DNA of 64,000 nt from Candidatus Tepidifontimicrobium thermophilum (GTDB lineage: Bacteria; Sysuimicrobiota; Sysuimicrobiia; Sysuimicrobiales; Sysuimicrobiaceae), in the NCBI GenBank assembly GCA_031296405.1, contig JAVKKH010000005.1, positions 1 to 64,000 on the forward strand, written 5' to 3'. Below are positions 1-64,000 of this stretch, piece by piece. Positions within the stretch are counted from its first letter, which is position 1; every line of letters begins with the position of its first letter. A program made the translations under genes and the position numbers. The notes below the pieces were generated by a model. That model did no database searches. It was not told the DNA's origin and saw only the letters and a program-made list of their open reading frames with translations.

Positions 1-417
1 AGCAAGGTCGACCGCAGGATCACCGAAGAGGTCGCACGCCTGGAAAACCGCATCGCCGAAGAGTCCGGCAAGCTCGACCGCAGGATCACCGAAGAGGTCG
101 CACGCCTGGAAAACCGCATCGCCGAGGAAGCCGCCAAGCTCGACCGCAGGATCACCGAAGAGGTCGCACGCCTGGAAAACCGCATCGCCGAAGAGTCCAG
201 CAAGCTCGACCGCAGGATCACCGAAGAGGTCGCACGCCTGGAAAACCGCATCGCCGAAGAGTCCAGCAAGCTCGACCGCAGGATCACCGAAGAGGTCGCA
301 CGCCTGCGGACCCAGATCTCGGACGTGCGGGCGGACCTGATCCGGTGGATGTTCGTGTTCTGGGTGGGCCAGATCGGCGTCCTCCTGGGGATCCTGTTCG
401 CCTTCTTCCGCAGGTAG
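1..417 (+). CDS. Repeat-built coiled-coil protein with C-terminal membrane helix (5' end outside window)
   Basis: The reading frame is open from the first base and ends at TAG; the start lies left of the window. About five copies of a 22-residue unit of the type KLDRRITEEVARLENRIAEE are followed by one hydrophobic segment (FVFWVGQIGVLLGILFAFF) and a two-Arg tail. The 22-residue unit is two 11-residue hendecads, which predicts a right-handed or straight coiled coil. The tail, a conserved 'RWMFVFWVGQ'-type helix at the extreme C terminus, resembles the DUF1640/CCDC90 family of coiled-coil membrane-anchored proteins; that match is from memory of the family. The likely product is a rod anchored by its C terminus in the inner membrane. 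Function is unknown. The near-identical DNA repeats mean that length may vary between strains or be mis-assembled. Confidence 0.75.
   Translation, partial: SKVDRRITEEVARLENRIAEESGKLDRRITEEVARLENRIAEEAAKLDRRITEEVARLENRIAEESSKLDRRITEEVARLENRIAEESSKLDRRITEEVARLRTQISDVRADLIRWMFVFWVGQIGVLLGILFAFFRR
4..306 (+). repeat. Tandem 66-bp repeats inside the coiled-coil gene
   Basis: Units begin at AAG codons at 4, 70, 136, 202 and 268, exactly 66 bp apart. They are almost identical at DNA level, with differences confined to GGC/AGC/GCC and TCC/GCC positions near the unit ends. The fifth unit is conserved only for its first half. The array is open to the left, so the total copy number is unknown. Confidence 0.95.
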
Positions 418-511
418 GAGCAGGCCGACCCTCCCGCGGTTTGGCCTCCGGCGCGCCGGTGGTGCAGGGCTCGCGCCGGCTCCCGTAAAATTCCACGGCG
501 GGGAGGTCACG

Positions 512-1081
512 GTGGCGATCCAGCTCGACCTGCTGCACCCGGTCACCGACGAGGAGCTGATTCAGCTCTCCGAGCGTAACCCGGGCTACCAGTTCGAGCG
601 CACCGCGGACGGGAGGCTGGTGGTGAGTCCCACGGGGGGCCAGAGCGGCAAGAGGAGCGGCGAGGTTTTCGGTCAGCTCAGGGCGTGGAACCAACAGGTC
701 GGGACAGGCGTGGTCTTCGACTCCTCCACCGGCTTCCTGCTTCCGGACGGCTCGGCGCTGTCTCCTGACGCCTCGTGGATGCGGAGGGAGCGGTGGGAGG
801 CGCTGTCCGAGGACGAACGGGAGGGCTTCGTCCCGGTGTGCCCGGACGCCGTGTTCGAGATCCGGTCCCGCACGCAGCGCCTGCAGGAGTTGCGGGAAAA
901 GATGCGCGCCTACCTGCGCAACGGCGCCCGGGTCGCGGTCCTGGTCGACCCCTACGCCGCTTCCGTGGAGGTGTACCGGCCCGGCAGCGAGCCCCAGCTG
1001 TACCAGGGCGTGCAGCGCGTCCGGCTCGACCCGGAGCTCCCCGGCTTCGAACTGGACCTGGCACCGGTCTTCGGGGAGTAA
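512..1081 (+). CDS. Uma2-family (DUF820) PD-(D/E)XK nuclease-fold protein
   Basis: 189 residues starting at GTG behind a GGGGAGGT ribosome-binding site. The product follows the Uma2/DUF820 pattern: an N-terminal helix (TDEELIQLSERNPGYQFE), a conserved 'GRLVVSPTGG' strand, a 'LSPDASW' segment with the first acidic residue, 'PDAVFEIRSRT' with the second, and 'KMRAYLRNGARVAVLVDP' with the family's lysine and terminal VDP motif. Uma2 proteins are presumed endonucleases spread as multicopy genes in cyanobacteria and other terrabacteria; a role is rarely known. Here the position after the second acidic residue is Arg-Ser-Arg instead of the usual Ser-Pro-Ser, so activity is not certain. It converges with the tonB-like gene and has no operon partner. 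Confidence 0.85.
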   Translation: MAIQLDLLHPVTDEELIQLSERNPGYQFERTADGRLVVSPTGGQSGKRSGEVFGQLRAWNQQVGTGVVFDSSTGFLLPDGSALSPDASWMRRERWEALSEDEREGFVPVCPDAVFEIRSRTQRLQELREKMRAYLRNGARVAVLVDPYAASVEVYRPGSEPQLYQGVQRVRLDPELPGFELDLAPVFGE

Positions 1082-1094
1082 ACGCGTGCCCCGA

Positions 1095-2000
1095 CTACGG
1101 CTGCACGGTGCGGAAGGCCACCCACACCACGTAGTAGCTGTCCACGGGCTGACCGTCCCGGCGGGCGGGCTCGAAGTGCCACCCGCTGAGGGCGGTGACC
1201 GCGGCCCGGTCCAGGTCCGGGTCCCCGGAGGAGACGAGGAGCTCCACGGCCCCCACGGTCCCGTCCGCCCGCACCAGCAGCCGCACCCTGAGCCGGCCTT
1301 CCGGCCTCACCGGCAGGCCGCCGGCTGACCCACCGCCCGGTTCCACGGCCAGACGGAAGCCCGGGTACTCCGGGGCCGGTGCGTACACGGGCTTCGGCGG
1401 CGTCACCTGCAGGGCCGGCTTCCGAGCCGGGTCCACCACCGCGGCCCCCGCTCCGGCGGGTTCCGGCGAGAGCTCCTGCGAGGAGGCTACAGGGCTCTCG
1501 GAGCCGGCCGGCACTTCCCGGTCGTCTGCAGCCTGGCCAGCAACGCCGGAAACCTCTGGCAGCGCGGACTGGGCTGTCTGTGCACCAGGTGCCCGAGAGC
1601 TCGGGGCGGCTTGCGGTGTCCGCTCCGGAGTTTCCACCCCCCCCGCACCGCCGGACGGCTGGGGCTTGTTGGAAGGCTCACGGCGCGGCGCAGGGGTGTG
1701 CGCCTCGGAAGGCCGATAAAGGTGGCTCGCGGCCCGGCGCGGGGGCGGTGGGTTGGTCGGGCCCTCCGGCACCGCGGGCGCACGTGGGCTCCCACGGGGA
1801 GCGGCGTTTGCTCCAGCGGGCCGCGGGGCCGCCTGAGTTGGCTGCAAGACGCCGCCTTCCTCCTCCGCGGTGGGCGACCGGACGTGACCCTTCACCCGAG
1901 ATACGTCCTCCTGTGGCGGGGCGGGTGTGCGCCACGTGTGCGTAACGGCCAGGGCCAGCCCCGCGACTGCCAACCCGACGGCCACAGCCTCCCGCCGCAC
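1095..2000 (-). CDS. tonB: TonB-like energy transducer
   Basis: 301 residues, GTG start after GGAGGTAG, immediately following the receptor gene (2 bp gap), so translation is probably coupled. Residues about 5-24 form the single N-terminal membrane anchor. A long Pro/Ala/Ser/Glu-rich periplasm-spanning region follows. The last about 90 residues have the TonB C-terminal fold signature (VYAPAPEYPG, RLRVRLLVRADGTVGAVELL, DLDRAAVTALSGWHFEPA). TonB couples inner-membrane proton motive force to outer-membrane receptors by contacting their TonB box. No exbB or exbD is present in the window, so the motor must be encoded elsewhere. Its position after a B12-riboswitch-controlled receptor suggests a transducer dedicated to cobalamin uptake. 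Confidence 0.85.
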   Translation of the reverse strand: MRREAVAVGLAVAGLALAVTHTWRTPAPPQEDVSRVKGHVRSPTAEEEGGVLQPTQAAPRPAGANAAPRGSPRAPAVPEGPTNPPPPRRAASHLYRPSEAHTPAPRREPSNKPQPSGGAGGVETPERTPQAAPSSRAPGAQTAQSALPEVSGVAGQAADDREVPAGSESPVASSQELSPEPAGAGAAVVDPARKPALQVTPPKPVYAPAPEYPGFRLAVEPGGGSAGGLPVRPEGRLRVRLLVRADGTVGAVELLVSSGDPDLDRAAVTALSGWHFEPARRDGQPVDSYYVVWVAFRTVQP

Positions 2001-2002
2001 GG

Positions 2003-3826
2003 CTACCTCCGGCTGGTGACCTGGACGAAGAACGTCCGGCCTGGCGCGGGGTAGCCGCGCAGGGTCTCGTAGCGAGCGTCCAGCAGGTTGTCCACGCCGA
2101 CGCTCACGAGCACGTCGGAAGCCGCCACTTCATAGCGCAGCCCCACGGTCACGTACCCCGGCAGGGTCACCCGGGTCGCGGGGAAGCTGGAGAAGTCCAG
2201 GTCCTCGCGCTCGCCGACGTAGCTGGCCAGCACCACCAGCGCGGCCTCGCCTCCCAGCTCGCGCCGCAGGACCACGTTCGCGGCCCACCGGGGAAGCCGG
2301 AGGAGCGCCAGCCCCGTGGTCCGGTCCACCCCGTCGGTCCACGTCAGGTTGGCCAGGACCTGCCAGCCGTCCGCCGGCGTCCCGCTGAGTTCCAGCGACG
2401 CTCCGGAAACCCGCGCGGAGCCCACATTCTGCGGGTTGCACCCACCCACGATCAGGTTGTGGGCGTCGGTGTAGAAGGTGTTGACCCGCGCCACGAGCGC
2501 CGGCCGCGGTGCGTACTCCAGTCCCAGGTCCGCAGACCAGGCGGACTCGGGCAGCAGGTTCGGGTTGCTGCAACCGGGGAAGTACAGCTCCGCGAACGTG
2601 GGGCCACGGAACGTCCGGCCCACTCCACCCCTCACCCGTAGGGTGTCCGTGACGAAGTGCACGAACCCGACGCGGGGGTTCAGCTGGCCGCCGTACGCGG
2701 AGTGCAGGTCAGCCCGCAGGCCCAGCCCCAGCAGGGTCCGGTCGGACACCGGCACGTCGTACTGCGCGAACGCCGCGCCGACCTGCGCGGTCCCGTCGAA
2801 GCCTCCAAACGTGCTCCTGAAACCATACGCGGCCTGCTGCCACTCCCCGCCTACCGTGAGTACCCCAGCACCCGGGAGCCTGCGCACGTCCTGCCACTCC
2901 GCGCCGTACGCCTGGCCCGAGGCGGACGAGCTGTAGCCTGAGGCGCGGTAGTCCAGGGAGTCCCCGTACCACCACAGCCGCAGCCGCTGCCCCCCTCCGT
3001 CGGCCGCCGTCCGGTCCCACGCCAGCTGCAGCACCGTCCTGCGGTCGGACTGCCGGTCCGGGCACGGGTAACAGAAGCTGTTGGTGGCGCCGGGCACGCC
3101 GTAGCCGGCGTCCGTGTGGTGCACCTGAAACGTCCAGCGCGAGCCCCGCTGCGACTCCACGCCGAGGTGCAACGTCCCGGTCCACCGCGAGGCGTCGCCG
3201 TTGGGCTGGTAGCCGCCGCTGCCGAGGTGTTCGACCCCTACCGCGTACCGCGTGCCTTGGGCCTGTCCGCCCACGCTCAGCGCTGCCAGGGAGTCAGCGG
3301 CTCCCCCGTAGCCCGCCCGCAGGCGCAACCGGTTGGTCGGCCGCGTCACCACGTGGACCACGCCGCCCAGAGCGCCACTCCCCCAGAGGGCCGAGTACGG
3401 GCCCCGCAGCACTTCCACCCGGTCCACCTCCGCCAGGGACAACGTGGCGAGGTTCACCCCCAGCTGCGCGGTGGCGTTGAGCGGGACGCCGTCGAGCAGC
3501 ACCAGCACTTGCTGCGGGCTGCTGCCGCGCACCGAAGGCTGCAACAGCCCCCCGGGGCCACTATAGTTTTCGCGTACGTATACCTCCGCGAGGTAGCGCA
3601 GCGCCTCCCCCACGGTGCGCAGCCCCAGCCTGCGCAGCTGTTCGCCCGAGAGCACGGTGACGTACGCGGGGCTGGAACGGACAGGTTCGGGGCGGCGGCC
3701 TGAAACCACCACCTCTTCGCCCTCGAAGGTCGGGATTTCCTGCGCCCGCGCAGCAAGGGGAATCGTGAGGACAACCCACAAGGTGAGGAAAGCCCGCACG
3801 ACGCGGGCCTGCAAGGAAGGCCTCAT
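2003..3826 (-). CDS. btuB: TonB-dependent outer-membrane receptor, BtuB-like
   Basis: About 607 residues from the ATG that follows GGAGGTGGGAAG; an in-frame codon 21 bp further upstream lacks such a site. A signal peptide (hydrophobic core AFLTLWVVLTIPLA, cleavage near AARAQ) is followed by a TonB-box-like stretch (EEVVVSGR). The plug domain carries typical signatures ('LSGEQLRRLGLRTVGEALRYL', 'QVLVLLDGVPLN', 'VDRVEVLRGPYSALWGSGALGGVV'). A roughly 460-residue beta-barrel then ends in aromatic-rich strands (NLLDARYETLRGYPAPGR). Size and plug motifs match BtuB-type cobalamin receptors. The strongest support for the substrate is the cobalamin riboswitch directly upstream. The downstream tonB completes an uptake pair; the inner-membrane BtuCDF transporter is not in the window. 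Confidence 0.9.
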   Translation of the reverse strand: MRPSLQARVVRAFLTLWVVLTIPLAARAQEIPTFEGEEVVVSGRRPEPVRSSPAYVTVLSGEQLRRLGLRTVGEALRYLAEVYVRENYSGPGGLLQPSVRGSSPQQVLVLLDGVPLNATAQLGVNLATLSLAEVDRVEVLRGPYSALWGSGALGGVVHVVTRPTNRLRLRAGYGGAADSLAALSVGGQAQGTRYAVGVEHLGSGGYQPNGDASRWTGTLHLGVESQRGSRWTFQVHHTDAGYGVPGATNSFCYPCPDRQSDRRTVLQLAWDRTAADGGGQRLRLWWYGDSLDYRASGYSSSASGQAYGAEWQDVRRLPGAGVLTVGGEWQQAAYGFRSTFGGFDGTAQVGAAFAQYDVPVSDRTLLGLGLRADLHSAYGGQLNPRVGFVHFVTDTLRVRGGVGRTFRGPTFAELYFPGCSNPNLLPESAWSADLGLEYAPRPALVARVNTFYTDAHNLIVGGCNPQNVGSARVSGASLELSGTPADGWQVLANLTWTDGVDRTTGLALLRLPRWAANVVLRRELGGEAALVVLASYVGEREDLDFSSFPATRVTLPGYVTVGLRYEVAASDVLVSVGVDNLLDARYETLRGYPAPGRTFFVQVTSRR

Positions 3827-3865
3827 CTTCCCACCTCCGCTTTGCACCCGAAGGGTGTGGGACCG

Positions 3866-4050
3866 CGTGCGGGCAGGTCTTCTGGCTCCGGATCCTCGCC
3901 CTCCCCGCCCTTCCCAGGCCGCCGGCTTGCACCTCTACGGCCCAGTGGGTGGCGCCGGTTGGCGCCTGTGGGTCAGGCTCTCCGTTACAGCGGCGGGAAC
4001 CGCGCCGGATTTGCCCGGACTTCGGGCTGCACCGGACTTCCCTTGGCCCG
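3866..4050 (-). promoter_or_regulatory. Cobalamin (B12) riboswitch upstream of btuB
   Basis: Read on the minus strand, the leader contains, in order, the conserved riboswitch blocks GGGAAGTCCGGTG, AATCCGGCGCGGTTCCCGCC followed by GCTGTAACGG, a B12-box region GCCACCCACTGGG, GGGAAGG, and CCGGAGCCAGAAGACCTGCC. The order and spacing fit the class I cobalamin riboswitch (AdoCbl type). The B12 box carries a few extra bases compared with the canonical GCCACTG. Between the aptamer and the start codon, TCCCAC (3857-3862 on the opposite strand) can pair perfectly with GTGGGA inside the btuB ribosome-binding site (3829-3834). This suggests translational shut-off when B12 is bound. The pairing is inference. 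Confidence 0.9.
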
Positions 4051-4059
4051 CACGCCGTG

Positions 4060-4089
4060 ATTATACGGGCAGCGGTCGGCGGTGTCCAA
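4060..4089 (-). promoter_or_regulatory. Promoter of btuB-tonB
   Basis: On the minus strand TTGGAC (4084-4089) is followed after 18 bp by a perfect TATAAT (4060-4065). It lies just before the riboswitch, so the transcript would begin about 4053 and include the whole aptamer. The TTGGAC box recurs before transketolase. Confidence 0.75.
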
Positions 4090-4125
4090 TCGCCAGTCCC
4101 GCTCCAGCCCGGGATCCTGGGCGGG

Positions 4126-5682
4126 CTACGGGCGGTGCACCAGTACCCAGTCGGACCGCACCACCACGCGGTCCTGAGCGTTCGGGACCAGCTCGCCCGT
4201 CCGCCCCACGTACCAGCCCGGGGGCGCAGACGGGAACTCTGCAGGCGAGATCACCCGCGGAGGACGGTCCAAGCGGAAGCGCAGGGCCAAGTACGGGCAG
4301 GAGTTCTGGCTGAGAGGCTGCCCGGCCACGTACACCACCGCTTCGCCCGCCGGCAAAGCCTTGGCCACGGTCCGCAGGCCCGGCTCCGCATCCCACGGAC
4401 GCAACGCCACGCCGGCCACCGCGTACGCCAGGACCACCGGCCAGAGCACGGAAGACCACGCCGCCTGACGTTCCCCACCACGTACGAGGTTCCCGCAGCG
4501 GACCACGGCCCACGCCACCAGGAGGCTGAGGGCCGCTGCGGGCAGGCGCAGCTGCAGCGGCGCTGGGAGGAGTCCTGCGGCGGCCACCGGCCCCCCGAAC
4601 GCCAGCAAGCCGCCGAGGACGCGGCACAGCACCGCGCTCAGGCTCTCCGCGGTACGAAAACCACCCCCGCCCGTGACCCACCCCGCCACGAGCAGCGCTG
4701 CGGGCAGGACCAGGGGGAGCGCGTAGTGGTCCGTCTTGGTCCGCATGGCGGTGATGGCGGTGAAGTACACCGCGGCAAACCCCACCGACCACTCCGCGGT
4801 CCGGTCTTTCGCCCGCGCCGCACCCCAGCCCGCCACCAGGGCTGCGGGAAGGAGAGGCCACCAGGGCAAGAAGCGCCACAGGGCGCTCACCAGGTAAAAC
4901 GCTGGACCCAGGGGGCTTTCCGCGGCGATCCCTTGCGCGGCCAGGCGGAACAGGAACACCCCGAAGTGGACGTCGACAAACTTCTGTCCGAACTCCCGCC
5001 AGACGAGCCCGTACCACGCGGCGGCGGGCAGGATGCCGGGGATTGCCCGCGCAAGGAAGCCTGACCGCAGCAGTTCTTCCCGGTGCCGCACCGCGTACGG
5101 AAGCGTGGCCAGCACGAACAGCGCCGCCAGCGGGCCCTTGGCCAGGGCCGCCACGCCCAGGCCCGAGCCTGCGACCCAGCCCCACCTCTCTCCTTCCGCC
5201 GCCCGCAGCAGGCCCACCACCAGTCCCAGAAGCCCCACGAAGGCCACGAGGTCCGTCATCACCATGTGCTGTAGCTGGACGTACAGGAGCGTGGTGGCCA
5301 GCGTGGACGCGGCTACGAAGCGGAAGGCTGCGGTCTGCGGTATTCCCCACCACACGGCGAAGGGCACCGCCGCGCCCAGCAGCAGCACCGGCAGGCGGGC
5401 CTGCACGTCGCCCACGCCGAAAAACCGGAAGGAGGCCGCCACCAGCCACATCAGCAGCGGCGGCTTGTCCAGGGGCGGGGTGCCGTCGTACCGGGGGACC
5501 AGGAAATCGCCGCTTTCTAGCATCCCGCGGGCCATGTGCGCGTAGTACGCCTCGTCGCACCCTTGGAGACTGCTGGCCCAGACCCCCGACAGCGTGACCA
5601 TTGCCACCAAAATACCCAGGGCGGCAAGGTGGCCGCGGGGCACCGCCGCGGTCACACCGATCCCGCGAAAACTCGCCAGCAC
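4126..5682 (-). CDS. ArnT/PMT-type GT-C membrane glycosyltransferase (copy 1)
   Basis: 518 residues, GTG start 3 bp after the DUF3084 stop. The first transmembrane helix (residues about 19-36) is followed by the GT-C catalytic loop 'GCDEAYYAHMARGMLESGDF' with the acidic pair used by lipid-linked glycosyltransferases. The characteristic 'RYDGTPPLDKPPLLMWL' loop, about ten more hydrophobic helices and a short periplasmic C-terminal part follow. The pattern is that of the ArnT/dolichyl-phosphate-mannose-protein mannosyltransferase superfamily, which moves a sugar from polyprenyl phosphate onto lipid A or protein in the periplasm. A second copy and a DPM1-like donor synthase lie just upstream in the same run, and the lipid A export genes precede them. 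That makes lipid A or another envelope glycolipid the likely acceptor. The transferred sugar cannot be read from sequence. Confidence 0.8.
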   Translation of the reverse strand: MLASFRGIGVTAAVPRGHLAALGILVAMVTLSGVWASSLQGCDEAYYAHMARGMLESGDFLVPRYDGTPPLDKPPLLMWLVAASFRFFGVGDVQARLPVLLLGAAVPFAVWWGIPQTAAFRFVAASTLATTLLYVQLQHMVMTDLVAFVGLLGLVVGLLRAAEGERWGWVAGSGLGVAALAKGPLAALFVLATLPYAVRHREELLRSGFLARAIPGILPAAAWYGLVWREFGQKFVDVHFGVFLFRLAAQGIAAESPLGPAFYLVSALWRFLPWWPLLPAALVAGWGAARAKDRTAEWSVGFAAVYFTAITAMRTKTDHYALPLVLPAALLVAGWVTGGGGFRTAESLSAVLCRVLGGLLAFGGPVAAAGLLPAPLQLRLPAAALSLLVAWAVVRCGNLVRGGERQAAWSSVLWPVVLAYAVAGVALRPWDAEPGLRTVAKALPAGEAVVYVAGQPLSQNSCPYLALRFRLDRPPRVISPAEFPSAPPGWYVGRTGELVPNAQDRVVVRSDWVLVHRP

Positions 5683-5685
5683 GGG

Positions 5686-6600
5686 CTACGGGACGTCGAA
5701 CCCCACCAGCAACGGCCCCACGGTGTACGCGTCCTGCAGGGCCACCGCGCGGACCCGGAGCCCCGCGGCACCGGAACGCTCCACGCGGTCGGTGGCGCGG
5801 CGCGCGGAGTCCAGGTCCAGGACCACGAAGGCCGGGCCGGCCACCCGCTGGCCAGGTGCGGAAAGTACCTTCCCCTGCGCCGTGCGGATCGCTCCTCCCG
5901 CCAGGGCCAGCACGGCCTCCCGGATCGCCTCGCGGGGCCCGGGGCGCAGGACCGCCTCCGCGAGCACCTGCCCGCGCCGGAAGACCAGGTCGTTGTTCAC
6001 CACCTGCACGGTGACCGGGACCGGAGAGCCTGCCAGCACGTTCTTGGTACTCACCAGCCGCACCACGACCTCCCGCCGCCGCTGGACCACGATGCGCTCG
6101 ATGGCCTCCCACGACAGGCCCGGGGGGTCCGGCAGGAGGACGTTGCCTGACGGATCGCGTCCGGCCCCCTGGGAGGTGACGAACTCCACCGCCTCCTGGC
6201 GGATCCGGAAGAACCCCCGCCGCACCTCGTCCAGGCCCCGCCGGCCGTCCAGCAAGCCCCGGGCCACTTCCTGACCCCGCAGCACCGCGATGTCGCCCTG
6301 CTCCAGTGCCCGGATCTCTGCCCGCAGCAGCTCCGCCCTGGCCTCCAGGGAACGGAGGGTCTCCCGCAGCTCGAACAGCGCCACCCGCGCGTCCCGGGAA
6401 AACGCCAGCACCGCCCCGACGGTCACCAGGTTGATCAGGACACCCGTGACGACGCTGACGATCTGGGCGGTGGTCCGTGGCCGGAGGCCGAACAGGCTCA
6501 GTCGGTTCTTGCCCACGCGCCGGCCCACCGCGTTTCCGGCCCACGCGATGAGCCCGCTGGCCACCACCAGCACCGGGATCAGCAGGAAGCCGACGTCCAC
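5686..6600 (-). CDS. DUF3084 membrane protein
   Basis: 304 residues from GTG. Two N-terminal membrane helices (residues about 4-24 and 46-67) flank a 'GRRVGKNRLSLFGLRPR' cytoplasmic loop. A coiled coil (about 75-105, LRETLRSLEARAELLRAEIRALE) leads into a mixed domain with 'VQVVNNDLVFRRGQVLAEAVL'. This arrangement matches DUF3084 proteins of cyanobacteria, Deinococcus and diderm Firmicutes, whose biochemical role is not established. It sits between the DPM1-like enzyme and the first GT-C enzyme, 3 bp from the latter, so a role in envelope glycolipid assembly is plausible but unproven. Confidence 0.75.
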   Translation of the reverse strand: MDVGFLLIPVLVVASGLIAWAGNAVGRRVGKNRLSLFGLRPRTTAQIVSVVTGVLINLVTVGAVLAFSRDARVALFELRETLRSLEARAELLRAEIRALEQGDIAVLRGQEVARGLLDGRRGLDEVRRGFFRIRQEAVEFVTSQGAGRDPSGNVLLPDPPGLSWEAIERIVVQRRREVVVRLVSTKNVLAGSPVPVTVQVVNNDLVFRRGQVLAEAVLRPGPREAIREAVLALAGGAIRTAQGKVLSAPGQRVAGPAFVVLDLDSARRATDRVERSGAAGLRVRAVALQDAYTVGPLLVGFDVP

Positions 6601-6692
6601 CCCGCCCGCCTACGCGCCGAAGTCCGCGCTGGCCGGGCCGCGGCCCGGCCGCCGTCCACCTCAGGATACAGGGGCTCGGCCGCCGCGCCCAC

Positions 6693-7379
6693 TCAGCGCC
6701 GTGCCGAGTGCAGGCGCCACAGCAGCCGCAGGTAGTTCCACACCTCGCCCGCACCCAGCTTGCTGCGCCCGCCCCGGCGGTCGGTGAACACGTAAGCCAC
6801 TTCCACCACGGACCGTCCCCGGTTGCGCACGAGCACCTCCAGGAGGATTTTGTACCCGATCCCCTCCAGGGACGGGTCCAGGAGCAGCTCCCGGCGGGCC
6901 GCGAAGAAGCCCGAAACCGGGTCACTCACGCGCTCGCGGAGCCACAGCCGCGCCAGGGCCACCGCTACCCGGCTCATCAGGCGGCGCCGCCACGGCCAGT
7001 CCCGCACCCCGCCACCGGGGACGTACCGCGACCCCACCGCCAGCTCCGCGCCCGACCGGAGCGCGTCCACCAGCTCCGGCACCACCTCCGGCGGGTGCGA
7101 CAGGTCCGCGTCCATCACCACCACCCACCGCCCGGAGGCCGCCCGGGCGCCCTCCAGCACCGCGCTGCCCAACCCCAGTTTGCCGGGCCGCTGCAGCACC
7201 CGGACCGGGTACTGCCGGCCGAGCTCCCGTGCCAGCTCCGCGGTCCCGTCGGGCGAGCTGTCGTCCACCACGACCACCTCGTAACCGCTGCCCAGCGCCT
7301 GGTGCAGCCGGCCGACGAGCTCGGACAGAGTTTCGCGCTCGTTGTAGGTAGGAACTACGACGGAAACCTCTACGGACAC
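6693..7379 (-). CDS. DPM1-like polyprenol-phosphate glycosyltransferase (GT2)
   Basis: 228 residues from GTG, overlapping the preceding GT-C gene by 10 bp. The GT-A nucleotide-binding start 'VEVSVVVPTYNERETL' and 'VVVDDSSPDGTAELAREL', the metal-binding 'VVMDADLSHPPEVVPEL', and the late 'DPVSGFFAARRELL' and 'DRRGGRSKLG' motifs are those of dolichol/polyprenol monophosphomannose synthases. There is no C-terminal membrane domain, as in the soluble DPM1 class. It would charge polyprenyl phosphate with a hexose (mannose in characterised members) to supply the two GT-C enzymes beside it. The reading frame stays open upstream, but that part only mirrors the neighbouring gene. Confidence 0.85.
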   Translation of the reverse strand: MSVEVSVVVPTYNERETLSELVGRLHQALGSGYEVVVVDDSSPDGTAELARELGRQYPVRVLQRPGKLGLGSAVLEGARAASGRWVVVMDADLSHPPEVVPELVDALRSGAELAVGSRYVPGGGVRDWPWRRRLMSRVAVALARLWLRERVSDPVSGFFAARRELLLDPSLEGIGYKILLEVLVRNRGRSVVEVAYVFTDRRGGRSKLGAGEVWNYLRLLWRLHSARR

Positions 7380-8950
7380 CGCACCACCCGCCCCTCGGGT
7401 TTCTCCAGGACCTTCCAGCCCCGGAGTTCCTGGAGCGTCCTGAACCCGTCCACCGCTGGCCGCAGCTCCTGCAAGCGCGCCTGGGGCGCCACCAGCACCA
7501 CCCGCCGGGCTCCTGCGGCGCACACCTCCCGCCGGACCGGCTCGGGGTCCAGGTACGCCCGCCAAGTGCGGCCCGAGTAGAAGACCAGGCTGTTGGGGAC
7601 CCAGTACGCCACCCGCACCTCGTCCCCCCGCGTCCACGCGGCCGCGGCGTGAGCGACCTCGCGGTGGGGCCGGTGGCGGTCCACCTCCGGCATCACCTGC
7701 CAGGCGAGCAGCAGGAAGAACGCGACAGCTCCTGAAGCCAGGGCCGTCACCGCGGCGCCGGTGTTGCCCCGCAGGCCGAAGGCCGCCCCTCCCAGCACGC
7801 CGGCGCCGAAAACCAACAGGGGAACCGCCACCACGGGGAACACCGCCCGCGACTCCGCCGGGTACAGCCACAGGCCGTACGCCGCCACCGCGGCGCAGAA
7901 AAGCACCCAAAGCCCGGCGAGGGCCGCAAACCCCCACCGGAGCTTTCCGGGCCGGTCCCAGAACGCGTCCAGCGCCGCGCCCGTGGCCACCGCGGCCAGG
8001 GGGTAGAAAGCCAGCACGTAGTTAGGCAGCTTGGTGCCCGCAGCGCTGAAGAAAACGAACACCACCGCGCACCACACCAGCGGCATTGGCTCGCCACCTC
8101 TCCGGAACAGGTGGGGCCACGCAAGCCACAGGGCGTTCCACGGAAGCCCGCCCAGCAGGAGGACGGGCACGTAGTACCAGAGCGGTCCTGCCTGGTTCTC
8201 CACCACCCCCACGAACCGGTGCACCGTGTAGTAGCCCAGCACCGACCTCAGAAACGGCGCGCCGTGCCGCAGGTAGCCTGCTGCGTACCAGCTCAGGCCT
8301 ACGAGCCCGTACAGCGCCAGGCCCGCGGCCCAGGGGATCTCCCGCAGCCTGCGCAGCTCGCGCCGCCACGCCAGGTACGCCAGAGCCGCAAGGCCGGGCA
8401 GGACAGCGGCCACCGGGCCCTTGGTCAGGGTGCCTAGACCCGCGCAGACGAACGCGGCCAGGTAACCGGTCCGCCTGCCCCGGTAACCGGTCCAGAAACC
8501 CAGCAGCGTCCCCAGCATCCAGAAGACGAGGACGCTGTCGAACACCGCCAGGCGGGACTGCGCGAACCACTGCAACGTCGTGGCCACCACCAACCCGGCC
8601 AGCCAGCCCGCCCGCGGCGAGAACCACGCGCGGCCCAGCAGGGCGGTCAGCGCCACCGCGCCCGCGCCGAAGACCGCGGACCACACCCGCGCGGTGAACT
8701 CCGTCAGGCCGAAAAACCGTGCCGTGGCCGCGACCAGCCAGAAGTACAGGGGCGGGTGGACGAACCACGGGTCGCCGTTCCAGCGCAGGGTCAGCCAGTC
8801 GCCCGTCCACAGGATTTCCCGGGCGACCTGCGCGTACTTGGTCTCGTCCTGGTCCCACAGCTTCGACGCGCCCAGCCCGGCCAGGTTCAGCGCCAGGGTG
8901 CCGGCCACCACCGCCAGGTACGGCCACCACTCGTGGAGACGGTTCCACAC
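7370..8950 (-). CDS. ArnT/PMT-type GT-C membrane glycosyltransferase (copy 2)
   Basis: About 526 residues if GTG at 8950 is used; that start sits directly before the first membrane helix (EWWPYLAVVAGTLALNLAGL). An ATG at 9085 would add 45 residues and overlap lptF/G by 61 bp. The product has the catalytic loop 'LWDQDETKYAQVAREILWTG', the 'RWNGDPWFVHPPLYFWL' loop and about eleven hydrophobic helices, with a periplasmic C-terminal domain. It is clearly the same family as the copy at 4126-5682 but well diverged, which suggests two acceptor positions or two sugars. It is placed directly after the LPS-export permease. Confidence 0.8.
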   Translation of the reverse strand: MWNRLHEWWPYLAVVAGTLALNLAGLGASKLWDQDETKYAQVAREILWTGDWLTLRWNGDPWFVHPPLYFWLVAATARFFGLTEFTARVWSAVFGAGAVALTALLGRAWFSPRAGWLAGLVVATTLQWFAQSRLAVFDSVLVFWMLGTLLGFWTGYRGRRTGYLAAFVCAGLGTLTKGPVAAVLPGLAALAYLAWRRELRRLREIPWAAGLALYGLVGLSWYAAGYLRHGAPFLRSVLGYYTVHRFVGVVENQAGPLWYYVPVLLLGGLPWNALWLAWPHLFRRGGEPMPLVWCAVVFVFFSAAGTKLPNYVLAFYPLAAVATGAALDAFWDRPGKLRWGFAALAGLWVLFCAAVAAYGLWLYPAESRAVFPVVAVPLLVFGAGVLGGAAFGLRGNTGAAVTALASGAVAFFLLLAWQVMPEVDRHRPHREVAHAAAAWTRGDEVRVAYWVPNSLVFYSGRTWRAYLDPEPVRREVCAAGARRVVLVAPQARLQELRPAVDGFRTLQELRGWKVLEKPEGRVVRCP

Positions 8951-9024
8951 AGCAGAGCGGGACCGCCAGCAAGGCGCGGTCCGGCCCCTCGGTGCAGGCA
9001 CGACCGGTCGCGAGAGGCTGCGGT

Positions 9025-10170
9025 CTACCGGTGCCGCCAAACGATCCACGCACCGCAGGCCGTGGCCAGCAGGTTGGGTGTCCATGCAGCCAACCACGGC
9101 GGCATCCGTCCCGCCTGCCCCAGCAGGGTGGTGGCGGTGATCAGCACGTAGTAGGTGAGGATGGCCACGACGGCCAGTCCGAAGCCCATACCCCGCCGGC
9201 CCGCTTCCCGTCGCGCCACCGCCAGCCCCACCCCGAGGACGGAGAAGGCCAGCGCGGCCGCGGGCAGCGCGAACTTGCCGTGCCAGTCCACCTCCAGCCC
9301 GCGCGTGGGCTGCCCGGACCTGCGGCGCCGCTCCACCTCTGCCCTGATCTCCCACGTGCTCATCTCCCCCGAACTGCGCGCCGGCGGGGCGATCTCCGCG
9401 GGCGTCCTGGGGATGCGCAGGAGCATGCGCTGGAACTCGCTCAGCACAGCGCCCTCTTCCACGGAAACCATGCGGCCCCGCTCGAAGGACCAGCCCTGCT
9501 CGGTCCACCGGGCGCGCTCGGCCTCCACCACCCGCACCACCCGCCCGTCCCGCTGCTCCTGGACCGTCACGCCCTCCAGGGTCCCGGCCTCCAGGTCCAG
9601 CCGGTCCGCGGCCACCACCAGCACCGCGCCCTCGGGCGTCCGCTCCCGGAACAGGATTCCGTGGCGGACGGAGCTGCGGACCGCCGACGCCCCCACCCGC
9701 GGCAGGACGTCGATGTACCGCTGGGCGGCCGCGGGGACCAGCACCTCGCCCACCCAGAAAGTGACCACGGTGGCGGCTGCGCCCAGCACCACCGCCGGCA
9801 CGGCGATGCGGGCCAGGCTCACGCCCCCGGTCTGCATGGCCTCCAGCTCCCGGGCCTCCCGCAGGCGGCCGTACGCGAGGATCGTTCCCAGCAGGGTGGC
9901 CATGGGCACGCAGAAGAACAGGACGTACGGGGTGCGGTAGGCGAGCAGCTCCAGCAGCACCTCCGCGGGGACACCCCGGTCCATGAGCAGGCGGCCCAGG
10001 TAGAAGAACTCGTTGCCCACCAGCAGGGCCCCGAACACCGCCAGGCCGAAGCCCACCGCGGCCAGCAGTTCCGCGCCCACGTAGCGGTCCAGAAGGGTGG
10101 GCCAGGGCTTCCACCGGGCGGTACCTGACGCGGTCACCGCGGCGTCCAGGGATCTCGGACGGCTGTCCAT
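9025..10170 (-). CDS. LptF/LptG-family LPS export permease
   Basis: 381 residues, ATG start. Family features are an N-terminal 'LLDRYVGAELLAAVGFGLAVF' helix, 'LAYRTPYVLFFCVPMATLLGTILAYGRL' with the charged coupling segment 'REARELEAMQTGGVS', a central periplasmic beta-jellyroll (about 150-270), and three C-terminal helices. In E. coli LptF and LptG form a heterodimer driven by LptB. Only one permease is present here, so it may act as a homodimer, as proposed for some non-proteobacterial diderms, or the partner may lie elsewhere. The gene lies 1 bp after lptB. Confidence 0.9.
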   Translation of the reverse strand: MDSRPRSLDAAVTASGTARWKPWPTLLDRYVGAELLAAVGFGLAVFGALLVGNEFFYLGRLLMDRGVPAEVLLELLAYRTPYVLFFCVPMATLLGTILAYGRLREARELEAMQTGGVSLARIAVPAVVLGAAATVVTFWVGEVLVPAAAQRYIDVLPRVGASAVRSSVRHGILFRERTPEGAVLVVAADRLDLEAGTLEGVTVQEQRDGRVVRVVEAERARWTEQGWSFERGRMVSVEEGAVLSEFQRMLLRIPRTPAEIAPPARSSGEMSTWEIRAEVERRRRSGQPTRGLEVDWHGKFALPAAALAFSVLGVGLAVARREAGRRGMGFGLAVVAILTYYVLITATTLLGQAGRMPPWLAAWTPNLLATACGAWIVWRHR

Positions 10171-10171
10171 C

Positions 10172-10918
10172 TCACATCCGGAACCGCTCGCCCAGGTAGA
10201 AACGCCGGGCCTCCTCGCTGCGGAGCAGGTCCTCGGAGGTTCCCTCCAGCAGCACCCGGCCCTCGTACAGGATCAGGGCGCGGTCGGTGATGGTCAGGGT
10301 GTCCCGCACGTTGTGGTCGGAGACCAGGATCCCGATCCCCTGGGCCCGCAGGTAGGCGATCATGTCCTGGATGTCCTCGATGGACTTGGGATCCACACCG
10401 GTAAAGGGTTCGTCCAGGAGGAGGAACCGCGGGCGGATGGCCAGGGCCCGTGCGATCTCCACCCTCCGCCGTTCGCCGCCCGAGAGGGTGTAGGCGGGCT
10501 GGTCCCGGAGGTGCGAAAGGTGGAACTCCTCCAGCAGCGCCCGCACCCGCTCCTCCCGGTCCGCTTTCCCGAGGCCCTGCTGCTCCAGGATCAGCTCCAG
10601 GTTCTCCGCCACCGTGAGCTTGCGGAACACCGAGGGCTCCTGCGCCAGGTAGTGGATCCCCGCCCGGGCCCGCAGGTGCACCGGGAGGTGGGTGATCCGC
10701 CGGCCGCCCAGGTACACCTCGCCCGCGTTGGGCCGGACCAGGCCCACGATCATGTAGAAGGACGTGGTCTTTCCCGCGCCGTTGGGCCCCAGCAGGCCAA
10801 CCACTTCCCCAGGCCGCAGGGTGAGGGTCACCCCGTCCACCACCGCGCGGCGGCCGTACCGCTTCACGAGCCCCTCCGCACGGAGCACGCCGTCGGTCAG
10901 CTCAAGGGTGGACGACAA
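10172..10918 (-). CDS. lptB: LPS export ABC transporter ATPase LptB
   Basis: 248 residues using the TTG start preceded by GGGAGGTCTCGGG; the reading frame extends upstream but only through lptA sequence. Walker A 'GLLGPNGAGKTTSFYMIVGL', the Q-loop 'YLAQEPSVFRKLT', signature 'LSGGERRRVEIARALA', Walker B 'FLLLDEPFTGVDP' and the H-loop 'ILVSDHNVRDTL' are all intact. The sequence 'PSVFRKLTVAENL' and 'DHNVRDTL' are typical of LptB rather than other ABC ATPases. It powers lipopolysaccharide extraction from the inner membrane and overlaps lptA by 17 bp. Confidence 0.93.
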   Translation of the reverse strand: MSSTLELTDGVLRAEGLVKRYGRRAVVDGVTLTLRPGEVVGLLGPNGAGKTTSFYMIVGLVRPNAGEVYLGGRRITHLPVHLRARAGIHYLAQEPSVFRKLTVAENLELILEQQGLGKADREERVRALLEEFHLSHLRDQPAYTLSGGERRRVEIARALAIRPRFLLLDEPFTGVDPKSIEDIQDMIAYLRAQGIGILVSDHNVRDTLTITDRALILYEGRVLLEGTSEDLLRSEEARRFYLGERFRM

Positions 10919-11702
10919 CCCGAGACCTCCCGGTAGCCGCCAGAACCCCGCGCTCCCAGGCGTAGCGCACCTCGTCCGCCCGCAACTCGTCCGTACCCCG
11001 CCGGGCCACCACCTGGCCCCGGAGGATGGCCACACGCTCCCGCCACAGCACTTCCGCCTCGTGCCCTCGGGCCACCCCCTCCGGGTCTTCAAGGCGCACT
11101 CCGCCCTCGGCCTTCAACACCTGCGCCCGGAGGTCCGCCCGCATCGCACCTGCCACAAGCCGGACCTCGCGCCACCTGACCACGGGGTCCCCCGAGGCCA
11201 CGGCCACCTCCGCCCCACCGTCCACGAGGACTTCCTGCGCCTCCAGCCCCGCGTCCGCCCAGCTCACCCGCGCCCCGCCTGACGCCCGAGCCGTGCGCCG
11301 GCCGAAGTCCACGTGGGCCCTCGGCGCGGCCAGGCGCACCGTGCCCTGACCCGTGAGGTAGGCGGCGTGTACGCCGCCGTCCAGCACCGCCCGCCCCTCC
11401 CGCACGGAACCCTCTGCCCGGTCCGCCCGCACCTCCAGCTCCGCCCCGCGCTGCACCCGGACGCCTCCGGTGGCCTCGAACTCGCCCTGCCGGGCCCGGT
11501 ACCGGACCGTACGGGCCTCCACCACCAGGTCGCCCCTCCGGATCCGAACCGGATCGCCCTCCAACCACCAGGTGTCGGACGCCGCCTCGTACGTGGCCCG
11601 CAGCGCGTCCTCCACCTCCACCGCCTGCGCCCACGCCGACCACGGCCAGGCCGCCAGCAGCACCGCCGCGGCCCCCCACACCAGCCACCGGGCGGGCCTC
11701 AC
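10902..11702 (-). CDS. lptA: LptA/OstA-like periplasmic LPS transport protein
   Basis: 266 residues from GTG, whose GTGA overlaps the lptC stop. A signal peptide (WLVWGAAAVLLAAWPWSAWAQA) is followed by repeated beta-strand units in which aromatic/charged 'DGGVHAAYLTGQGTVRL', 'ARASGGARVSWADAGLEAQEV' and 'ADEVRYAWERGVLAATG' alternate. This is the jellyroll bridge pattern of the OstA/LptA family. It is longer than E. coli LptA (185 residues), so it may contain more jellyroll turns or substitute for part of LptD's N-terminal domain. No lptD is in the window. Confidence 0.85.
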   Translation of the reverse strand: MRPARWLVWGAAAVLLAAWPWSAWAQAVEVEDALRATYEAASDTWWLEGDPVRIRRGDLVVEARTVRYRARQGEFEATGGVRVQRGAELEVRADRAEGSVREGRAVLDGGVHAAYLTGQGTVRLAAPRAHVDFGRRTARASGGARVSWADAGLEAQEVLVDGGAEVAVASGDPVVRWREVRLVAGAMRADLRAQVLKAEGGVRLEDPEGVARGHEAEVLWRERVAILRGQVVARRGTDELRADEVRYAWERGVLAATGRSRVVVHP

Positions 11703-12247
11703 TGTCGGTCCCCCGCGATCACGTGCACGGCGCCGTGTAGCCGCGCGCGACGCAGGGCCGGCTCTGACTCCAGCCAACCGGCGGACACCGTCCACCCGTC
11801 CCAGCGCAGGCGCACGCCGCCCGTGGCCACCAGCAGATCCTCCGCCGGCTGGTACGTGACCCGCTCCGCCACCATCCACCGGCCCTCGCCCGCCACCACC
11901 CGGACTTCGCGTTCCAGCTCCACACGGTTGTCGCCCCGGCGGTAGGTGACCCTCCCGGCCTCCACCTGCACCCGCGTGCCGTCCTCGGCGATCAGATAGC
12001 CCCGGGGCTGTCGCGCGGTCACCCTCCGCTGCCGGTCCACCAGCACGGAGGGTGCACGCAGCTCCCACCGCACGCGGCCGCGGGCGTCCGTACCCACCAA
12101 TCGCGTGCCCTCTACCTCCAGGAAAGCGTCCCGCGGTGGCGCCGACGCCGCCGAAGGGGGCGGCGCGGCAGGCCGGCCGCAACCCGTCAGAAGCCAGGCC
12201 ACGGCCGCCGCGGCCGCCAGCCGGACGCGCCTGTCATGGTACGCCAT
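11699..12247 (-). CDS. lptC: LptC-like lipoprotein of the LPS bridge
   Basis: About 182 residues from the ATG (MAYHDRR) 14 bp inside lpxB; earlier in-frame TTG/GTG codons are less likely. The N terminus has a lipobox (AWLLTGC), so the protein is probably lipid-anchored rather than held by the transmembrane helix of E. coli LptC. Beta-jellyroll sequence follows (RVRWELRAPSVLVDRQRRVT, VEAGRVTYRRGDNRVELEREV, VAERVTYQPAEDLLVATGGV). The lptC-lptA-lptB-lptF/G order is the standard transport module. Confidence 0.85.
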   Translation of the reverse strand: MAYHDRRVRLAAAAAVAWLLTGCGRPAAPPPSAASAPPRDAFLEVEGTRLVGTDARGRVRWELRAPSVLVDRQRRVTARQPRGYLIAEDGTRVQVEAGRVTYRRGDNRVELEREVRVVAGEGRWMVAERVTYQPAEDLLVATGGVRLRWDGWTVSAGWLESEPALRRARLHGAVHVIAGDRQ

Positions 12248-13439
12248 GAGTCCTGCAGCCACCAAATGCCAGCACCCGCGCCACCTCCTGGGCCGCGCGG
12301 TCGGCCGCTCCCGGAGGGCCCAGGGCCTGCGCCACCGTCCGCAGCTGCCGGCGCACCTCCTCGGCCCTCGCAGGGTCGCTCAGTAGCTCCTGCAACGCGT
12401 CGGCCAGCGCCTCCGGCCGGCAGTCCCCCTGCAAAAGCTCCCGGAGCACCGGACGCCCGGCCATCAGGTTGGGCAGGCTGACCCAGGGCACGGTGGCCAC
12501 CCGCCGCGCGATCCACTCCGTGGGCCTGGACACCCGGTACAACACCACCGCAGGTGTACCGAGCACCGCGGCTTCCAGGGTGGCGGTCCCGGAGGCCACG
12601 GCCGCAGCCCGTGCGTGTGCGAGGAGGTCGTGGGTCCGGCCCACCGGCGCCGGTACCTGCATCCCACAGCGCCGGAGGATCTCCCTCACCGCCGGCCGCA
12701 GAGGTTCCGAGGCCACCGCCACCGCCGCCTGCACGGCCAGACCCCGTTCGCGCAGCAGGCGGTAGGCAGCCAGCTGCACCGGGAGCAGGCTGCGCACTTC
12801 CTGCAGCCGGCTTCCCGGAAGCAAGGCGAGCAGGGGCACTCCAGGCTGCAGCCCCAGCTGCTCCCACAGACGGTCCCGCGGGACACTGGATCCCACCAGG
12901 TCCGCCGCGGGGTGGCCTACGAACACCACGTCCGCGCCCGCGGCGCGGTAAGCCTCGTACTCGAAGGGGAAGGTAGCCAGCACCTTTACGGGCAGGCCTG
13001 CCAGAACCCTGGCCCGCTGACCCTTCCGCCCGTAGGTCATAGGCGGGAAGTAGTACACGGTCGGTACCGACCGGCAGGTGGCTTTGGCCACCCGCACGTT
13101 GAAACCCGGGAAGTCCACCAGAACCAGCACGTCCGGCCTCAGCTCCCGCAGCAGGCCCAGGACCCGGCGGAACCGGAGGGCGAACAGGGGAATGCGGACG
13201 TACGCCTCTAAGTACCCCACCACTGCCCAGTCCGAAGTGTCGAGCACCAGCCGCACGCCCGCTTCCGCCATCCGCGGGCCCCCGGCTCCCACCAGCTCCA
13301 CTTCGGGCAAAAGCCACCCCAGGGCCTTGGCCAGGTGCGCGGCCTGGACGTCCCCGGACGCTTCCCCCGCCAGCAGGAAAACCCGGCCTGTGCGGCTTTC
13401 CCCCCGGGCGGGAACCACAGACTGCGCCTGAACGCTCAC
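12234..13439 (-). CDS. lpxB: Lipid-A-disaccharide synthase LpxB
   Basis: 401 residues. Signature motifs include the N-terminal 'FLLAGEASGDVQAAHLAKAL', 'ELVGAGGPRMAEAG', 'LVLVDFPGFNVRVAK', 'VPTVYYFPPMTYGRKGQRA', 'FVGHPAADLV', 'LLALLPGSRLQEV' and 'VASGTATLEAAVLGTPAVVLYR'. This GT19 enzyme joins UDP-2,3-diacylglucosamine and lipid X to form the tetra-acyl disaccharide. 'YYFPPMTYG' replaces the more usual 'YYISPQVWAW', a modest divergence near the active site. It overlaps lpxI by 4 bp and lptC by 14 bp. Confidence 0.93.
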   Translation of the reverse strand: MSVQAQSVVPARGESRTGRVFLLAGEASGDVQAAHLAKALGWLLPEVELVGAGGPRMAEAGVRLVLDTSDWAVVGYLEAYVRIPLFALRFRRVLGLLRELRPDVLVLVDFPGFNVRVAKATCRSVPTVYYFPPMTYGRKGQRARVLAGLPVKVLATFPFEYEAYRAAGADVVFVGHPAADLVGSSVPRDRLWEQLGLQPGVPLLALLPGSRLQEVRSLLPVQLAAYRLLRERGLAVQAAVAVASEPLRPAVREILRRCGMQVPAPVGRTHDLLAHARAAAVASGTATLEAAVLGTPAVVLYRVSRPTEWIARRVATVPWVSLPNLMAGRPVLRELLQGDCRPEALADALQELLSDPARAEEVRRQLRTVAQALGPPGAADRAAQEVARVLAFGGCRTHGVP

Positions 13440-14227
13440 GGGGTCAACCCGACCACAGCAAGGTCCAGCTGCCGGGCTGCAGCGCGGAGCGCGGGTAGGT
13501 CCAGCAGCAGGGTGGCCCCCGCCTCGACGCCCAGGGCGGTGGCGCCTGCCTCACGCATGGCGGCCAGGGTCTCGGGCCCCACCACGGGAGGGTCGAACCC
13601 GGGGTCGCCCTGTGGCCACGCCACCTTCACCACCACCGCGCCCGGCCCGAAGGCCGAGCACCTCCGGACCATCGCGTCCGTGCCCTCGGCGGCCTCTGCT
13701 GCCAGCACCACGCCGTCGCGCACTGCCACCGCCTGCCCCACACCCGCCGCAGCCACTAACCTGGCCACCCGGAAGCCCAGCGCCAGGTCGTCCCGTTCCC
13801 GCTGTGTGGGCGCACGGCCCGCCACCGGTCCCTCTTGGGCCACCAGGTCCGGGACCAACGCCGCGGGCGCCAACACGGAAAAGCCCCGGTCCTCCAGCAG
13901 GCGCCGCACCGCCCGCCACAACTCGGGGTCGCGGCCGTCCCGCCGGCCCGCCAGCTCCCTGACCCCGGCCGCGCCGCGCAACGCCTGCAGTTTGTCCACC
14001 TTCCCCGCCATCACCAGCTCTCGAACCCGCTCCTCCTCGAACACCTTGAGGGCGTCCAGAGCCCTCGCCACGGGCACCGACTCGTGACGGTCACACAGCT
14101 CCTCCAGCTGCGCGGGATCTCCGTCGAGCTGAACGCACACGACCCGACGCCCACCCGCCCGCAGGCGCCGTGCCAGTTCGCGGGGCAGCGCTCCCGCGCC
14201 CGCCACAAGGCCCACCGGTGGAGTCAC
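13436..14227 (-). CDS. lpxI: UDP-2,3-diacylglucosamine pyrophosphatase LpxI
   Basis: 263 residues, in the operon between lpxA and lpxB. Family (formerly DUF1009) motifs: 'VGLVAGAGALPRELARRL', 'LDALKVFEEERVRELVMAGKV', 'LVAQEGPVAGRAPTQRERDDL', 'GQAVAVRDGVVLAAEAAEGTDAM' and the C-terminal 'ALGVEAGATLLLDLPALRA'. LpxI makes lipid X and UMP from UDP-2,3-diacylglucosamine and replaces LpxH in many non-enterobacterial lineages. No LpxH-type metallophosphatase was seen here. Confidence 0.92.
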   Translation of the reverse strand: MTPPVGLVAGAGALPRELARRLRAGGRRVVCVQLDGDPAQLEELCDRHESVPVARALDALKVFEEERVRELVMAGKVDKLQALRGAAGVRELAGRRDGRDPELWRAVRRLLEDRGFSVLAPAALVPDLVAQEGPVAGRAPTQRERDDLALGFRVARLVAAAGVGQAVAVRDGVVLAAEAAEGTDAMVRRCSAFGPGAVVVKVAWPQGDPGFDPPVVGPETLAAMREAGATALGVEAGATLLLDLPALRAAARQLDLAVVGLTP

Positions 14228-15030
14228 GGCTCCCGCTCTGCCCGGACCAGCCCGCGGCGGGAGCCCCGGTGCTCCCGCAGGAACGCTACCAGCTCGCCCA
14301 CCAGCCCCTCTTCCCCCAGCTCGGCCACGATGCGGTCCAGGGCGTGCGGGACTGACAGACCTTCCCGGTACAGCATGCGGAACGCACGGTGCAGTCGGGC
14401 CACCTCCTCCCGCGGGACCCCCGCTCGTTGCAGCCCCACCCGGTTCAGCCCCCGCGCCCGGGCGGGCACGCCGTCCACCAGCACGAAGGGCGGCACGTCC
14501 GTGGTGAGCTTGGCCATGCCGCCCACCATCCCCAGCCGTCCGATGCGCACAAACTGGTGCACCCCCGCCATGCCCCCGATCTGTGCCCCGTCGTCCACCC
14601 GCACGTGGCCCGCGAGGCCCGAACCCGTGACGATCACGATGTCCGAACCGAGCCGACAGTTGTGGGCCACGTGCACCATGGACATGATGTAGTTCCGGTC
14701 CCCCACCACCGTGGCCTCGCCGTCCCCCGTGGCGCGGTGGATCTGCACGTACTCCCGGAACACGTTCTCGTCGCCCACGATCACGTAGCTGCGCTCCCCG
14801 CGGAAGGACCGGTCCTGGGGCTCGCTCCCGATCACCACCCCCGCGTGGATGCGGTTGCGCCGCCCGATGCGCACGTAGCCCTCCAGCACCACGTGCGGCC
14901 CGATCACCGTGTCCTCGCCCACCTCCACGTGGGGCCCGATCACCGCGTAAGGGCCCACCCGCACGGTGGGGTGCAGACGGGCGTCGGGGTGCACCACCGC
15001 GGTGGGGTGGATCCGCGGCTCGGTACTCAT
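14224..15030 (-). CDS. lpxA: UDP-GlcNAc O-acyltransferase LpxA
   Basis: 268 residues from ATG overlapping the fabZ stop as ATGA. Hexapeptide repeats of a left-handed beta-helix run from 'RIHPTAVVHPDARLHPTVRV' to about residue 190. The catalytic His is His123 in 'VHVAHNCRLG'. An alpha-helical C-terminal region (LNRVGLQRAGVPREEVARLH) follows. This is the first committed lipid A step, acylating UDP-GlcNAc with an acyl-ACP. Adjacency to fabZ, which makes the unsaturated acyl-ACP precursor, is the classical arrangement. Confidence 0.95.
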   Translation of the reverse strand: MSTEPRIHPTAVVHPDARLHPTVRVGPYAVIGPHVEVGEDTVIGPHVVLEGYVRIGRRNRIHAGVVIGSEPQDRSFRGERSYVIVGDENVFREYVQIHRATGDGEATVVGDRNYIMSMVHVAHNCRLGSDIVIVTGSGLAGHVRVDDGAQIGGMAGVHQFVRIGRLGMVGGMAKLTTDVPPFVLVDGVPARARGLNRVGLQRAGVPREEVARLHRAFRMLYREGLSVPHALDRIVAELGEEGLVGELVAFLREHRGSRRGLVRAEREP

Positions 15031-15476
15031 CGCACCTTGTCTCCGTGGTCGCTGAGGGAGAAGGTCAGGGTGCCCTCCGCGGCCACCTGTCCGTCGACGG
15101 TGGCCCGGCCCTGGACCCGGACGAGCCGGCCCCGGATCCACTCCAGCTGCACCTCGAGCCGTAGCTGGTCGCCCGGCACCACCGGCCTGCGGAAGCGAAC
15201 CCCGTCCGCCGCGGCGAAGTACGCCAGCCGGCCTGGCAGCCGCATCTTGTACAGCACCAGCACGCCCGCGGCCTGCGCCAGGGCTTCCACGATCAGGACG
15301 CCCGGCATCACCGGGTTGCCCGGCAGGTGCCCCACGAAGAACTCCTCGTTGATAGTGACGTTCTTGAGGGCCACGATCCGGCCCGCCTCCGCGTCCAGCT
15401 CCAGGACACGGTCCACCATCAGGAAGGGGTAGCGGTGCGGCAGGTAGTCGAGGATCTCCCGGATCTGTACGCTCAT
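15027..15476 (-). CDS. fabZ: 3-hydroxyacyl-ACP dehydratase FabZ
   Basis: 149 residues from the ATG behind AGGAGGTGCCG. The hot-dog-fold core carries 'LPHRYPFLMVDRVLELD', catalytic His50 in 'EFFVGHLPGNPVMPGVL' and catalytic Glu64 in 'IVEALAQAAGVL'. It dehydrates 3-hydroxyacyl-ACP in fatty acid synthesis and competes with LpxA and LpxD for that pool. Here it is a separate protein, not fused to LpxC as in some diderm Firmicutes and Bacteroidetes. Confidence 0.95.
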   Translation of the reverse strand: MSVQIREILDYLPHRYPFLMVDRVLELDAEAGRIVALKNVTINEEFFVGHLPGNPVMPGVLIVEALAQAAGVLVLYKMRLPGRLAYFAAADGVRFRRPVVPGDQLRLEVQLEWIRGRLVRVQGRATVDGQVAAEGTLTFSLSDHGDKVR

Positions 15477-15501
15477 CGGCACCTCCTGTCCGCGCACGCG
15501 C

Positions 15502-16305
15502 TCACCCGCTCAAGCCGGCCAGCGCCCGGGCCAGCGCCACGTGCGTCCCGTGACCGGCTCCCACCGCCACCACGTGTGCCCGCAGCTCCGCCCCGAGCAG
15601 CGCCAGGTCTCCGAGCAGGTCCACCACCTTGTGCCGGGCCGGCTCGTCCGCAAACCTGGGACGGTTGCGGTAGCCGCCGGCTTCCAGCACCAGGGTGTTG
15701 GACTCCGACGCCCCGAGGGCCAGCCCCTGGGCCCACAGGCCGCCCGCCTCCTCCGCATAGCCCCACGTGCGGGCGGGCGCCAGTTCCCGTTCGAAGGACT
15801 CCTCGTCCACCTGTACGTCCACCGCCTGCGCCGGTCGGTCCCGCAGCGGCACCACGTAAGTCACCCGCAGCCCGGCAGACGGGAGCGCCGCGCACAACCG
15901 GTCTCCGTCCGTGACCCAGACCGGTTCTCGGACCGCCACGACAGGTCGCTCTGCGTCCAGGTCCCGGGTCCCCACCCGTCGCACGGCGTTCCAGAAAGGC
16001 AGGGCACTGCCGTCGCCAGCCGGTACCTCCCCTCCTTCCACCACCAGCTCGCCGGCGGTGACCCCGGCCACCCACAGCGCCGCCAGCAGGTGCTCCACGG
16101 TCAACACCCCGGCCACCTGCGTCCGCCGCTCCGTCGAGTCTACCGCCCGCACCCCCAGCACCACGGTAGCTTCTCCAGTGCGCAGGACCAACCCCGGCAG
16201 CTCCCGCGGCAGGATCCGGACCCGGCACGGTTTGCCGGTGTGGATCCCGACACCCTGGACCTCCACGGGCCGGACCAGGGTCCGGTGCTTCAACGAGCCC
16301 TCCAC
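15502..16305 (-). CDS. lpxC: UDP-3-O-acyl-GlcNAc deacetylase LpxC
   Basis: 267 residues, shorter than the usual about 300, starting with GTG that overlaps the end of the upstream unknown gene by 16 bp. Zinc ligands are visible as His72 (LTVEHLLAAL, with Glu71), His225 and Asp229 (HKVVDLLGD). The catalytic His lies in 'GAGHGTH' (His252). The N-terminal 'RPVEVQGVGIHTGKPCRVRI' is typical. The shortening appears to come from trimmed insert regions; all active-site residues are present. LpxC carries out the zinc-dependent deacetylation that commits substrate to lipid A. Confidence 0.93.
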   Translation of the reverse strand: MEGSLKHRTLVRPVEVQGVGIHTGKPCRVRILPRELPGLVLRTGEATVVLGVRAVDSTERRTQVAGVLTVEHLLAALWVAGVTAGELVVEGGEVPAGDGSALPFWNAVRRVGTRDLDAERPVVAVREPVWVTDGDRLCAALPSAGLRVTYVVPLRDRPAQAVDVQVDEESFERELAPARTWGYAEEAGGLWAQGLALGASESNTLVLEAGGYRNRPRFADEPARHKVVDLLGDLALLGAELRAHVVAVGAGHGTHVALARALAGLSG

Positions 16306-18059
16306 ACCAGCCGCACCGGGTACCAGGAGGCCGCCTCAGGCACGGTCACGAGCTCCACCGCGCGCACCTCACGCGGCGCGAGGGTTGCCGCTAGGACCTG
16401 AGCGCTCCGCCCGGCGGCCACGAACTTCAGGTCCACCAGCTGCCCGTCCACGAGGAAAGTGGCGTAGGCGGGACCGGAGGAGGCCACCAGCACCAGCTCC
16501 ACGTCCGCCGGCCGGTCCGTGGGGTTGTGCAGGAGCAGGCGCAGCCGGTAGGTCACCCCGTAGTCGCCCTCCAGCAGGGTACCGGTCCGGAGATCCCGCA
16601 GCTGCCGACTCCGGCCGATCTCCGTCTGCCACTCTTCTCCCACCACCAGCGTGGCCTCCGCCTCCACCAGGGGAGGGCCAAACACCCCGCGCGGGTGAGC
16701 CTTGTCGTCCGGTTCGACCTCCCAACGTACGGCCCGGTCCAGCACGTAAACCGTCCGCACGCTCACGGACACCTCGAGGGGACCTCCCTCGAGGACCTGC
16801 ACCTGCAGCAGCCCGGAGACCACGTACCCGGGGGGAGTCCGCTGGGTGGTGAACCGGTGCTCGCCCCGGGCCGGGATCTCCAGCACGTACCCAGCCCCGC
16901 GGCCGAGGAGTTCCAGGAACCGGCGCGCCGCCGCGTGCCCCACGCCCATGGTGTCGTGCCACGCACCGGGTGCCGCCAGCTGCATGTGGACTTTGGCGGG
17001 GCGGCTGTTGGGGTTGCGCAGCCACACGGTCACCACCTTGTCCCGGCCCGCTCCGTTGCTGTGGTGGTACAGCATTCGGACCGACTCCCCTGAATTCACC
17101 ACCTCCCGGAACAGGACTCCGTCCGCGGCGATCCGCTCCGGGTTGTTGCTGACCAGCAGCCGCGAGGGTGGCGCCAGTTCCATCACCTGGTTCCGAACCG
17201 TCACCGGGACTCGCCCCTCCACCGGTAGGGCGAACGGACTGCGGATGCGCACCGGGACCCCGCCCCGCCACACCTCGCCCGGCCGGAGGGGAGGCGGTTC
17301 GAACGCACCCACCTCCAGGAAGGCGCCGGGTCCGGTCCGTGCTGCGCGTTCCAGCGACCGCAGTGCCGCCTCCCGCACCACGTCCGCGGACGCCACGTCC
17401 CCGGTCACCACCGCCTCCACTTGCTCCGGGAGCTGCCCGCTCAGGGGCCGGACCCACACCCGCAGTTCCCGCTGGCTCGGCCCGTAGCGCAGCGGGACCC
17501 TTACCGTCCCCGCCGTCCGTCCCACAACCCGCAGCTGCTGCGGCCCGGCCCACTGCAACTCCACAACCCGCGGGTCGTAGGGCCCCACCTCAGGCCGGCC
17601 GGGCGGGATTGTGCGGATCTCTACCAGCCCGCTCCCGCCCACGGGGAGCACGAGGGCCGGGGTGGCCACGGTCAACCGCCGGACTGAGAGGGCTGCGTGG
17701 AGGCGCTGTGCCCACTGGGAAGCCAGCGCGGACGGGGACGTCCGGTTGGCCCGGGCCTCGGCCGGGTCCGCGGCCACGACCCTCCGGCCCGACACGTACA
17801 CGTCCACGGACCCGCTGGCCGGGACGATTTCCACAGTCCGGGCCGCCGCAGGGAGGGCGCGTAGCCGGTCCGCCACCTGCCGGGCCCGCGCCGCGGCGCC
17901 GGGGCCCCGGAGTCGGAGGACCAGCCGCCCGTTCACCCACACCGCCCACGCGGGGCCTTCCGCGGCCACCTCCACTGCCGGTCCGGAGGCCGCAGGCCCC
18001 GGGGAGCCTCCCAACAGCGCGACCAGCATCGCTGCAGCGACCAGGGTTCGGACGCGCAT
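16290..18059 (-). CDS. Unknown exported protein encoded inside the lipid A operon
   Basis: 589 residues with a clear signal peptide (VRTLVAAAMLVALLGGSPGPAASG). I do not recognise a family. The body is rich in beta-strand-like sequence. It begins with a segment that looks like a peptide-processing or secretin-associated small domain (about 30-110), and later regions read like tandem immunoglobulin-like strands: 'VVTVWLRNPNSRPAKVHMQL' and 'RLRLLLHNPTDRPADVELVL' are two copies of the same 'xLxNPxxRPAxVxxxL' pattern about 160 residues apart. No lipobox and no membrane anchor follow the signal, so it is probably periplasmic. It is translationally coupled to lpxC and 9 bp from lpxD, which argues for an envelope role tied to lipid A or surface assembly. 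No function is assigned. Confidence 0.7.
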   Translation of the reverse strand: MRVRTLVAAAMLVALLGGSPGPAASGPAVEVAAEGPAWAVWVNGRLVLRLRGPGAAARARQVADRLRALPAAARTVEIVPASGSVDVYVSGRRVVAADPAEARANRTSPSALASQWAQRLHAALSVRRLTVATPALVLPVGGSGLVEIRTIPPGRPEVGPYDPRVVELQWAGPQQLRVVGRTAGTVRVPLRYGPSQRELRVWVRPLSGQLPEQVEAVVTGDVASADVVREAALRSLERAARTGPGAFLEVGAFEPPPLRPGEVWRGGVPVRIRSPFALPVEGRVPVTVRNQVMELAPPSRLLVSNNPERIAADGVLFREVVNSGESVRMLYHHSNGAGRDKVVTVWLRNPNSRPAKVHMQLAAPGAWHDTMGVGHAAARRFLELLGRGAGYVLEIPARGEHRFTTQRTPPGYVVSGLLQVQVLEGGPLEVSVSVRTVYVLDRAVRWEVEPDDKAHPRGVFGPPLVEAEATLVVGEEWQTEIGRSRQLRDLRTGTLLEGDYGVTYRLRLLLHNPTDRPADVELVLVASSGPAYATFLVDGQLVDLKFVAAGRSAQVLAATLAPREVRAVELVTVPEAASWYPVRLVWRAR

Positions 18060-18068
18060 CGGACGCAG

Positions 18069-19100
18069 TTAGGCTTCGCCGCCCCCGCCGGCGCCCTCCT
18101 CTCCGGTCAGCAACCGCTCGAGCCGCCGGACCCGTTGCAGCAACCGTGGCAGCTGCCGACGGGCCGCCTGCTCCCGCAGCTCGTCGTGCCGGGGCTGCGC
18201 CGGGTGGCCGTACACGGTCGCGCCCGGCGGCACGTCCTTGGTCACCCCGCTCTGGGCCAGCACCACCGCGCCGGCACCGATCCGCACGTGATCCGCCACG
18301 CCCACCTGTCCCGCCAGGACCACCCCGTCCTCCAGCACCGCGCTGCCCGCGATCCCACACTGTGCAGCCACCAGGCACCGTCGGCCGATCTGCACGTTGT
18401 GCGCCACCTGCACCAGGTTGTCGATCTTCGTGCCCGCCCCGATCCAGGTCGCGTCCAGGGTGGCCCGGTCCACGGTGGTACCCGCCCCGATCTCCACGTC
18501 GTCTTCCACCACCACGGTGCCCACCTGCGGGATCTTGCGGTGCGCCTGGGGACCCGGCACGAACCCGAACCCGTCGGAGCCCAGCACACACCCGGCGTGC
18601 AGGACCACGCGGTTGCCCACGCGGACCCGCTCCCCCACGACCGCGTGCGGGTACACGACACAGTCCTCACCCACGGAGGCATAGGGGCCCACGTAGGCGA
18701 ACGGGTAAAGGACGCTGCGCGCGCCCACGGTCGCTCCCTCTTCCACCACCGCGAAGGCCCCCACCGCCACCTCCGGCCCCAGGCGGGCCGCCGGGTGGAT
18801 CACCGCCGCAGGGTGGACTCCGCGCGGGTGGTGAGGCTTCGGGCCCAACAGCTCCAGCAGCACCGCCAGGGCCAGCCGTCCGTCCCGGACCCGGATCGCA
18901 GGCGCGGGCGAGGGGAGCCCTTCCGGCACCACCACCGCGGCGGCGCCCCGCTGTGTAGCGGCCCGCACAGCCTGCGGGGACGTGCACACGCACACCGCAC
19001 CCGGCCCCGCAGACTCCGGGCTGGCGACCCGCAGCACCTCCACGCCGCCGTCGCCCTCCAAGCGCCCCCCAAGAGCTCGTGCCAGCTCCTCCAGCGTCAT
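18069..19100 (-). CDS. lpxD: UDP-3-O-acylglucosamine N-acyltransferase LpxD
   Basis: 343 residues. An N-terminal uridine-binding domain ([20 protein letters not shown]) precedes a left-handed beta-helix of hexapeptide repeats (about 96-270). It includes '[19 protein letters not shown]' and the catalytic His234 in '[11 protein letters not shown]'. A C-terminal helix ([12 protein letters not shown]) provides the ACP-contact region. It adds the second acyl chain, on the amine, after LpxC. It stands downstream of the Skp-like genes, a common order in diderm operons (bamA-skp-lpxD). Confidence 0.95.
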
Positions 19101-19154
19101 GCACGGTCTCCCTCGGCCCCCCGGTCGGGCGGCCGCGCGGTCTGCACGCGCACG

Positions 19155-19556
19155 CTACCGCAGCTTCTCCAGTACCTGGTCTGTGAGGTCCTTTCCGCCC
19201 ACCACCGCGGCGCTTTTGACCAGCACCACCCGCACCCTCTCCTTGCGGGCCACCTCCTCCACCACCTCCCGCAGGCGGCGGTTCAGGCGCTCCTCCAGCT
19301 CCGCCCGGAGCTGCTGGAGCTCCCGGAGGTAGGCCAGCCTCTGCTGTTCCAGCGCCCTGCGGTCCAGCCGCTGCGCGGCGATGGACAGCTCCGCGGCCAT
19401 GAGCTTCTCGCGGTCGTTCAGCTGCTTCTGGTAGGAGAGGGCCAGGACGCTTTCGTTCAACACCCGCTGGGTGTCCACCACGCCCACCGCGGGCCGGCCA
19501 CAGCCTGCCAGCAGGAACGTGGACACCACCACCACGAGCCGCCTTCGCGTCCTCAT
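19155..19556 (-). CDS. Skp/OmpH-like periplasmic lipoprotein (copy 3)
   Basis: 133 residues. Lipobox 'FLLAGC' gives a probable lipid-anchored protein. The typical OmpH start 'AVGVVDTQRVLNES' is followed by a charged coiled coil (residues about 45-105) and a closing strand 'VRVVLVKSAAVVGGKDLTDQVLEKL'. Skp-type chaperones hold unfolded outer-membrane proteins on their way to BamA. The start codon overlaps the stop of the long paralog as ATGA. Confidence 0.82.
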   Translation of the reverse strand: MRTRRRLVVVVSTFLLAGCGRPAVGVVDTQRVLNESVLALSYQKQLNDREKLMAAELSIAAQRLDRRALEQQRLAYLRELQQLRAELEERLNRRLREVVEEVARKERVRVVLVKSAAVVGGKDLTDQVLEKLR

Positions 19557-20755
19557 CGCTTGCCCCGCAACCTCCGCAGCACCAGGTCGGTGATGTCCGT
19601 GGCGTTCCGGTGCGAGACGTACCGCACCAGGACCAGGTCCAGTCCCTGCTCCAGGGCCACCTGCGCCACCTCCACTCGCACTTCCGCCAGGATGGTGGCC
19701 TCCAGGCTGGCCTGCTGGGCCTTCAGGGCTTCCAGCTCCCGGCGCAGCTGTTCCTGACGGACTCGTTGTTCCTCCTCATACCGTCGCTGTGCCGCCTCCG
19801 CCACTTTCCGGAACTCTTCCTGGGCGCGCTGTGCGGCGCCTCGGGCCTGGGCGGTGGCCTGCTGCTCCAGGGCCCGCTGCCGCTCCCGCAACTGCCGCTG
19901 GAACTCCCGCTCCCGATCCTGCGCCTGCTGCTGCAGCTCCGCCCGCAGCTGAGCCTCCCGCTCTGCCAGCTGCGACCTCGTCTGCTCCTCCAGCTCCTTC
20001 CGGTACGCCTCCAGCTCCTCCCGCGCCCTCTGCTCCTCCACCCGGGCGAACTCCTGGAGTTCCTTCTGCTGAGCCTCCGCGAACGCCTGGATCTTCCCGT
20101 CCCGCTCCTTCTGGAGCCGCTCGTACTCCTGGAGCAGCCGGTCGTACTGCTGCCGGTCCGCGTGCTGGACGGTCTCCAGCTTCAGCCGCAGGTTCAGCAG
20201 GGGCAGGCGGTACTCCCGGGCCACCTGTTCCTCGTAAGCCCGCACCCGCGCCTGCACCTGCTGCTTTTGGGCCTCCACCCTGCGCTGCAGGTCCTCCTGC
20301 ACCTGCTGCTGCCGCGCCTTCAGCCGCTCCTCCGCGTCTCGCTGCAGCTGCTGGGCGTACCGCTCCAGCTCCGCCCTGGCCTGCCGTTCCCGAGCCTCCA
20401 GCTCCCGCCGGTAGACTGCCCGGAGCTCCTGCGCGTACCGGGCCAGCTCCCGCTGGGCCTCCTCCTGGACGCGGCGCGTGACCGGCGACACGGAGGGGAC
20501 GGGGAGGGGCGGCGGGGGAGGCGGGACCATGAGGGCCGCCTCGGTCTGCGCGATGCGCCGCCGCAGCTCCGTCAGTTCCCGCGCCTGCGGATGCTCCTTC
20601 GCAATGCGGTCCAGGTCCACCACCGCCACCCGGTACGGCTTCGGGGCGGCGGGTCGCGGAGGCGGGGAGGGCGCGCGCGCGGCCGGACGGGTGCACCCAG
20701 CGAGCACCCACAACGCCACCACGCACGCCAACAGCCCGACCCCTCGGCTCACCAT
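19553..20755 (-). CDS. Giant Skp/OmpH-like coiled-coil lipoprotein (copy 2)
   Basis: 400 residues from the ATG before VSRGVGLL. Lipobox 'WVLAGC' is followed by a Pro-rich linker. The OmpH-type strand 'YRVAVVDLDRIAKEHPQA' then leads into an about 260-residue coiled coil composed largely of Glu, Gln and Arg, with a single break near 'EYRLPLLNLRLKLETVQHADRQQY'. The closing strand and helix 'LDLVLVRYVSHRNATDITDLVLRRL' are typical. Both ends match the two neighbouring Skp-like proteins, but the arms are two to three times longer. It may form a much deeper client cavity or span more of the periplasm. Confidence 0.78.
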   Translation of the reverse strand: MVSRGVGLLACVVALWVLAGCTRPAARAPSPPPRPAAPKPYRVAVVDLDRIAKEHPQARELTELRRRIAQTEAALMVPPPPPPLPVPSVSPVTRRVQEEAQRELARYAQELRAVYRRELEARERQARAELERYAQQLQRDAEERLKARQQQVQEDLQRRVEAQKQQVQARVRAYEEQVAREYRLPLLNLRLKLETVQHADRQQYDRLLQEYERLQKERDGKIQAFAEAQQKELQEFARVEEQRAREELEAYRKELEEQTRSQLAEREAQLRAELQQQAQDREREFQRQLRERQRALEQQATAQARGAAQRAQEEFRKVAEAAQRRYEEEQRVRQEQLRRELEALKAQQASLEATILAEVRVEVAQVALEQGLDLVLVRYVSHRNATDITDLVLRRLRGKR

Positions 20756-20803
20756 GACGCGTTCGGTCCGCCGCGGCAGCAAGGGATGCCCACGGACACA
20801 GGG

Positions 20804-21256
20804 CTAGCGTCCCTGGAGCTCCTGGACCACCTGGTCCGTCAGGTCCACGCCCCCGTACAGCACCACGGTCCGGTCCAGGACCACGCTCACCCCAGCTCGC
20901 TTGGCCACACGCTCCACCGCGGCGCGGATGTCCTTGTCCAGGGCCGACAGGAGCTCCGCCCGGCGCTTGAAGATCTCCTCCTGCGTCCTCCGGGCCAGGT
21001 CGGCCTGTTCTGCGGGCGACTTGTTCTGGGCCAGTCGCCGCAGCTCCGCGGCCTTGGCCCGGGCGAACTGGTTGAGGGCTTCCTCCGAGCTCGCCTTCTT
21101 CGGGTGCGCGTCGAGGGCTCGCTGCATGTCCACGTAGCCCACCACCAGGGTCGCCCCCACAGGACCCCCGCCCGCGGTGGTCACTGCGGCCACCACCACC
21201 GCCAGCGCCACCAACGCCGCCACAACTCCCAGCAACCGTTTCGTCTTGACGTCCAC
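20804..21256 (-). CDS. Skp/OmpH-like periplasmic protein (copy 1)
   Basis: 150 residues, GTG start after GGAGGGAGGCGCC. One N-terminal hydrophobic segment (RLLGVVAALVALAVVVAAV) acts as signal or anchor. 'LVVGYVDMQRALDAHPKK' opens the OmpH core, a helical arm spans about 55-115, and 'VSVVLDRTVVLYGGVDLTDQVVQEL' closes it. It follows bamA by 65 bp. It is the most conventional of three adjacent paralogs. Confidence 0.85.
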   Translation of the reverse strand: MDVKTKRLLGVVAALVALAVVVAAVTTAGGGPVGATLVVGYVDMQRALDAHPKKASSEEALNQFARAKAAELRRLAQNKSPAEQADLARRTQEEIFKRRAELLSALDKDIRAAVERVAKRAGVSVVLDRTVVLYGGVDLTDQVVQELQGR

Positions 21257-21321
21257 GGCGCCTCCCTCCCCTCCGGCCCGCGCGGCCGGCTCCCGCGCGT
21301 CCAGGGCATGCTACCACAGGA

Positions 21322-23106
21322 TCAGAATGGGTGTCCGAAGTACAGCCACGTCTGCGCGCGCCCGTCGGGCCCGATGGCGTAATCGATCCGGATGGGTCCG
21401 ATGGGCGAGTTCACCAGCACCCCCAGGCCGTAGCTGAACTGCCAGTTGTCCACGAACCCGAACCCCGACTGGGACACCCCGCCCGCGTCGGCGAACACCA
21501 CCGCGGCGATATCCCGCAGGTCCGGGAACAGGGCCACCAGCGGCAGCCGGAACTCCACGCTGGCCACGAGCCCGCTGTTGCCCCGATCCGACAGGACCGG
21601 CAGGCCCCGCACACTGGCCTGGCCGCCCAGCGTGTACTGTTCCTGGATCGGCAGGACCCCGGACGACGCGGAGGCGCGCACCCGGCCCACCAGGGTCCCC
21701 TCCCACAGGGGCCAGTAGTGCACGTACTCCGCCTGGTACTTGAGGAACTCGAAGTCCGCGCCGAAGAACCGGAAAGCGTAGTCCACGGACGCGGAGGTGC
21801 GGGCCCCGCGACGGGGGTTCCGGGGGTCGTCCCGCAGGTCGTAGGACGCCTCCGCCCGCAGGGCGTGGACTAGGCCCGGCGTCAGGGGGACCGGTGAGCT
21901 GCCCTGGACCACGGTGAAGTCCGTGCGCTCGGTGCGGAGCGTGAGGCTCCCGCTGAGCTCGTTGGACAGCCGGCGGGACAGGGTCGCGGAGCCCCCCTCC
22001 AGGAGCATGAAGTACTGGAGGTTCAGCGTGGTGTCGTTCACCAGCTGGTTGGTGTCGTGCAGCTCCAGGGCCAGGGATTGCCCCCGCTGCCCGAACCAGG
22101 GGTCCCGGTACTGGAGGACGATGTTCTCCGCGGGCTGCCCGCTCAGCAGGCTGTCCGTAATGCCGCCCACCAGGGAGCTCACGTTGCGCTGGTAGGACAG
22201 GACCAGGGTGCGGCCCATCCCGTGAAGGTTGCGCTCGGCGAACTGGGCGCTGCCCAGGATGCCCTGCTGGGGGCTGTAGCCCAGCCCGAACCCAAACTCC
22301 CGGCTGCTGCGCTCCTGCAGCTCGATGACCAGCAGGACCCTGTCCGGGTCGCTGCCTGGCTGCGGCTGGGCCCGCACGTTCTCGAACAGGCCCGTGTCGA
22401 AGACCTGCTGGAGGTCCCGGTTGACCCGCTGGAGGTTGAACACCTCCCCCTCGCGGACGGTCAGGAGCCGCTGCACGAACGCCGGCCGCGTCCGGACCAG
22501 GCCCCGGAGCTCCACCCGTTCCACCGTCCCCTCCCGCACCACCACCCGCAGGGTCCCGTCCTCAGTGACCTCCACGTCCGCCACCCGCACCAGCAGGTAG
22601 CCCCGGTCCTGGTACAGCTTCTCGACGGCCCGAGCGCCCGCACGCAGGTCCACGGTGTTCAGCACGGCCCCCTCCCGCACGCCCAGGGCCGCACGCAGTT
22701 CCTCCGTGGGGACTACGGTGTTCCCGGTGATCTCTACCCGCCGCACCACCGGGTTTTCCACGACCACGAAGATCAGCTGCACGCCGTCCTCGGTGCTCTG
22801 CAGCCGGACCACCACGTCCGCAAAGAGCCCCGTGGCCAGGATCTGCTCCACGTCCTGGCGTACCCGGTCCTGGTCCAGCAGCTCGCCCGCCCGCGAGCCG
22901 ATGGCCCCGTACACGACCTCCGGCGAGACGTTCTGGGTGCCCAGCACCACGATGTCCACGATCCGCGCGGGCCGCGGGCTCGGCGAGGGTGTGGGGGTCG
23001 GGCTGGGCGACGGGGTAGCAGCCACCTGGGCACGGCCCGGGCCCGACCACGCCCACGCCACACAGAGCAGCACCGCAAACCAAGCCGCCGTCCGCAGGAC
23101 CTGCAC
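21322..23106 (-). CDS. bamA: Outer-membrane protein assembly factor BamA (short form)
   Basis: About 594 residues from the GTG placed 4-5 bp after AGGAGGT; another GTG lies two codons upstream inside that site. Signal peptide, then a Pro-Ser-Thr linker (about 32-48), then three POTRA-like repeats (about 50-270; for example 'RIVDIVVLGTQNVSPEVVYG', 'VRRVEITGNTVVPTEELRA', 'VERVELRGLVRTRPAFVQRL'), then an Omp85 barrel ending in 'TWLYFGHPF' with terminal Phe. E. coli BamA has five POTRA domains and about 800 residues. The strand-6 motif usually read as VRGF is VRGL here. BamA inserts beta-barrels, including BtuB and LptD. It is grouped with tamB and skp-like genes. Confidence 0.92.
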   Translation of the reverse strand: MQVLRTAAWFAVLLCVAWAWSGPGRAQVAATPSPSPTPTPSPSPRPARIVDIVVLGTQNVSPEVVYGAIGSRAGELLDQDRVRQDVEQILATGLFADVVVRLQSTEDGVQLIFVVVENPVVRRVEITGNTVVPTEELRAALGVREGAVLNTVDLRAGARAVEKLYQDRGYLLVRVADVEVTEDGTLRVVVREGTVERVELRGLVRTRPAFVQRLLTVREGEVFNLQRVNRDLQQVFDTGLFENVRAQPQPGSDPDRVLLVIELQERSSREFGFGLGYSPQQGILGSAQFAERNLHGMGRTLVLSYQRNVSSLVGGITDSLLSGQPAENIVLQYRDPWFGQRGQSLALELHDTNQLVNDTTLNLQYFMLLEGGSATLSRRLSNELSGSLTLRTERTDFTVVQGSSPVPLTPGLVHALRAEASYDLRDDPRNPRRGARTSASVDYAFRFFGADFEFLKYQAEYVHYWPLWEGTLVGRVRASASSGVLPIQEQYTLGGQASVRGLPVLSDRGNSGLVASVEFRLPLVALFPDLRDIAAVVFADAGGVSQSGFGFVDNWQFSYGLGVLVNSPIGPIRIDYAIGPDGRAQTWLYFGHPF

Positions 23107-23162
23107 AGTCACCTCCTCGGCTCACGAGACCGTGCCCTTGTGCGCTCCCTTGAACCCGCCCT

Positions 23163-23657
23163 TCACCGCAGGGACACCGGCTCTACGGGCAACCCCTCGG
23201 AGTCCAGTCCCGCTTCGCGCAGGAGGTCCCGTATCCAAAGGGGGACCTCCTCCCCGGACGGGACCGTCCACGGCCGTGCCACCAAGTGCTGCCTCGAAGG
23301 GGACACCAGCGCCAGCACGCTGCCGGGCACGTAGCCCAAAGAGACCGCCCGGCCGGCGGCGTGGGCCGTGGCCTTCTCGGGTACTGTCGCAGCCGGCCAC
23401 CGGAGCCCGCCGGCCAGCGCCACCGCCGCCGCCGCGGCCAGCACCGCTACCAGCACCGCCGGGCGCCTGCGCGCAACCGGCAGGGGCTCGCTCAAAGCAA
23501 GCTGCCGCGCCAGGCGTACCTCCGCCTCCGCCAGGGACAGGTCCAGCAACGCCCGCGCGCGGGACCCCGTCTCCCACGCTCGTGCCGCCCTTTCCAGCCA
23601 GCCCCGGGCTCCCTCGATGTGCACCGTGACCCGACCCACGCCGGCCTCCCGGACCAT
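23163..23657 (-). CDS. Small single-helix membrane protein, possible anti-sigma partner
   Basis: 164 residues, ATG after AAGGTGGG, 32 bp downstream of the sigma factor. Residues about 1-60 are helical and charged (EGARGWLERAARAWETGSRA). Residues about 68-83 form one membrane helix (AVLVAVLAAAAAVALAGG). The outer part ends in 'VPLWIRDLLREAGLDSEG'. No recognised anti-sigma zinc motif is visible. The topology (cytoplasmic helical N terminus, one membrane helix, extracytoplasmic C terminus) and the position directly after a sigma gene are typical of anti-sigma factors, but this is inference from context. Confidence 0.5.
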   Translation of the reverse strand: MVREAGVGRVTVHIEGARGWLERAARAWETGSRARALLDLSLAEAEVRLARQLALSEPLPVARRRPAVLVAVLAAAAAVALAGGLRWPAATVPEKATAHAAGRAVSLGYVPGSVLALVSPSRQHLVARPWTVPSGEEVPLWIRDLLREAGLDSEGLPVEPVSLR

Positions 23658-23689
23658 CCCACCTTAGTATCCGCGGATGCCGGCGCCCG

Positions 23690-24352
23690 TCACCCGCGCG
23701 GGTGCTGGACCGCGCCGCGGACCCCGCGCTCAGGCCCCTCCGTGGGGGCCAACCACCGCCGCAGCGCCTCCAGGGCCCTGTGGTGCAGGCGGTACAGGTG
23801 GGACACGCTCACGCCCAGCTCCCGAGCCGCAGCCGCGGGGCTGCGCGGACGGAAGTAGAAGACCTCCACCACGGCCCGCTCGCGAGGAGGCAGCCGCTGC
23901 AGGCCCTCGGTCAGCTGTCCCGCCAGCACTGCATCCTCCACCGCATCCAAAGCCTCCTCTGCCGCGGCGTCCTCCAGACGGTCCAGACTGGCACCCGGCG
24001 CCTCCGGGGCGTCCAGGGAGTTCGCCCGCGCCCGCTCCCTCCGCAGGGCGTTCAACACGGCCCCACGGATCCGGTAAGCGGCGTAGGTGGAGAACCGGAA
24101 GCCCCGGGCCGGCTCGAACCGCTCCACCGCGTCGATGAGGCCCACGGTCCCCTCCTGGATCATGTCCATGAGGTGGGCCTCCGGCAGCCCCATCCCCATC
24201 ACCACCTTGAAGACGAGGGGCTGGTACGCCTCGATCAGGCGTGAGCGCGCCTGCCTGTCCTGCCTGCCCTTGTACCGCTCCCACAGCTCCCGCTCCTCAC
24301 CGGGCGTGAGGGTCCGCACGCGTCGCAGCTCCCGGACGTACTCGTCGAACAC
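23690..24352 (-). CDS. Alternative sigma-70 family RNA polymerase sigma factor (FliA/SigB-like class)
   Basis: 220 residues from GTG after GAGGAGGTTGCG. Region 2 is clear: 'LIEAYQPLVFKVVMGMGLPE', 'MDMIQEGTVGLIDAVERFEP', 'GFRFSTYAAYRIRGAVLNAL'. A short region 3 is followed by region 4, 'LTEGLQRLPPRERAVVEVFYF' and the helix-turn-helix 'SPAAAARELGVSVSHLYRLH'. There is no region 1, so it is a group 3 sigma factor. Its ribosome-binding site overlaps the tamB stop codon. Placement between tamB and bamA suggests it answers to, or controls, envelope assembly. No flagellar genes are nearby. Confidence 0.85.
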   Translation of the reverse strand: MFDEYVRELRRVRTLTPGEERELWERYKGRQDRQARSRLIEAYQPLVFKVVMGMGLPEAHLMDMIQEGTVGLIDAVERFEPARGFRFSTYAAYRIRGAVLNALRRERARANSLDAPEAPGASLDRLEDAAAEEALDAVEDAVLAGQLTEGLQRLPPRERAVVEVFYFRPRSPAAAARELGVSVSHLYRLHHRALEALRRWLAPTEGPERGVRGAVQHPRG

Positions 24353-24362
24353 CGCAACCTCC

Positions 24363-27300
24363 TCACCAGGTGAAGTTTGCCCGCAGCAGGATCATCCAGA
24401 TCCCCGCGGTGTCGTGGCTGAACGCCAGCGCGTAGTGCCGGGCGAACCGGTACTCCAGCGCCCACAGGAACCGGGTCTCGGTGTCGAACACCGTGGTCAG
24501 GGTCAGGTACAGGTCTTGCAGCAGGAACCGGCCCAGCCGGAGCCGCAGAGGCTTTTCGAAGTCGTACTCGATTCGCAGCTCCGCCAGCCCCAGCAGCTGA
24601 CGCACGCGCTGCTCGAACTCGCCCAGCAAGAAGCGCGCCAGCTGCTGTCGCAGCGCCGCTTCCACCTCCCCGCCCAGAGCCCGCTCGATGCCCGCCTGTG
24701 CCGCCAGTAACTGCACGATCCGGTCGTGGGGCAGTTCCGGGTCGCTGGTAAGCCGCACCTGCATCTGCCCGGGGGTGCCCGCTAGGTGCACGAACACCGT
24801 AACGTCGCCCACGCGGGTCCTGGCCCGCGCGCTCAGCACCGGCTCCGTGCCCCGGAATTCCTGGAACACCGCCACACCCTCCTCCACCACGAAGGTGGTG
24901 CCGAAAGCCCGGTACTCGCCCCCGCGGCCCGTGACGGTCCCCGAAAGCGCAGGGCCAGTTAGGCTCCCGCCCACGTGAAGCCCTCCACCGACCTGCAGCC
25001 GCACCGGGCCGGCCGCAACGGAGAGTCCCTGGCCCGCCACCAGCTCGAGGTCCAGGTCCACGGGAAGGGCAGTGCCGCCCCCAGCCCCCGGCGACGCCGC
25101 CACCACCAGCTCCCCTGCCGACAGCGTCAGGCGGCCGCTGAGCCGCGCCCGCTGCAGCGTCCCCGTGACCTCCGCCGTGCCGTCCACAACCCCGCGGAAG
25201 TACGGGGGGATCTCCACCCGGGCGGACTGGGCAGAGGCCGTCAGCCGGTATCGCTGCAACCGCAGGCCTTCGAATCCGGCATCCCCGGTGGCCTCCACCA
25301 CCCCTCCTCCCAGCCCCGCCCGCAGCTGCCGCAGCGTCGCGGCCGCGTGGTCGAAGCCTAGGTCTACCTGCAGGTCCTCCAAGGCGGGGTTCACGCCCGC
25401 GACCTTCACCCGCCCGCCCCGCGCCCGGACGAAACCCTCCAGCTGCGGGGAAGATACCGTGCCCGTGATCCTGAGGCTGGCCTCCAGGGGCCCGTCCGCG
25501 GATTCCACGAACGGCAACAGGCGCAGGATCCCCAAATCCGCGCGCTCCGTGCTGGCCACGAAGTCCACGGGCCCCTGAGGGTCCGCTGCCAGCTCCCGCA
25601 GCCGGAGCGGCAACCGGCCCCGGGCCCGGACCCGTTGCCCGTCCTCTTCCAGCAGCAGCTGCTCCAGTTCGAGGAACCCGTCCCGGTAGATGGCCTGGGC
25701 CGTGAGCCGGTCCGCCTGCGCGCCTGCGGCGCCCACGTCCCGGGCCTCCAGGGCCAGACCCGCGGTGGGGCTCTCCAGGGTCCCCGACAGCTGCAGGGTA
25801 AAGTCCACGGTGCCCACCAGGGGCGTCCGCAGACGCGCCAGGGTGGACACCGCAGCCGCTTCCAGACCGAGGCCGGCCACCTCCACCTCACTCGGCCCGC
25901 GCAGGCTCACGTAACCCTCCGCCCGCAGCCGCCCGCGGCCTGCCACCAGCTCCACGTCCTCCAGCGACACCCGCCCGTCCTCCAGCACTAGCCGGCCGGC
26001 CCCCTCAGAAAACCGGTAACCTCGGAAAGCCCCACCCGCCAGCTGCACGTCCAGCTCGGCCCTGGGACGCGACAGCGGACCCGACAGGACCAGACGGCCC
26101 GACAGCCTGCCGTCTGCGTCCGCCGACACCCCCGCCACTCCCAACAGGGTGAGCAGGTCTGCGTCCCGGACGTCCAGCGCCAAGTCGGCGACCGGGTCGT
26201 CCGCGAGCTGCAGCCGGCCTTCCAGGACGTAGGTGGCCAGGCGGCGGCGCAAGCGCAGCGGCGCCGCCTCCAGGGTCCCGCTGGCCCACCGCACCACTCC
26301 TTCCACGCCGTCGAAGACCTCCCCGTTCACCCTCAACCGGGTGCCGGTCACCTCCGCGCGGACCACCGGCTCGTGGGACCTTCCCGTGACCTCGCCCCGA
26401 ACGCGCACCGCGCCCTGGAGGTGCAGGATCGGGTTCTGCAGCTGCCGGAGGGCTTCCAGCCGGACTGCGTCCGCGGAGAAGCTCAGCCGCAGGTCGCCGG
26501 AGGCGGTCACCGCTCCCCGCAGCCGGGCGTCGAAGGCCGCGGAGTGCAGCTCCGCCTCCTGCACGGACAGCACACCGGCCTGCCATTGGAAACGGCCGCC
26601 TGCCCGTTGGAACACCACCTCCGGCGTGCGCAGGTCCCACAGCTGCAGGGCTCCCTGAAGCACGGGTGCTCGCACCGTCCCCGCCCCCTCCACCGACCCA
26701 CGCAGCTCGCCGCTCACGGGCAGCGAGACCTCTGCCAGCTGCAGGAGGCGCTCCACGCGGGCTCCGGGGGTGTGCAGCTGAAACCTCAGGCTCGTGTCCT
26801 GCAGGCCCACTCGGCCCCACGCCCGGTAGGTGTCTTGGCGGTCCTGCCAGCGCAGGTCCCTCACCCACAGGACGTCCCGCGACGCGTCCACCTGCAGCAC
26901 TGCCTCGTCCCACCGCAGGGGTCCCACGGCCCCCTGCTGCAGCCGGGCGGTGGCGGAAAGGCGGGGAGCACGCGGGGAGCCGGTGAGGTGGCCTGTGGCG
27001 TCCACCGTACCGGAGGTGGGTACCGCGACACCCGCCGCACGTCCCACGTCCTCCAGGCGAAGGCCTGCCGTGGCAACTTGTAAGTCCAGGGCGTCTTGCG
27101 TCACGTAACCCCACGCGGACACCTCCGCCCCGGCCCGCCGCGCGCGGGCTGCGTGCAGCTTGAGCCGGCCGTCCCCGTACTCGAAAGCGGAAGTCCAGCT
27201 GTCCACCCGCTGCCCGAAGAGCTGGCCGGGCCCGCCCCGCAACAGCCCGGCCACGACCGGATCGCGCACCGGGCCCGCCACCACCACCGCCCCTGTGAGC

Positions 27301-28637
27301 GGCCCCTGCACCGGCAGCGCAACCCCCAGGAGTCCGGCCATGGATCCGTCCACGCCCTCCAAGCGGGCGGAGGCCACCAACCGGTACGGCTCGTCCAGCG
27401 CCACCACCGCGTCCGCGCGCACCCTGCCGCCGTGCAGGCGGCCAGAAGCAGACGCCACGGACAGCGTCCCGGGCCGGTAGTCCACCTGCGCCGTCACGTC
27501 CTGGACGGGCTCCCGTCCCACCAGGACGCGTGGCGCGGCGAGCTGGGCCCGCACCCGCACCGCCGCCAGCGGACCCTCCACCCGCGCGCGTCCTGACACC
27601 GGTCCCCGGACGGGAAAGGCGGCGCCCACGAGCCGGCGCCACCGGAAGGGGTCCGCGCCGCGGAAACGCAGGTCCAGGTCCACCGCACCCCCGCCGGCCA
27701 GCCGGAGCTCGCCGGACACGTGCACCGTGGCGGACCCCACACGTAGCCGGACGGAGCGGAGGGTGACCCAGGAGCCCGCCACACGCACCTCTCCGGCAAT
27801 GTCCTGGACCTTCAACCGCTGCTGGGGCAGGAATACCGCCGCTTTTTCCACCCGCACATCCGCCGCCACCTGAGGGCTGCGGGTACTCCCGTAAATCCGT
27901 GCGCGTCCGCCCAGCACCCCCGCCTCCCACCGCCACCGCGGGTCGGCGACGAGGTAGTTGGCCCACGCGGTCGTAGCAAGGCCTTCGAAGCGCAGCGCCA
28001 GGTCGAGCATCCCCTGCTGCCCGTCCACCCACCCCGAGACCTCCACCTGGCCCGGCACCCCCGGAGCGACTCGCGCGGCGAGCCGGACCCGCACCAGGGG
28101 CAGATCCACCAGGCGCACGCTCCCCTCGATCCCGGTCATGGTGGCGCGGAAACCGCCCGCGGCCAGGTCCAACAGCTGCACGGAGCCCCCGGCCACGTGC
28201 ACTTCCGCGCGCGCCCGCTCCGCCGGGGCTGCTCCGTGCGCGGGAGGGCGGACCAGCTGCTCGATGTTCCACCGACCCTGTGGGCCCCGCACCACCACCA
28301 GGACCGGCCTCACCAACCCGACGCGCCGGAACGCCTGAACCCCGCTACGACCCGCTAGCCTTTCCCGCACCATCAGGATCGGATCCCACTCCACCCACAC
28401 CTCGTCCGCCCGCAGCAAGCCTGCGACCCGCACGTGGTAGAAGGTGACCTGGCCGGCCCGCACCTGCACCCGCGCCAGCGAAACTGGCCGTCCGAGTTGC
28501 TCTGCGAGCCAACGGGAAACCACCTCCGCGCCGTAGCGCTCGAAGGCCGCTGACCGCACCGCCGCCAGGCCTCCCACCCCGAGGGCCAGAAGCGCCACCA
28601 GGAATGCCGCGAGCCCACCCCACAGCCGCGGCATCAC
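24363..28637 (-). CDS. tamB: TamB-like giant translocation/assembly protein
   Basis: 1424 residues; a GTG (or the ATG directly after it) lies 8-11 bp behind GGAGGT. A single N-terminal membrane helix (LWGGLAAFLVALLALGVGGL) is followed by about 1,000 residues of repeating amphipathic beta-strands, typical of a long lipid-conducting groove. The C-terminal DUF490/TamB domain ends with 'LRANFTW', a terminal beta-signal-like sequence. Motifs such as 'ILSVRGEVTGRSHEP'-type repeats are only loosely conserved. TamB/AsmA-like proteins bridge inner and outer membrane and move phospholipid or assist outer-membrane protein insertion with BamA/TamA. No separate TamA is present, so it probably works with the BamA three genes downstream. 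Confidence 0.88.
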   Translation of the reverse strand: MMPRLWGGLAAFLVALLALGVGGLAAVRSAAFERYGAEVVSRWLAEQLGRPVSLARVQVRAGQVTFYHVRVAGLLRADEVWVEWDPILMVRERLAGRSGVQAFRRVGLVRPVLVVVRGPQGRWNIEQLVRPPAHGAAPAERARAEVHVAGGSVQLLDLAAGGFRATMTGIEGSVRLVDLPLVRVRLAARVAPGVPGQVEVSGWVDGQQGMLDLALRFEGLATTAWANYLVADPRWRWEAGVLGGRARIYGSTRSPQVAADVRVEKAAVFLPQQRLKVQDIAGEVRVAGSWVTLRSVRLRVGSATVHVSGELRLAGGGAVDLDLRFRGADPFRWRRLVGAAFPVRGPVSGRARVEGPLAAVRVRAQLAAPRVLVGREPVQDVTAQVDYRPGTLSVASASGRLHGGRVRADAVVALDEPYRLVASARLEGVDGSMAGLLGVALPVQGPLTGAVVVAGPVRDPVVAGLLRGGPGQLFGQRVDSWTSAFEYGDGRLKLHAARARRAGAEVSAWGYVTQDALDLQVATAGLRLEDVGRAAGVAVPTSGTVDATGHLTGSPRAPRLSATARLQQGAVGPLRWDEAVLQVDASRDVLWVRDLRWQDRQDTYRAWGRVGLQDTSLRFQLHTPGARVERLLQLAEVSLPVSGELRGSVEGAGTVRAPVLQGALQLWDLRTPEVVFQRAGGRFQWQAGVLSVQEAELHSAAFDARLRGAVTASGDLRLSFSADAVRLEALRQLQNPILHLQGAVRVRGEVTGRSHEPVVRAEVTGTRLRVNGEVFDGVEGVVRWASGTLEAAPLRLRRRLATYVLEGRLQLADDPVADLALDVRDADLLTLLGVAGVSADADGRLSGRLVLSGPLSRPRAELDVQLAGGAFRGYRFSEGAGRLVLEDGRVSLEDVELVAGRGRLRAEGYVSLRGPSEVEVAGLGLEAAAVSTLARLRTPLVGTVDFTLQLSGTLESPTAGLALEARDVGAAGAQADRLTAQAIYRDGFLELEQLLLEEDGQRVRARGRLPLRLRELAADPQGPVDFVASTERADLGILRLLPFVESADGPLEASLRITGTVSSPQLEGFVRARGGRVKVAGVNPALEDLQVDLGFDHAAATLRQLRAGLGGGVVEATGDAGFEGLRLQRYRLTASAQSARVEIPPYFRGVVDGTAEVTGTLQRARLSGRLTLSAGELVVAASPGAGGGTALPVDLDLELVAGQGLSVAAGPVRLQVGGGLHVGGSLTGPALSGTVTGRGGEYRAFGTTFVVEEGVAVFQEFRGTEPVLSARARTRVGDVTVFVHLAGTPGQMQVRLTSDPELPHDRIVQLLAAQAGIERALGGEVEAALRQQLARFLLGEFEQRVRQLLGLAELRIEYDFEKPLRLRLGRFLLQDLYLTLTTVFDTETRFLWALEYRFARHYALAFSHDTAGIWMILLRANFTW

Positions 28638-28689
28638 GGGAGGCCACCTCCCTCCGCGCGCCGGAAAGCCTCGAAGCCGGTCCGCGGGG

Positions 28690-30465
28690 CTACTCCACTA
28701 CGATGGGGACGACCTGCTCGCCCTTGACCACCCACTGCGTCCGCACCAGCCGTCCGGCGAACTCGTCAAAGTAGATGAACCGCTTCTGCGGGTCGTCGCT
28801 GGGTGGGACGCCCACGGGCACCAGCTGCAGCAGCACGTCGGTGTTGCGGCCGAAGTCCTCGAAGAACTCCAGAGCCTCCCGCAGGTCCCGGAAGGTGGAG
28901 GCGGGTGGTTCGCCCGCGAGCTTGTCCGCGAGCAGGGCCGCGGGGGGGACGTTGTCCCGCTGGATCCCCGCGCTGCCCACCACCAGCAGGGCGGGCCCGC
29001 GTGGGAAGTTCCTCGGGATCTCGATCTCCACCACCCGCGACACCGGTTCGCCTCCCTGGAACGGGCGCATCTGCAGGCGCACACGGAGGCGGCCGCCCTG
29101 GGTGACGGTCCGGCTGGCCACCTCCGCCTCCACCAGGGACACGGTACGGCGCTCCCGGCTCAACCGGACGTCCACCTGCAGGTCCACGGGGTCCACGGGG
29201 CCAAACTCGTTACCGAACAGGAAGCGCACCGCGTCGGGGACGTCCAGCACCGCCGCCGTCGCCACGTCCTGCGCGCTGTAGAACACGTTGGTGCGTTCCA
29301 CAGGCCGCGGCAACCCTGCCCCGCGGGCGGTGATCCGCACCTCCGCGGTCCCGGCCCCGGACCCGTCCCACGCTTGCTCCACCGCCGCCAGCACCACCTG
29401 CGGGATCAGGGTCTGGGCCAGGTCGGCCCTGCGCACCATCTGCGCTCCGCGGCGTACCGTGCGTCCGCGCTCCCGGTCGGTGACGGTCACCGTCACGTTG
29501 AACACCCGCGGGAGCCGGTCCAGGGTCCCGGCGATCCCGGCCACTCGGTCCTGGGTTACGGTCCCCACGGGCTCGCCGACTTCCCCCTCTTTGAAGGGGA
29601 ACTCGGTACTGCGCACCACCGTGTGCACGTAGGCGCTCGTGAGCAGGAAGTCCACCGCCCCGAACCCGAACAGCCGGTGGCCGAAAGCCAGGAACCGGTT
29701 GCCCCTACGGTACGACAGGGTCCCGATGCTCCACACGTTCACGTCCCCACGGACCAGCACCACGCCCACCGCGCTGCCGGGGACCAGGGGTGGCGTGGGG
29801 AAACGCCCCACGCCGCCATAACTCTGCACCGGTACCACGTCTGCGTGACGGAGCGTACGCTGCAGGAGGCGGAAAGCCCGGTCGCTGATCCCGGAGACCA
29901 GCAGGGGGCTCGCCGCGGGGACGAAGGTGGCTACAGGGCCCCTCTGCGCCTCGGATCCCCCTGCTCGGTCGGAGATCTCCACCGCCCGGACCCAGCGGCC
30001 CCCGATCCACAGGGGCTGCGGCAGCGCCAACACCCCGCTGGCGGGTCGCTGCGCGCGGTCTTCCCGCAGCAGGGCCAGCATGGCCTCCGCGGGCGTGAAC
30101 AGCCCCAGGTCGCTGTCCGGACCCGCGGAGCGGTAGCCGTAGGACAGCGCCCCCGCGAACCGGCCGTCGATGTACATGGGGCTTCCGCTCATGCCCGAGG
30201 CGGTACCGCCGCTGCGCCGGATGGCCGGACCCGAGGCACGGAACAGCACCAGACGCCCCGGCGGGCCCTCCGTCAAGCCCAGCACTTCGAACTGAAACTC
30301 CTCCACCCGGGTTCCCTGCACCACGGTCCGGCCCACGCCGCGCATCCCGGGCCGGATCCGGCTCAAGGGGAAGACCTCCGCCTCGTCCTGAGCCCACGAC
30401 TGCAGCCCGGGGAGGGTGGTGGCCGCTACGACAAGCACTACGGCCCCGACGACCCACCTTCGCAT
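28690..30465 (-). CDS. Exported SpoIVB-type (S55) serine peptidase-like protein
   Basis: 591 residues from the ATG that follows GAGGTG (a GTG lies three codons earlier). Signal peptide (RRWVVGAVVLVVAATTLPGLQSWAQ). The S55 core includes 'FPLSRIRPGMRGVGRTVVQG', 'FEVLGLTEGPPGRLVLFRAS', the nucleophile motif 'GGTASGMSGSPMYIDGR', 'AGALSYGY' and the later 'RFLAFGHRLFG'. The second half (about 330-590) is beta-rich and unassigned. SpoIVB itself is a spore-signalling protease. Homologues outside spore formers are known but uncharacterised. Here it sits directly upstream of tamB, so an envelope-stress or outer-membrane quality-control role is a reasonable guess. A candidate extended -10 (TGATAGGAT, 30496-30504) lies upstream. 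Confidence 0.8.
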   Translation of the reverse strand: MRRWVVGAVVLVVAATTLPGLQSWAQDEAEVFPLSRIRPGMRGVGRTVVQGTRVEEFQFEVLGLTEGPPGRLVLFRASGPAIRRSGGTASGMSGSPMYIDGRFAGALSYGYRSAGPDSDLGLFTPAEAMLALLREDRAQRPASGVLALPQPLWIGGRWVRAVEISDRAGGSEAQRGPVATFVPAASPLLVSGISDRAFRLLQRTLRHADVVPVQSYGGVGRFPTPPLVPGSAVGVVLVRGDVNVWSIGTLSYRRGNRFLAFGHRLFGFGAVDFLLTSAYVHTVVRSTEFPFKEGEVGEPVGTVTQDRVAGIAGTLDRLPRVFNVTVTVTDRERGRTVRRGAQMVRRADLAQTLIPQVVLAAVEQAWDGSGAGTAEVRITARGAGLPRPVERTNVFYSAQDVATAAVLDVPDAVRFLFGNEFGPVDPVDLQVDVRLSRERRTVSLVEAEVASRTVTQGGRLRVRLQMRPFQGGEPVSRVVEIEIPRNFPRGPALLVVGSAGIQRDNVPPAALLADKLAGEPPASTFRDLREALEFFEDFGRNTDVLLQLVPVGVPPSDDPQKRFIYFDEFAGRLVRTQWVVKGEQVVPIVVE

Positions 30466-30573
30466 GCGGTGCACCTCGGTACGAGTCTACGACCCATCCT
30501 ATCAGAGAGCCCCAAGGCCGCGACTTGCTTGCGGGGGTGTAAGCGTGGGGAGTCGGACGGATGGCCCGGCCGG

Positions 30574-30861
30574 TCAGGGCCCCAGCCGCACCACGGGGTC
30601 TCCTACCCGGATCCTGGCTCCCACCTGGACCAGCACCTCCACCACCGTGCCGCTCCGCGGCGCCCGGGCAGCCACTTCCCGGGGCTTGGTGGCAGTCCGC
30701 ACCCAGACCAGGGGAGCCCCTTCCTCCACCGCGTCGCCCGTGCGCACCGTCTCGACCACCACGCCGCCCACGGTCGCGCGGACCACCTCCGGCTCGCTGA
30801 CCGCGGCGACGAGCAGCAGACTCGCCACCAGAACCGCGACGGCACGCATCCTCACCCTCAT
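30574..30861 (-). CDS. Exported stand-alone biotinyl/lipoyl-like domain protein
   Basis: 95 residues whose ATG overlaps the wecB stop (ATGA). A signal or anchor segment (VAVLVASLLLVAAVSEP) is followed by one barrel with the two-fold pattern of biotinyl-lipoyl domains ('VGGVVVETVRTGDAVEEGAPL' and 'APRSGTVVEVLVQVGARIRVGDPVVRL'). The hairpin where biotin or lipoate would be attached reads 'TATKPREV'. It lacks the MKM motif, so attachment is doubtful. Such half-barrels also occur in membrane-fusion proteins (HlyD/AcrA type), but no partner transporter is next to it. Function is unknown. Confidence 0.65.
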   Translation of the reverse strand: MRVRMRAVAVLVASLLLVAAVSEPEVVRATVGGVVVETVRTGDAVEEGAPLVWVRTATKPREVAARAPRSGTVVEVLVQVGARIRVGDPVVRLGP

Positions 30862-32039
30862 CCTATCCCGTCTACGCGGAAGGGGGCTTGCGGGTTCGCG
30901 GGCTGGAACGGCTCCGGCAGCTCGTCCGACAGTCCAAAGTACACCCGCAGGATCTGCACGATGCGCCAGGCGGCGCGGCCGTCACCGTACGGGTTGGTGG
31001 CCGCAGCCATGGACCGGTACGCCTCGGGGTCCTCCAACAGCCGCGCGACCTCCGCCACCACCCGCTTGCGGTCCGTGCCCACCAGCCGGACGACTCCTGC
31101 GGCCACCCCTTCCGGCCTTTCGGTGGTGTCCCGCAGCACCAACACCGGCGTACCCAACCCTGGCGCTTCTTCCTGAACCCCCCCGGAGTCCGTGAGGATG
31201 AGGTAGGCCCTGCGTTCCAAGTACACGAACGGACCGTAGTCAGGAGGATCCAGCAGGTGCACCCGCGGGACGCCCTCCAACGCCGGGATGACCACTTCCC
31301 GCACCGCAGGGTTACGGTGCACGGGGAACACCACCTCCACGTCGGGGAAGCGCAACACCAGATCCCGGATCGCCTGGCACACCTCCCGCAGCGGTTCACC
31401 CCAGTTCTCCCGGCGGTGCGCGGTGACCAGCAACAGCCGCCTGCGCGGATCCAGCTCGGGAAGACCATCCGGCCGGACCCGGGGTCCGATGGCATGCAGG
31501 GCGTCGATGACGGTGTTGCCGGTGACGTAGATGGAGGACGGATCGCACCCCTCCCGGAGGAGGTTGTCCCGGGCCCACGGGGTCGGAGCGAAGTGCAGGT
31601 CCGCCAGCGCGGCGGTCATCCGCCGGTACAGCTCCTCCGGAAAGGGGCGGTACTTGTCCCGGGTGCGCAGCCCGGCCTCCACGTGGCCCACGGGGATCCG
31701 GTGGTAGTAGGCGGCCAGGGCCCCGCAGAAGCAGGGCGCCGCGTCGCCCTGGACCAGCACCAGGGCGGGACGGATGCGTGCCAGCACCCGGTCCAGCCCC
31801 TCCAGGGTCCGGGTGGTGACCTCCGCCAGGGTCTGCCGCGGCCGCATCACGTCCAGGTCCACGTCCGGTTCCAGGTCAAACAGGCGCAGGACCTGGTCCA
31901 GCATCTCCCGGTGTTGGGCGGTGGCCACCAACACGGGGCGGAAGTCCGGGTCCTGCTGCAGGGCCTTGACCACGGGCGCCATCTTCACGGCGTCCGGGCG
32001 AGTGCCCACCACCGCAAGGACGGGGACCGGCCCCCTCAC
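30858..32039 (-). CDS. wecB: UDP-N-acetylglucosamine 2-epimerase
   Basis: 393 residues from GTG overlapping the wecA-like stop as GTGA. Family motifs: 'VLAVVGTRPDAVKMAPVVKAL', 'VLVQGDAAPCFCGALAAYYH', 'VGHVEAGLRTRDKYRPFPEE', 'VTGNTVIDALHAI', 'LLVTAHRRENWGEPL', 'ILTDSGGVQEEAPGLGTPVL'. It interconverts UDP-GlcNAc and UDP-ManNAc for surface polysaccharide. Two family positions differ slightly (VQGDAAPCF where VQGDTTT is common, and 'KYRPFPEELYR' where 'PEExNR' is common), which should not remove activity but deserve a check. Together with wecA, glmU and prs it forms an amino-sugar precursor block. Confidence 0.9.
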   Translation of the reverse strand: MRGPVPVLAVVGTRPDAVKMAPVVKALQQDPDFRPVLVATAQHREMLDQVLRLFDLEPDVDLDVMRPRQTLAEVTTRTLEGLDRVLARIRPALVLVQGDAAPCFCGALAAYYHRIPVGHVEAGLRTRDKYRPFPEELYRRMTAALADLHFAPTPWARDNLLREGCDPSSIYVTGNTVIDALHAIGPRVRPDGLPELDPRRRLLLVTAHRRENWGEPLREVCQAIRDLVLRFPDVEVVFPVHRNPAVREVVIPALEGVPRVHLLDPPDYGPFVYLERRAYLILTDSGGVQEEAPGLGTPVLVLRDTTERPEGVAAGVVRLVGTDRKRVVAEVARLLEDPEAYRSMAAATNPYGDGRAAWRIVQILRVYFGLSDELPEPFQPANPQAPFRVDGIG

Positions 32040-33130
32040 GGCGTCCGCGCCAGCAGCCCGAGCCGGCGGGCCACCACCCACAGAGCGCCCCCCAGCAACG
32101 CGGCCACGGACAGCGGGATCCACCGGTCCAGCCAGCCCGACAGGGCCAGACTGAGGCTGGAGAGTAGGGCCGTGGTCCCGTACAGGAGCAGCACCGCCTG
32201 CCGCTGCGAAAGGCCCCGGTCCAGAAGCCGGTGGTGCACGTGGCCGCGGTCCGGCTGGAACACCGAGACCCGGCGGCGCAGCCGCCGGAGGATCGCGAAG
32301 GCGGTGTCGAAGATGGGGACGCCCATCGCCAGTAGCGGCACCGCCAGCGACAGCGCCGTCAGCGTCTTGAACAGCCCGGCCACAGACAGGGCTCCCAGCA
32401 GGTAGCCGAGAAACAGGGCACCGCTATCGCCCATGATCACCCGCGCCGGGTTGAAGTTGTAGCGCAGAAAGCCCACCGCGCTGCCGGCCACCGCCGCGCA
32501 CAGCACCAGGGTGGGCAGCCCTGCGCCCCGCAGCATCCCCGCTACGAAGAAGGTCCCCGCCACGATGGCCGCAATGCCCGCGGCCAGCCCGTCCACGCCG
32601 TCGATGGAGTTCATGGCGATGGCCGCGGACCCCACCCACACGGCGGTGAACACCTGCCCCCACAGGCCCAGGGCCACCAGCTGGCCCGTCACGGGGTTGG
32701 TAACGAAGGGCGTGGTGAGCCCGAACAGGACGGGCAACGCTGCGCAGAGATAGATGAGGGGGAACTTCACCCGCCCGGACACCTGCCGGAGGTCGTCGTA
32801 CAGCCCCACCAGTGCCACGGCCATCCCGCCCAGCAGGATCCCCCAGAACTCCCGGGGGGCTGCGCCGTAGGGGACCGCCAGAACCAGGTGCCGAGGTTCC
32901 CGTACCACTGCCACCGGGCCCGGCATCTGCAAGGCCACCGCGGCACCCAGGAGCACCCCCAAGGCGATGGCCACCCCGCCGAGGCGGGGCAGGGGTCGGC
33001 GGTTGATGCGCCGCCCGCCGGGGTAGTCCACGGCACCCACCCGGCGGGCGAGCCAACGGGCCGTGGGCGTGGTCCAGTACGTGACGAACCACGCCAGCAA
33101 CGCCGCGACCGCGTAGGGCGGAACGAACAT
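32036..33130 (-). CDS. wecA: Undecaprenyl-phosphate N-acetylhexosamine-1-phosphate transferase (WecA/MraY family)
   Basis: 364 residues, about eleven membrane helices. Catalytic motifs are intact: the Asp pair in 'ALVGLYDDLRQ', 'AMNSIDGVDGLAAG', 'ARVIMGDSGALFLGYL' and the His-rich 'DRGHVHHRLLDRGLSQR'. The HHR motif and the absence of cell-division neighbours point to WecA/TagO type rather than MraY. It starts lipid-linked glycan synthesis at the inner membrane, consistent with wecB directly downstream. A TATACT box (33144-33149 on the opposite strand) lies 13 bp before the start codon. Confidence 0.88.
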   Translation of the reverse strand: MFVPPYAVAALLAWFVTYWTTPTARWLARRVGAVDYPGGRRINRRPLPRLGGVAIALGVLLGAAVALQMPGPVAVVREPRHLVLAVPYGAAPREFWGILLGGMAVALVGLYDDLRQVSGRVKFPLIYLCAALPVLFGLTTPFVTNPVTGQLVALGLWGQVFTAVWVGSAAIAMNSIDGVDGLAAGIAAIVAGTFFVAGMLRGAGLPTLVLCAAVAGSAVGFLRYNFNPARVIMGDSGALFLGYLLGALSVAGLFKTLTALSLAVPLLAMGVPIFDTAFAILRRLRRRVSVFQPDRGHVHHRLLDRGLSQRQAVLLLYGTTALLSSLSLALSGWLDRWIPLSVAALLGGALWVVARRLGLLARTP

Positions 33131-33181
33131 GGGCTCCGGGCACAGTATAGGGCAGCGGGGGTAGCCCTGGGGGGGCCGGGC

Positions 33182-34144
33182 CTAGACCAGCTCCGCCGCC
33201 AGTCTTTCTTCCGCCAGCTCGCTCACGGAGCTGCGCAGGTGGACGCGGGTGATGGCGTCCGCCAGCAGCCGGGCCACAGAGACCACCCGGATCTGGTCCA
33301 ACCGCTTGTCAGCCGGCAGCGGGATGGAGTCCGTCACCACCAGCTCGCGGATGGGCGAGGCGGCGATGCGCTCGACTGCAGGTCCCGAGAGGACGGGGTG
33401 GGTGCAGCACGCGTACACCTCCGTCACCCCGCGCCGCACCAGGGTCTCCGCCGCGCGCACCAGGGTCCCCGCGGTGTCCACGATGTCGTCCACCAGGATG
33501 GCGGTGCGCCGGTACACCTTCCCGATCACGTGCACCACCTCCGCCACCTGGTTGGGCCGGTCCCTGCGTTTGTCGATGATGGCCAGGGGCGCTCCCAGGA
33601 CCTGTGCGAACTCCCGAGCCCGCCGGACGCCTCCCACGTCCGGGGAGACCACCACCACGTTCCGCAACCCCTTGTGCAGGAAGTAGTCCGCCAGCAACAT
33701 GCGCGCGCCCAGGTGGTCCAGGGGGATGTCGAAGAAGCCGGAGATCTGCCCCGCGTGCAGATCCAGGGCCAGGAGGTGCTGGACCCCGGCTCGCACCATG
33801 AGGTTGGCCACCAGCTTCGCGGTCACCGGCTCCCGGGCGCCCGTCTTGCGATCCTGACGGGCGTAGCCGAAGTACGGCACCACCGCCGTCACCCGGGCTG
33901 CGGAGGCCCGGCGCAGGGCGTCGGCCAGCACCAGCAGCTCCAGCAGGTGGTCGTGCACCGGCGGGCAGGTGGGCTGAAGGACGAAGCAGTCCCGACCGCG
34001 CACGCTTTCCTCCAGCCGCACCTCGATCTCCCCGTCCGGGTAGCGGGCCACCACCGCCTCCAGCAGCGGGACGTCCAGGTACGTGGCCACCCGCCGCGCC
34101 AGGGCCGGGTTGGCGGTACCGGTGATGAGGGCGAGGTCCCTCAC
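33182..34144 (-). CDS. prs: Ribose-phosphate pyrophosphokinase (PRPP synthetase)
   Basis: 320 residues from GTG overlapping the glmU stop (GTGA). Motifs: 'ITGTANPALARRVATYL', 'YPDGEIEVRLEESVRGRDCF', 'YFGYARQDRKTGAREPV', 'LLALDLHAGQISGFFDIPLD', the PRPP loop 'AILVDDIVDTAGTLVRAAE', and 'PVLSGPAVERI'. It makes PRPP from ribose 5-phosphate and ATP. The glmU-prs pair is a widespread arrangement in Gram-positive-side bacteria. Confidence 0.95.
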   Translation of the reverse strand: MRDLALITGTANPALARRVATYLDVPLLEAVVARYPDGEIEVRLEESVRGRDCFVLQPTCPPVHDHLLELLVLADALRRASAARVTAVVPYFGYARQDRKTGAREPVTAKLVANLMVRAGVQHLLALDLHAGQISGFFDIPLDHLGARMLLADYFLHKGLRNVVVVSPDVGGVRRAREFAQVLGAPLAIIDKRRDRPNQVAEVVHVIGKVYRRTAILVDDIVDTAGTLVRAAETLVRRGVTEVYACCTHPVLSGPAVERIAASPIRELVVTDSIPLPADKRLDQIRVVSVARLLADAITRVHLRSSVSELAEERLAAELV

Positions 34145-35520
34145 GGGTCGGTCTCCCGCTTCGCCCGCCGGACCACCCGCGCGGGCACGCCCACGGCCAC
34201 CATCCCGGGTGGGATGTCCTTGGTAACCACCGAGCCCGCCCCCGTCACCGCGCCCGCGCCAACCCGCACGGGTGCGTTCAGCAAAGTGTCGCTGCCGATG
34301 AACGCTCCGTCCTCGATCACGGTGGGGTGCTTGCCGGGGATCCCGTACTTGAAGTTGCACGTGATGGTCCCCGCCCCGATGTTCACGTCCCGGCCTACCG
34401 TGGCGTCACCGAGGTAGGACACGTGCTGTACCTTGGTGCCCTCGCCCACGGTGGAGTTCTTGATCTCCGCGAAGTTCCCCACCACCACCCGGGGGGCCAG
34501 GCGCGTGCCGGGCCGCAGGTGTGCGTACGGGCCGATCCGGCACTCCTCGGCGACCTCGCTCTCCTCCACCACCGACCACAGGATCTGGACCCGGTCTCCG
34601 ATGCGGGAGCCGCGCACGTGCGCCCCGGGTCCCACCGTGCACCCGCAGCCCACCACCGTGCCCGCCTCCAGCACCGTGAAGGGCAGCAGCACGGTGTCGC
34701 TGCCCACCTGCACGTCGGGCGTCACGTAGGTGGTGTGCGGGTCCAGCACGGTGACACCGGAGTCCATCAGCCGTTGCAGGGTCCTCCGGCGCAGCTCCTC
34801 CTCCGCGGCCGCCAGCTCCCTCCGTGAGTTCACGCCCATCACCTCCGTCACCTCCCTGGCCCGGACCGTTCCCACCTCTCGCCCTCGTGCCTGCAGCCAG
34901 CCGAAGGCGTCCGTGAGGTAGTACTCGCCCTGCGCGTTCTGCGGCGTGAGGTGCGCCAGGGCTTCCCGTAGGTCCTGCGCTTCGAAGCAGCACAGCCCCG
35001 TGTTCACCTCGCGGAGCTGGCGCTCCTCGGGCGTGCAGTCCGCCTCCTCCACCACCCGCACGAAGGAGCCGTCCACCGCCCGCACCACCCTCCCCAGCCC
35101 GTGGGGAGCATCCAGCACCGCCGTGAGCAGCGTCGCCGCGAACCCGCCCTCCACGTGGGCCCCTACCAGGCGGCGGAAGGTCTCCTCGCCCACCAGCGGG
35201 GTGTCCCCGTAGGCCACCAGCACCGGACCGCGGTGACCTTCCAGGTGCCGCAGGGCGCAGCGCACCGCGTCCCCGGTCCCCCTGGGCGCCTCCTGCCAGG
35301 CCACCTGCACCCCTGGGGGAAGCACCTGACACACCGCTTCTCCCCTGTGGCCCACCACCACCACCACGGGCCCGTCCGCCACGGGCCGCAGCGCGTCGAG
35401 GACCCGGAGCACCATGGGCCGGCCGCCCACCGGGTGCAGGACCTTGGGCAGGCGGGACCGCATCCGCCGGCCCTCTCCCGCGGCCAGCAGGATCGCCGCC
35501 ACCGTCCGGTGGCCTCTCAC
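34141..35520 (-). CDS. glmU: Bifunctional GlmU: glucosamine-1-P acetyltransferase / GlcNAc-1-P uridyltransferase
   Basis: 459 residues, GTG start behind GGGAGGTGACCG. The N-terminal pyrophosphorylase domain has 'ILLAAGEGRRMRSRLPKVLH', 'APRGTGDAVRCAL', 'VAYGDTPLVGEETF' and 'EVNTGLCCFEAQDL'. The C-terminal left-handed beta-helix acetyltransferase has 'YAHLRPGTRLAPRVVVGNFA', 'EIKNSTVGEGTKVQHVSYLG' and 'NIGAGTITCNFKYG'. It supplies UDP-GlcNAc to lipid A, peptidoglycan and the wecA/wecB products. It opens the long envelope run. Confidence 0.95.
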   Translation of the reverse strand: MRGHRTVAAILLAAGEGRRMRSRLPKVLHPVGGRPMVLRVLDALRPVADGPVVVVVGHRGEAVCQVLPPGVQVAWQEAPRGTGDAVRCALRHLEGHRGPVLVAYGDTPLVGEETFRRLVGAHVEGGFAATLLTAVLDAPHGLGRVVRAVDGSFVRVVEEADCTPEERQLREVNTGLCCFEAQDLREALAHLTPQNAQGEYYLTDAFGWLQARGREVGTVRAREVTEVMGVNSRRELAAAEEELRRRTLQRLMDSGVTVLDPHTTYVTPDVQVGSDTVLLPFTVLEAGTVVGCGCTVGPGAHVRGSRIGDRVQILWSVVEESEVAEECRIGPYAHLRPGTRLAPRVVVGNFAEIKNSTVGEGTKVQHVSYLGDATVGRDVNIGAGTITCNFKYGIPGKHPTVIEDGAFIGSDTLLNAPVRVGAGAVTGAGSVVTKDIPPGMVAVGVPARVVRRAKRETDP

Positions 35521-35547
35521 CGGTCACCTCCCCAGCGCTGCGCGGGC

Positions 35548-35576
35548 TTGACCCCTGGCGGGGGCGTCCGTATGGT
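35548..35576 (+). promoter_or_regulatory. Promoter of the terC transcript
   Basis: TTGACC (35548-35553) and TATGGT (35571-35576) are separated by 17 bp and lie just before the riboswitch, predicting transcription from about 35583. The strong -35 match and correct spacing support it. It reads away from glmU. Confidence 0.7.
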
Positions 35577-35603
35577 GTTGGTGGCCCCGCACGGCGCGGG
35601 GCT

Positions 35604-35726
35604 GAGGGGAGTAACTGGCGGCCGTGCGTAGTGCGCGCGCGGCCGCGGCCCGGTCGTCAGTCCGGCGGACGCGGGCAGGCGGTCCGCCCGGTCGGGCCTG
35701 TGGCGATGCCTCACGGTGAGACCTCC
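35604..35726 (+). promoter_or_regulatory. yybP-ykoY (Mn2+) riboswitch
   Basis: The leader contains the loop motif GGGGAGTA (35606-35613), the partner motif GGTCGTCAGTC near 35670, GC-rich helical arms, and the closing motif GTGAGACCTC (35717-35726). GAGG just at the 5' end pairs with CCTC at the 3' end to form P1. This is the layout of the yybP-ykoY class, which senses Mn2+. The gene it precedes (TerC/Alx family) is one of the two most common families controlled by this RNA. Confidence 0.82.
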
Positions 35727-35752
35727 GGCGGGCACCGGAGGTCTTTCGTTTT
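35719..35752 (+). terminator. Riboswitch-controlled intrinsic terminator
   Basis: AGACCTCCGG (35719-35728) and CCGGAGGTCT (35735-35744) form a perfect 10-bp stem with a 6-nt loop, followed by TTCGTTTT. Its left arm reuses the CCTC of riboswitch helix P1, so the two structures exclude each other. Metal binding would favour P1 and read-through into terC. Confidence 0.85.
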
Positions 35753-35775
35753 GACAGGGGACGCGGGGGAGGCGG

Positions 35776-36729
35776 ATGAACGTCGAGGTGCTGCTGTGGA
35801 TCGTCTTCCACGTGGTGGTGGGCGCCATGCTGGCCGTCGACCTCGGAGTTTTCCAGCGCACACCCCACAAGCTGTCCATGCGGGAAGCCACCATCTGGAG
35901 CGTGGTGTGGATCGCCGCGGCGCTTCTGTTCAACGCGGGGGTCTGGGCCCTGGAGGGCCCCCAGGTCGGGCTGGAGTGGCTCACCGCGTACCTCGTGGAG
36001 AAAGCCCTGAGCGTGGACAACCTCTTCGTCTTCCTCGTCATCTTCTCATACTTCGCCGTCCCGGACCACCTGCAGCCGCGCGTCCTCCTGTGGGGAGTCC
36101 TTGGCGCCGTGGTCATGCGGGCCAGCCTCATCCTGGTGGGCGTCACCCTGGTCAAGCTCTTCCACTGGGTGCTGTACCTCTTCGGCGCGCTCCTCGTGTA
36201 CACGGGCTGGAAGCTGTTCCGGCACCGGGAAGAGACCGTGGACCCGTCACAGAACCCGGTGCTCCGGGCGGTGCGGCGGAGGTTCCCCGTCACGGAGACG
36301 TACGTGGGAGGCCGCTTTTTCCTCCGTCGGGAAGGCCGGCTCTGGGTGACCCCGCTGTTCCTGGTGTTGGTGGTGGTCGAAAGCACCGACCTGATGTTCG
36401 CCATCGACTCCATCCCCGCGGTGCTGGCGATCACCCACCACATGTTCACCGCCTATACCTCGAACATCTTCGCCATCCTGGGGCTGCGGGCCCTCTTCTT
36501 CGTGCTGGCGGGCATCATGGACATGTTCCGCTACCTGAAGTACGGCCTGTCGCTCGTCCTGGTGTTCATCGGCCTGAAGATGTTGGCGGCGGACTTCTAC
36601 AAGGTCCCGATCGGCCTCTCCCTGGCCGTGGTGGCGGCGATCCTCGCCGTCAGCGTGCTGGCCTCCGTGCTGATCCCCGCGCCCAAGGAGACCGCTCAGG
36701 AGGCTCCCGAGGTTTCCGCGGGTTCCTGA
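35776..36729 (+). CDS. alx: TerC/Alx-family membrane protein, probable Mn2+ exporter
   Basis: 317 residues, ATG behind GGGGGAGGCGG. About nine membrane helices. Family motifs include 'AMLAVDLGVFQRTPHKLSMR', 'YLVEKALSVDNLFVFLVIFS', 'RVLLWGVLGAVVMRASLILV', 'VVVESTDLMFAIDSIPAVLA', 'TYTSNIFAILGLRALFF'-type and 'YLKYGLSLVLVFIGLKM'. The buried acidic residues in 'SVDN' and 'STDLMFAIDS' are the proposed metal ligands. E. coli Alx and related proteins lower intracellular Mn2+ and are induced through the same riboswitch. Although named TerC (tellurite resistance) in databases, manganese homeostasis is the better reading here. Confidence 0.88.
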   Translation: MNVEVLLWIVFHVVVGAMLAVDLGVFQRTPHKLSMREATIWSVVWIAAALLFNAGVWALEGPQVGLEWLTAYLVEKALSVDNLFVFLVIFSYFAVPDHLQPRVLLWGVLGAVVMRASLILVGVTLVKLFHWVLYLFGALLVYTGWKLFRHREETVDPSQNPVLRAVRRRFPVTETYVGGRFFLRREGRLWVTPLFLVLVVVESTDLMFAIDSIPAVLAITHHMFTAYTSNIFAILGLRALFFVLAGIMDMFRYLKYGLSLVLVFIGLKMLAADFYKVPIGLSLAVVAAILAVSVLASVLIPAPKETAQEAPEVSAGS

Positions 36730-36767
36730 CCCCCCGGCCCTCCGCGGGGGCGTAAGATCTAAAGGGG

Positions 36768-37385
36768 ATGAATCGGATCCGGGCGCGGCTGGAGATCACC
36801 GACACGGGCGAGGACGTGGAGGCGGTTCCCTGCCTGTTCTCCCTCGAGGTGGACGGCCGTCCTCTGCTGCTCCTCGGGGAGAGCGCCCGCGCCCTGGGCA
36901 TCCCGTCCCACGACGCCTCCTACTCTGCCTACGCGCTGTTCGAGGGCGTGCAGGGCCTGCTGCTCACCCTCCTGGCGGACCACCACGCGGTCACCGACCC
37001 CAGCGATCCCTACGCTTCGCCCCTATTCCTGGCGGACTGCGGGATGGATTGCTGCGGCTACCACGACCTGACCGTTCTCCACCGGCAGGGACGCGTGTAC
37101 CTGGAGGACCCGCGGGACGGCAGCCGGTACGTGCTGGACCCGGCGGAGTACGCGCGGGCGGTGCTCGCCGCGGTCCAGGGCTTCCTCGACTTCGCGACCC
37201 GCGAGTCGCGGCTGCGGGACGACGAGGCGTGGCACCTCTACGACCACCTGAGCTGGCTCGTGCGCAAGGTCGCCTGCGACGGCGCGCCTCCCGTGCGGGC
37301 CGCCTGCCGGGAGTTCCTGGACCGCGCGGACGAGCAGATCCAGCGGGCCACCCGACCCGCCCAGGAGGTCCGCGGGACCCACTAG
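36768..37385 (+). CDS. Unknown protein with a Cys/His cluster
   Basis: 205 residues from ATG behind AAAGGGG; a TAAGAT box sits 9 bp before the start. No family recognised. The first half is strand-rich (LEITDTGEDVEAVPCLFSLE). The centre carries 'LADCGMDCCGYHDLTVLH', a compact three-Cys plus His cluster that could bind a metal. The second half is helical with 'WHLYDHLSWLVRKVACDG'. No signal peptide and no membrane helix, so it is probably cytoplasmic. It converges with the next gene and the two share one CTAG as stop codon on both strands. Confidence 0.65.
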   Translation: MNRIRARLEITDTGEDVEAVPCLFSLEVDGRPLLLLGESARALGIPSHDASYSAYALFEGVQGLLLTLLADHHAVTDPSDPYASPLFLADCGMDCCGYHDLTVLHRQGRVYLEDPRDGSRYVLDPAEYARAVLAAVQGFLDFATRESRLRDDEAWHLYDHLSWLVRKVACDGAPPVRAACREFLDRADEQIQRATRPAQEVRGTH

Positions 37386-37822
37386 CGCAACGGCCAGATG
37401 ACCTGGGGCCGGAGGTTGCGGGACAGGCCCAGTTGCGTCGCCATGCGGTGGGTCCACGCGACGAAGCCGTCCACGATCATTAGGCACTCCTCCTCCACCT
37501 CGTCCGGGCTCAGGGGACTGGCGCGGAGACGGGCCACCATGTCTCCGATGGCGGAGCAGAAGGTGCTCACGTCGTCCAGCAGCTCCCGCGCCACCCGCAG
37601 CCCCTGTGCGGAGAGCCCCGCAGGCCGTCGGGCGGTCCTGCCCGACAGGCGGCGCCGCTGCGCCGCCGCCCACTCGTCCAGCTCGTCCAGCACGAAGAAC
37701 GCGTCCTCCGGCCCCCGCTCCATCACCACCGAGACGAAGCCCTGGCAGGCTCGCCACACCTGGTGGATCACGCCCGCCAGATACCGCTTGTCCGCCGCCA
37801 GAAGCCCTCGGTTCGCCGCCAT
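37382..37822 (-). CDS. Unknown helical protein
   Basis: 146 residues if the ATG preceded by GAGGAGCGGGTG is used; a second ATG 18 bp upstream has no such site. The sequence is almost entirely predicted helical (LLAADKRYLAGVIHQVWRAC, VARELLDDVSTFCSAIGDMV, DEVEEECLMIVDGFVAWTHR), with no signal peptide or membrane segment. No family recognised. It is transcribed divergently from the YbaK-like gene and ends against the Cys/His gene. Confidence 0.55.
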   Translation of the reverse strand: MAANRGLLAADKRYLAGVIHQVWRACQGFVSVVMERGPEDAFFVLDELDEWAAAQRRRLSGRTARRPAGLSAQGLRVARELLDDVSTFCSAIGDMVARLRASPLSPDEVEEECLMIVDGFVAWTHRMATQLGLSRNLRPQVIWPLR

Positions 37823-37893
37823 CACCCGCTCCTCGTCCATACGCTTTCGACGCTGCCCTCCTCCGCCCCTCGCCGGGTACAATCGGCTCGGGG

Positions 37894-38364
37894 GTGAGTG
37901 CCGTGACCTGCCGCGAGCGCCTCGAGTCCTACTTCCGGGAGAACGCGGTGCCCTTCCGGGTGGACTGGCACCCTCTAGCGTACACCGCGCAGGAGGTTGC
38001 CGCTTCTGAACACGTGTCCGGGTACCTGGTGGCCAAGCCGGTGATCGTCCGGTGTGGGGAAGGATTCCTCATGGCCGTCCTGGCGGCACCCCAGCGCCTG
38101 GACCTGGCCAAGCTGGAGAATTTGGTCGGCAAACCCTGCCGGCTGGCGGAGGAGTCGGAGTTCGCACCCTTGTTCCCCGACTGTGAGGTGGGGGCTCAGC
38201 CGCCCTTCGGCAACCTGTACGGGATCCCCGTGTACGTGGACCGACGCCTGTCGGAGGACCCGGAGATCGTGTTCCGCTGCGGCTCGCACCGCGAGACCAT
38301 GCGGATCCCTTACAAGGACTTTGAGCGGCTGACCCAACCCGTGGTGGCGGACCTCGCCGCGTAG
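37894..38364 (+). CDS. YbaK/ProX-type aminoacyl-tRNA deacylase
   Basis: 156 residues from GTG at 37894; GTG at 37903, after GGGGGTGA, is an equally possible start. Motifs: 'RLESYFRENAVPFRVDWHPL', 'YTAQEVAASEHVSGYLVAKP' with the catalytic Lys in VAKP, 'LAKLENLVGKPCRLAEESEF', 'DCEVGAQPPFGNLYGIPVYV' and 'IVFRCGSHRETMRIPYKDFE'. The family removes mischarged amino acids (Cys, Ala) from tRNA-Pro and related tRNAs in trans. A TACAAT box (37878-37883) lies 10 bp before the first GTG, so the mRNA probably has almost no leader. Confidence 0.88.
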   Translation: MSAVTCRERLESYFRENAVPFRVDWHPLAYTAQEVAASEHVSGYLVAKPVIVRCGEGFLMAVLAAPQRLDLAKLENLVGKPCRLAEESEFAPLFPDCEVGAQPPFGNLYGIPVYVDRRLSEDPEIVFRCGSHRETMRIPYKDFERLTQPVVADLAA

Positions 38365-38426
38365 CGTCCGCTGCCGTACCAGGGAAAGCGCGCGGTCCCG
38401 CAGGCGGCGGTCCAACCCCGTCGCCA

Positions 38427-40238
38427 TCACACGCCGAACACGAACCGGTCCGCCACCATAGCCCCGAACAGCAGGGCCAGGTACACCAGGGAGTAACGGT
38501 ACACGGTCCACGCGGTCTCGCCCCGCCCACGCCACAGTCGCCACGCGCGTCGAACGAACCCCGCCCCCAGGCCCGCGGCCGCCACAGTGTACAGCCATCC
38601 GAGGCCTGCGGCGGGCACCAGCAGCAGCGTCACGAGCACCGTGGCCACGGTGTACAGGAACACCTGCCGGTGGGTCTCCGCCTCGCCCCGGACCACGGGG
38701 AGCATGGGGATGCCTGCCGCCGCGTAGTCGTCCTTCAGGTTCAGGCTCAGGGCCCAGAAGTGAGGGGGAGTCCACAGGAAGACCACCGCGAACAGCAGCA
38801 CCGCCGGCAGCTCGACCCGACCCGTGACCGCCGCCCACGCCACCAGGGGAGGCACCGCACCCGCGGCGCCTCCGATCACGATGTTCTGCGGCGTGGTGCG
38901 CTTCAGCCAAGCCGTGTACACGAGCACGTAAAACGCCAGCCCCGCGAGGGTGAGGGTTGCGGCCAGGAGGTTGGCGCCCCGCCACAGGATCCAGAAACCT
39001 CCCACGCCGAGGACGGCGGCGAAGGCCACCGCGCGGGCCGGTGGCAGCCGACCTGCTGCCACCGGACGCTTCTGCCGCGTGCGTTCCATCACCGCGTCCA
39101 CGTCCCGGTCCAGCACGCAGTTCAGCGCGTTGGCCGCGCCCGCAGTCAGGGCGCCGCCCACCAGGGTGGCCAGCACCACCACCGCGGAGGGCTGGCCCCG
39201 CGTGGCCAGCACCAGGGTGCAGGCGGTGGTGACCAGCAACAGCACCACGATCCGCGGCTTGGTCAGGGCCACGTAGTCGGACACCGCAGCCCGCCACGCC
39301 GGTACGGCTCGCGGCTCGGGAACTGCGGGAACCGGGCGGGCCTCCGCCGCGGCCCGCACCAGCAGCGCCACCAGCACCGCCCACAGCACCGCGGCCAGCC
39401 CCAGGTGCGCGCTCACCACCGCGAAGTGCAGGCCGCTCAGCAGGTTCAGCCACCCCACGAAGATCTGCAGGCCGTACAGGGCGGCCGCCCCGTGAGCCAG
39501 CCGTCGAAGGTCCGGACGGTCCTGGCGGGCCCGGACCACCACGGAACCCAGGAGCACCGCCACCAGCACCGCCCACAGCCGGTGGGCAAAGTGCTCCAGC
39601 ACCCCCGGCTCCGCAGGCGGCAGCAGCGCGCCCCGGCACAGAGGCCAGTCCGGACACGCGAGCCCGGCTCCGGAGGCGCCCACGTACCCGCCCAGCAGCA
39701 CCAGCACGTACAGGCCCGCCAGAGCCGTCAGCACGGAGCCGCGGAAGCTGCGGCTCCGGGAGTCTGCGCCACCCGACCGGTATCCCGACGCACGCTGCCA
39801 CAGCACCACCACCAAAGCCACGAAGAGCAGGGCGGTCCCCAGGTGCAGCACCACCAGCCAGGCTGCGAGCCCCCCCAGCACGGTGGCGCCGCCCAGGAGG
39901 GCCTGGACCACCACGAGCCCCAGGGCGGCCCACGCGGGCTTCCGGAGCTCATGGCCGGCGGCCCCCAGGCGGTAAGTCCAGACCACCAGGGTGACCACCC
40001 AGAGCCCCACCACCGCGGCCACCAGCCGGTGGCTCCACTCCAACAAGACCAGGGGGTCCGGGGGCGGGATCCAACGGCCGTGGCACAGAGGCCAGTCGGG
40101 GCAGGCGTCACCCGCTCCCGTGGTGCGCACGACACCGCCCAGCACCACCAGGGCTAGGCTCAGGGCCAGCAGGGCCGCCGAGAAGCGACGGAAATGATCC
40201 ACCGGGTCCGAGTTGCGCGCCGCGCGGCTTTCCGACAA
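38427..40238 (-). CDS. ctaAB: Fused heme A synthase (CtaA/COX15) - heme O synthase (CtaB)
   Basis: 603 residues with about seventeen membrane helices; start TTG at 40238 or GTG at 40202. Residues about 15-295 are CtaA, with duplicated halves 'GGVVRTTGAGDACPDWPLC' and 'GYVGASGAGLACPDWPLC', and heme-ligand His in 'LLEWSHRLVAAVVG', 'LHLGTALLF', 'LEHFAHRLWAVL' and 'SAHLGLAAVL'. Residues about 315-600 are CtaB, a UbiA prenyltransferase with 'YVALTKPRIVVLLLVTTACT', 'NALNCVLDRDVDAVMERTRQ' and 'YTAWLKRTTPQNIVIGGAAG'. The single chain would farnesylate heme B to heme O and then oxidise it to heme A for an aa3-type oxidase. This implies aerobic respiration. No cytochrome oxidase subunit is in the window. 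Confidence 0.92.
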   Translation of the reverse strand: MSESRAARNSDPVDHFRRFSAALLALSLALVVLGGVVRTTGAGDACPDWPLCHGRWIPPPDPLVLLEWSHRLVAAVVGLWVVTLVVWTYRLGAAGHELRKPAWAALGLVVVQALLGGATVLGGLAAWLVVLHLGTALLFVALVVVLWQRASGYRSGGADSRSRSFRGSVLTALAGLYVLVLLGGYVGASGAGLACPDWPLCRGALLPPAEPGVLEHFAHRLWAVLVAVLLGSVVVRARQDRPDLRRLAHGAAALYGLQIFVGWLNLLSGLHFAVVSAHLGLAAVLWAVLVALLVRAAAEARPVPAVPEPRAVPAWRAAVSDYVALTKPRIVVLLLVTTACTLVLATRGQPSAVVVLATLVGGALTAGAANALNCVLDRDVDAVMERTRQKRPVAAGRLPPARAVAFAAVLGVGGFWILWRGANLLAATLTLAGLAFYVLVYTAWLKRTTPQNIVIGGAAGAVPPLVAWAAVTGRVELPAVLLFAVVFLWTPPHFWALSLNLKDDYAAAGIPMLPVVRGEAETHRQVFLYTVATVLVTLLLVPAAGLGWLYTVAAAGLGAGFVRRAWRLWRGRGETAWTVYRYSLVYLALLFGAMVADRFVFGV

Positions 40239-40307
40239 ACTACAGGGCGGGCGCGTCCGGGGCTATTGTACGACGCGCCTCCATTAGAGCGCACGCGGAG
40301 GTCACGG

Positions 40308-40814
40308 GTGCTGAACACGGACACGTGGACTGGCTACCCCGGGCGGCACGCCTTCCGGGTCGCGGCGGCCGCAACCTTGGTCACGGCCCTGGCCTGCCTG
40401 GGCGTGTTGCTGTGGGGACTGGGCCGGGCGGTGTGGCATCCAGAAGGTACCGGGACGGTCCAGGGCTGGTTCGTGGCGCTGTGGGACAACCTCGTGGTGG
40501 ACCGCACCCGGTGGGCTTTTGCCGCAAGTCTCCTGCTCCTCCTGCTGACCGGGCCAGCCTACGGATACGTCTACGGCGTGGCGGTGGCGCCCGTCCTGTA
40601 CCGGGCCGCCGCTTTGCGGGAGCGTCCCTGGCTGTGCGGGGCTCTGTACGCCCTGCTGGTCTGGCCCCTGACGCTGTTCGTGGCGTTCCCCCTGGCAGGC
40701 GCGGGCATCCTCGGCTCCCAGCTGGCCGGAGGAGGGATGCCGTGGCTAGCGCTCGCGGCCCACGTGCTCCACGGGGGGCTCGTGGCGTCGTGGCTGCGGC
40801 TGACCGAGGCCTAG
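40308..40814 (+). CDS. Unknown small integral membrane protein
   Basis: 168 residues, GTG behind GGAGGTCACGG. Four membrane helices (about 20-42, 65-90, 100-120, 135-155), with charged loops 'LWDNLVVDRTRWAF' and 'YRAAALRERPWLC'. No family recognised. It is divergent from the heme A/O synthase and ends 19 bp before the convergent transketolase. Shared regulation with heme A synthesis is possible but unproven. Confidence 0.6.
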   Translation: MLNTDTWTGYPGRHAFRVAAAATLVTALACLGVLLWGLGRAVWHPEGTGTVQGWFVALWDNLVVDRTRWAFAASLLLLLLTGPAYGYVYGVAVAPVLYRAAALRERPWLCGALYALLVWPLTLFVAFPLAGAGILGSQLAGGGMPWLALAAHVLHGGLVASWLRLTEA

Positions 40815-40833
40815 GGGGCCGGGTCCCGGGCCC

Positions 40834-42894
40834 TCAAGTTGGCCTCTCCAGCAGCTCGCGGGCGGCCTGGTAGACCCGGTCCGGCGTGAGCCCGAGCTTC
40901 TCCGCCACCACCGCGTAGGGAGCGGACGCCCCGAACCGGTCGACTCCCAGCACTCGGCCTCCGCAGCCCACGTACCGCTCCCAACCGAAGGGCCGGGCCG
41001 CCTCCACCGCCAGCCGGCGGCGCGCGGGGGCGGGCAGGACCTCCTCCCGGTACGAGGGAGGCTGGCGGTCGAACAGCTCCCAGGACGGCAGGCTCACCAC
41101 CCGGACTCGCACGCCCTCGGACCGCAGCCGCTCGTACGCCTCCACGCACAACCAGACCTCCGAACCCGTACCGATCAGGATCAACTCCGGCGGCCCGTCG
41201 CAGTCCGCCAGCACGTAGCCCCCGCGCCGCAGGCCGGAGGCGGGCGCGTACCGGTTGCGATCCAGGACCGGCACCGCCTGGCGGGTCAGGACCAGCGCCA
41301 CAGGCCCCTCCCTGTGCTCCAGGGCTACCCGCCACGCCTCCACGGTCTCCGCCGCGTCCGCGGGCCGGATCACCAACAGGTTGGGGACACTCCGCAGAGA
41401 CGGCAGGTGCTCCACGGGCTGGTGGGTAGGTCCGTCCTCGCCCACCAGGACGGAGTCGTGGGTGAACACGTGCACCACCGGCAGCTCCGCCAGCGCGGCC
41501 AGACGGATGGCAGGCCGTTCGTAGTCCGAGAACACCAGGAACGTGGCCACGAACGGCCTCAGGCCACCGTGGTAAGCGATCCCGTTGGCCACCGCGCCCA
41601 TGGCGTGCTCCCGCACCCCGAAGTGGAGGTTGCGGCCGCGGTAGTCCATGGGGCCCCCGCAGGCGCCCTGCGGGTCGCGCACCGCCCGCAGAGGACTCTG
41701 AAAGTCGCCCAGGCCCAACAACGCGGTCTGGGTGGACGGGTTCAGGTCTGCGGAGCCGCCCACCAGCCACGGGATCCGGGAGGCCAGCACGTTCAGGACC
41801 TTCCCCGAGGCGCTGCGGGTGGCCACCCGGTCCCCCGCGGCAAAGGTGGGCAGGTCCTGGTCCCAGCCCGGCGGGAGCTCACCCCGCTGCGCCCGCTCCC
41901 ACAGGTCCGCCAGGTCCGGATACTGGCGGGCGTACGCCTCGAACCGCCGACGCCAGTCCGCCTCCAGTTGCTGGCCCCTTCCGACCGCCTTCCGGAACTC
42001 CGCCAGCGCTTCCTCCGGGACCGCGAAGGGCTCCCCGTAGGGCCAGCCCAGGTTCCGCTTGGCCCGCAGCACCTCCTCCTCACCGAGGGGCGCGCCGTGC
42101 GCCTCGTGGCGGCCCTGCTTGCCGGGGCTGCCGTAAGCGATCTGGGTCCGTACCACGATCAGGGAGGGCCGACTCAGGTCTGCACGGGCCTGCACCAAAG
42201 CCGCCTCCACCGCGGCCAGATCGTTACCGTCCGCCACCTCCTGGACGTGCCAGCCCAGGGCCTCGAACCGGCCGGCCACGTCCTCCGTGAAGGTGAGCTC
42301 TGTGCTGCCCGCCAGGGACACCCCGTTGGCGTCGTACAGGCACACGAGCTTGCCCAGCTGCAGGTGCCCCGCCAACGAAGCTGCCTCGTGCGCCACGCCC
42401 TCCATCAAGTCGCCGTCGGAGGCCACCACGTAGGTCCAGTGGTCCACGATCTCGTATCCCGGGCGGTTGAACACGCTGGCCAGGTGCCGTTCCGCGATGG
42501 CCATGCCCACCGCGTTGGCAAACCCCTGGCCCAGAGGACCCGTGGTGCACTCCACCCCGGGCGTGGCGCGGAACTCCGGGTGGCCGGGCGTCCGGCTTCC
42601 CCACTGGCGGAAGTTCTTCAGGTCGTCCAGGGTGAGGTCGTAACCCGTGAGGTACAGGAGGGCGTACAGCAACATGGACGCGTGCCCCGCGGACAGCACA
42701 AACCGGTCCCGGTCGGGCCAGTGCGGGTTGCGGGGGTTGTGGCGGAGGAAGCGGGTCCACAGGACGTAGGCCGGCCCGGCGAACCCCATGGGCGCACCCG
42801 GGTGACCTGACCGGGCGCGCTCCACCGCGTCCATGGCCAGCGCCCGCAGGGTGTTCACGCACAGTATGTCCAGAGCCTGCCGCTGTCCGATCAT
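40834..42894 (-). CDS. tkt: Transketolase
   Basis: 686 residues from the ATG after GGAGGAGGGC. Motifs: '[20 protein letters not shown]', '[20 protein letters not shown]', '[20 protein letters not shown]', the thiamine-pyrophosphate motif '[10 protein letters not shown]' to '[11 protein letters not shown]', '[12 protein letters not shown]', '[20 protein letters not shown]', '[18 protein letters not shown]' and '[18 protein letters not shown]'. It transfers two-carbon units in the pentose phosphate or Calvin pathway. It is a stand-alone gene with its own promoter. Confidence 0.95.
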
Positions 42895-42922
42895 GCCCTC
42901 CTCCAGGCTGCAGCTCGCGTCC

Positions 42923-42952
42923 ACCATAGCAGGAACCGGACAGGCCGTCCAA
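42923..42952 (-). promoter_or_regulatory. Promoter of transketolase
   Basis: On the minus strand TTGGAC (42947-42952) is followed after 18 bp by TATGGT (42923-42928), with a TGC directly before it (extended -10). The same TTGGAC box and spacing occur in the btuB promoter. Confidence 0.6.
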
Positions 42953-42965
42953 GAACACCGCCGCC

Positions 42966-45818
42966 GTGACCCCCGAAGGCGACAGCCTGCTGGCCGCGTG
43001 GGCCGAAGCCGCTTCCCGTGGAGGTCCCGTGCGCTTCCTACGGGAGCGCTTCGGAGACCCCTGCCTGGAGGTGGCCGAACACCTCAAGGACCTGGTGGAC
43101 CGCTTGGCCCACCACCGACCGCAGCAGGCCTTACAGCGGGCCCGGGAACTGGCGGACTACGCGGAAGCCGGAGCGGACCCAACCGTCCGGGTGGTGGCGC
43201 GCCTGGCGGTGGCCAACGCGCTTCTCTGGTGCGAGCGGCTGGAGGAAGCCCACGAAGCCTACGAGGCCGCTCGGCGGCTGGCCGACGCACACGGCCAGCC
43301 CCACCTGGCCGCTCGGTGCGGGGTCGGCCGCATGGGGGTGCTGTTCCGGCAGGGCCGCTACCGTGAGGCGCTGGAGCTGGCAGACCTCATCGAGCCGGTG
43401 CTCGCCGCTCACCCAAAAACCTGCCTGTTCGCGGCCCGCGTGCGGGCACAGCGCGCCACCCTCCTCCAGTACCTGGGAGACACCGAGGCAGCCCTTTTGG
43501 CGTACGCCCAAGCGGCTGACCAGTTCCGGACTCTGGGGGAGTCCGCCAACCTGGATCTGGCCGTGGTCCAGCACAACGCGGGGCTGCTGCTGGCGCAGCT
43601 CGGCCGCCACGCGGAAGCGGCTCAAGCCCTCCAGGAGGCCACCAGGCGCGCGGAAGCTGCCGGCAGCTCCCTCCTGGCCCTGCGGTCGGCTGCGGCCACC
43701 GCCTGGTCGCACGTGGCTCAGGGCCGGTACGCGCACGCCCTTCAGGCTCTGGAGGAGGTGGCGGACCGCTACCGGGAGGCTGGCGTCCCTGCCGCGGCAG
43801 CCGCCTACCGGCTCTTCGCTCTGGAGTGTCGCCTGTACCTGGGACAGGCGGACCGCGTGACCCGCGAAGGGCGCCACTTGGCGCACGAGCTGGACGCGGC
43901 GGGGTTCATAGCCGAAGCGGCCCGCGCCCGCTACCTGGCTGCTGTGGCGTGCCGGCAGCGAGGAGACCTCCACGCCGCGGGGACGCTCCTCCAGCAAGCC
44001 CTAGCGGCCCTCGACAGGATCGGGCGGCAGCCGTGGAGGGCCGCCGCCGCCTGCGAGCTGGCCGCCGTGCGGTCGCGCGAAGGGAACACGTCTGAGGCTG
44101 TGGCACTCGCGGACCAGGCCTACCGGAGCTGGGTCGAGGTCGGCAGCCCCGCGGGCACGGGGCGGGCCCTGCTGGTGCGCTCCGACGCTTACCTCCTGCT
44201 GCAGGACACCGCCACTGCCCTCCAGTCCGCGCGAGAGGCTCTCCGTCTGGGGCAGCAGCACCGTATGGCCTGGCTTTGCGCTGCGGCCCACCGCCGGCTC
44301 AGCGTCCTGTGGCCACCAAGGCGCAGCGGGCACTTGCTCAGTGGTGTGCGGTGGGCCGACCGCATGCTGGCATGGCTCCCTGCGGACTTGCGCTCGGGGG
44401 TGTTCGCGGAGCTCGGCGAGCTGTACGCAGCCTCGGTGCTGGAGCTCTGGGGACGGGGGCGGTGGGTGCGGGCGTGGGAGGTGGTCCAGTCTGCCAAGTC
44501 GAGGGGTATGGCCTGGCTTCTGGCCTCCCACGGGCTCCGGGTGCGCCCGCGGGATCCCGCCAGCGCCCACCTAGTACAGGAGCTGAACCGCCTTCTGGAG
44601 GCCCACCGCCGCGGGGTTTTCGCAGAGCTGGACCCTGGCGAGCCACACTTCCCCGGACAACCGGCCGAAGCGGACCTGGAATCCCGGGTGCGGGACCTGC
44701 TGTGGCGGCTCCAGTTGCAGGACCCCGCATACGCTTCCGAGGCCCCCTTCCTGATGCGCACCCTCAGGCCAGCTCTCCCGGATCTGGACAGCGACACGGC
44801 CCTGGTGGAGTACTTCGTGGCCGGCGACCACGTGCTGGTCTTCGTGCTGGAGCCTGATGGACACGTGCTTTGCCACCGGGCCTGCGGAACGCGGGAAGTG
44901 GCGCGGGTGGCCGCCCTGTGGGCGAACGGCCTCCGCGCGCACGCCACCGGACAGCTCTCCACCCGGCAGGCGGTACGTCAGGCCCGTCGGGTCCTCCAGG
45001 ACCTGCACTCACTCCTGGTGGCCCCGGTGGAGCCACGGCTCCGCCCCTACCGCCGCCTCGTGGTGGCGCCCTTCGGGCTGCTGCACGGCCTGCCCTTCCA
45101 CGCTTGCCATGACGGGCACGCGCACGTGTGGGACCGGTGGGAAGTGGGGTATGTGCCCGCAGGGTCACTGCTTCCCCTACTTCAGAAGCGGCCGATGGCC
45201 CGCGGACCCGCAGTGTGCGTGGCCGACGGCCTGCGGGGCCAGCTGCCCGGGGCCGTGGCAGAGGCCCGCTGGGTGGCCCGGCGACTTGGCGGCCGCCTGT
45301 ACGAGAGCCCGAGTCCGGACCAGCTCCTGGCCGCCGTGCGGGACGCAAAGCTGGTGCACGTGGCTGCCCACTGCCGTTTCCGGCCCGAGGCGCCGCTACT
45401 GTCCGCCATCCACCTCGCCGCGGGCCCGGTCACCGCGGCGGACGTCCTGGCAGCCGAGGCTGGCTGTGGGATCGTGGTCCTGAGCGGCTGCGAGACCGCG
45501 TCCTCCAGGGTATTGCCCGGGGACGAGCTGGTGGGCTTCACACGCGCGTGGCTCCACGCCGGTGCCCGGGCGGTGGTGGTGTCCTTGTGGCCGGTGCACG
45601 ATGGGTCCACCGCCCAGTTCATGCAGCAGCTGTACGACCATCTAGCTCGTGGCGCGCGGATCCCGGATGCACTGCGAAGCGCCGGCCTCCAGCTGCGCGC
45701 CCGGTGGGAGCACCCCTGGTACTGGGCCGGGTTCGTCGTGGTTGGGGATCCCCAGGCCCGACTGGTCGAAAACACGGGCTGCGGGCGTTCACCGGACGGA
45801 AGCCTTCAAGGAGGGTGA
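42966..45818 (+). CDS. TPR-CHAT caspase-like protease
   Basis: 950 residues from GTG without an obvious ribosome-binding site; a second in-frame GTG at 43029 follows GGAGGT. Residues about 30-480 are helix-turn-helix TPR-type repeats (for example '[20 protein letters not shown]', '[20 protein letters not shown]', '[20 protein letters not shown]'). A linker (about 480-600) precedes a CHAT domain (about 600-930). The CHAT domain has the opening strand '[17 protein letters not shown]', catalytic His802 in '[10 protein letters not shown]' and catalytic Cys842 in '[12 protein letters not shown]', and the closing '[18 protein letters not shown]' and '[11 protein letters not shown]'. CHAT proteases are caspase relatives that cut partner proteins when their sensor part is triggered, as in TPR-CHAT of type III-E CRISPR and in bacterial gasdermin loci. 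No signal peptide, so it is cytosolic. It forms an operon with the subtilase that follows. Confidence 0.88.
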
Positions 45819-45821
45819 AAC

Positions 45822-47219
45822 ATGCACGGAGGGTGGAACCGTCTGCGCGGCCACCTGGTGGTGGCCTGCCCGGAAGCCCTTTTGGACTCCCTGGAGCAGT
45901 TCCACTCCGTCCGGTGCCTCCTGCCTCCCCCGAGGCCGCAAACGGTGTTCGTCTCGCGGCGGCCTGGTGGGGCGTGGCGGTGGGAAGCGCTCCCTCTGCC
46001 GCCCGTCCGGAGGAGCCCTCCGTGGTTCCGGGCGGTGCGGCGGTTCGTCGTGGAAACCGACGAACCGGAACGAAACGTGGCCCGGCGCCTATCCGAGGCC
46101 GCGCCGTCCGCCCACGCGTCCTTGGACTTCCAAGTCCGCGGGCAGGCGGAGGTGGCCCACGGCAGCCCGACCCCGGAGTCCGCTATCTGCGTTCCCGACG
46201 CCGACGAAGTGGACTTCGCCAGCCAGCCGGCCTTCGAGCAGATCGGGCTTTTGCAGTACGAGCGGGTAAAGTTCCGGCCCCGAGGGGAGGGTGTGACCGT
46301 CGTCATCCTGGACAGCGGCCCCGGGCTCGGGCCCGACGGCCTGCCACGCCTGGACCCCGGCTGCGTGGATGTGTATGTGGACTGGCCGCAACGCGTGCCG
46401 GAGAACTTCCCGGTCTGGGTGCCCCTGACGGACGCGGAGGACCCTCCCTGCGGGCTGGCGGAGCGCTGGCGGGCCAGGGCCTGGTCGCCGCTACTGGCCA
46501 CCGACGCACAGATGCAAGACTACCGCGCCCACCACGGGGCCATGGTGGCGTCGCTGGTCCGCCGCGTGGCCCCTGGGGCCCGCGTGGTCCTGGTGGCGCT
46601 GCTGAACCGCGAGCTCGCGACCGCCACCTACGAGCTCGCGGAGGTCCTCCGGTGGGCTTACGAGCTCGCAAGCCTTCCCGTGCGGCACCCCGACACCCGG
46701 GCGCCCCTGGTGACCCTCCCCCTCGCGTACAACCTGAGCCTGGGGGTGGACCGGTCCCAGCCGGAGACGGTGCAGTCCTGCGCGCTCCTGGCGGTGGTGG
46801 ACGAGCTGGCGCGCCAGCGCGCGGTGCTGGTAGCGGCGAGCGGCAACCTGTCCCAGGGCCGGCCCGAAAACTGCCTGGAGCCTGCCGCCTACGGGCACTT
46901 CGGAGACACCCTGGCCACCCAGACACAGGTGATCCCGGTGGCGGCCACCAGTGCTGCGCAGCCAGACCGTTACGCGTGGTTCAGCAACGAAGCGCACTTC
47001 GCAGCCCCGGGGGAGGACCTCATCCTGGACTGCGGGGCGGTGCTGGCGGGGTCCCGCTACGTCCGCTGGTCGGGCACCTCCTTCGCGGCAGGCCTGGTCA
47101 CCGGCGTGGTGGCGGTGTTGCTGAGTACGGGGCTTTCGCCCGAGATGGTGAAGGCCAGGCTGTGGGAACGGGCCGCGCGGCCCTCACGGTGGGACGGGGT
47201 GCACGCGGTCCGCCTGTGA
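45822..47219 (+). CDS. Cytosolic subtilisin-like (S8) protease paired with CHAT
   Basis: 465 residues, ATG 3 bp after the CHAT stop, behind GGAGGG. The catalytic set is complete: Asp164 ('VTVVILDSGPG'), His238 ('RAHHGAMVASLV'), oxyanion Asn342 ('VLVAASGN') and Ser420 ('RWSGTSFAAGLVTG'). There is no signal peptide and no membrane helix, unlike most S8 enzymes. Residues 1 to about 150 match no family I know (HLVVACPEALLDSLEQFHSV, WFRAVRRFVVETDEPERNVA) and are the size of a propeptide or a substrate/partner-binding module. Tight coupling to CHAT suggests that the two act together, for instance CHAT releasing the S8 domain or both acting on one target. Confidence 0.88.
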   Translation: MHGGWNRLRGHLVVACPEALLDSLEQFHSVRCLLPPPRPQTVFVSRRPGGAWRWEALPLPPVRRSPPWFRAVRRFVVETDEPERNVARRLSEAAPSAHASLDFQVRGQAEVAHGSPTPESAICVPDADEVDFASQPAFEQIGLLQYERVKFRPRGEGVTVVILDSGPGLGPDGLPRLDPGCVDVYVDWPQRVPENFPVWVPLTDAEDPPCGLAERWRARAWSPLLATDAQMQDYRAHHGAMVASLVRRVAPGARVVLVALLNRELATATYELAEVLRWAYELASLPVRHPDTRAPLVTLPLAYNLSLGVDRSQPETVQSCALLAVVDELARQRAVLVAASGNLSQGRPENCLEPAAYGHFGDTLATQTQVIPVAATSAAQPDRYAWFSNEAHFAAPGEDLILDCGAVLAGSRYVRWSGTSFAAGLVTGVVAVLLSTGLSPEMVKARLWERAARPSRWDGVHAVRL

Positions 47220-47659
47220 GAGGCGAGCGGCGCGCCGAACACCGACCGTGCCCGGTTTGCGGCACGTACCCAGCGGCGCAGGGGTGGTCTCGTACCCGCG
47301 GGCGGGACGGCGGTCACGGGGGAGGTGACCCTCTCGGGAGGTGCAGCAGGGGCCTCCTGGCCACGCCCACGGCGGCCTGACCGCCGGGGTGCTCGACGAG
47401 GCCAAGGGCACCGCTGTGTGGCGCGCGGGCTACCTCACGGGTGTAGGTGGACGATCGCCCTCCCCCTGGACCGGGTGGTAAGCGTCGAAGCGCGGCTGGG
47501 CACGTCACCCGCAGCCTGCGGGGCTTCCTGGAAAGCCCCCGAACACCCCTAACCGCCCGCTGGAACACAGGCGAGTGGCGAGGAGCAACGACCGGCGCTC
47601 CCCGGCGCACCCACCGGCCGCCGTTCCTCGCTGAAGCCAAGGCCCGCCGCGTCGAGCAC
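47220..47659 (+). other. Gene-free stretch with decayed coding fragments
   Basis: No intact gene is visible on either strand. Short protein-like pieces occur in different frames of the plus strand, such as 'GGLTAGVLDEAKGTAVWRAG' near 47370-47430 and 'WTIALPLDRVVSVEARLG' near 47447-47500, with frame changes and stops between them. This looks like an old, disrupted gene rather than regulatory DNA. Confidence 0.4.
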
Positions 47660-47883
47660 TCAGGGCGACAGCGTGTACTCCACGAGCTCGTAATCCCCGC
47701 TGTCTGCCCCCTCCTTCCATCGCCCCATGACGTAAAACCGTACCTGCGCTGAGAGCCAGTCCTCCTGCTCCGAGTGGCCGAGATGAACACCTTGGTACGC
47801 CTCTTGGTCCACGTGCCCCGGTCTAGGAACTCGTACGTCCCTTCTGCCTCCCACGAGGCTCCCGCGGTCAGGGGCCCTCGCAC
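47660..47883 (-). pseudogene. Frameshifted remnant of a small protein
   Basis: Two halves in different minus-strand frames read naturally when joined. The first is 'SWEAEGTYEFLDRGTW' from a GTG at 47883. The second is 'QVRFYVMGRWKEG' running to 'DYELVEYTLSP' and a TGA at 47660. A change of frame near 47805-47810 would restore an about 75-residue protein. No family recognised. It could be a true pseudogene or a sequencing indel. Confidence 0.4.
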
Positions 47884-47930
47884 CGGGCCGGGCGGGCGGT
47901 TCGGAGGGGACGAACGTTTTCGTGGTGGCC

Positions 47931-49508
47931 CTACGTCGGTTCCGCCCTGGCGGCCGACCGTAACAGGAACTTCTGGATCTTCCCGGTTGCGGTCTTCGGG
48001 AGCTCCTGCAGGAACTCCACCGCCTTCGGGGCCTTGAAGTGCGCCAGCTGCTCGCGGCAGAAGGCGATGAGCTCCTCCGCGGTGGCCTGGGCACCGGGCC
48101 TCAGCACCACGTACGCCTTCGGCACCTCACCCCACTTGGGGTCCGGGGTGCCCACCACCGCGGCCTCCATGACCGCGGGATGGCGGTACAGCACCGCCTC
48201 CACCTCCACCGAGGAGATGTTCTCGCCGCCGCTGATGATGATGTCCTTCTTCCGATCGACGATCTGGAGGTAGCCGTCCGGGTGCACCACCGCCAGGTCC
48301 CCGGTGTGAAACCACCCGCCGGCGAACGCCTCCGCGGTGGCCTCCGGATCCCGGTAGTAGCCGTCCATGACGGTGGGTCCGCGCACCACGATCTCCCCCA
48401 CCTCCCGCCCGTCCCGTGCCACGGGGGACAGGTCCTCCCGGACCACCGCCACCTCTCCGCACAGGAGCTGCCCCACGCCCTGTCGGGCCTTGCGGGCTGC
48501 CCGCTCCTCTAGAGGGAGAGCGTCCCACTCGCGGCGCCACTCGCACACCGTCAGCCAGGGTCCCGTCTCGGTGAGGCCGTACACGTGCACCACTTCAATC
48601 CCCAGCTCGTCCTCCGCCCGGGCGATGAGGGCTGCCGGCGGCGGCGCCCCGCCCACGTACCAGCGCAGCTCCTGGCGCGGCCTCCAGCCCCGCGCCGCGG
48701 GGTCGTTCAGGAGCATCACCAGCACCGTGGGCGCGGAGAACGCCACGGTGACCCCCTCCTGGTCGATCAGGCGGAACACCTCCGGAGGATCCACCTTCGC
48801 CAGGCACACGTGCCGCGCGCCCGCAGCACTCACCGCCCACACCGCGCCCCAGCCGTTCACGTGGAACATAGGCAATACGTGCAGGTACACGTCGTCCAGC
48901 CGCAGCCGGCCGTGCACCACCAGGTTCAGCACGTTCAGGGCGGTGTTGCGGTGGGTGAGGATGACCCCCTTGGGGTTCGCGGTGGTCCCGCTGGTGTAGT
49001 TCAGGGTGATGGCCGACGCCTCGTCCAGATCGTCCACCTCGTGCCAGATCCGTGCCGCCGCGGCGGAGGGGACCTGGTCCAGCAAGGCCTCCGACCCCCC
49101 GTCCGTCAGCTCCACTACCTGCACCCCGTCTATCCGGTCGGCCAGGGCGTGGGCCACCTCCCCGAAGCCCGGGTCCACCAGGAGCAGGCGCGTCCCCGAG
49201 TGGCGCAGGATGTACTCGTAGTCTGCCTCCCGCAGCCGGGTGTTGAGGGGCACCAGGACACAGCCTGCGAGCGGGGCCGCGGTGTACACCTCCAGGGCCC
49301 GCCACGTGTTGGGCGAAAGGATCGCCACCCGGTCTCCACGCCCCAGCCCCAGCTCCCGAAGGGCCAGCGCCAGGCGCCCGCACCGGTCCTTGAACTCCGC
49401 GTAGGTGAACCGCCCCGGCCCGTCCACCACCGCCACGCGGTCCCCGTAGACGCCCACCGCCCGTCGTACGAACTGCAGCGGCGAAAGCGGTGCCCGCACG
49501 GGTCTCAC
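47931..49508 (-). CDS. AMP-forming acyl-CoA synthetase
   Basis: 525 residues, last gene of the liv operon, 4 bp after livF. The ANL-superfamily motifs are complete: 'ITLNYTSGTTANPKGVILTH' (P-loop), 'VYGLTETGPWLTVCEWRREW', 'GYYRDPEATAEAFAGGWFHT', 'GDLAVVHPDGYLQIVDRKKD' and the catalytic Lys in 'ELPKTATGKIQKFLLR'. The 'YGLTETGPW' form and length match medium/short-chain or fatty-acid-CoA ligases of the FadD3/AlkK type. Exact substrate cannot be read. Co-transcription with a complete branched-chain-type ABC importer suggests that it activates the imported compound. Confidence 0.85.
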   Translation of the reverse strand: MRPVRAPLSPLQFVRRAVGVYGDRVAVVDGPGRFTYAEFKDRCGRLALALRELGLGRGDRVAILSPNTWRALEVYTAAPLAGCVLVPLNTRLREADYEYILRHSGTRLLLVDPGFGEVAHALADRIDGVQVVELTDGGSEALLDQVPSAAAARIWHEVDDLDEASAITLNYTSGTTANPKGVILTHRNTALNVLNLVVHGRLRLDDVYLHVLPMFHVNGWGAVWAVSAAGARHVCLAKVDPPEVFRLIDQEGVTVAFSAPTVLVMLLNDPAARGWRPRQELRWYVGGAPPPAALIARAEDELGIEVVHVYGLTETGPWLTVCEWRREWDALPLEERAARKARQGVGQLLCGEVAVVREDLSPVARDGREVGEIVVRGPTVMDGYYRDPEATAEAFAGGWFHTGDLAVVHPDGYLQIVDRKKDIIISGGENISSVEVEAVLYRHPAVMEAAVVGTPDPKWGEVPKAYVVLRPGAQATAEELIAFCREQLAHFKAPKAVEFLQELPKTATGKIQKFLLRSAARAEPT

Positions 49509-49512
49509 CCCC

Positions 49513-50211
49513 TCACACGGCCAGGTACTGACGCACCGTCTGCTCGTCGGAGGTGATGGCCTGCAACGTCCCGCCCAAGCGCACCGTCCCCTTGTCCAAC
49601 ACGTAGCCGCGATCCGCGATCCGCCTGCAGAAGCGGAGGTTCTGGTCCGCCAGAAGGATGGTCACCCCGGCTTGCCGGATCTCGCGCAGGGTCTGCTCCA
49701 ACTGTCGCACCACCAGGGGCGCGAGCCCCTCCACCGGCTCGTCCAGCAGCAACAGTTCCGGGTTGCTCATCAGGGCACGGCCCAGCGCCAGCATCTTCTG
49801 CTGCCCGCCCGAAAGCTGCGTGCCGCGCAGGTGACGGAGCTCCCGCAGCGCGGGGAACAGGCCGTAGACGCGCTGCAGGTCCCACGGCCCCTCCCGGCCC
49901 GAAGCGTACCGCGCCAGCAGGAGGTTCTCCTCCACCGTGAGGTCGGGGAAGATCCGCCGGTCGTCGGGCACGTACGCGATTCCCAGCCGCGCGACCTCGA
50001 AGGGCGGCCGCCCGACCAGCTCCACGTCCCGGAACCGTACGCTCCCCCGGTGAACGTGGACCAGGCCCACCACCGCCCGCAGGGTCGTGGTCTTGCCCGC
50101 CCCGTTGCGGCCCAACAGCGCCACCACCTCGCCCCGCTGCACTGAAAAGCCGACGCCGTGGAGGACTACAGAGCCCCCGTAGCCGGCCACCAGCCCCTCC
50201 ACTGTCAGCAA
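49513..50211 (-). CDS. livF: Branched-chain-type ABC importer ATPase LivF
   Basis: 232 residues from TTG (a CTG follows) overlapping livG by 7 bp. Walker A 'VALLGRNGAGKTTTLRAVVG', 'GIAYVPDDRRIFPDLTVEEN', signature 'LSGGQQKMLALGRAL', Walker B 'LLLLDEPVEGLAPLVV'. The 'ERRRIFPDLTVEENL'-like motif and the 'P-x-EGLAP' after Walker B are characteristic of LivF. Confidence 0.92.
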   Translation of the reverse strand: MLTVEGLVAGYGGSVVLHGVGFSVQRGEVVALLGRNGAGKTTTLRAVVGLVHVHRGSVRFRDVELVGRPPFEVARLGIAYVPDDRRIFPDLTVEENLLLARYASGREGPWDLQRVYGLFPALRELRHLRGTQLSGGQQKMLALGRALMSNPELLLLDEPVEGLAPLVVRQLEQTLREIRQAGVTILLADQNLRFCRRIADRGYVLDKGTVRLGGTLQAITSDEQTVRQYLAV

Positions 50212-50966
50212 GAGACGTCCTCCTCCCCGAGGTAGGTCTCCCGCACCTCCCGGTTGTTCCGGATCTCCTCGGGAGGGCCTTCCGCCAGCACCCGCCCCCG
50301 GTTCATCACCACCACCCGGTCCGCCAGCCCGAACACCACGTCCATGTCGTGCTCCACCACCACGAACGTCACGCCCCTCTGGTCCGCCAGGCGCCGCACC
50401 AGCTGCATGAGCCCGGCCCGTTCCAAGGGGTTCAGGCCCGAGGACGGCTCGTCCAGCAAACACAGGCGAGGCCGGCTCGCCACCGCGATCCCTAGCTCGA
50501 GCCGCCGTTGGTCGCCGTGGGGCAGGGACCCCGCCGGCGCCTCCGCCCCCTCCCGAAGCCCCAGGTCCCCCAGCAGGGAGTCCGCTTCCTCCTCGGCTCC
50601 CCGGTAAGCACGCACCGGCCGCAGCGCATCGCGGGCCGCCCCCTGGCGCGCCAGGATGGAAACGAGGAGGTTCTCGCGGGCTGTGAGCTCCGGGAACACG
50701 GTCATGACCTGGAAGGACCGGGCCAGACCCCGATGGACCCGCGCGTGTGGCGGAAGTCGCGTGATGTCGTCGCCCCGGAAGGTAATGTGCCCCTCGTCCG
50801 GAAGCAGGTGCCCGCTGAGGAGGTTCAGGGCCGTGGTCTTGCCCGCGCCGTTGGGCCCGATGAGGGCCACGCACTCTCCCTCCTCCACCTGCAGGTCCAG
50901 CCCGTCCACTGCAGCAAGGTCCCCGAAGCGCTTTCGCAGCCCCCGCGCTACCAGAAGCACCGTCAC
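50205..50966 (-). CDS. livG: Branched-chain-type ABC importer ATPase LivG
   Basis: 253 residues from GTG overlapping the livM stop. Walker A 'VALIGPNGAGKTTALNLLSG', 'LARSFQVMTVFPELTARENL', the signature region 'AGSLPHGDQRRLELGIAVAS' where LPHG replaces the usual LSxG of the ABC signature, Walker B 'LCLLDEPSSGLNPLE' and 'TFVVVEHDMDVVFGLADRVV'. LPYG/LPHG-type signatures are normal for LivG. Confidence 0.92.
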   Translation of the reverse strand: MTVLLVARGLRKRFGDLAAVDGLDLQVEEGECVALIGPNGAGKTTALNLLSGHLLPDEGHITFRGDDITRLPPHARVHRGLARSFQVMTVFPELTARENLLVSILARQGAARDALRPVRAYRGAEEEADSLLGDLGLREGAEAPAGSLPHGDQRRLELGIAVASRPRLCLLDEPSSGLNPLERAGLMQLVRRLADQRGVTFVVVEHDMDVVFGLADRVVVMNRGRVLAEGPPEEIRNNREVRETYLGEEDVSC

Positions 50967-51949
50967 CGCCCCTCCTCCCCCGCGGCGGCGGAGACCGGAC
51001 GGACCCGCGCTCCGCGGACGGTCAGGGCCTCCAGCGCCCCCGCCAGCCCTCCCCGGAAGCCCAGCACCAGGGCCACCACCACCGCGCCCAGCACCAGGGA
51101 CCAGTGCACGGTGAACCGCACGATGACGTCCTTGGCCGCCACCAGGACGAAGGCACCCACCAGGGGCCCTGCGAAGTGCCGGATGCCGCCCAGCAGCGTG
51201 GCCAGCACGGGCTCCGCGGAGGCGGTCCAGTGGGCGATGGGCGGGGTGACGGTGTTCTCCAGAGGCGGCAGGAGGGACCCCGCCAGGCCCGCGTACGCGC
51301 CGGCTACCGTGAAGGCCACGAGGCGCAACCGGCGGACGTTGAGGCCCACGTGCTCGGCCCGTACCTCGCTGTCCCGCACCGCCCGCAGGGCCAGCCCCAG
51401 GGGGGAATGGACCACCCGGTGCATCAGCGCCACCGCCAGCACCGCGGCCACCAGGACGACGTAGTAGTAGCGTTCCACAGTGGGCAGGGCCACCACCAGC
51501 CCGAACAGCTCCAGGGGGGCCCGCGGGATGCCCACCAGGCCGTCGTCCCCACCCGTGACCGCCCGCCACTTCCACGCCAGCGAGAAGATCATCATCCCGA
51601 AGGCCAGGGTCAGCATGGCGAAGTAAATTCGGGTGTGGCGGACCGACAGGGACCCCAGGAGCAACGCCGCCAGTGCGGCGGCCGCGGTCCCGCCCAGGAC
51701 GCCGGGCAGTAGGGAGGGCCAGGCCAGGAGAATCCGGGCGCAGGTGTACGCGCCCACGGCGTAGAACCCCGCCTGCCCGAAGGAGAGGAGCCCCGTCTGC
51801 CCGAACAGCAGGTTGAACCCCACCGCGTTCAACGCCAGCAGCAGGATGTGGATGACCAGGTAGGTCACGTACCGGCTCGCCACCGCAGGGAGCAACACCA
51901 GTGCCAGCAGGAGGCCTGCGACGGCCCAGCGTCGGGCGAGGTCGTTCAT
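50963..51949 (-). CDS. livM: Branched-chain-type ABC importer permease LivM
   Basis: 328 residues from ATG overlapping the livH stop as ATGA. About nine membrane helices, with 'NLLFGQTGLLSFGQAGFYAV' near the N terminus, 'YFAMLTLAFGMMIFSLAWKW' and the coupling-helix region 'LALRAVRDSEVRAEHVGLNV', all typical of LivM. Confidence 0.92.
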   Translation of the reverse strand: MNDLARRWAVAGLLLALVLLPAVASRYVTYLVIHILLLALNAVGFNLLFGQTGLLSFGQAGFYAVGAYTCARILLAWPSLLPGVLGGTAAAALAALLLGSLSVRHTRIYFAMLTLAFGMMIFSLAWKWRAVTGGDDGLVGIPRAPLELFGLVVALPTVERYYYVVLVAAVLAVALMHRVVHSPLGLALRAVRDSEVRAEHVGLNVRRLRLVAFTVAGAYAGLAGSLLPPLENTVTPPIAHWTASAEPVLATLLGGIRHFAGPLVGAFVLVAAKDVIVRFTVHWSLVLGAVVVALVLGFRGGLAGALEALTVRGARVRPVSAAAGEEGR

Positions 51950-52803
51950 CGGGCGAACAGCCCCTGAGGCCGCACCAACAGGACGGCGGCCATGATGGCG
52001 AAGATGAAGAACAGCTCGAACTCGGGGAACCACAGGGTGCCGTAGCTGGACAGCACCCCGACCAGCAGGGAGCCCGCAAACGCGCCCCGCAGGTTGCCCA
52101 GTCCGCCGATCACGGTGATGATGAAGGCCTGCACGATCATGGCGGCGCCGATCCCAGGAGCTACCGGCCGCACCGGGGTGGAAAGAGCCCCACCCAGGGC
52201 CGCGAGGGCCGAGCCGAGCATGAAGACCGAGGAGAACACGGTGGGAGTCCGGATCCCCAGGGCCGCGGCCATCTCCCGGTCGGAGGCCGTGGCCCGTACC
52301 GCCCGACCCCACCAGGTACGGTCGAACAACCACCAGAGCCCCACGCCCACCGACAACCCCACCGCGATCAGGAAGAGGTTGTAAAAGGGGTACGGCCGGC
52401 CGAAGAGGCTCACGCTCCCCTGCAGCCACCCGGGGATGGGCGGGATTCGGAACACCCCGCCCCACACCAGCTTCGCGAGGTCGTCCAGGAACAGCACCAG
52501 CCCAAAAGTCAGGAGAAGCTGGTAGCTGGGGTCTAGCCCGTACAGGGGCCGCAGTAAGCCCCGCTCCACCCCGGCCCCCACGAGCGCCACCACCGCCATG
52601 CTGCCCAGCACCGCCAGCCCGAAGGGGACCCCCGCGAGGCCGTACAGGGTGTAGCCGAGGTAGGCGCCCAGCATGAACAGGCTGCCGTGGGCGAAGTTCA
52701 GCACGCCCAGAACCCCGAAGATGATGGTGAGGCCGGCGGAGACCAGCCACAGGTACATGGCGGAGCTCAGCCCGATCAGGCCCTGGTAGGCGAAGACCTC
52801 CAT
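51946..52803 (-). CDS. livH: Branched-chain-type ABC importer permease LivH
   Basis: 285 residues, eight helices. Motifs 'GLTIIFGVLGVLNFAHGSLF', 'GRAVRATASDREMAAALGI' and 'IITVIGGLGNLRGAFAGSLL' match LivH. It partners LivM, LivG and LivF. Confidence 0.92.
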   Translation of the reverse strand: MEVFAYQGLIGLSSAMYLWLVSAGLTIIFGVLGVLNFAHGSLFMLGAYLGYTLYGLAGVPFGLAVLGSMAVVALVGAGVERGLLRPLYGLDPSYQLLLTFGLVLFLDDLAKLVWGGVFRIPPIPGWLQGSVSLFGRPYPFYNLFLIAVGLSVGVGLWWLFDRTWWGRAVRATASDREMAAALGIRTPTVFSSVFMLGSALAALGGALSTPVRPVAPGIGAAMIVQAFIITVIGGLGNLRGAFAGSLLVGVLSSYGTLWFPEFELFFIFAIMAAVLLVRPQGLFAR

Positions 52804-52822
52804 GCCCCACCTGGGGCGGCGG

Positions 52823-54082
52823 CTACTTGCTCAGCTCCAGGGGCCGGAAGGGCGGCCACCGCCAGTAGTCCTTGGGGTCGAACACCTTCAGTTCCCCCAG
52901 CACCGCGATGGGGTAGCGCGGGTCCCACACCACCTTCCCCGCGGGCACCGCGTAAACGAACTGGTGGTCCTCTGACCGGAACACCCGCAGGCCTGCAGGG
53001 GTCTCAACCCGCATCCCCTGCAGGGCCGCGATCACCCGGTCCGTCTGCAGGCTGCGGGCCTTCTCCACCGCCGCCTTGGTGATGTACACGGCGGAGTAGG
53101 TGGTCTCCGCGGAGTAGTTCGGCATGCGGTTCCACCGCTTGGCGAAGCGGCTCACGAACGACCGGTTCGTCTCCGTGTTGGGCCAGTTGTGGATGTACCG
53201 GGCGGTGGCGTACAGCTTGCCCTGAAAGCGGCCCTCCCGCACCTCCTGGGAGATCCCCTCCAGCACGTCCACGGAGCCGCCCATGGCCTGGAACCACACC
53301 TTGATCCGGTCGAACACTCCCTGCAGCAACGCCTGCCGGAGCAGGGTGACCGCTTCACCCGCCCACGGCGTGGCGATGATGCCGTCCGGGTTCGTGGCCA
53401 TGACCGCCGCGATGTGGGGCGAGAAGTCCGTGGTCAGGAACGGCGCCCACGCGGCGCCCACGAACTCCACGTCGGGCCGCAACCGGCGCATCTGTTCCCG
53501 GAAGATGGCCCAGGTCGCGTAGCCGTACTCGTAGTCGGCCCCGATGGTGGCCCACCGGCGGACGTCCCGGCGGTCGCGGAACAGCCACGCGGCCACTGCG
53601 TCCTGGTACACGGGCGCACTCACCCGCACGATCTGCTTGATCTTCTGCTGGGCCACCAGCTCCTCCGTCAGGCGGTGGGTGGCCGCGTGGGTGAAGAACT
53701 GGATCCGGTCGAGCTCCCGCAGCACCGGGCCCAGCGCCATGGCCACCCCGCTGCTGTCGGTCCCGTAGAGGAAGTGCGCGCCCCACTCCGTCACCAAAAA
53801 CCGGGCGTTCCGCACACCGACCGCCGGCCGGTTCTCGTCGTCCATGAATCGCATCTCCAGTCGGCAGCCGAGGATCCCTCCCGCGGCGTTGATCTCCTCC
53901 ACCGCCAGTTGGGCCCCCATCTCGATCTGGCGCCCGTAGTCCGCGTGGGGACCGGACGCCACACCCTGCACCCCGAGCTTGATGGCGGGCACGCCAAGAG
54001 CACAGGCGGCCGGGCCCGCGGCACTCCAGGAGGCCCCGAACAGCAGACCCACCCCGACCAAGACGACCCACACCGTCCGCAT
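52823..54082 (-). CDS. livK: Periplasmic substrate-binding protein of the liv operon
   Basis: 419 residues from the ATG after GGGGGGTCGAGC. Signal peptide (TVWVVLVGVGLLFGASWSAA). Type I periplasmic binding fold: 'IKLGVQGVASGPHADYGRQI', 'GAQLAVEEINAAGGILGCRL', 'YGYATWAIFREQMRRLRPDV' and 'YSAETTYSAVYITKAAVEKA'. The ligand pocket is not obviously that of leucine-binding proteins. The neighbouring CoA ligase favours an organic acid or aromatic ligand. First gene of the operon. Confidence 0.88.
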   Translation of the reverse strand: MRTVWVVLVGVGLLFGASWSAAGPAACALGVPAIKLGVQGVASGPHADYGRQIEMGAQLAVEEINAAGGILGCRLEMRFMDDENRPAVGVRNARFLVTEWGAHFLYGTDSSGVAMALGPVLRELDRIQFFTHAATHRLTEELVAQQKIKQIVRVSAPVYQDAVAAWLFRDRRDVRRWATIGADYEYGYATWAIFREQMRRLRPDVEFVGAAWAPFLTTDFSPHIAAVMATNPDGIIATPWAGEAVTLLRQALLQGVFDRIKVWFQAMGGSVDVLEGISQEVREGRFQGKLYATARYIHNWPNTETNRSFVSRFAKRWNRMPNYSAETTYSAVYITKAAVEKARSLQTDRVIAALQGMRVETPAGLRVFRSEDHQFVYAVPAGKVVWDPRYPIAVLGELKVFDPKDYWRWPPFRPLELSK

Positions 54083-54167
54083 GCTCGACCCCCCTTTCCG
54101 GTTCTGCCCGCTGTTTCGCGATCCGGGCGAGCGGTTCCTCCCGCACGCCAGCCCGCTCTGCGGGATC

Positions 54168-55430
54168 CTACGGGTAGATCCCGCGGGTGTAGAGGGCGTC
54201 CGACACCCGCTCGATGGCGCGGACCAGGGCGGCCGTCCGCAGATCCACCCCGCGCTCCTGGGCCGTGCGCCACACGTCGCGGAAGCTGCGGACCAGTAGC
54301 CGTTCCAGCCGCTCGCGCACTTCCTCCTCCGTCCAGAAGAACGCCTGCAGGTCCTGCACCCACTCGAAGTACGAGACGATGACCCCGCCGGAGTTCGCCA
54401 CGATGTCGGGCACCACCAGGACGCCGCGACGCTGGAGGCGATCGTCCGCCTCCGGGGTGGTGGGACCGTTCGCACCCTCGATGACCAGCTTCGCCTGAAC
54501 CCGGTCAGCGTTCTCCGCGGTGATCTGTCCCTCCAGGGCGGCAGGAACCAGGATGTCGCACGGCAACTCCAGCAGCTCCTTGCCGGAGATCCGGGCTGCC
54601 TGCGGGAAGTCGGCCACCGTCCCGGTAGCCCGCTTGTGCTGCAACAGCGCCTGGGGGTCCAGCCCCCGGGGGTCGTGCACCCCGCCCCCCGAGTCGCTCA
54701 CGGCCACCACCACCGCGCCCATACGGTGCAGGGTGAGGGCCGCCACGGAGCCCACGTTCCCGAACCCCTGGACTGCCACCCGCGCACCCTCCAGGGAAAA
54801 TCCCAGGGTCCGGGCCGCCTCCCGCGCCACCAGGGCACAGCCCAGACCGGTTGCCTCTTCCCGGCCTACGGACCCGCCCACGGACACGGGCTTGCCGGTC
54901 ACCACCGCGGGCACGGAGTACCCCCGGTGCATGCTGTAGGTGTCCATGATCCACGCCATCACCTGCGGGTTGGTGCCCACGTCCGGGGCGGGGATGTCGC
55001 TCTCGGGCCCCATCAACACGCTGATCTCCGTGGCGTACCGACGCGTGAGCCTCTCGAGCTCGCCCGGGGACAGCTGCTTGGGGTCGCACACCACCCCGCC
55101 CTTGGCCCCTCCATAGGGCAGGCCCGCGATGGCGCACTTCCACGTCATCCACATGGCCAGCGCCCTCACCTCGTTCAGGGTGACGCTCGGGTGGTACCGG
55201 ATACCGCCCTTGGTGGGCCCCAAGACGGTGCTGTGGTGCACCCGGTAGCCCGTGAAAATTCGGACTGAGCCGTCGTCCATCTTGACCGGGAAGTTCACGG
55301 TGAGCTCGCGTTTGGGGTACGCGAGGAACTCCCGGATGCCTCGCTTGAGCGGCACGTAGCGCGCCGCCCGGTGGAACTGCTCCAGGGCCATCTCCCACGG
55401 GTCCGAAATGGTGACCGCCGGCTGAGCCAT
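54168..55430 (-). CDS. gdhA: Glutamate dehydrogenase (Glu/Leu/Phe/Val family)
   Basis: 420 residues, ATG after GGAGGAGGGACGCAC. Motifs: '[20 protein letters not shown]', '[20 protein letters not shown]' with the catalytic Lys, '[20 protein letters not shown]', the NAD(P) fold '[20 protein letters not shown]', '[18 protein letters not shown]' and '[20 protein letters not shown]'. Length and motifs fit the hexameric small-subunit class of thermophiles and Gram-positives. It links ammonia and 2-oxoglutarate. With glutamine synthetase in the same window it completes ammonia assimilation, although the two are not in one operon. Confidence 0.93.
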
Positions 55431-55581
55431 GTGCGTCCCTCCTCCGCAACGCTCTTTCTCAGGCTAGCACCTATCGCACGCACGGCGGGATCCGTTCGCG
55501 ACCGTACCCGATCAACCCCCGCTCCGCTTCGGCCGTCCATCCTTCACGGAAGCAACCTGACACGCCACAGGAGGTGGGACG

Positions 55582-55998
55582 GTGGCAGGCAAGCTCGTCA
55601 CGTTGCTGTCAGCCGTGGCGCTGGGGGCCGCCCTGGCAGGGGTCGTCCCCGCATCGGTGCAGGCCGCCCCGGCCATGCCGGAGCGCTCGGCCTGCTGGGA
55701 CCCCGCGGTGCGGGCGCAGTTCGAGACGGTGTACGACCGCCACCGCATCGCCTTACGGAACGCCCGCAACCGCGTGGAGGACGAACGGTACGCGTTGCGC
55801 CGGCTCCTCACCTCCGCCCAGGCGACCCGCGCCCAGGTGGAGGCGCAGGCGGGGAGGCTGGGCGAGGCGCTCGCGGCGCTAGCGCGCGCTCGGGCAGCGT
55901 TCCTCTGGGACCTGCGGGAGGCGCTGCCCGCGGACCGGCGCGAGGCCCTCATGCGCTGCTTCGTACGACCGGGCTTCGGCCCCCGTTGGCGGCGGTAG
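55582..55998 (+). CDS. Small exported helical protein, Spy/CpxP-like in layout
   Basis: 138 residues, GTG behind GGAGGTGGGACG. Signal peptide (LVTLLSAVALGAALAGVVPA, cleavage near VQAAPA). The mature part is one long charged helical region (RHRIALRNARNRVEDERYAL, VEAQAGRLGEALAALARARA) with a Cys at each end (SACWD and MRCFV) that could form a disulfide. It resembles periplasmic Spy/heavy-metal-sensor proteins in size and composition but lacks a clear LTxxQ motif. Divergent from gdhA. Confidence 0.6.
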   Translation: MAGKLVTLLSAVALGAALAGVVPASVQAAPAMPERSACWDPAVRAQFETVYDRHRIALRNARNRVEDERYALRRLLTSAQATRAQVEAQAGRLGEALAALARARAAFLWDLREALPADRREALMRCFVRPGFGPRWRR

Positions 55999-56060
55999 GC
56001 CGACCGCCTCCCGCGGCACACGCGGGGCGCCGCCTGCCGCCACCGAGGCGGAGGCGCGGG

Positions 56061-56663
56061 TCAGGCATCGCCTCCACGCGCGCCCGTGACCCGCGCCCAG
56101 TCCTCGGGCGTGTCTACGTCCACCGCCGCCTCTGGCACCGGGACGAGGACCGCCTCGTCCCGGTGCCGGTCGATCACTCCCCTGGCACCCACGTCTCCTG
56201 TGAGAGCCAGCAGCTCCGGGAACAACTGGCGGCTGAACACCGCGGGGACCCCGACCGTCCCCGCGTAGGACGCGGCTACCACGGGCGCGCCCGTCCTCCG
56301 GTACGCCTCGACGAGCCTGCGCAGGTGTTGAGCGGTGACCGCGGGCTGGTCCGCCAGGACCACGAGGACCGCAGGAGCGTCCCGCACCGCCCGCAGGCCA
56401 CAACGGAGAGAGCTGGCGATCCCTTCGGCGTAGCCCGGGTTTGCCACCACCTCTACGGGCAGGCCACCCAGCTCCGCCCGCATGCGGTCTGGATCAGGCC
56501 CCACCACCACGACCACCTGGCGACAGGCGGCGGTCGCCGCCTCCGCCGCCCGGCGCAGAAGACTCACCCCGCTCCACCGGAGAAGCAACTTGGCCTGGCC
56601 CATGCGCCGGCTGGCGCCCGCCGCCAGCACCACTCCGGCCACCACGGGGTCAGGCTCCGCCAC
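56061..56663 (-). CDS. mocA: MocA/MobA-like molybdenum cofactor nucleotidyltransferase
   Basis: About 200 residues from GTG, 10 bp after xdhC. 'VAGVVLAAGASRRMGQAKLL' is the NTP-binding signature. 'VVANPGYAEGIASSLRCGL' and 'VLVVLADQPAVTAQHLRRLV' are typical of MocA, which adds CMP to molybdopterin for xanthine/CO-dehydrogenase-type enzymes. The operon context supports MocA over MobA. Confidence 0.82.
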   Translation of the reverse strand: MAEPDPVVAGVVLAAGASRRMGQAKLLLRWSGVSLLRRAAEAATAACRQVVVVVGPDPDRMRAELGGLPVEVVANPGYAEGIASSLRCGLRAVRDAPAVLVVLADQPAVTAQHLRRLVEAYRRTGAPVVAASYAGTVGVPAVFSRQLFPELLALTGDVGARGVIDRHRDEAVLVPVPEAAVDVDTPEDWARVTGARGGDA

Positions 56664-56673
56664 GGGGGACGCG

Positions 56674-57798
56674 TCAACCGGACGCCGGCACCGCCTCGTG
56701 GATCCTGGCGGGCCGATCCCGCAGGAACCCACCCGAGCGCCCGTTCCGTGCCGCTAGGATCTCCGCGAGAATGGCCAGCGCGATCTGCTCGGGTCCCTCG
56801 GCCCCGATATCTAGGCCCACGGGGGTGAACAGCCGCTGCCGCTGCTCCGCCGACGGCACCACCCCGGACTCCGCCAGCTCCTGCAGGATCTTCTGCGTGC
56901 GCTGCCGGGGGCCCAGCACGCCCACGTACGCAGGGAAACTGTGGTACGTCAGGAAGGACCGCAGGAGGTCCCGGTCGTGGAGGTAGTTGTGGGTCATGAT
57001 CACCACGAACGTCCGGCCGTCTGGCCGGACCGCCTGTGCGGCGAGGGGGAACTCGGTGTGCAAGAACCCGTGCGCCTGCGGGAACCGCTCCCGGGTGAGG
57101 AACTTCTCCCGCCGGTCCACCACGACGGGACGGAGGCCCAGCTCTGCAGCGAAGTGCACCACGGGGATGGCATCGTGCCCGGCGCCACACACCACCAGCC
57201 GCGGCGGAGGCAGGATGGGCTCCGCGAACAGCTCGTAGGCGTCCGCGGCCGCCCGACACGGACGCTCGGAGGACAGGGCCTGCTGTCCGAGTTCCAGCGC
57301 GGCCGCGTCCAGGTCTGGCCGGCCCAGGCTTCCGGTCACCCGTCGGGACTCCTCCACCACCACCCTCCGGCCCAGCAGATCTGCCGCCTCGGGCCCCACC
57401 ACGCTGACCACCGCCAACGGTACCTCCTGCTCCACCGCGCGCGCCAGGTAACTCTCGGGGGACGGCTGCACAACCCCCACCTTCTCCAGCAGCACGTCGA
57501 TGACCCCGTTGCACCCGAGCCCAAGACCCCACACCGCCTCGTCGTCGGCGGTAAGGTCGTAGTGCAGCAGCCGGGCCCGCCCGTCCCGCAACACCTCCTC
57601 GGCCACCACCTGGATGTCACCTTCCAGGCAGCCGCCGGACACCGACCCCACGGTGCGGCCGGAGGCCAGGATCAGCAGACGTGCACCCTCACGCCGGTAG
57701 GTGGAGCCCCGCACCCCCACCACCGTGGCCAGCGCCGCCTCTTCGTCACGGGTGCGGGCATCCCGCAGACCCGCCAGAATGTCCAACAGCTCCCGCAT
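56674..57798 (-). CDS. xdhC: XdhC/CoxF-family molybdo-hydroxylase maturation protein
   Basis: 374 residues. N-terminal XdhC/CoxI domain ('ALATVVGVRGSTYRREGARL', 'TVGSVSGGCLEGDIQVVAEE', 'WGLGLGCNGVIDVLLE') and C-terminal Rossmann domain ('RLVVCGAGHDAIPVVHFAAE', 'VVIMTHNYLHDRDLL', 'YVGVLGPRQRTQKILQEL'). It binds Mo-cofactor, promotes its sulfuration and delivers it to the apo-enzyme. Located between coxE and mocA. Confidence 0.88.
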   Translation of the reverse strand: MRELLDILAGLRDARTRDEEAALATVVGVRGSTYRREGARLLILASGRTVGSVSGGCLEGDIQVVAEEVLRDGRARLLHYDLTADDEAVWGLGLGCNGVIDVLLEKVGVVQPSPESYLARAVEQEVPLAVVSVVGPEAADLLGRRVVVEESRRVTGSLGRPDLDAAALELGQQALSSERPCRAAADAYELFAEPILPPPRLVVCGAGHDAIPVVHFAAELGLRPVVVDRREKFLTRERFPQAHGFLHTEFPLAAQAVRPDGRTFVVIMTHNYLHDRDLLRSFLTYHSFPAYVGVLGPRQRTQKILQELAESGVVPSAEQRQRLFTPVGLDIGAEGPEQIALAILAEILAARNGRSGGFLRDRPARIHEAVPASG

Positions 57799-57802
57799 AC
57801 GC

Positions 57803-58948
57803 CTACCTCCTCGGCCGCCCCACCCTCCCCCGGGCCAGCACCCGCTCCAGCTCCCGCAGGCTGTCCGCGTTGTGGGCCGAAGCGAACACGTGGACGTACG
57901 GCAGCGCAGCCTGCATCCCCCGGGTGAGGGGCTGGTAGCCGGGGCTGCCCAGCAACGGGTTGAGCCAGATGACCCGAGCCGCCCGCGAGCGGATCTCCTG
58001 CATGGCCCTGCGCAGGACCTCTACCTCTCCCGTATCCCACCCGTCACTGACGATGAGCACCACGGTGTGCCGGTCCAGGAGTCCCCCGTAGCGGTCCAAG
58101 AACTGCCGCAGGCTGCTGCCGATCTTGGTCCCCCCAGACCAGTTGGGCACCCTCTGGCTAAGCCGGTCCAGGGCAGCTCGTAGAGAGCGGGTTCGCAGTT
58201 CCTCGGTGACCCGGGTCAGGGACGTACTGAACACGAAGGACTCCACCCGCCCCAGGGCGTCCTGCAGGGCGTACACGAACTGGATGAGGAACCGGCTGTA
58301 GACGTCCATGGACCCGGACACGTCGCACAGCAGGACGACCCGGTGCTTGCGGACCTTCCGGCGTTGGAACGCGAGCCCGGGGAACTCCCCGCCCCAGCGC
58401 AGGTGCAGCCGGAGGGTCCGGCGCATGTCCAGCAAGTGACTGCGCCGCGCCCGGCGCCGGCGCCGACTCCACCGCGTTGCGATGCGCCGCGCGATGGCCA
58501 CCACCAGACGGGCGATCACGTCCAGCTCGTCCTCCCGGAAGCTGGAGAAGTCCTTGCGGCTCAGCACCTCCACCGGGCTGTAGCCGGGCAGCTCCTGCTC
58601 CCCCTCCGTAGCCTCCTCCGCCCAGCGCCGCAACGAGGGGGTGCCCAGGCTGGCGGCCTCGGCCACGGCCTGCGGCTCCGGCCGGTCCTCCTGCCCCTCC
58701 GACCGTTGAGCCAACCCGGTCTGCCAGTACGCGACGAACAGGGCGTCGAACACCCCTAGGTCCTCCCGGCGGTGCGGTAGGGTGGTGCGCAGGGCCAGGC
58801 GGAAGGCTTCCCGATCCAGGACGTTGACCGCCCGCAGAGCCCGCAGGGCGTCCGCGGTCTCCGCGGGCCCGCAGAGAACCCCCCGGGCCCGAAGCCGGCG
58901 GCTGAACTCCACCACGTGCTCCGTGAGGCTCCCGAAGTCCGGCCGCAT
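57803..58948 (-). CDS. coxE: CoxE-like VWA-domain protein
   Basis: 381 residues from ATG, 14 bp after the MoxR gene; the frame is open further upstream but that part mirrors the MoxR gene. Helical N-terminal half with 'SRKDFSSFREDELDVIARLV', an Arg-rich stretch 'SRRRRRARRSHLLDMRRTLR', then a VWA domain with the MIDAS motif 'HRVVLLCDVSGSMDVYSRFL' and 'GTKIGSSLRQFLDRYGGLLD'. CoxE works with the AAA+ protein CoxD to insert or remodel the active-site metal/sulfur of CO dehydrogenase. Confidence 0.88.
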   Translation of the reverse strand: MRPDFGSLTEHVVEFSRRLRARGVLCGPAETADALRALRAVNVLDREAFRLALRTTLPHRREDLGVFDALFVAYWQTGLAQRSEGQEDRPEPQAVAEAASLGTPSLRRWAEEATEGEQELPGYSPVEVLSRKDFSSFREDELDVIARLVVAIARRIATRWSRRRRRARRSHLLDMRRTLRLHLRWGGEFPGLAFQRRKVRKHRVVLLCDVSGSMDVYSRFLIQFVYALQDALGRVESFVFSTSLTRVTEELRTRSLRAALDRLSQRVPNWSGGTKIGSSLRQFLDRYGGLLDRHTVVLIVSDGWDTGEVEVLRRAMQEIRSRAARVIWLNPLLGSPGYQPLTRGMQAALPYVHVFASAHNADSLRELERVLARGRVGRPRR

Positions 58949-58962
58949 CAGCCCCCGGCCCG

Positions 58963-59931
58963 CTACCCCCTCGCCAGCCGCTCCAAACGGTCCAGGGCGG
59001 CCTGCAGGGACTGACCGTCCCGTTGCGCGTCTGCGATGACGGCCAGCACCCGATCCAGCCACGGGCCCCGGGCCACCCGCTGGTCCTCGTGGTGTTTGAA
59101 CAGGCATCCCAGGGTGCGCTCCACCGCTTCCCGGTCCAGGTGGTCCCGGTGCAGGCGGAGGAGAGCCGCACTCCAGTCCAACGTCTCCGCCACCCCGGGC
59201 ACCTTCTGCAGGTCCAGCGCCCGCACCGCGTGCAGGAACGCCGCGATCTGCTCCGCCAGCTGCCGCGAGATCCCCGGGACCTTGCGGAGCACGATGGCCA
59301 GCTCCTTCTCGAAGCTGGGATAGTCGATCCACAGGTACAGGCAGCGCCGGCGCAGGGCGTCGGATAGCTCCCGGGTCCGGTTGCTGGTCAGGACCACGTA
59401 GGGAACGTGCTGGGCGCGGATGGTACCGATCTCGGGGATGGTAATCTGCCAGTCGCTCAGCAACTCCAGGAGGAACGCCTCAAATTCCTCGTCCACCCGG
59501 TCGATCTCGTCCACCAGGAGGACCGGCGCCCGTGGGTGCGTGATCGCCTGCAGGAGGGGACGCCGCAGGAGGAACGGCTCGGAGAAGATGGTCTGCTCCT
59601 TTTCCTCCGGAGTCCGGCCGCTCCCCTCCTCCAGGCGGATCCGGAGCATCTGCTTCTGGTAGTTCCACTCGTACAGGGCTGTGTTGACATCCAGCCCCTC
59701 GTAGCACTGCAGCCGGATGAGGTCCGTGTCCAGAGCGCGGGCCATGACCTTGGCGATCTCCGTCTTGCCCACGCCGGCGGCACCCTCCACCAGGAGGGGC
59801 TTGTGCAGCTCGACGGACAGGTAGATGGCGGTGGCAATCTCCCGGTCCGCGATGTAGCCTTCCTGCGCGAGCGCCGCCAGGATCTGCTCGACGTCACCCA
59901 GGGTGGGGCGCGACACGCTCCGGTCTCCCAT
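58963..59931 (-). CDS. coxD: MoxR-family AAA+ ATPase, CoxD-like
   Basis: 322 residues. Walker A 'LVEGAAGVGKTEIAKVMARA', Walker B 'PVLLVDEIDRVDEEFEAFLL', sensor 1 'YVVLTSNRTRELSDALRRRC'. The 'RLQCYEGLDVNTALYEWNYQ' segment is typical of CoxD-type MoxR ATPases. Start ATG; a TAGAAT box (59938-59943 on the opposite strand) lies 6 bp ahead of it, so the message is probably leaderless. First gene of the cox-type maturation operon. Confidence 0.9.
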   Translation of the reverse strand: MGDRSVSRPTLGDVEQILAALAQEGYIADREIATAIYLSVELHKPLLVEGAAGVGKTEIAKVMARALDTDLIRLQCYEGLDVNTALYEWNYQKQMLRIRLEEGSGRTPEEKEQTIFSEPFLLRRPLLQAITHPRAPVLLVDEIDRVDEEFEAFLLELLSDWQITIPEIGTIRAQHVPYVVLTSNRTRELSDALRRRCLYLWIDYPSFEKELAIVLRKVPGISRQLAEQIAAFLHAVRALDLQKVPGVAETLDWSAALLRLHRDHLDREAVERTLGCLFKHHEDQRVARGPWLDRVLAVIADAQRDGQSLQAALDRLERLARG

Positions 59932-59979
59932 GTCCGTATTCTACACAACGCCGCCGCGCGCCTCGGACTTCCCAACGGC

Positions 59980-60990
59980 TCAGCGGCGCCGGAACAGCGG
60001 GGCCCACTCCTCCCGAGCCCGTCGATAGGTCTCCTCGTCGTAGTCCTCCATGACCGTCACCCGCAGCCGGTCTGCGTCGCGGATGGGCGGGTAGATGCCG
60101 GGCAGGAGGACGAACTCCCCGGCCTGGGCCAGGGCCAGGAGCGCCGCCCGGGACATGAGGGTGTCCACGAACAGGCGAGCGGCCTGGGGGTGCGGGGCGC
60201 GGGTCCCTACAGCCGCGTGGTGCGCCTCCGCCAGCATGGGGTCCAGACGCACGTAGTCGATGGGGGCACCCTGTCGGCCAAAGAGGTGGACGTACGACAG
60301 GAGAGCGATACCCAGGGCGTACTCGCCCGCCACCACCTTGCTGGGGATGGTCAGGATGGACTCCTCCAGACCGCCCGCCTGGGCCGCCAGCCGCTCCACG
60401 AACCCCCTCCACTCGGCCCGCAGCACCCGACGCAGGTTGAGCAGCCACTGAGCGCTGCCCAGGTTCAGGGTGGGGTCCGCTAGGACCAGACGGCCCCGCC
60501 ACCGCGGGTCCAACAGGTCCCCGTACGTCCGGGGGGCTTCCGAAGCCCGCACCAGCCGCGGGTTGTACAGCGCGGTGTACAGGTTCAGACGGTACGGCGG
60601 GGACAGGACCCCGTCCCGATCCCGCGCGGCTGCGGGAAAGGGCTCGTACGCGGGCGAGGTGTACGGCGCGAAGAGGCCCTGCTGTTTGAGGATGCGCATC
60701 ACGGGGCTGGGCGCGATGACCACGTCAAACAGGGCCCGACCGGCCCGGGACTCCGCCAGCGCCCGGTCTACCAGACGATCGGGCGGAGCCCGCCAGTACT
60801 CCACCGGGACCCCGTACCGCCCCTCGTAGATCTTGGCCAGGACCTCGAAGTTGTCCGCGGGCATGGTGCCGTACACCACCACCCGCCCCTCCCGCCGGGC
60901 GACGGGGACACGCGGGTCCCCCTGCCCGAATCCCGGCAGGGCCCCTACCAACACCACCAGTACGGTCAGAACCGTCCCGAGCCGTCTCAC
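59980..60990 (-). CDS. Orphan periplasmic solute-binding protein (iron/ family 1 type)
   Basis: 336 residues with signal peptide (LGTVLTVLVVLVGALPGFGQ). Type II binding fold: 'REGRVVVYGTMPADNFEVLA', 'YEGRYGVPVEYWRAPPDRLV', 'ALFDVVIAPSPVMRILKQQG', 'PPYRLNLYTALYNPRLVRAS', 'DPRWRGRLVLADPTLNLGS' and 'AARLFVDTLMSRAALLAL'. This pattern fits Fe3+/thiamine/phosphonate-type binding proteins. No permease or ATPase lies next to it. Its neighbours, glutamine synthetase and coxD, give no substrate hint; molybdate or iron uptake for the Cox enzyme is only a guess. Confidence 0.8.
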   Translation of the reverse strand: MRRLGTVLTVLVVLVGALPGFGQGDPRVPVARREGRVVVYGTMPADNFEVLAKIYEGRYGVPVEYWRAPPDRLVDRALAESRAGRALFDVVIAPSPVMRILKQQGLFAPYTSPAYEPFPAAARDRDGVLSPPYRLNLYTALYNPRLVRASEAPRTYGDLLDPRWRGRLVLADPTLNLGSAQWLLNLRRVLRAEWRGFVERLAAQAGGLEESILTIPSKVVAGEYALGIALLSYVHLFGRQGAPIDYVRLDPMLAEAHHAAVGTRAPHPQAARLFVDTLMSRAALLALAQAGEFVLLPGIYPPIRDADRLRVTVMEDYDEETYRRAREEWAPLFRRR

Positions 60991-61024
60991 AGCCCCCCCG
61001 CTCGGCGCTGCGGCGGGTCCAAAT

Positions 61025-62347
61025 TCAGTACCGCGTCAGGTACCGATCCACCTCCCAGCTGTGGACCTGCGCGATGTACTCCCGCCACTCCTGCCGCTTG
61101 GCCTTCAACAGGTCCGTGACGACGTGAGACCCCAGGGCCTCACAGACCACCTCGTCTGCCTTGAAGGCTTCCATGGCCTCCCCCAGGTTGCGGGGCAGCA
61201 CCCGGATGTCCAGGGCCTCCAGTTCGTCTTCGGTCATCGCATAGATATTCCGGTTCAGGGGCGGACCCGGGTCCAGCTTCCGGTCGATCCCGTCCAGGCC
61301 GGCGGCGAGCATTACCGCGAACGCCAGGTATGGGTTGCAGGAAGGGTCCGGCATCCGCAGTTCCACCCGGGTGGCCTGCCCGCGGGCGGCGGGGATGCGC
61401 ACCAGGGGAGACCGGTTGCGCTCCGCCCACGCGATGTACACCGGCGCCTCGTACCCCGGCACGAGCCGCTTGTACGAGTTCACCAGGGGGTTGGTGACCA
61501 GGGCCATGCCCCGGGCGTGCTCCAGCAGGCCCCCGGTGTAGTGCAGGCACACCGAGCTCAGGCCGTAGGGGCCCGAGGGGTCGTCGAAGGCGTTCCGGCC
61601 GTCCCGGAACAGGGACTGGTGGGTGTGCATCCCGGACCCGTTGATCCCCGCGATCGGCTTGGGCATGAAGGTGGCGTGCAAGCCGTGGTGGCGCGCGATG
61701 GTGCGGACCACGAACCGGAAGGTCACCACGTTGTCCGCGGTGCGCAGGACGTCGGCGTACTTGAAGTCGATCTCGTGCTGCCCGTGTGCCACCTCGTGGT
61801 GGCCCGCCTCTACCTCGAACCCCATGGCGCTGAGGGCCGTGATCATGTCGGCCCGCGCCTCCTCCCCCCGGTCGATGGGGGCGAGGTCGAAGTAGCCCGC
61901 CTGGTCGTGGGTGGTGAGGACCGGCTGGCCCTCGGCATCCGTGGGGAACAGGAAGAACTCGCACTCCGGTCCTGCCATCATGGTGTAGCCCTGCTGCGCC
62001 GCCCGCTGGACCACCCGCTTGAGCACGTACCGCGGGTCGCCCGGGAAGGGGTCCCCGTCCGCCGTGTACACGTCGCAGATCAGCCGCGCGGTGACCGCCT
62101 GCGCGTCCTTCCACGGGAACAGGGCGAAGGTGTCGGGGTCCGGGATCAGGACCATGTCCGACTCCTCGATCCGGACGAAGCCCTCGATGGACGACCCGTC
62201 GAACATGATGCCCTCCTCGAGGGCCTTCTCCAGCATCTCTGCGGGGATCTCCACGTTCTTCAGGGTGCCGAAGATGTCCGTGAACTGCAGCCGGACGAAC
62301 CGGACGTTGAGCGCCTCCGCCTTTTCCAAGACCTCTCGCTTGTCCAT
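61025..62347 (-). CDS. glnA: Glutamine synthetase type I
   Basis: 440 residues from ATG after GAGGAGGCCC. Motifs: 'VRFVRLQFTDIFGTLKNVEI', 'IMFDGSSIEGFVRIEESDMV', 'AGPECEFFLFPTDAEGQPVL', 'EVEAGHHEVAHGQHEIDFKY', 'ATFMPKPIAGINGSGMHTHQ' and 'VRIPAARGQATRVELRMPDP'. The length is that of the GSI-alpha class (Bacillus, Thermotoga), which has no adenylylation loop. It makes glutamine from glutamate and ammonia. Confidence 0.95.
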   Translation of the reverse strand: MDKREVLEKAEALNVRFVRLQFTDIFGTLKNVEIPAEMLEKALEEGIMFDGSSIEGFVRIEESDMVLIPDPDTFALFPWKDAQAVTARLICDVYTADGDPFPGDPRYVLKRVVQRAAQQGYTMMAGPECEFFLFPTDAEGQPVLTTHDQAGYFDLAPIDRGEEARADMITALSAMGFEVEAGHHEVAHGQHEIDFKYADVLRTADNVVTFRFVVRTIARHHGLHATFMPKPIAGINGSGMHTHQSLFRDGRNAFDDPSGPYGLSSVCLHYTGGLLEHARGMALVTNPLVNSYKRLVPGYEAPVYIAWAERNRSPLVRIPAARGQATRVELRMPDPSCNPYLAFAVMLAAGLDGIDRKLDPGPPLNRNIYAMTEDELEALDIRVLPRNLGEAMEAFKADEVVCEALGSHVVTDLLKAKRQEWREYIAQVHSWEVDRYLTRY

Positions 62348-62378
62348 AGGGCCTCCTCGCCTGGAGCACTCGGCAGGT

Positions 62379-62407
62379 ACTCTACCACGCGGCTCCCGAA
62401 CCCACAA
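62379..62407 (-). promoter_or_regulatory. Candidate promoter of glnA
   Basis: On the minus strand TTGTGG (62402-62407) and TAGAGT (62379-62384) are exactly 17 bp apart and lie 32 bp before the start codon. Each box is only a partial match. Confidence 0.4.
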
Positions 62408-62442
62408 CGACGCGCTCTGGCCCGCTGTACGGGCGCGCCGGT

Positions 62443-63321
62443 CTAACCTGCGCTCCGCGCCAGCTCGCCGACCAGACGCGCGAGGGCGGAGTGGTCCAGG
62501 TCCCCCCAGCCCCGGGCCACCACGGCGCCCAACAGCTCGTGGACGAGGGCCGTACCTAGCATCGGGACCCCTGCGCTGCGTCCGGTCTCCAGGGCGATCC
62601 GCAGGTCCTTATGGTGCAGCCGCGCCCGGAACCCCGGCTGGTAGTTCCCCTCCAGCATCCGCTGCCCGTGGACCTCCAGGATGCGGCTGCCCGCGAACCC
62701 GCCCAGCAACGCCTGCCGGACCCGGGCGGGGTCGACGCCGTTGCGCTCTGCCAGCACCAGCGCCTCCGCCACCGCCTGGAGGGTCAGGGCCACGACCACC
62801 TGGTTGCACGCCTTGCATACCTGCCCGGCCCCCACGGGGCCCACGTGCACCACGCTCTTCCCGAGCGCCTGAAACAGCGGCCGGACGCGTTCGAAGGTCT
62901 GCGGGTCGCCGCCCACCATGATGGAGAGGGTCCCCTCCTCCGCGCCCCGCTGTCCCCCGCTGACGGGCGCGTCCAGCATCTCAACCCCCCGCTCCCGTAG
63001 CCGCGCCGCGATGGAGCGGGTGGCCACGGGGGAGATGGTGCTCATGTCCACCAACACGGAACCCGGGCGCAGCCCCTCCACCAGCCCCTGAGGTCCGAAG
63101 GTCACCTGCTCCACGTCCGGCGTGTCGGGTAGCATGGTGATGACCACCTCGGACTGCTCCGCCACGCCCCGCGGCGAACCCCCGTCCGCGGCACCCTCCG
63201 CCACCAGCTCGTCCACCGGAGGCCGGCTGCGGTTGTGAACCGTGACCGGGTATCCCGCTCGCAACAGGTTCCGGGCCATGGGCTTGCCCATAATGCCCAA
63301 CCCCACGAAGCCGACCCGCAC
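62443..63321 (-). CDS. NAD(P)-dependent 3-hydroxyacid dehydrogenase, tartronate-semialdehyde-reductase-like
   Basis: 292 residues from GTG behind GAGGAGGGAGAGC. Rossmann start 'RVGFVGLGIMGKPMARNLLR', 'VLVDMSTISPVATRSIAARL', substrate-binding 'LDAPVSGGQRGAEEGTLSIM', catalytic Lys in 'GAGQVCKACNQVVVALTLQA' and 'GFRARLHHKDLRIALETGR'. The family includes 3-hydroxyisobutyrate dehydrogenase and tartronate semialdehyde reductase (GarR/GlxR). The upstream hydroxypyruvate isomerase favours the latter. The pair would route glyoxylate-derived tartronate semialdehyde and hydroxypyruvate to glycerate. No glyoxylate carboligase is visible. Confidence 0.85.
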   Translation of the reverse strand: MRVGFVGLGIMGKPMARNLLRAGYPVTVHNRSRPPVDELVAEGAADGGSPRGVAEQSEVVITMLPDTPDVEQVTFGPQGLVEGLRPGSVLVDMSTISPVATRSIAARLRERGVEMLDAPVSGGQRGAEEGTLSIMVGGDPQTFERVRPLFQALGKSVVHVGPVGAGQVCKACNQVVVALTLQAVAEALVLAERNGVDPARVRQALLGGFAGSRILEVHGQRMLEGNYQPGFRARLHHKDLRIALETGRSAGVPMLGTALVHELLGAVVARGWGDLDHSALARLVGELARSAG

Positions 63322-63363
63322 GCTCTCCCTCCTCTCACGGCTCCGCCGCGCCATGGGGCCGTG

Positions 63364-64000
63364 TCAACGTCGGCGGAACCCCATCTCCTCGATCCAGCGC
63401 AGGCCCTCCTCCGTCCTGCCCGCGGGCCGGTACTCCAGCCCCACGAAGCCCCCGTACCCCGCCCGATCGAGCTCCCGCAGCACGTAGGGGTAGTGGATCT
63501 CTCCCGTGCCCGGCTCGTGTCGGTCCGGCGCGTCCGCGATCTGCACGTGGCCCAACCGGGGCAGCACTCGGCGCAGGGTAGGGACCAAGTTCCCCTCGGC
63601 CCGCTGCATGTGGTAGAGGTCGCACTGCAGGCGCACGTTGGGCATCCCCACCGCGTCCAGGAGCCGCTCCCCTTCCGCGGTGGTGGGCACGAGGAACCCG
63701 GGTACGTCGTGGGGGTTCACCGGCTCCACCAGGAGGGTGAGCCCGGCCCCAGCCAGTACCCCCGCGGCGAAGCGCAGGTTGTCCACCAAGCACCGCCACT
63801 GTTCCTGCTCGGGCACGCCCTCCCGCCTCCGTCCGGCCAGAGCGTTGAGCTGTGGGCAGCCCCACAGGCGCGCCAGGTCTGCGGCCTCCTGCACGCCCTG
63901 GCGGAACGCCTCCCTGCGGCCGGGATCCGCGGCGATGCCGCGGTCACCCGCCTCCCAGTCACCCGCGGGGAGGTTGAACAGCACCAGGCGCAGCCCCGTC
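63364..64000 (-). CDS. hyi: Hydroxypyruvate isomerase-like TIM-barrel protein (5' end outside window)
   Basis: The frame is open to the right edge; 212 residues are visible. 'RLVLFNLPAGDWEAGDRGIA' is a hallmark of Hyi. It is followed by 'NALAGRRREG', 'LLVEPVNPHDVPGFLVPTTA', 'VRLQCDLYHMQRAEGNLVPT', 'HVQIADAPDRHEPGTGEIHY' and 'GFVGLEYRPAGRTEEGLRWI'. Metal-binding Glu/Asp/His residues (EPVN, DLYH, EYRP) are present. It interconverts hydroxypyruvate and tartronate semialdehyde, and lies upstream of the reductase in the same direction. Confidence 0.9.
   Translation of the reverse strand, partial: TGLRLVLFNLPAGDWEAGDRGIAADPGRREAFRQGVQEAADLARLWGCPQLNALAGRRREGVPEQEQWRCLVDNLRFAAGVLAGAGLTLLVEPVNPHDVPGFLVPTTAEGERLLDAVGMPNVRLQCDLYHMQRAEGNLVPTLRRVLPRLGHVQIADAPDRHEPGTGEIHYPYVLRELDRAGYGGFVGLEYRPAGRTEEGLRWIEEMGFRRR

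Follow-up and report, generated by a model that had tools for sequence, protein, structure and literature searches.

The window, a stretch of 64,000 nucleotides, belongs to a member of the CSP1-3 (Sysuimicrobiota) genome clade. Genes for lipid A synthesis and Lpt export are followed in it by two GT-C glycosyltransferase genes, a DPM-type synthase gene and a DUF3084 gene, with the following layout.

13436..14227, minus strand: lpxI, upstream run of the same cluster
12234..13439, minus strand: lpxB, same run
11699..12265, minus strand: lptC, same run
10902..11702, minus strand: lptA, same run
10172..11092, minus strand: lptB, same run
9025..10170, minus strand: LptF/LptG-type LPS export permease (lptF), anchor gene of the locus (PF03739, 3.6e-76)
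7370..8950, minus strand: GTC1, GT-C glycosyltransferase of predicted ArnT fold, 526 residues, GTG start (PF02366, PMT, 5.3e-20; PF13231, PMT_2, 5.3e-15)
6693..7379, minus strand: DPM-type GT2 polyprenyl-phosphate-hexose synthase, 228 residues (PF00535, 2.2e-37)
5686..6600, minus strand: DUF3084 protein, 304 residues (PF11283, 6.3e-27; 93.8 bits, cut-off 25)
4126..5682, minus strand: GTC2, second diverged ArnT-like GT-C, 518 residues (PF13231, PMT_2, 2.5e-10)
3855..4066, minus strand: cobalamin riboswitch of the next gene (RF00174, 69.5 bits)
2003..3847: TonB-dependent receptor, the gene after the riboswitch

Upstream beyond lpxI lie the genes of LpxA, LpxC, LpxD, BamA and TamB. All five reading frames from lptF to GTC2 are intact and on one strand at the positions given in the preliminary description, whose account of two ArnT/PMT-type enzymes, a DPM1-like synthase and DUF3084 directly after the Lpt genes was confirmed in families and order. 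The spacing is 74 bases between lptF and GTC1, -10 between GTC1 and DPM, 92 between DPM and DUF3084 and 3 between DUF3084 and GTC2. The riboswitch at 3855-4066 probably marks where the operon ends downstream; the range first described (4126-8950) stops just short of it.

The conservation of this arrangement was followed in 43 genomes of the phylum, 37 of which hold the main lpt locus, with lptF visible in 36. The six assemblies left out, which show no main lpt locus, contain another lptF paralogue only (G001, G013, G014), no lptF match (G012, G019) or one match below the cut-off (G028). GTC1 is present in 29 of the 37 loci and absent from 8. Of the 36 loci with a visible lptF, 28 have GTC1 immediately behind it, in genomes from seven families of the order, so that this adjacency is not due to chance. 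The DPM gene is found in 23/37 loci and is absent from 11 of the 34 loci with an intact end. DUF3084 is present in 34/37 loci (34/43 genomes); in the other three (G024, G025, G026) the contigs stop 6, 0 and 13 bases past the last GTC1 match, and there is therefore no evidence of its loss. As GTC2 occurs in only 3/37 loci, its locus copy being restricted to the genus of the window, the earlier suggestion of two modified positions or two sugars is not supported as a general design.

DUF3084 had been proposed as a scaffold for the sugar enzymes. It lies directly behind lptF in four loci with neither GTC1 nor DPM (G015, G040, G041, G042) and behind lptF in four more with DPM only, and its profile also matches the Synechococcus, Thermus and Deinobacterium controls. 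Because it persists beside lptF without either sugar gene, a main role as GT-C scaffold was ruled out. The gene order lptF-(GT-C)-(DPM)-DUF3084 points instead to a partner of the Lpt machine, and DUF3084 appears to belong with the conserved Lpt part of the locus rather than with the sugar part. Its model (pLDDT 85.6) has two N-end helices, a long helix and a C-terminal alpha/beta part; no solved structure matched this fold at E<=0.001, the best VIA Z being 6.2 over 82 residues.

We compared GTC1 with ArnT and with the protein O-mannosyltransferases by sequence and by fold. A sequence comparison of GTC1 with the PDB finds ArnT (5ezm, 1.7e-28) and no other protein at E<=1, and no Pmt sequence was matched at this threshold by GTC1 or GTC2. 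The AlphaFold model of GTC1 (pLDDT 88.8) has ArnT 5f15 as its top fold match (VIA Z 40.2, 3.7 A, 501 residues aligned; Foldseek 1.9e-20), and in the model this match spans the whole length of the protein, the GT-C membrane part as well as the C-terminal periplasmic domain, while the Pmt4 rows reach Z 28.3 over 346 residues and below. By its predicted structure, GTC1 is an ArnT-fold enzyme, clearly nearer to ArnT than to Pmt4, and the clustering with protein O-mannosyltransferases named beforehand as contrary evidence was not seen. Against the NCBIfam ArnT equivalog GTC1 scores 132.3 bits, far under the cut-off of 567 bits.

The comparison of the active sites with ArnT, also proposed beforehand, gave a divided result. 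The roles of ArnT D55/E56, D158 and K203, and of H267 as metal residue, are described in the available text of PMC7801869. GTC1 carries D35/E36, D138, K177 and R245 as equivalents of ArnT D55/E56, D158, K203 and R270, all conserved among the GTC1 rows from families f1 to f6; in the lpt-linked copies of family f7 the His motif is lost, and in G018, the copy displayed at full length, Arg takes the place of K177. According to the alignment of GTC1 with C. metallidurans ArnT, from which the pairing was taken, the Glu84-Lys85 dyad of ArnT is replaced by Val64-His65, and His265/His267 by Tyr/Thr. The DE, D and K equivalents stand in both GT-C proteins, while the dyad and the histidines are not kept in GTC1. 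As with ArnT, a polyprenyl-phosphate donor synthase adjoins the gene and lipid A genes are associated with it; unlike it, the locus has no adjoining arnA, arnB or arnD.

GTC2 also matches ArnT 5ezm in the PDB (8.4e-10) and scores 50.8 bits against the equivalog (cut-off 567). It keeps DE, D and K at the positions of ArnT D55/E56, D158 and K203, with Asp-Lys at that of Glu84-Lys85. In a tree of 17 of the 18 GTC1 rows (G006 omitted) and 21 further PMT_2 proteins, which were hand-picked and do not represent all PMT_2, GTC1 (17 rows, 99/99) and GTC2 (3 rows, 100/100) form separate groups. The description of the pair as diverged is thereby borne out, and a recent copy of GTC1 was ruled out as the origin of GTC2. 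The tree joins GTC2 with E. coli ArnT at 91/85, a grouping that carries a long-branch warning and was not used.

The donor synthase is of DPM type, not ArnC type. It matches Pyrococcus DPMS (type III; 5mlz) with 3e-67 over 222 residues and, like this enzyme and eukaryotic DPM1, has conserved donor-contact residues; it ends after the catalytic part, whereas the archaeal enzyme has membrane helices. Its residues D90, D92, H95, R118, R132, S136 and K177, invariant in 12 locus proteins, match PfDPMS Asp89, Asp91, His94, Arg117, Arg131, Ser135 and Lys178, whose roles and mannose contacts are given in the available text of PMC5526996. These residues point to a neutral, mannose-like hexose as the predicted sugar, in line with the neutral sugar first suggested. 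Another DPM-like synthase is encoded elsewhere in 10 of the 11 genomes without an lpt-linked DPM gene versus 4 of the 23 with one, as if the donor supply had been replaced, a pattern that is confounded by family. The bifunctional GDP-mannose synthase model (TIGR01479) was over its cut-off in 0/21 genomes and that of GDP-mannose dehydratase (TIGR01472) in 5/21, the genome of the window not among these, which either argues against mannose or reflects a gap of the models.

We then consider the acceptor. WaaA (PF04413) and LpxL (PF03279) were over the cut-off in none of 21 genomes, and LpxK (PF02606) in 1/43 (G014), only by summing in one frame; the E. coli, Caulobacter and Bacteroides controls were positive for all three. 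The genome of the window has no match to the three families at E<=0.001 and, as it is 94.8% complete, the apparent absence rests mainly on the relatives. Weak WaaA matches (G004, G002) proved to be LpxB-like proteins, and two checked LpxK matches below the cut-off were a MoeA/MobB and a P-loop protein. KdsB is over the cut-off in 2/43 genomes (G011, G018), that of the window not among them. Lipid A is therefore probably Kdo-free, as in cyanobacteria, and this pattern, which the preliminary description missed, has consequences for the nature of the acceptor. In the text of the CSP1-3 paper (PMC11604079), whose abstract mentions enrichments, none of six envelope terms sought is present.

In the reading that we favour by a little, the bacterium is a diderm of the CSP1-3/Sysuimicrobiota clade, the locus closes its lpx-lpt operon, and lipid A free of Kdo receives a sugar through GTC1 and the polyprenyl-phosphate-hexose synthase on the periplasmic side before the Lpt system exports it. 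LpxA, LpxC, LpxD, LpxI and LpxB would make lipid A without Kdo or 4'-phosphate; on the cytoplasmic side, the DPM-type GT2 would use a nucleotide sugar to charge polyprenyl phosphate with a hexose, most likely mannose, and a putative flippase, presumably required if the flow runs in this direction, would turn the product over. GTC1 would transfer the sugar onto lipid A, the presumed acceptor, at the periplasmic face, the Lpt bridge would then export the sugar-bearing lipid A, and GTC2 may add a further, genus-specific modification. The earlier idea of a module decorating lipid A or an envelope glycolipid survives in its enzyme pair, an ArnT-type enzyme with a DPM-type donor synthase supported by profiles and fold, and in its place at the end of the lpx-lpt operon; its two-position design and DUF3084 scaffold are not supported. 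Several sequence features count against the proposal: GTC1 is without the ArnT dyad and His metal residues, falls below the equivalog and is missing from some loci, its motif is changed in f7, relatives of it occur away from the lpt genes (G012, G015, G018), no GDP-mannose supply gene is over the cut-off in the genome of the window and no flippase gene was found within the locus.

The same enzymes fit a three-component scheme, in which GTC1 would use the polyprenyl-phosphate sugar on a polyprenyl-diphosphate-linked O-chain or exopolysaccharide and not on lipid A itself; a scheme in which a polyprenyl-phosphate-sugar synthase, a flippase and a GT-C together modify the already polymerised O antigen is set out in the available text of PMC11127046, and several DPM-like genes away from lpt share contigs with other PMT_2 genes (e.g. 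G004:C7, G010:C22, G017:C41). Since the conserved neighbours of GTC1 in its 29 loci are genes of lipid A synthesis, Lpt and DUF3084, and its model by far best matches ArnT, C-terminal domain included, we consider this rather unlikely. Modification of exported proteins by the DPM-GTC1 pair, to which the PMT and PMT_2 membership of GTC1 and the DPM type of the synthase could point, is the least probable reading, given the linkage to lpt genes, the single PDB sequence match to ArnT and the difference in fold score from Pmt4. Scarcely more probable is that a stable outer-membrane cluster simply carries the sugar genes along, with the function of GTC1 not bound to Lpt: both genes come and go, and GTC1 relatives occur elsewhere in the genomes, but their position between lptF and DUF3084 is constant, the spacing is tight and the genes overlap in the window.

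If glycosylation of lipid A before export is correct, bacteria of a little-known phylum have an unusual way of decorating their surface. As a tentative and rather doubtful extension, the first lipid A sugar of the phylum would be added from outside, the GT-C enzyme and polyprenyl-phosphate-hexose replacing the cytoplasmic Kdo transferase, so that the link between lipid A and surface glycan would be a neutral hexose attached on the periplasmic side immediately ahead of export by Lpt. No explanation of how sugars join Kdo-free lipid A was found in the available portions of the cyanobacterial literature, and the gene order lptF-(GT-C)-(DPM)-DUF3084, conserved in a phylum where WaaA is not detected, offers a concrete candidate enzyme for this step.

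Among known systems, the pathway of Cyanobacteria and Dictyoglomi, in the available text of PMC3087551, likewise comprises LpxA, LpxC, LpxD and LpxB without LpxK, WaaA and LpxL, to which the Sysuimicrobiota locus adds LpxI and the GT-C/DPM pair in the operon. The outer-membrane cluster of the diderm Firmicutes Negativicutes and Halanaerobiales, where the DUF3084 gene was already published, also unites lpx, lpt, bamA, tamB, Skp/OmpH-like and DUF3084/COG4372 genes; lpxK, waaM, waaA and kds genes are reported to accompany it, and the GT-C/DPM pair is unmentioned in the available text (PMC5007114). The literature search found no paper on ArnT in Bdellovibrio. In Francisella, likened here by description, the glycosyltransferase genes flmF2 and flmK are tied to lipid A galactosamine; according to the available text of PMC4688374, the system differs in having the nine E. 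coli lipid A enzymes, with phosphates removed afterwards, and in its sugar.

The gene set lies where the preliminary description had placed it, with two ArnT-like GT-C glycosyltransferases (GTC1 and GTC2), a DPM-type GT2 polyprenyl-phosphate-hexose synthase (DPM) and DUF3084 after the lpt genes. Every gene of the cluster is on the minus strand. The transcription order is tamB-like, bamA, ompH-like (OmpH match below cut-off), lpxD, an unnamed 589-aa gene, lpxC, lpxA, lpxI, lpxB, lptC, lptA, lptB and lptF, 3' of which come GTC1, DPM, DUF3084 and GTC2, spaced from lptF onward by 74, -10, 92 and 3 bases.

7370-8950, minus strand, GTC1 (Pfam PMT and PMT_2)
6693-7379, minus strand, DPM-type GT2
5686-6600, minus strand, DUF3084
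4126-5682, minus strand, GTC2
3855-4066, minus strand, cobalamin riboswitch, 3' of the cluster
2003-3847, minus strand, TonB-dependent receptor behind the riboswitch, which we infer to be BtuB-like, the name coming from the riboswitch

The assembly (2.44 Mb, 94.8% complete) carries the window on contig C34. The closest named DUF3084 loci are those of Armatimonadetes SKYB51 (84%) and Bacterium HR32 (76%); the same set holds Armatimonadetes CSP1-3, whose group is now named Sysuimicrobiota (PMC11604079). Judged by these names, the window probably comes from a member of that group. Among 43 genomes of the phylum, DUF3084 was detected in 34 and LptF/G exceeded the cut-off in 40. The locus survey covered 37 genomes, 34 picked via DUF3084 and 3 via lptF. 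lptF is on the contig in 36 of the 37 loci, followed by GTC1 in 28, DPM in 4 and DUF3084 in 4. GTC1 is found in 29 (a fragment in genome G030 included). Both GTC1 and DPM are present in 19 loci, GTC1 without DPM in 7, DPM without GTC1 in 4 and neither in 4, while 3 contigs are cut off before DPM; between lptF and DUF3084 the sugar genes thus form an insert that is common but varies in content. DUF3084 itself is present in 34/37 loci, a frequency biased because 34 genomes were selected by it, and in a single genome (G005) its strand is reversed; the remaining three contigs stop at most 13 bases past the GTC1 match. The lptF search gave no further main lptF locus with an intact end and without DUF3084. 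New here is that DUF3084 keeps beside lptF in this phylum with or without the sugar genes. In the outer-membrane cluster of diderm Firmicutes, DUF3084 (as COG4372) is listed among three unknown genes (PMC5007114). Its model starts with two helices at the N-terminus, continues in a long helix and closes with an alpha/beta part at the C-terminus, with the strongest conservation in an Arg-rich segment at the turn between helices one and two, and matched no solved structure at E<=0.001.

In a phmmer search of the PDB, GTC1 matched nothing besides ArnT (1.7e-28). Its AlphaFold model (pLDDT 88.8, 12 sequences) superimposes on ArnT 5f15 with a Foldseek E of 1.9e-20 and a VIA Z of 40.2 (3.7 A, 501 residues), followed by Pmt4 (Z 28.3 over 346 residues). 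Alignment with E. coli ArnT shows D35-E36 (D55-E56), D138 (D158), K177 (K203) and R245 (R270) retained, E84-K85 replaced by Val-His and His265/His267 lost; E84, K85 and R270 are functional residues of ArnT. The His of Val-His is also gone in the lpt-linked GTC1 of family f7 (G018, G034-G039; n=7 sequences). ArnT D55/E56, D158, K203 and H267 are described as active-site or ligand residues (PMC7801869). With an ArnT equivalog score of 132 bits against a cut-off of 567, GTC1 is, judged by sequence, a relative of ArnT and not ArnT itself. Within f7, the HPP motif reads as GPPP/GPAP-like letters in lpt-linked GTC1 (loci L017, L079-L084) and is retained in unlinked relatives.

GTC2, present in 3/37 loci, all of the window's genus, matches ArnT more weakly than GTC1 does (8.4e-10) and carries Asp-Lys at the E84-K85 position. 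A recent copy of GTC1 was ruled out, since GTC2 forms a separate tree group.

DPM matches Pyrococcus DPMS over 222 residues (3e-67). In PfDPMS, Asp89, His94, Arg117 and Lys178 lie near mannose, Asp91 acts as ligand for metal/phosphate, and the residues at the acceptor phosphate are Ser135, Arg117 and Arg131 (PMC5526996); the equivalents D90, H95, R118, K177, D92, S136 and R132 are invariant in 12/12 locus proteins, whereas E. coli ArnC has Asn at the His position. The membrane part of PfDPMS is reported as expendable (PMC5526996), which agrees with a 228-aa enzyme. A DPM-like synthase is encoded elsewhere (E<=1e-55) in 10/11 genomes without a linked DPM versus 4/23 with one (Fisher p 7e-5, uncorrected for kinship), with the same pattern inside families f1 and f5.

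For the acceptor, WaaA (PF04413) and LpxL (PF03279) exceeded the cut-off in 0/21 genomes, LpxK (PF02606) in 1/43, reached only by adding up pieces, and KdsB was found in 2/43; positive controls matched with each model. Two weak WaaA matches proved to be LpxB-like proteins. LpxB-like proteins far under the LpxB equivalog cut-off occur in two relatives (L046:1180-2316 and L047:826-1857) and are possibly other glycosyltransferases. The near-absence of these four enzymes suggests that lipid A is probably synthesised solely by LpxA, C, D, I and B, a route resembling the four-enzyme pathway described for Cyanobacteria and Dictyoglomi (PMC3087551); Kdo, heptose and phosphate on lipid A are all reported to be missing from cyanobacterial LPS (PMC4390846). 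A glycosyltransferase encoded behind the last lpt gene would, in such a cell, be a candidate for adding the first lipid A sugar.

The locus is real and conserved, and its earlier interpretation as a lipid A or envelope glycolipid decoration module is borne out in part. In the proposed mechanism, DPM would load the carrier with sugar, a flippase would turn it over, GTC1 would transfer the sugar at the periplasmic face and the Lpt machinery would export the sugar-bearing product. Against it count the changed ArnT dyad of GTC1, the GTC1 relatives outside lpt loci, the 8/37 loci missing GTC1, the finding of no flippase in the locus and of no confirmed GDP-mannose gene in the window's own genome. 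The strongest rival is a three-component system, of the scheme outlined in PMC11127046, acting on another glycan.

Many relatives carry a second LptF/G gene elsewhere (L104:5284-10254 of G005; also L096 and L103); in G005 the genes behind it encode an LptA/LptC-like protein and one of 739 aa that matches LptD weakly. The window's genome yielded no such second LptF/G gene. The cobalamin riboswitch and TonB-dependent receptor also lie downstream of the cluster in many relatives. The 589-aa protein (16290-18059, minus strand) adjoins lpxC, has only a sub-cut-off DUF3370 match in Pfam, and has homologues near lpxC in several relatives. A gene neighbouring the TamB-like one (28690-30474, minus strand) gives a sub-cut-off SpoIVB S55 peptidase match.

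Follow-up and report, generated by a model that had tools for sequence, protein, structure and literature searches.

What does a caspase-like protease do when the gene that follows it encodes a subtilisin-like protease, in a locus bordered by metabolic genes? The 64,000-nucleotide stretch of DNA analysed here (the window) contains such a pair, which the first-pass annotation described as two genes 3 bp apart with their catalytic residues in place; our analysis bore out both ORFs, their positions and their spacing, and every named residue (His802/Cys842; Asp164/His238/Asn342/Ser420) proved correct.

42966..45818, + strand: TPR-CHAT caspase-like protease, 950 aa, GTG start, ORF intact
45808..45815, + strand: ribosome-binding site of the S8 gene, AAGGAGGG, abutting the TPR-CHAT stop codon (from sequence)
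45822..47219, + strand: leaderless S8 (subtilisin-like) serine protease, 465 aa, ATG start, ORF intact
40834..42927, - strand: transketolase, divergent syntenic neighbour in 7/7 genomes (context only, outside the system)
47228..47501, + strand: degraded 4HBT (hotdog) thioesterase gene, with an intact counterpart in the sister genome G040

A conserved two-gene unit

The ribosome-binding site of the S8 gene (AAGGAGGG) lies immediately 5' of the TPR-CHAT stop codon, and 38 bp separate the GTG start of TPR-CHAT from the start of the divergent transketolase gene. The window's genome carries a single CHAT gene and two S8 genes. Absence of CHAT-S8 co-occurrence from related genomes had been named as the observation that would tell against a joint system; instead, the two genes adjoin in all seven available genomes of the family (three genera), overlapping or nearly so (junctions of -53, -4, -4, -4, about 0, +3 and +21), and the pair is also present in other phyla. 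The CHAT-S8 pair is therefore confirmed as a true conserved two-gene unit.

The ratio dN/dS between sister species was about 0.27 for both TPR-CHAT and S8, versus 0.11-0.17 for adjacent housekeeping genes, values indicating that both genes are under purifying selection. Together with the invariant catalytic residues, this selection implies that the pair is inherited and not mobile. The earlier suggestion of a mobile accessory system beside decayed DNA was thus not upheld: the pair is syntenic and divergent from transketolase in 7/7 genomes, and the decayed DNA is a remnant of the thioesterase gene, which in G040 is intact and lies 7 bp 3' of S8. These two observations rule out a mobile or decayed accessory island.

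The pair might alternatively serve in anti-phage abortive infection, with TPR-CHAT sensing infection and S8 killing or arresting the cell. Several bacterial immune systems make use of TPR-CHAT or other caspase-like proteases (PMC12799240, PMC10028731), and the window pair evolves faster than its adjoining genes. However, the locus has neither a defence island nor signs of mobility, its synteny is family-wide, and PADLOC gave weak matches only; a stress response would fit these features better, and we consider abortive infection improbable.

Domains of the two proteases

The TPR-CHAT protein combines a presumed sensor with a protease domain:

42966..44375, + strand: TPR superhelix, about residues 1-470, presumed sensor or partner-binding part (Pfam TPR_12; all-helical AF2 region)
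44988..45749, + strand: CHAT protease domain, residues 675-928 (Pfam; alignment)
45369-45371, + strand: CHAT His802, invariant
45489-45491, + strand: CHAT Cys842, invariant

The TPR_12 match (E 1.9e-17) and the CHAT match (PF12770; E 5.6e-53, 180.7 bits against a curated cut-off of 24) were the only Pfam assignments in the 950 residues, with no NTPase (NACHT/STAND) fused to the protease. His802 and Cys842 are invariant in the full-length orthologs of six genomes. The AF2 model has a mean pLDDT of 83.7, with confidence low in a linker around residues 550-569; its closest solved folds are separase and Csx29/Craspase.

The second protein belongs to the S8 peptidases (PF00082; E 9.5e-15, 55.1 bits against a cut-off of 21.8), with the catalytic triad and oxyanion Asn present and invariant in the full-length orthologs of six genomes:

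45849..46223, + strand: S8 N-terminal region, residues 10-134, presumed to serve as an inhibitory prodomain and to undergo processing (AF2 secondary structure, alignment)
46311-46313, + strand: S8 Asp164, invariant
46533-46535, + strand: S8 His238, invariant
46845-46847, + strand: S8 Asn342, oxyanion Asn, invariant
47079-47081, + strand: S8 Ser420, invariant

Inspection of its N-terminus revealed neither a signal peptide nor a transmembrane stretch. In the AF2 model, which is poor overall (pLDDT 52), the N-terminal domain is predicted as beta-alpha-beta / beta-alpha-beta up to about residue 101, followed by a linker in which the alignment reveals a conserved HG.PTPD motif. This N-terminal region is a presumed prodomain; its secondary structure is suggestive of an I9-type propeptide, but neither sequence nor fold gave a significant match. 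No match to S8 was found in the plasmid and phage collections.

Relatives outside the phylum

A first wide S8 search and the 30 best-scoring CHAT loci missed the relatives of the pair, a failure of sensitivity and sampling. A comparison of where CHAT and S8 genes lie in other genomes then gave seven TPR-CHAT/S8 pairs in six genomes outside the phylum, where about 20 loci in all were read in detail, and the pair could no longer be regarded as a curiosity restricted to one family. An ECF sigma gene and a zinc-finger anti-sigma-like gene lie directly upstream in all six of the outside pairs for which upstream DNA was available. Both genes are constant neighbours of CHAT in these relatives, but neither occurs at the family locus: they are absent directly upstream in the window, where transketolase adjoins, and in six family neighbourhoods. 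The TPR-CHAT of another genome (G021), followed by genes for RCC1-repeat lipoproteins, was rejected as a relative of the pair.

The partner S8s outside the phylum have a hydrophobic N-terminus in 7/7 cases (KD15 1.8-2.8, against 0.9-1.4 for the family S8s). Judged from these N-termini, the outside S8s carry export signals and the family S8 has lost its own; in the same relatives, CHAT looks cytosolic. Profile alignment of the window S8 to these exported partners starts at about residue 130.

In the S8 tree, the partner S8s and the window S8 formed one clade against 14 control S8s, drawn from the same and related genomes, with support of 97/95, or 91/97 with four controls removed and 100/97 with the window S8 left out; a long branch, of 2.3-2.8 changes per column, leads to the family, such that its exact placement carries risk. 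The window CHAT grouped with sigma-associated TPR-CHATs at an SH-aLRT of 85-91, under the strong threshold. The S8 tree shows shared ancestry of the window S8 and the four-gene loci, and a common origin is probable for the window TPR-CHAT as well.

This recurrence also bears on the simplest account of the locus, in which two unrelated proteases of housekeeping proteolysis are co-transcribed by chance beside transketolase and have no joint function. Vertical inheritance could have fixed such an arrangement in one family, and the flanking genes, transketolase and an AMP-binding ligase, are metabolic, with neighbours that defence models do not match. Chance does not explain, however, why unrelated lineages should show this pairing, each time with an S8 from one distinct clade, and this account is strongly disfavoured, to the point of being barely credible.

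The family encodes an adaptor that hhalign identified as a homologue of the anti-sigma-like protein (98.7%, E 2.6e-16). This adaptor is full length in five of the seven family genomes and lies away from the TPR-CHAT locus; it adjoins an XRE-type regulator, not a sigma factor, in four of these five. A full-length copy was found in 0 of 36 other genomes in the phylum. Because the assembly that contains the window, which is 94.8% complete, yielded no adaptor, this branch may have been lost in the window's strain.

Proposed mechanism and alternatives

We propose that the pair derives from a wider operon and has become cytosolic, with TPR-CHAT cleaving an adaptor and S8 acting as the effector protease, a reading to which we give an even chance. 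The wider operon comprises ECF sigma, zinc-finger anti-sigma-like protein, TPR-CHAT protease and dedicated S8 protease. The TPR superhelix would restrain the separase/Csx29-like CHAT domain until a signal or partner is sensed, whereupon active CHAT would cut the anti-sigma-like adaptor, encoded elsewhere in the family genomes, and thereby start a programme of stress response or defence. S8, co-translated with TPR-CHAT, would be the system's own effector protease, exported elsewhere; with its signal lost in the family, it would stay cytosolic, probably a zymogen whose N-terminal region spans 130 residues. The sequence of these steps is inferred, as are the CHAT substrate, the zymogen state of S8 and the signal.

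The anti-sigma-like protein is a better-supported candidate for the CHAT substrate than S8, which would be the output protease, because in the relatives S8 is exported and CHAT looks cytosolic, and the sigma and anti-sigma-like genes are constant neighbours. Precedents are the cleavage of Csx30, an inhibitor of an ECF sigma, by Csx29 (PMC10028731) and that of the anti-sigma CalpT by the protease CalpL (PMC11417357). Since the pair seems to descend from a unit of a stress sigma, its likely inhibitor and two proteases, stress signalling in the family is probably under the control of a caspase-type protease, with no CRISPR parts involved.

Alternatively, active TPR-CHAT could cut the S8 linker itself (about residues 102-134), freeing a cytosolic subtilisin that degrades proteins and leads to dormancy or death. 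Tight translational coupling, the constant 1:1 pairing of CHAT and S8, the missing export signal of the family S8 and the conserved linker motif between its N-terminal and catalytic domains would all be consistent with such a cascade, and protease-activated proenzymes are an established logic of prokaryotic immunity, as in canu loci (PMC12799240). Against it, the export of S8 in relatives with a seemingly cytosolic CHAT argues that S8 is not the ancestral CHAT substrate in place, and the poor S8 model leaves the prodomain unestablished. Subtilisins also normally remove their prodomains themselves, which counts against a direct step from CHAT to S8. We regard this cascade as unlikely, though still a credible possibility.

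The opposite direction, in which a stress-activated subtilase trims the TPR part or linker and so switches TPR-CHAT on or off in the manner of an initiator acting on an executioner, could draw on co-expression, the common compartment in the family and the low-confidence TPR-CHAT linker. Two loci (L096 and L089), however, have TPR-CHAT with sigma and anti-sigma genes and no S8, implying that CHAT does not need S8, and the S8 of other phyla is exported; control of CHAT by S8 is accordingly very unlikely.

Comparison with known systems

Csx29, which acts in type III-E Craspase with Csx30 and CASP-sigma, has the TPR and CHAT architecture, His-Cys dyad and fold of the window protein, and the relatives outside the phylum likewise link TPR-CHAT to an ECF sigma and putative inhibitor. 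In contrast to Csx29, the window system carries a dedicated S8, and the anti-sigma-like protein of the relatives has a zinc finger and a different size. A type III-E CRISPR component is ruled out, as the window's genome gave no match to Cas7-11 or any RAMP (PF03787) and its TPR-CHAT scored 37.9 bits with the NCBIfam Csx29 model, far under the cut-off of 300. The original claim that the system has no CRISPR, NACHT or gasdermin components also agrees with the locus, where no NACHT gene and no gasdermin candidate adjoins the pair between transketolase and the AMP-binding ligase. CalpL/CalpT/CalpS share the logic of a signal-gated protease that frees ECF sigmas from inhibition by an anti-sigma (PMC11417357), but with a SAVED-Lon protease and a cyclic-nucleotide sensor, and belong to CRISPR type III.

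So far, the one role understood for the TPR-CHAT of Craspase is the RNA-guided cutting of an ECF-sigma inhibitor. CRISPR-free TPR-CHAT operons with sigma and inhibitor neighbours, each with a dedicated subtilase, suggest a role for TPR-CHAT before its capture by CRISPR, and the four-gene operons name the anti-sigma-like protein as a candidate substrate. Tentatively, and with somewhat less confidence than in the mechanism itself, CRISPR-free TPR-CHATs may form a widespread class that cuts zinc-finger anti-sigmas to control ECF sigmas and has its own subtilase, with Craspase as the branch captured by CRISPR and the window family rewired to a cytosolic two-protease relay once the subtilase had lost its export signal and the pair had parted from sigma. 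The family is also a natural experiment: a partner protease that is normally exported has turned cytosolic there. In the open-licence literature, we found no described CHAT-subtilase or ECF-CHAT operon beyond Craspase.

Fungal gasdermins are controlled mainly by two types of protease, S8 and CHAT, and a TPR-bearing CHAT activates a gasdermin (PMC10989679, PMC12881547). Among such gasdermin-linked enzymes, which include the fungal HET-Q2 S8, TPR-CHAT activators and the proteases of bacterial gasdermin operons, the two types are alternatives, whereas in the window they are paired. Canu loci also co-encode a caspase-type protease with an effector enzyme (PMC12799240), but there the effector is a metallo-beta-lactamase nuclease and the caspase has an Ig-like domain, in place of the PF00082 partner and TPR-CHAT protease of the window. 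Secreted or lipoprotein S8s with a prodomain, such as fervidolysin and mycosin-like enzymes, share the PF00082 fold and triad with the window S8, which differs in that it lacks an export signal and has an N-terminal domain that is divergent; one partner S8 outside the phylum (L087) has a fervidolysin-type prodomain.

The TPR-CHAT and S8 protease pair

Both open reading frames were found as the first-pass annotation had described them:

42966-45818, + strand, TPR-CHAT protein
45822-47219, + strand, S8 protein

The former carries a Pfam CHAT match (180.7 bits) and several TPR repeats, the latter a Peptidase_S8 match (55.1 bits), and the catalytic residues assigned by that annotation (His802/Cys842; Asp164/His238/Asn342/Ser420) were correct, being invariant among aligned full-length orthologs from six genomes for each gene. 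The AlphaFold2 model of the TPR-CHAT protein was good (pLDDT 83.7), and its nearest solved folds were separase and Csx29, the TPR-CHAT protease of the type III-E CRISPR Craspase. For S8 the model was poor overall (51.9); its N-terminal part, residues 10-101, formed an acceptable beta-alpha-beta / beta-alpha-beta domain whose modelled outline resembles a subtilisin prodomain; sequence and fold comparisons of this domain gave no significant match. Five cysteines (C32, C210, C320, C351, C404) are invariant across the cytosolic S8 family; this is unusual among subtilisins and may be related to redox or metal chemistry.

The window's genome (G000) comprises 38 contigs totalling 2.44 Mb and has a single CHAT gene and two S8 genes; it probably belongs to Sysuimicrobiota/CSP1-3, a candidate phylum with described thermophilic members (PMC11604079). 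A search of genome neighbourhoods, as proposed in the first pass, revealed adjacent orthologs of both genes in all seven available family genomes, from three genera (identity 56-88% for S8, 44-85% for CHAT), each time divergent from transketolase. The junctions (-53, -4, -4, -4, about 0, +3 and +21 bp) overlap or nearly abut, and translational coupling is therefore probable. Between sister species, dN/dS was 0.26-0.29 for CHAT and 0.27 for S8 versus 0.11 for the neighbouring transketolase and 0.17 for the ligase, indicating that both genes are functional and evolving faster. Single frameshifts in the TPR-CHAT gene of G040 (L046:9354-12208) and the S8 gene of G036 (L042:11540-12947), two other family genomes, may be assembly or sequencing errors, or real decay.

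Related operons outside the phylum

An initial broad search with the family S8 profile gave no pair beyond the phylum, nor did a check of the 30 best-scoring CHAT loci; comparison of CHAT with S8 coordinates, followed by reading of the loci, detected seven pairs in six genomes (L082, L083, L084 twice, L085, L086, L087). The recurring third genes sought beside the pair were an ECF sigma factor and an anti-sigma-like protein, directly upstream in 6/6 outside pairs with upstream sequence. The latter is a zinc-finger protein of ~205 aa with an invariant HxxxxCxxC core, and NCBIfam matches at L087 were 8.6e-21 (sigma70-ECF) and 4.9e-06 (anti-sigma). In one genome the entire operon is duplicated in tandem (L084:6855-18000), the second TPR-CHAT reading in two frames.

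The seven outside S8s formed one clade against control S8s in a tree without family sequences (100/97). Support with the family S8s included was 97/95 with 14 controls and 91/97 once four of these were dropped; their exact joining point is uncertain because the family branch is long. Family and outside S8 profiles align over residues 130 to 451 (99.6%, E 1.5e-24), and the CHAT tree places the family TPR-CHAT among sigma-associated TPR-CHATs, with support below the strong threshold (SH-aLRT 85-91).

Sigma, anti-sigma-like and TPR-CHAT genes also occur without S8 at L096 and, more weakly, L089. At the S8-less loci L096:2442-8124, L099:2951-4924 and L090:6708-8501, the position after TPR-CHAT is taken by genes for different proteins (large exported, HEAT-like or ankyrin), which would fit an interchangeable output gene. 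Another family of the window's phylum has a distinct TPR-CHAT whose N-terminus resembles a signal peptide (L047:7417-16247); its gene lies after one for an ECF sigma factor and before two for RCC1-repeat lipoproteins.

Changes in the family and proposed role

Every outside S8 bears a hydrophobic export signal, in several cases with a lipobox-like cysteine, whereas the family S8s have none, in line with the signal-less protease first annotated; in neither group does TPR-CHAT have a signal. Neither sigma nor anti-sigma-like genes were present in the family locus neighbourhoods. The anti-sigma-like protein has a homologue at another site in the genome (hhalign 98.7%, E 2.6e-16), full length in 5/7 family genomes and 0/36 other genomes of the phylum. 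Next to this homologue, four of these five genomes have a divergent XRE-type regulator, which points to a new regulatory partner:

L122:2646-3991, anti-sigma-like gene and divergent XRE-type regulator
L123:530-1893, the same two genes
L125:4523-5890, the same two genes
L126:4808-6172, the same two genes

Both genes are missing from the G000 assembly (94.8% complete), through a gap or true loss.

Published precedents are Csx29, which cuts the ECF sigma inhibitor Csx30 (PMC10028731), and CalpL, which cuts the anti-sigma CalpT (PMC11417357). The best-supported reading is that TPR-CHAT would be a gated protease with the anti-sigma-like protein as its primary substrate, and the co-encoded S8 a dedicated effector protease, cytosolic in the family and exported in the other lineages found. 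Only where both proteases occupy one compartment, as in the family, could CHAT act directly on S8 in a cascade. On this reading the operon would be one more form of TPR-CHAT control over signalling linked to sigma factors. The open-licence papers searched, outside which most subscription journals lie, described neither a CHAT-subtilase operon nor a CRISPR-free ECF/TPR-CHAT operon, which is weak evidence of novelty.

Domain searches and neighbouring genes excluded CRISPR, NACHT and adjacent gasdermin as parts of the locus, as the first-pass annotation had held. An anti-phage role for the pair is also possible, but a stress response is favored because the locus is stably inherited among ordinary neighbours. 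The DNA beside the pair, earlier described as decayed, proved to be a degraded 4HBT thioesterase gene downstream of S8, intact in G040 7 bp downstream of S8. Elsewhere in the window, 38427-40238 (- strand) encodes a 603-aa fusion of COX15-CtaA heme A synthase and UbiA/CtaB heme O synthase.
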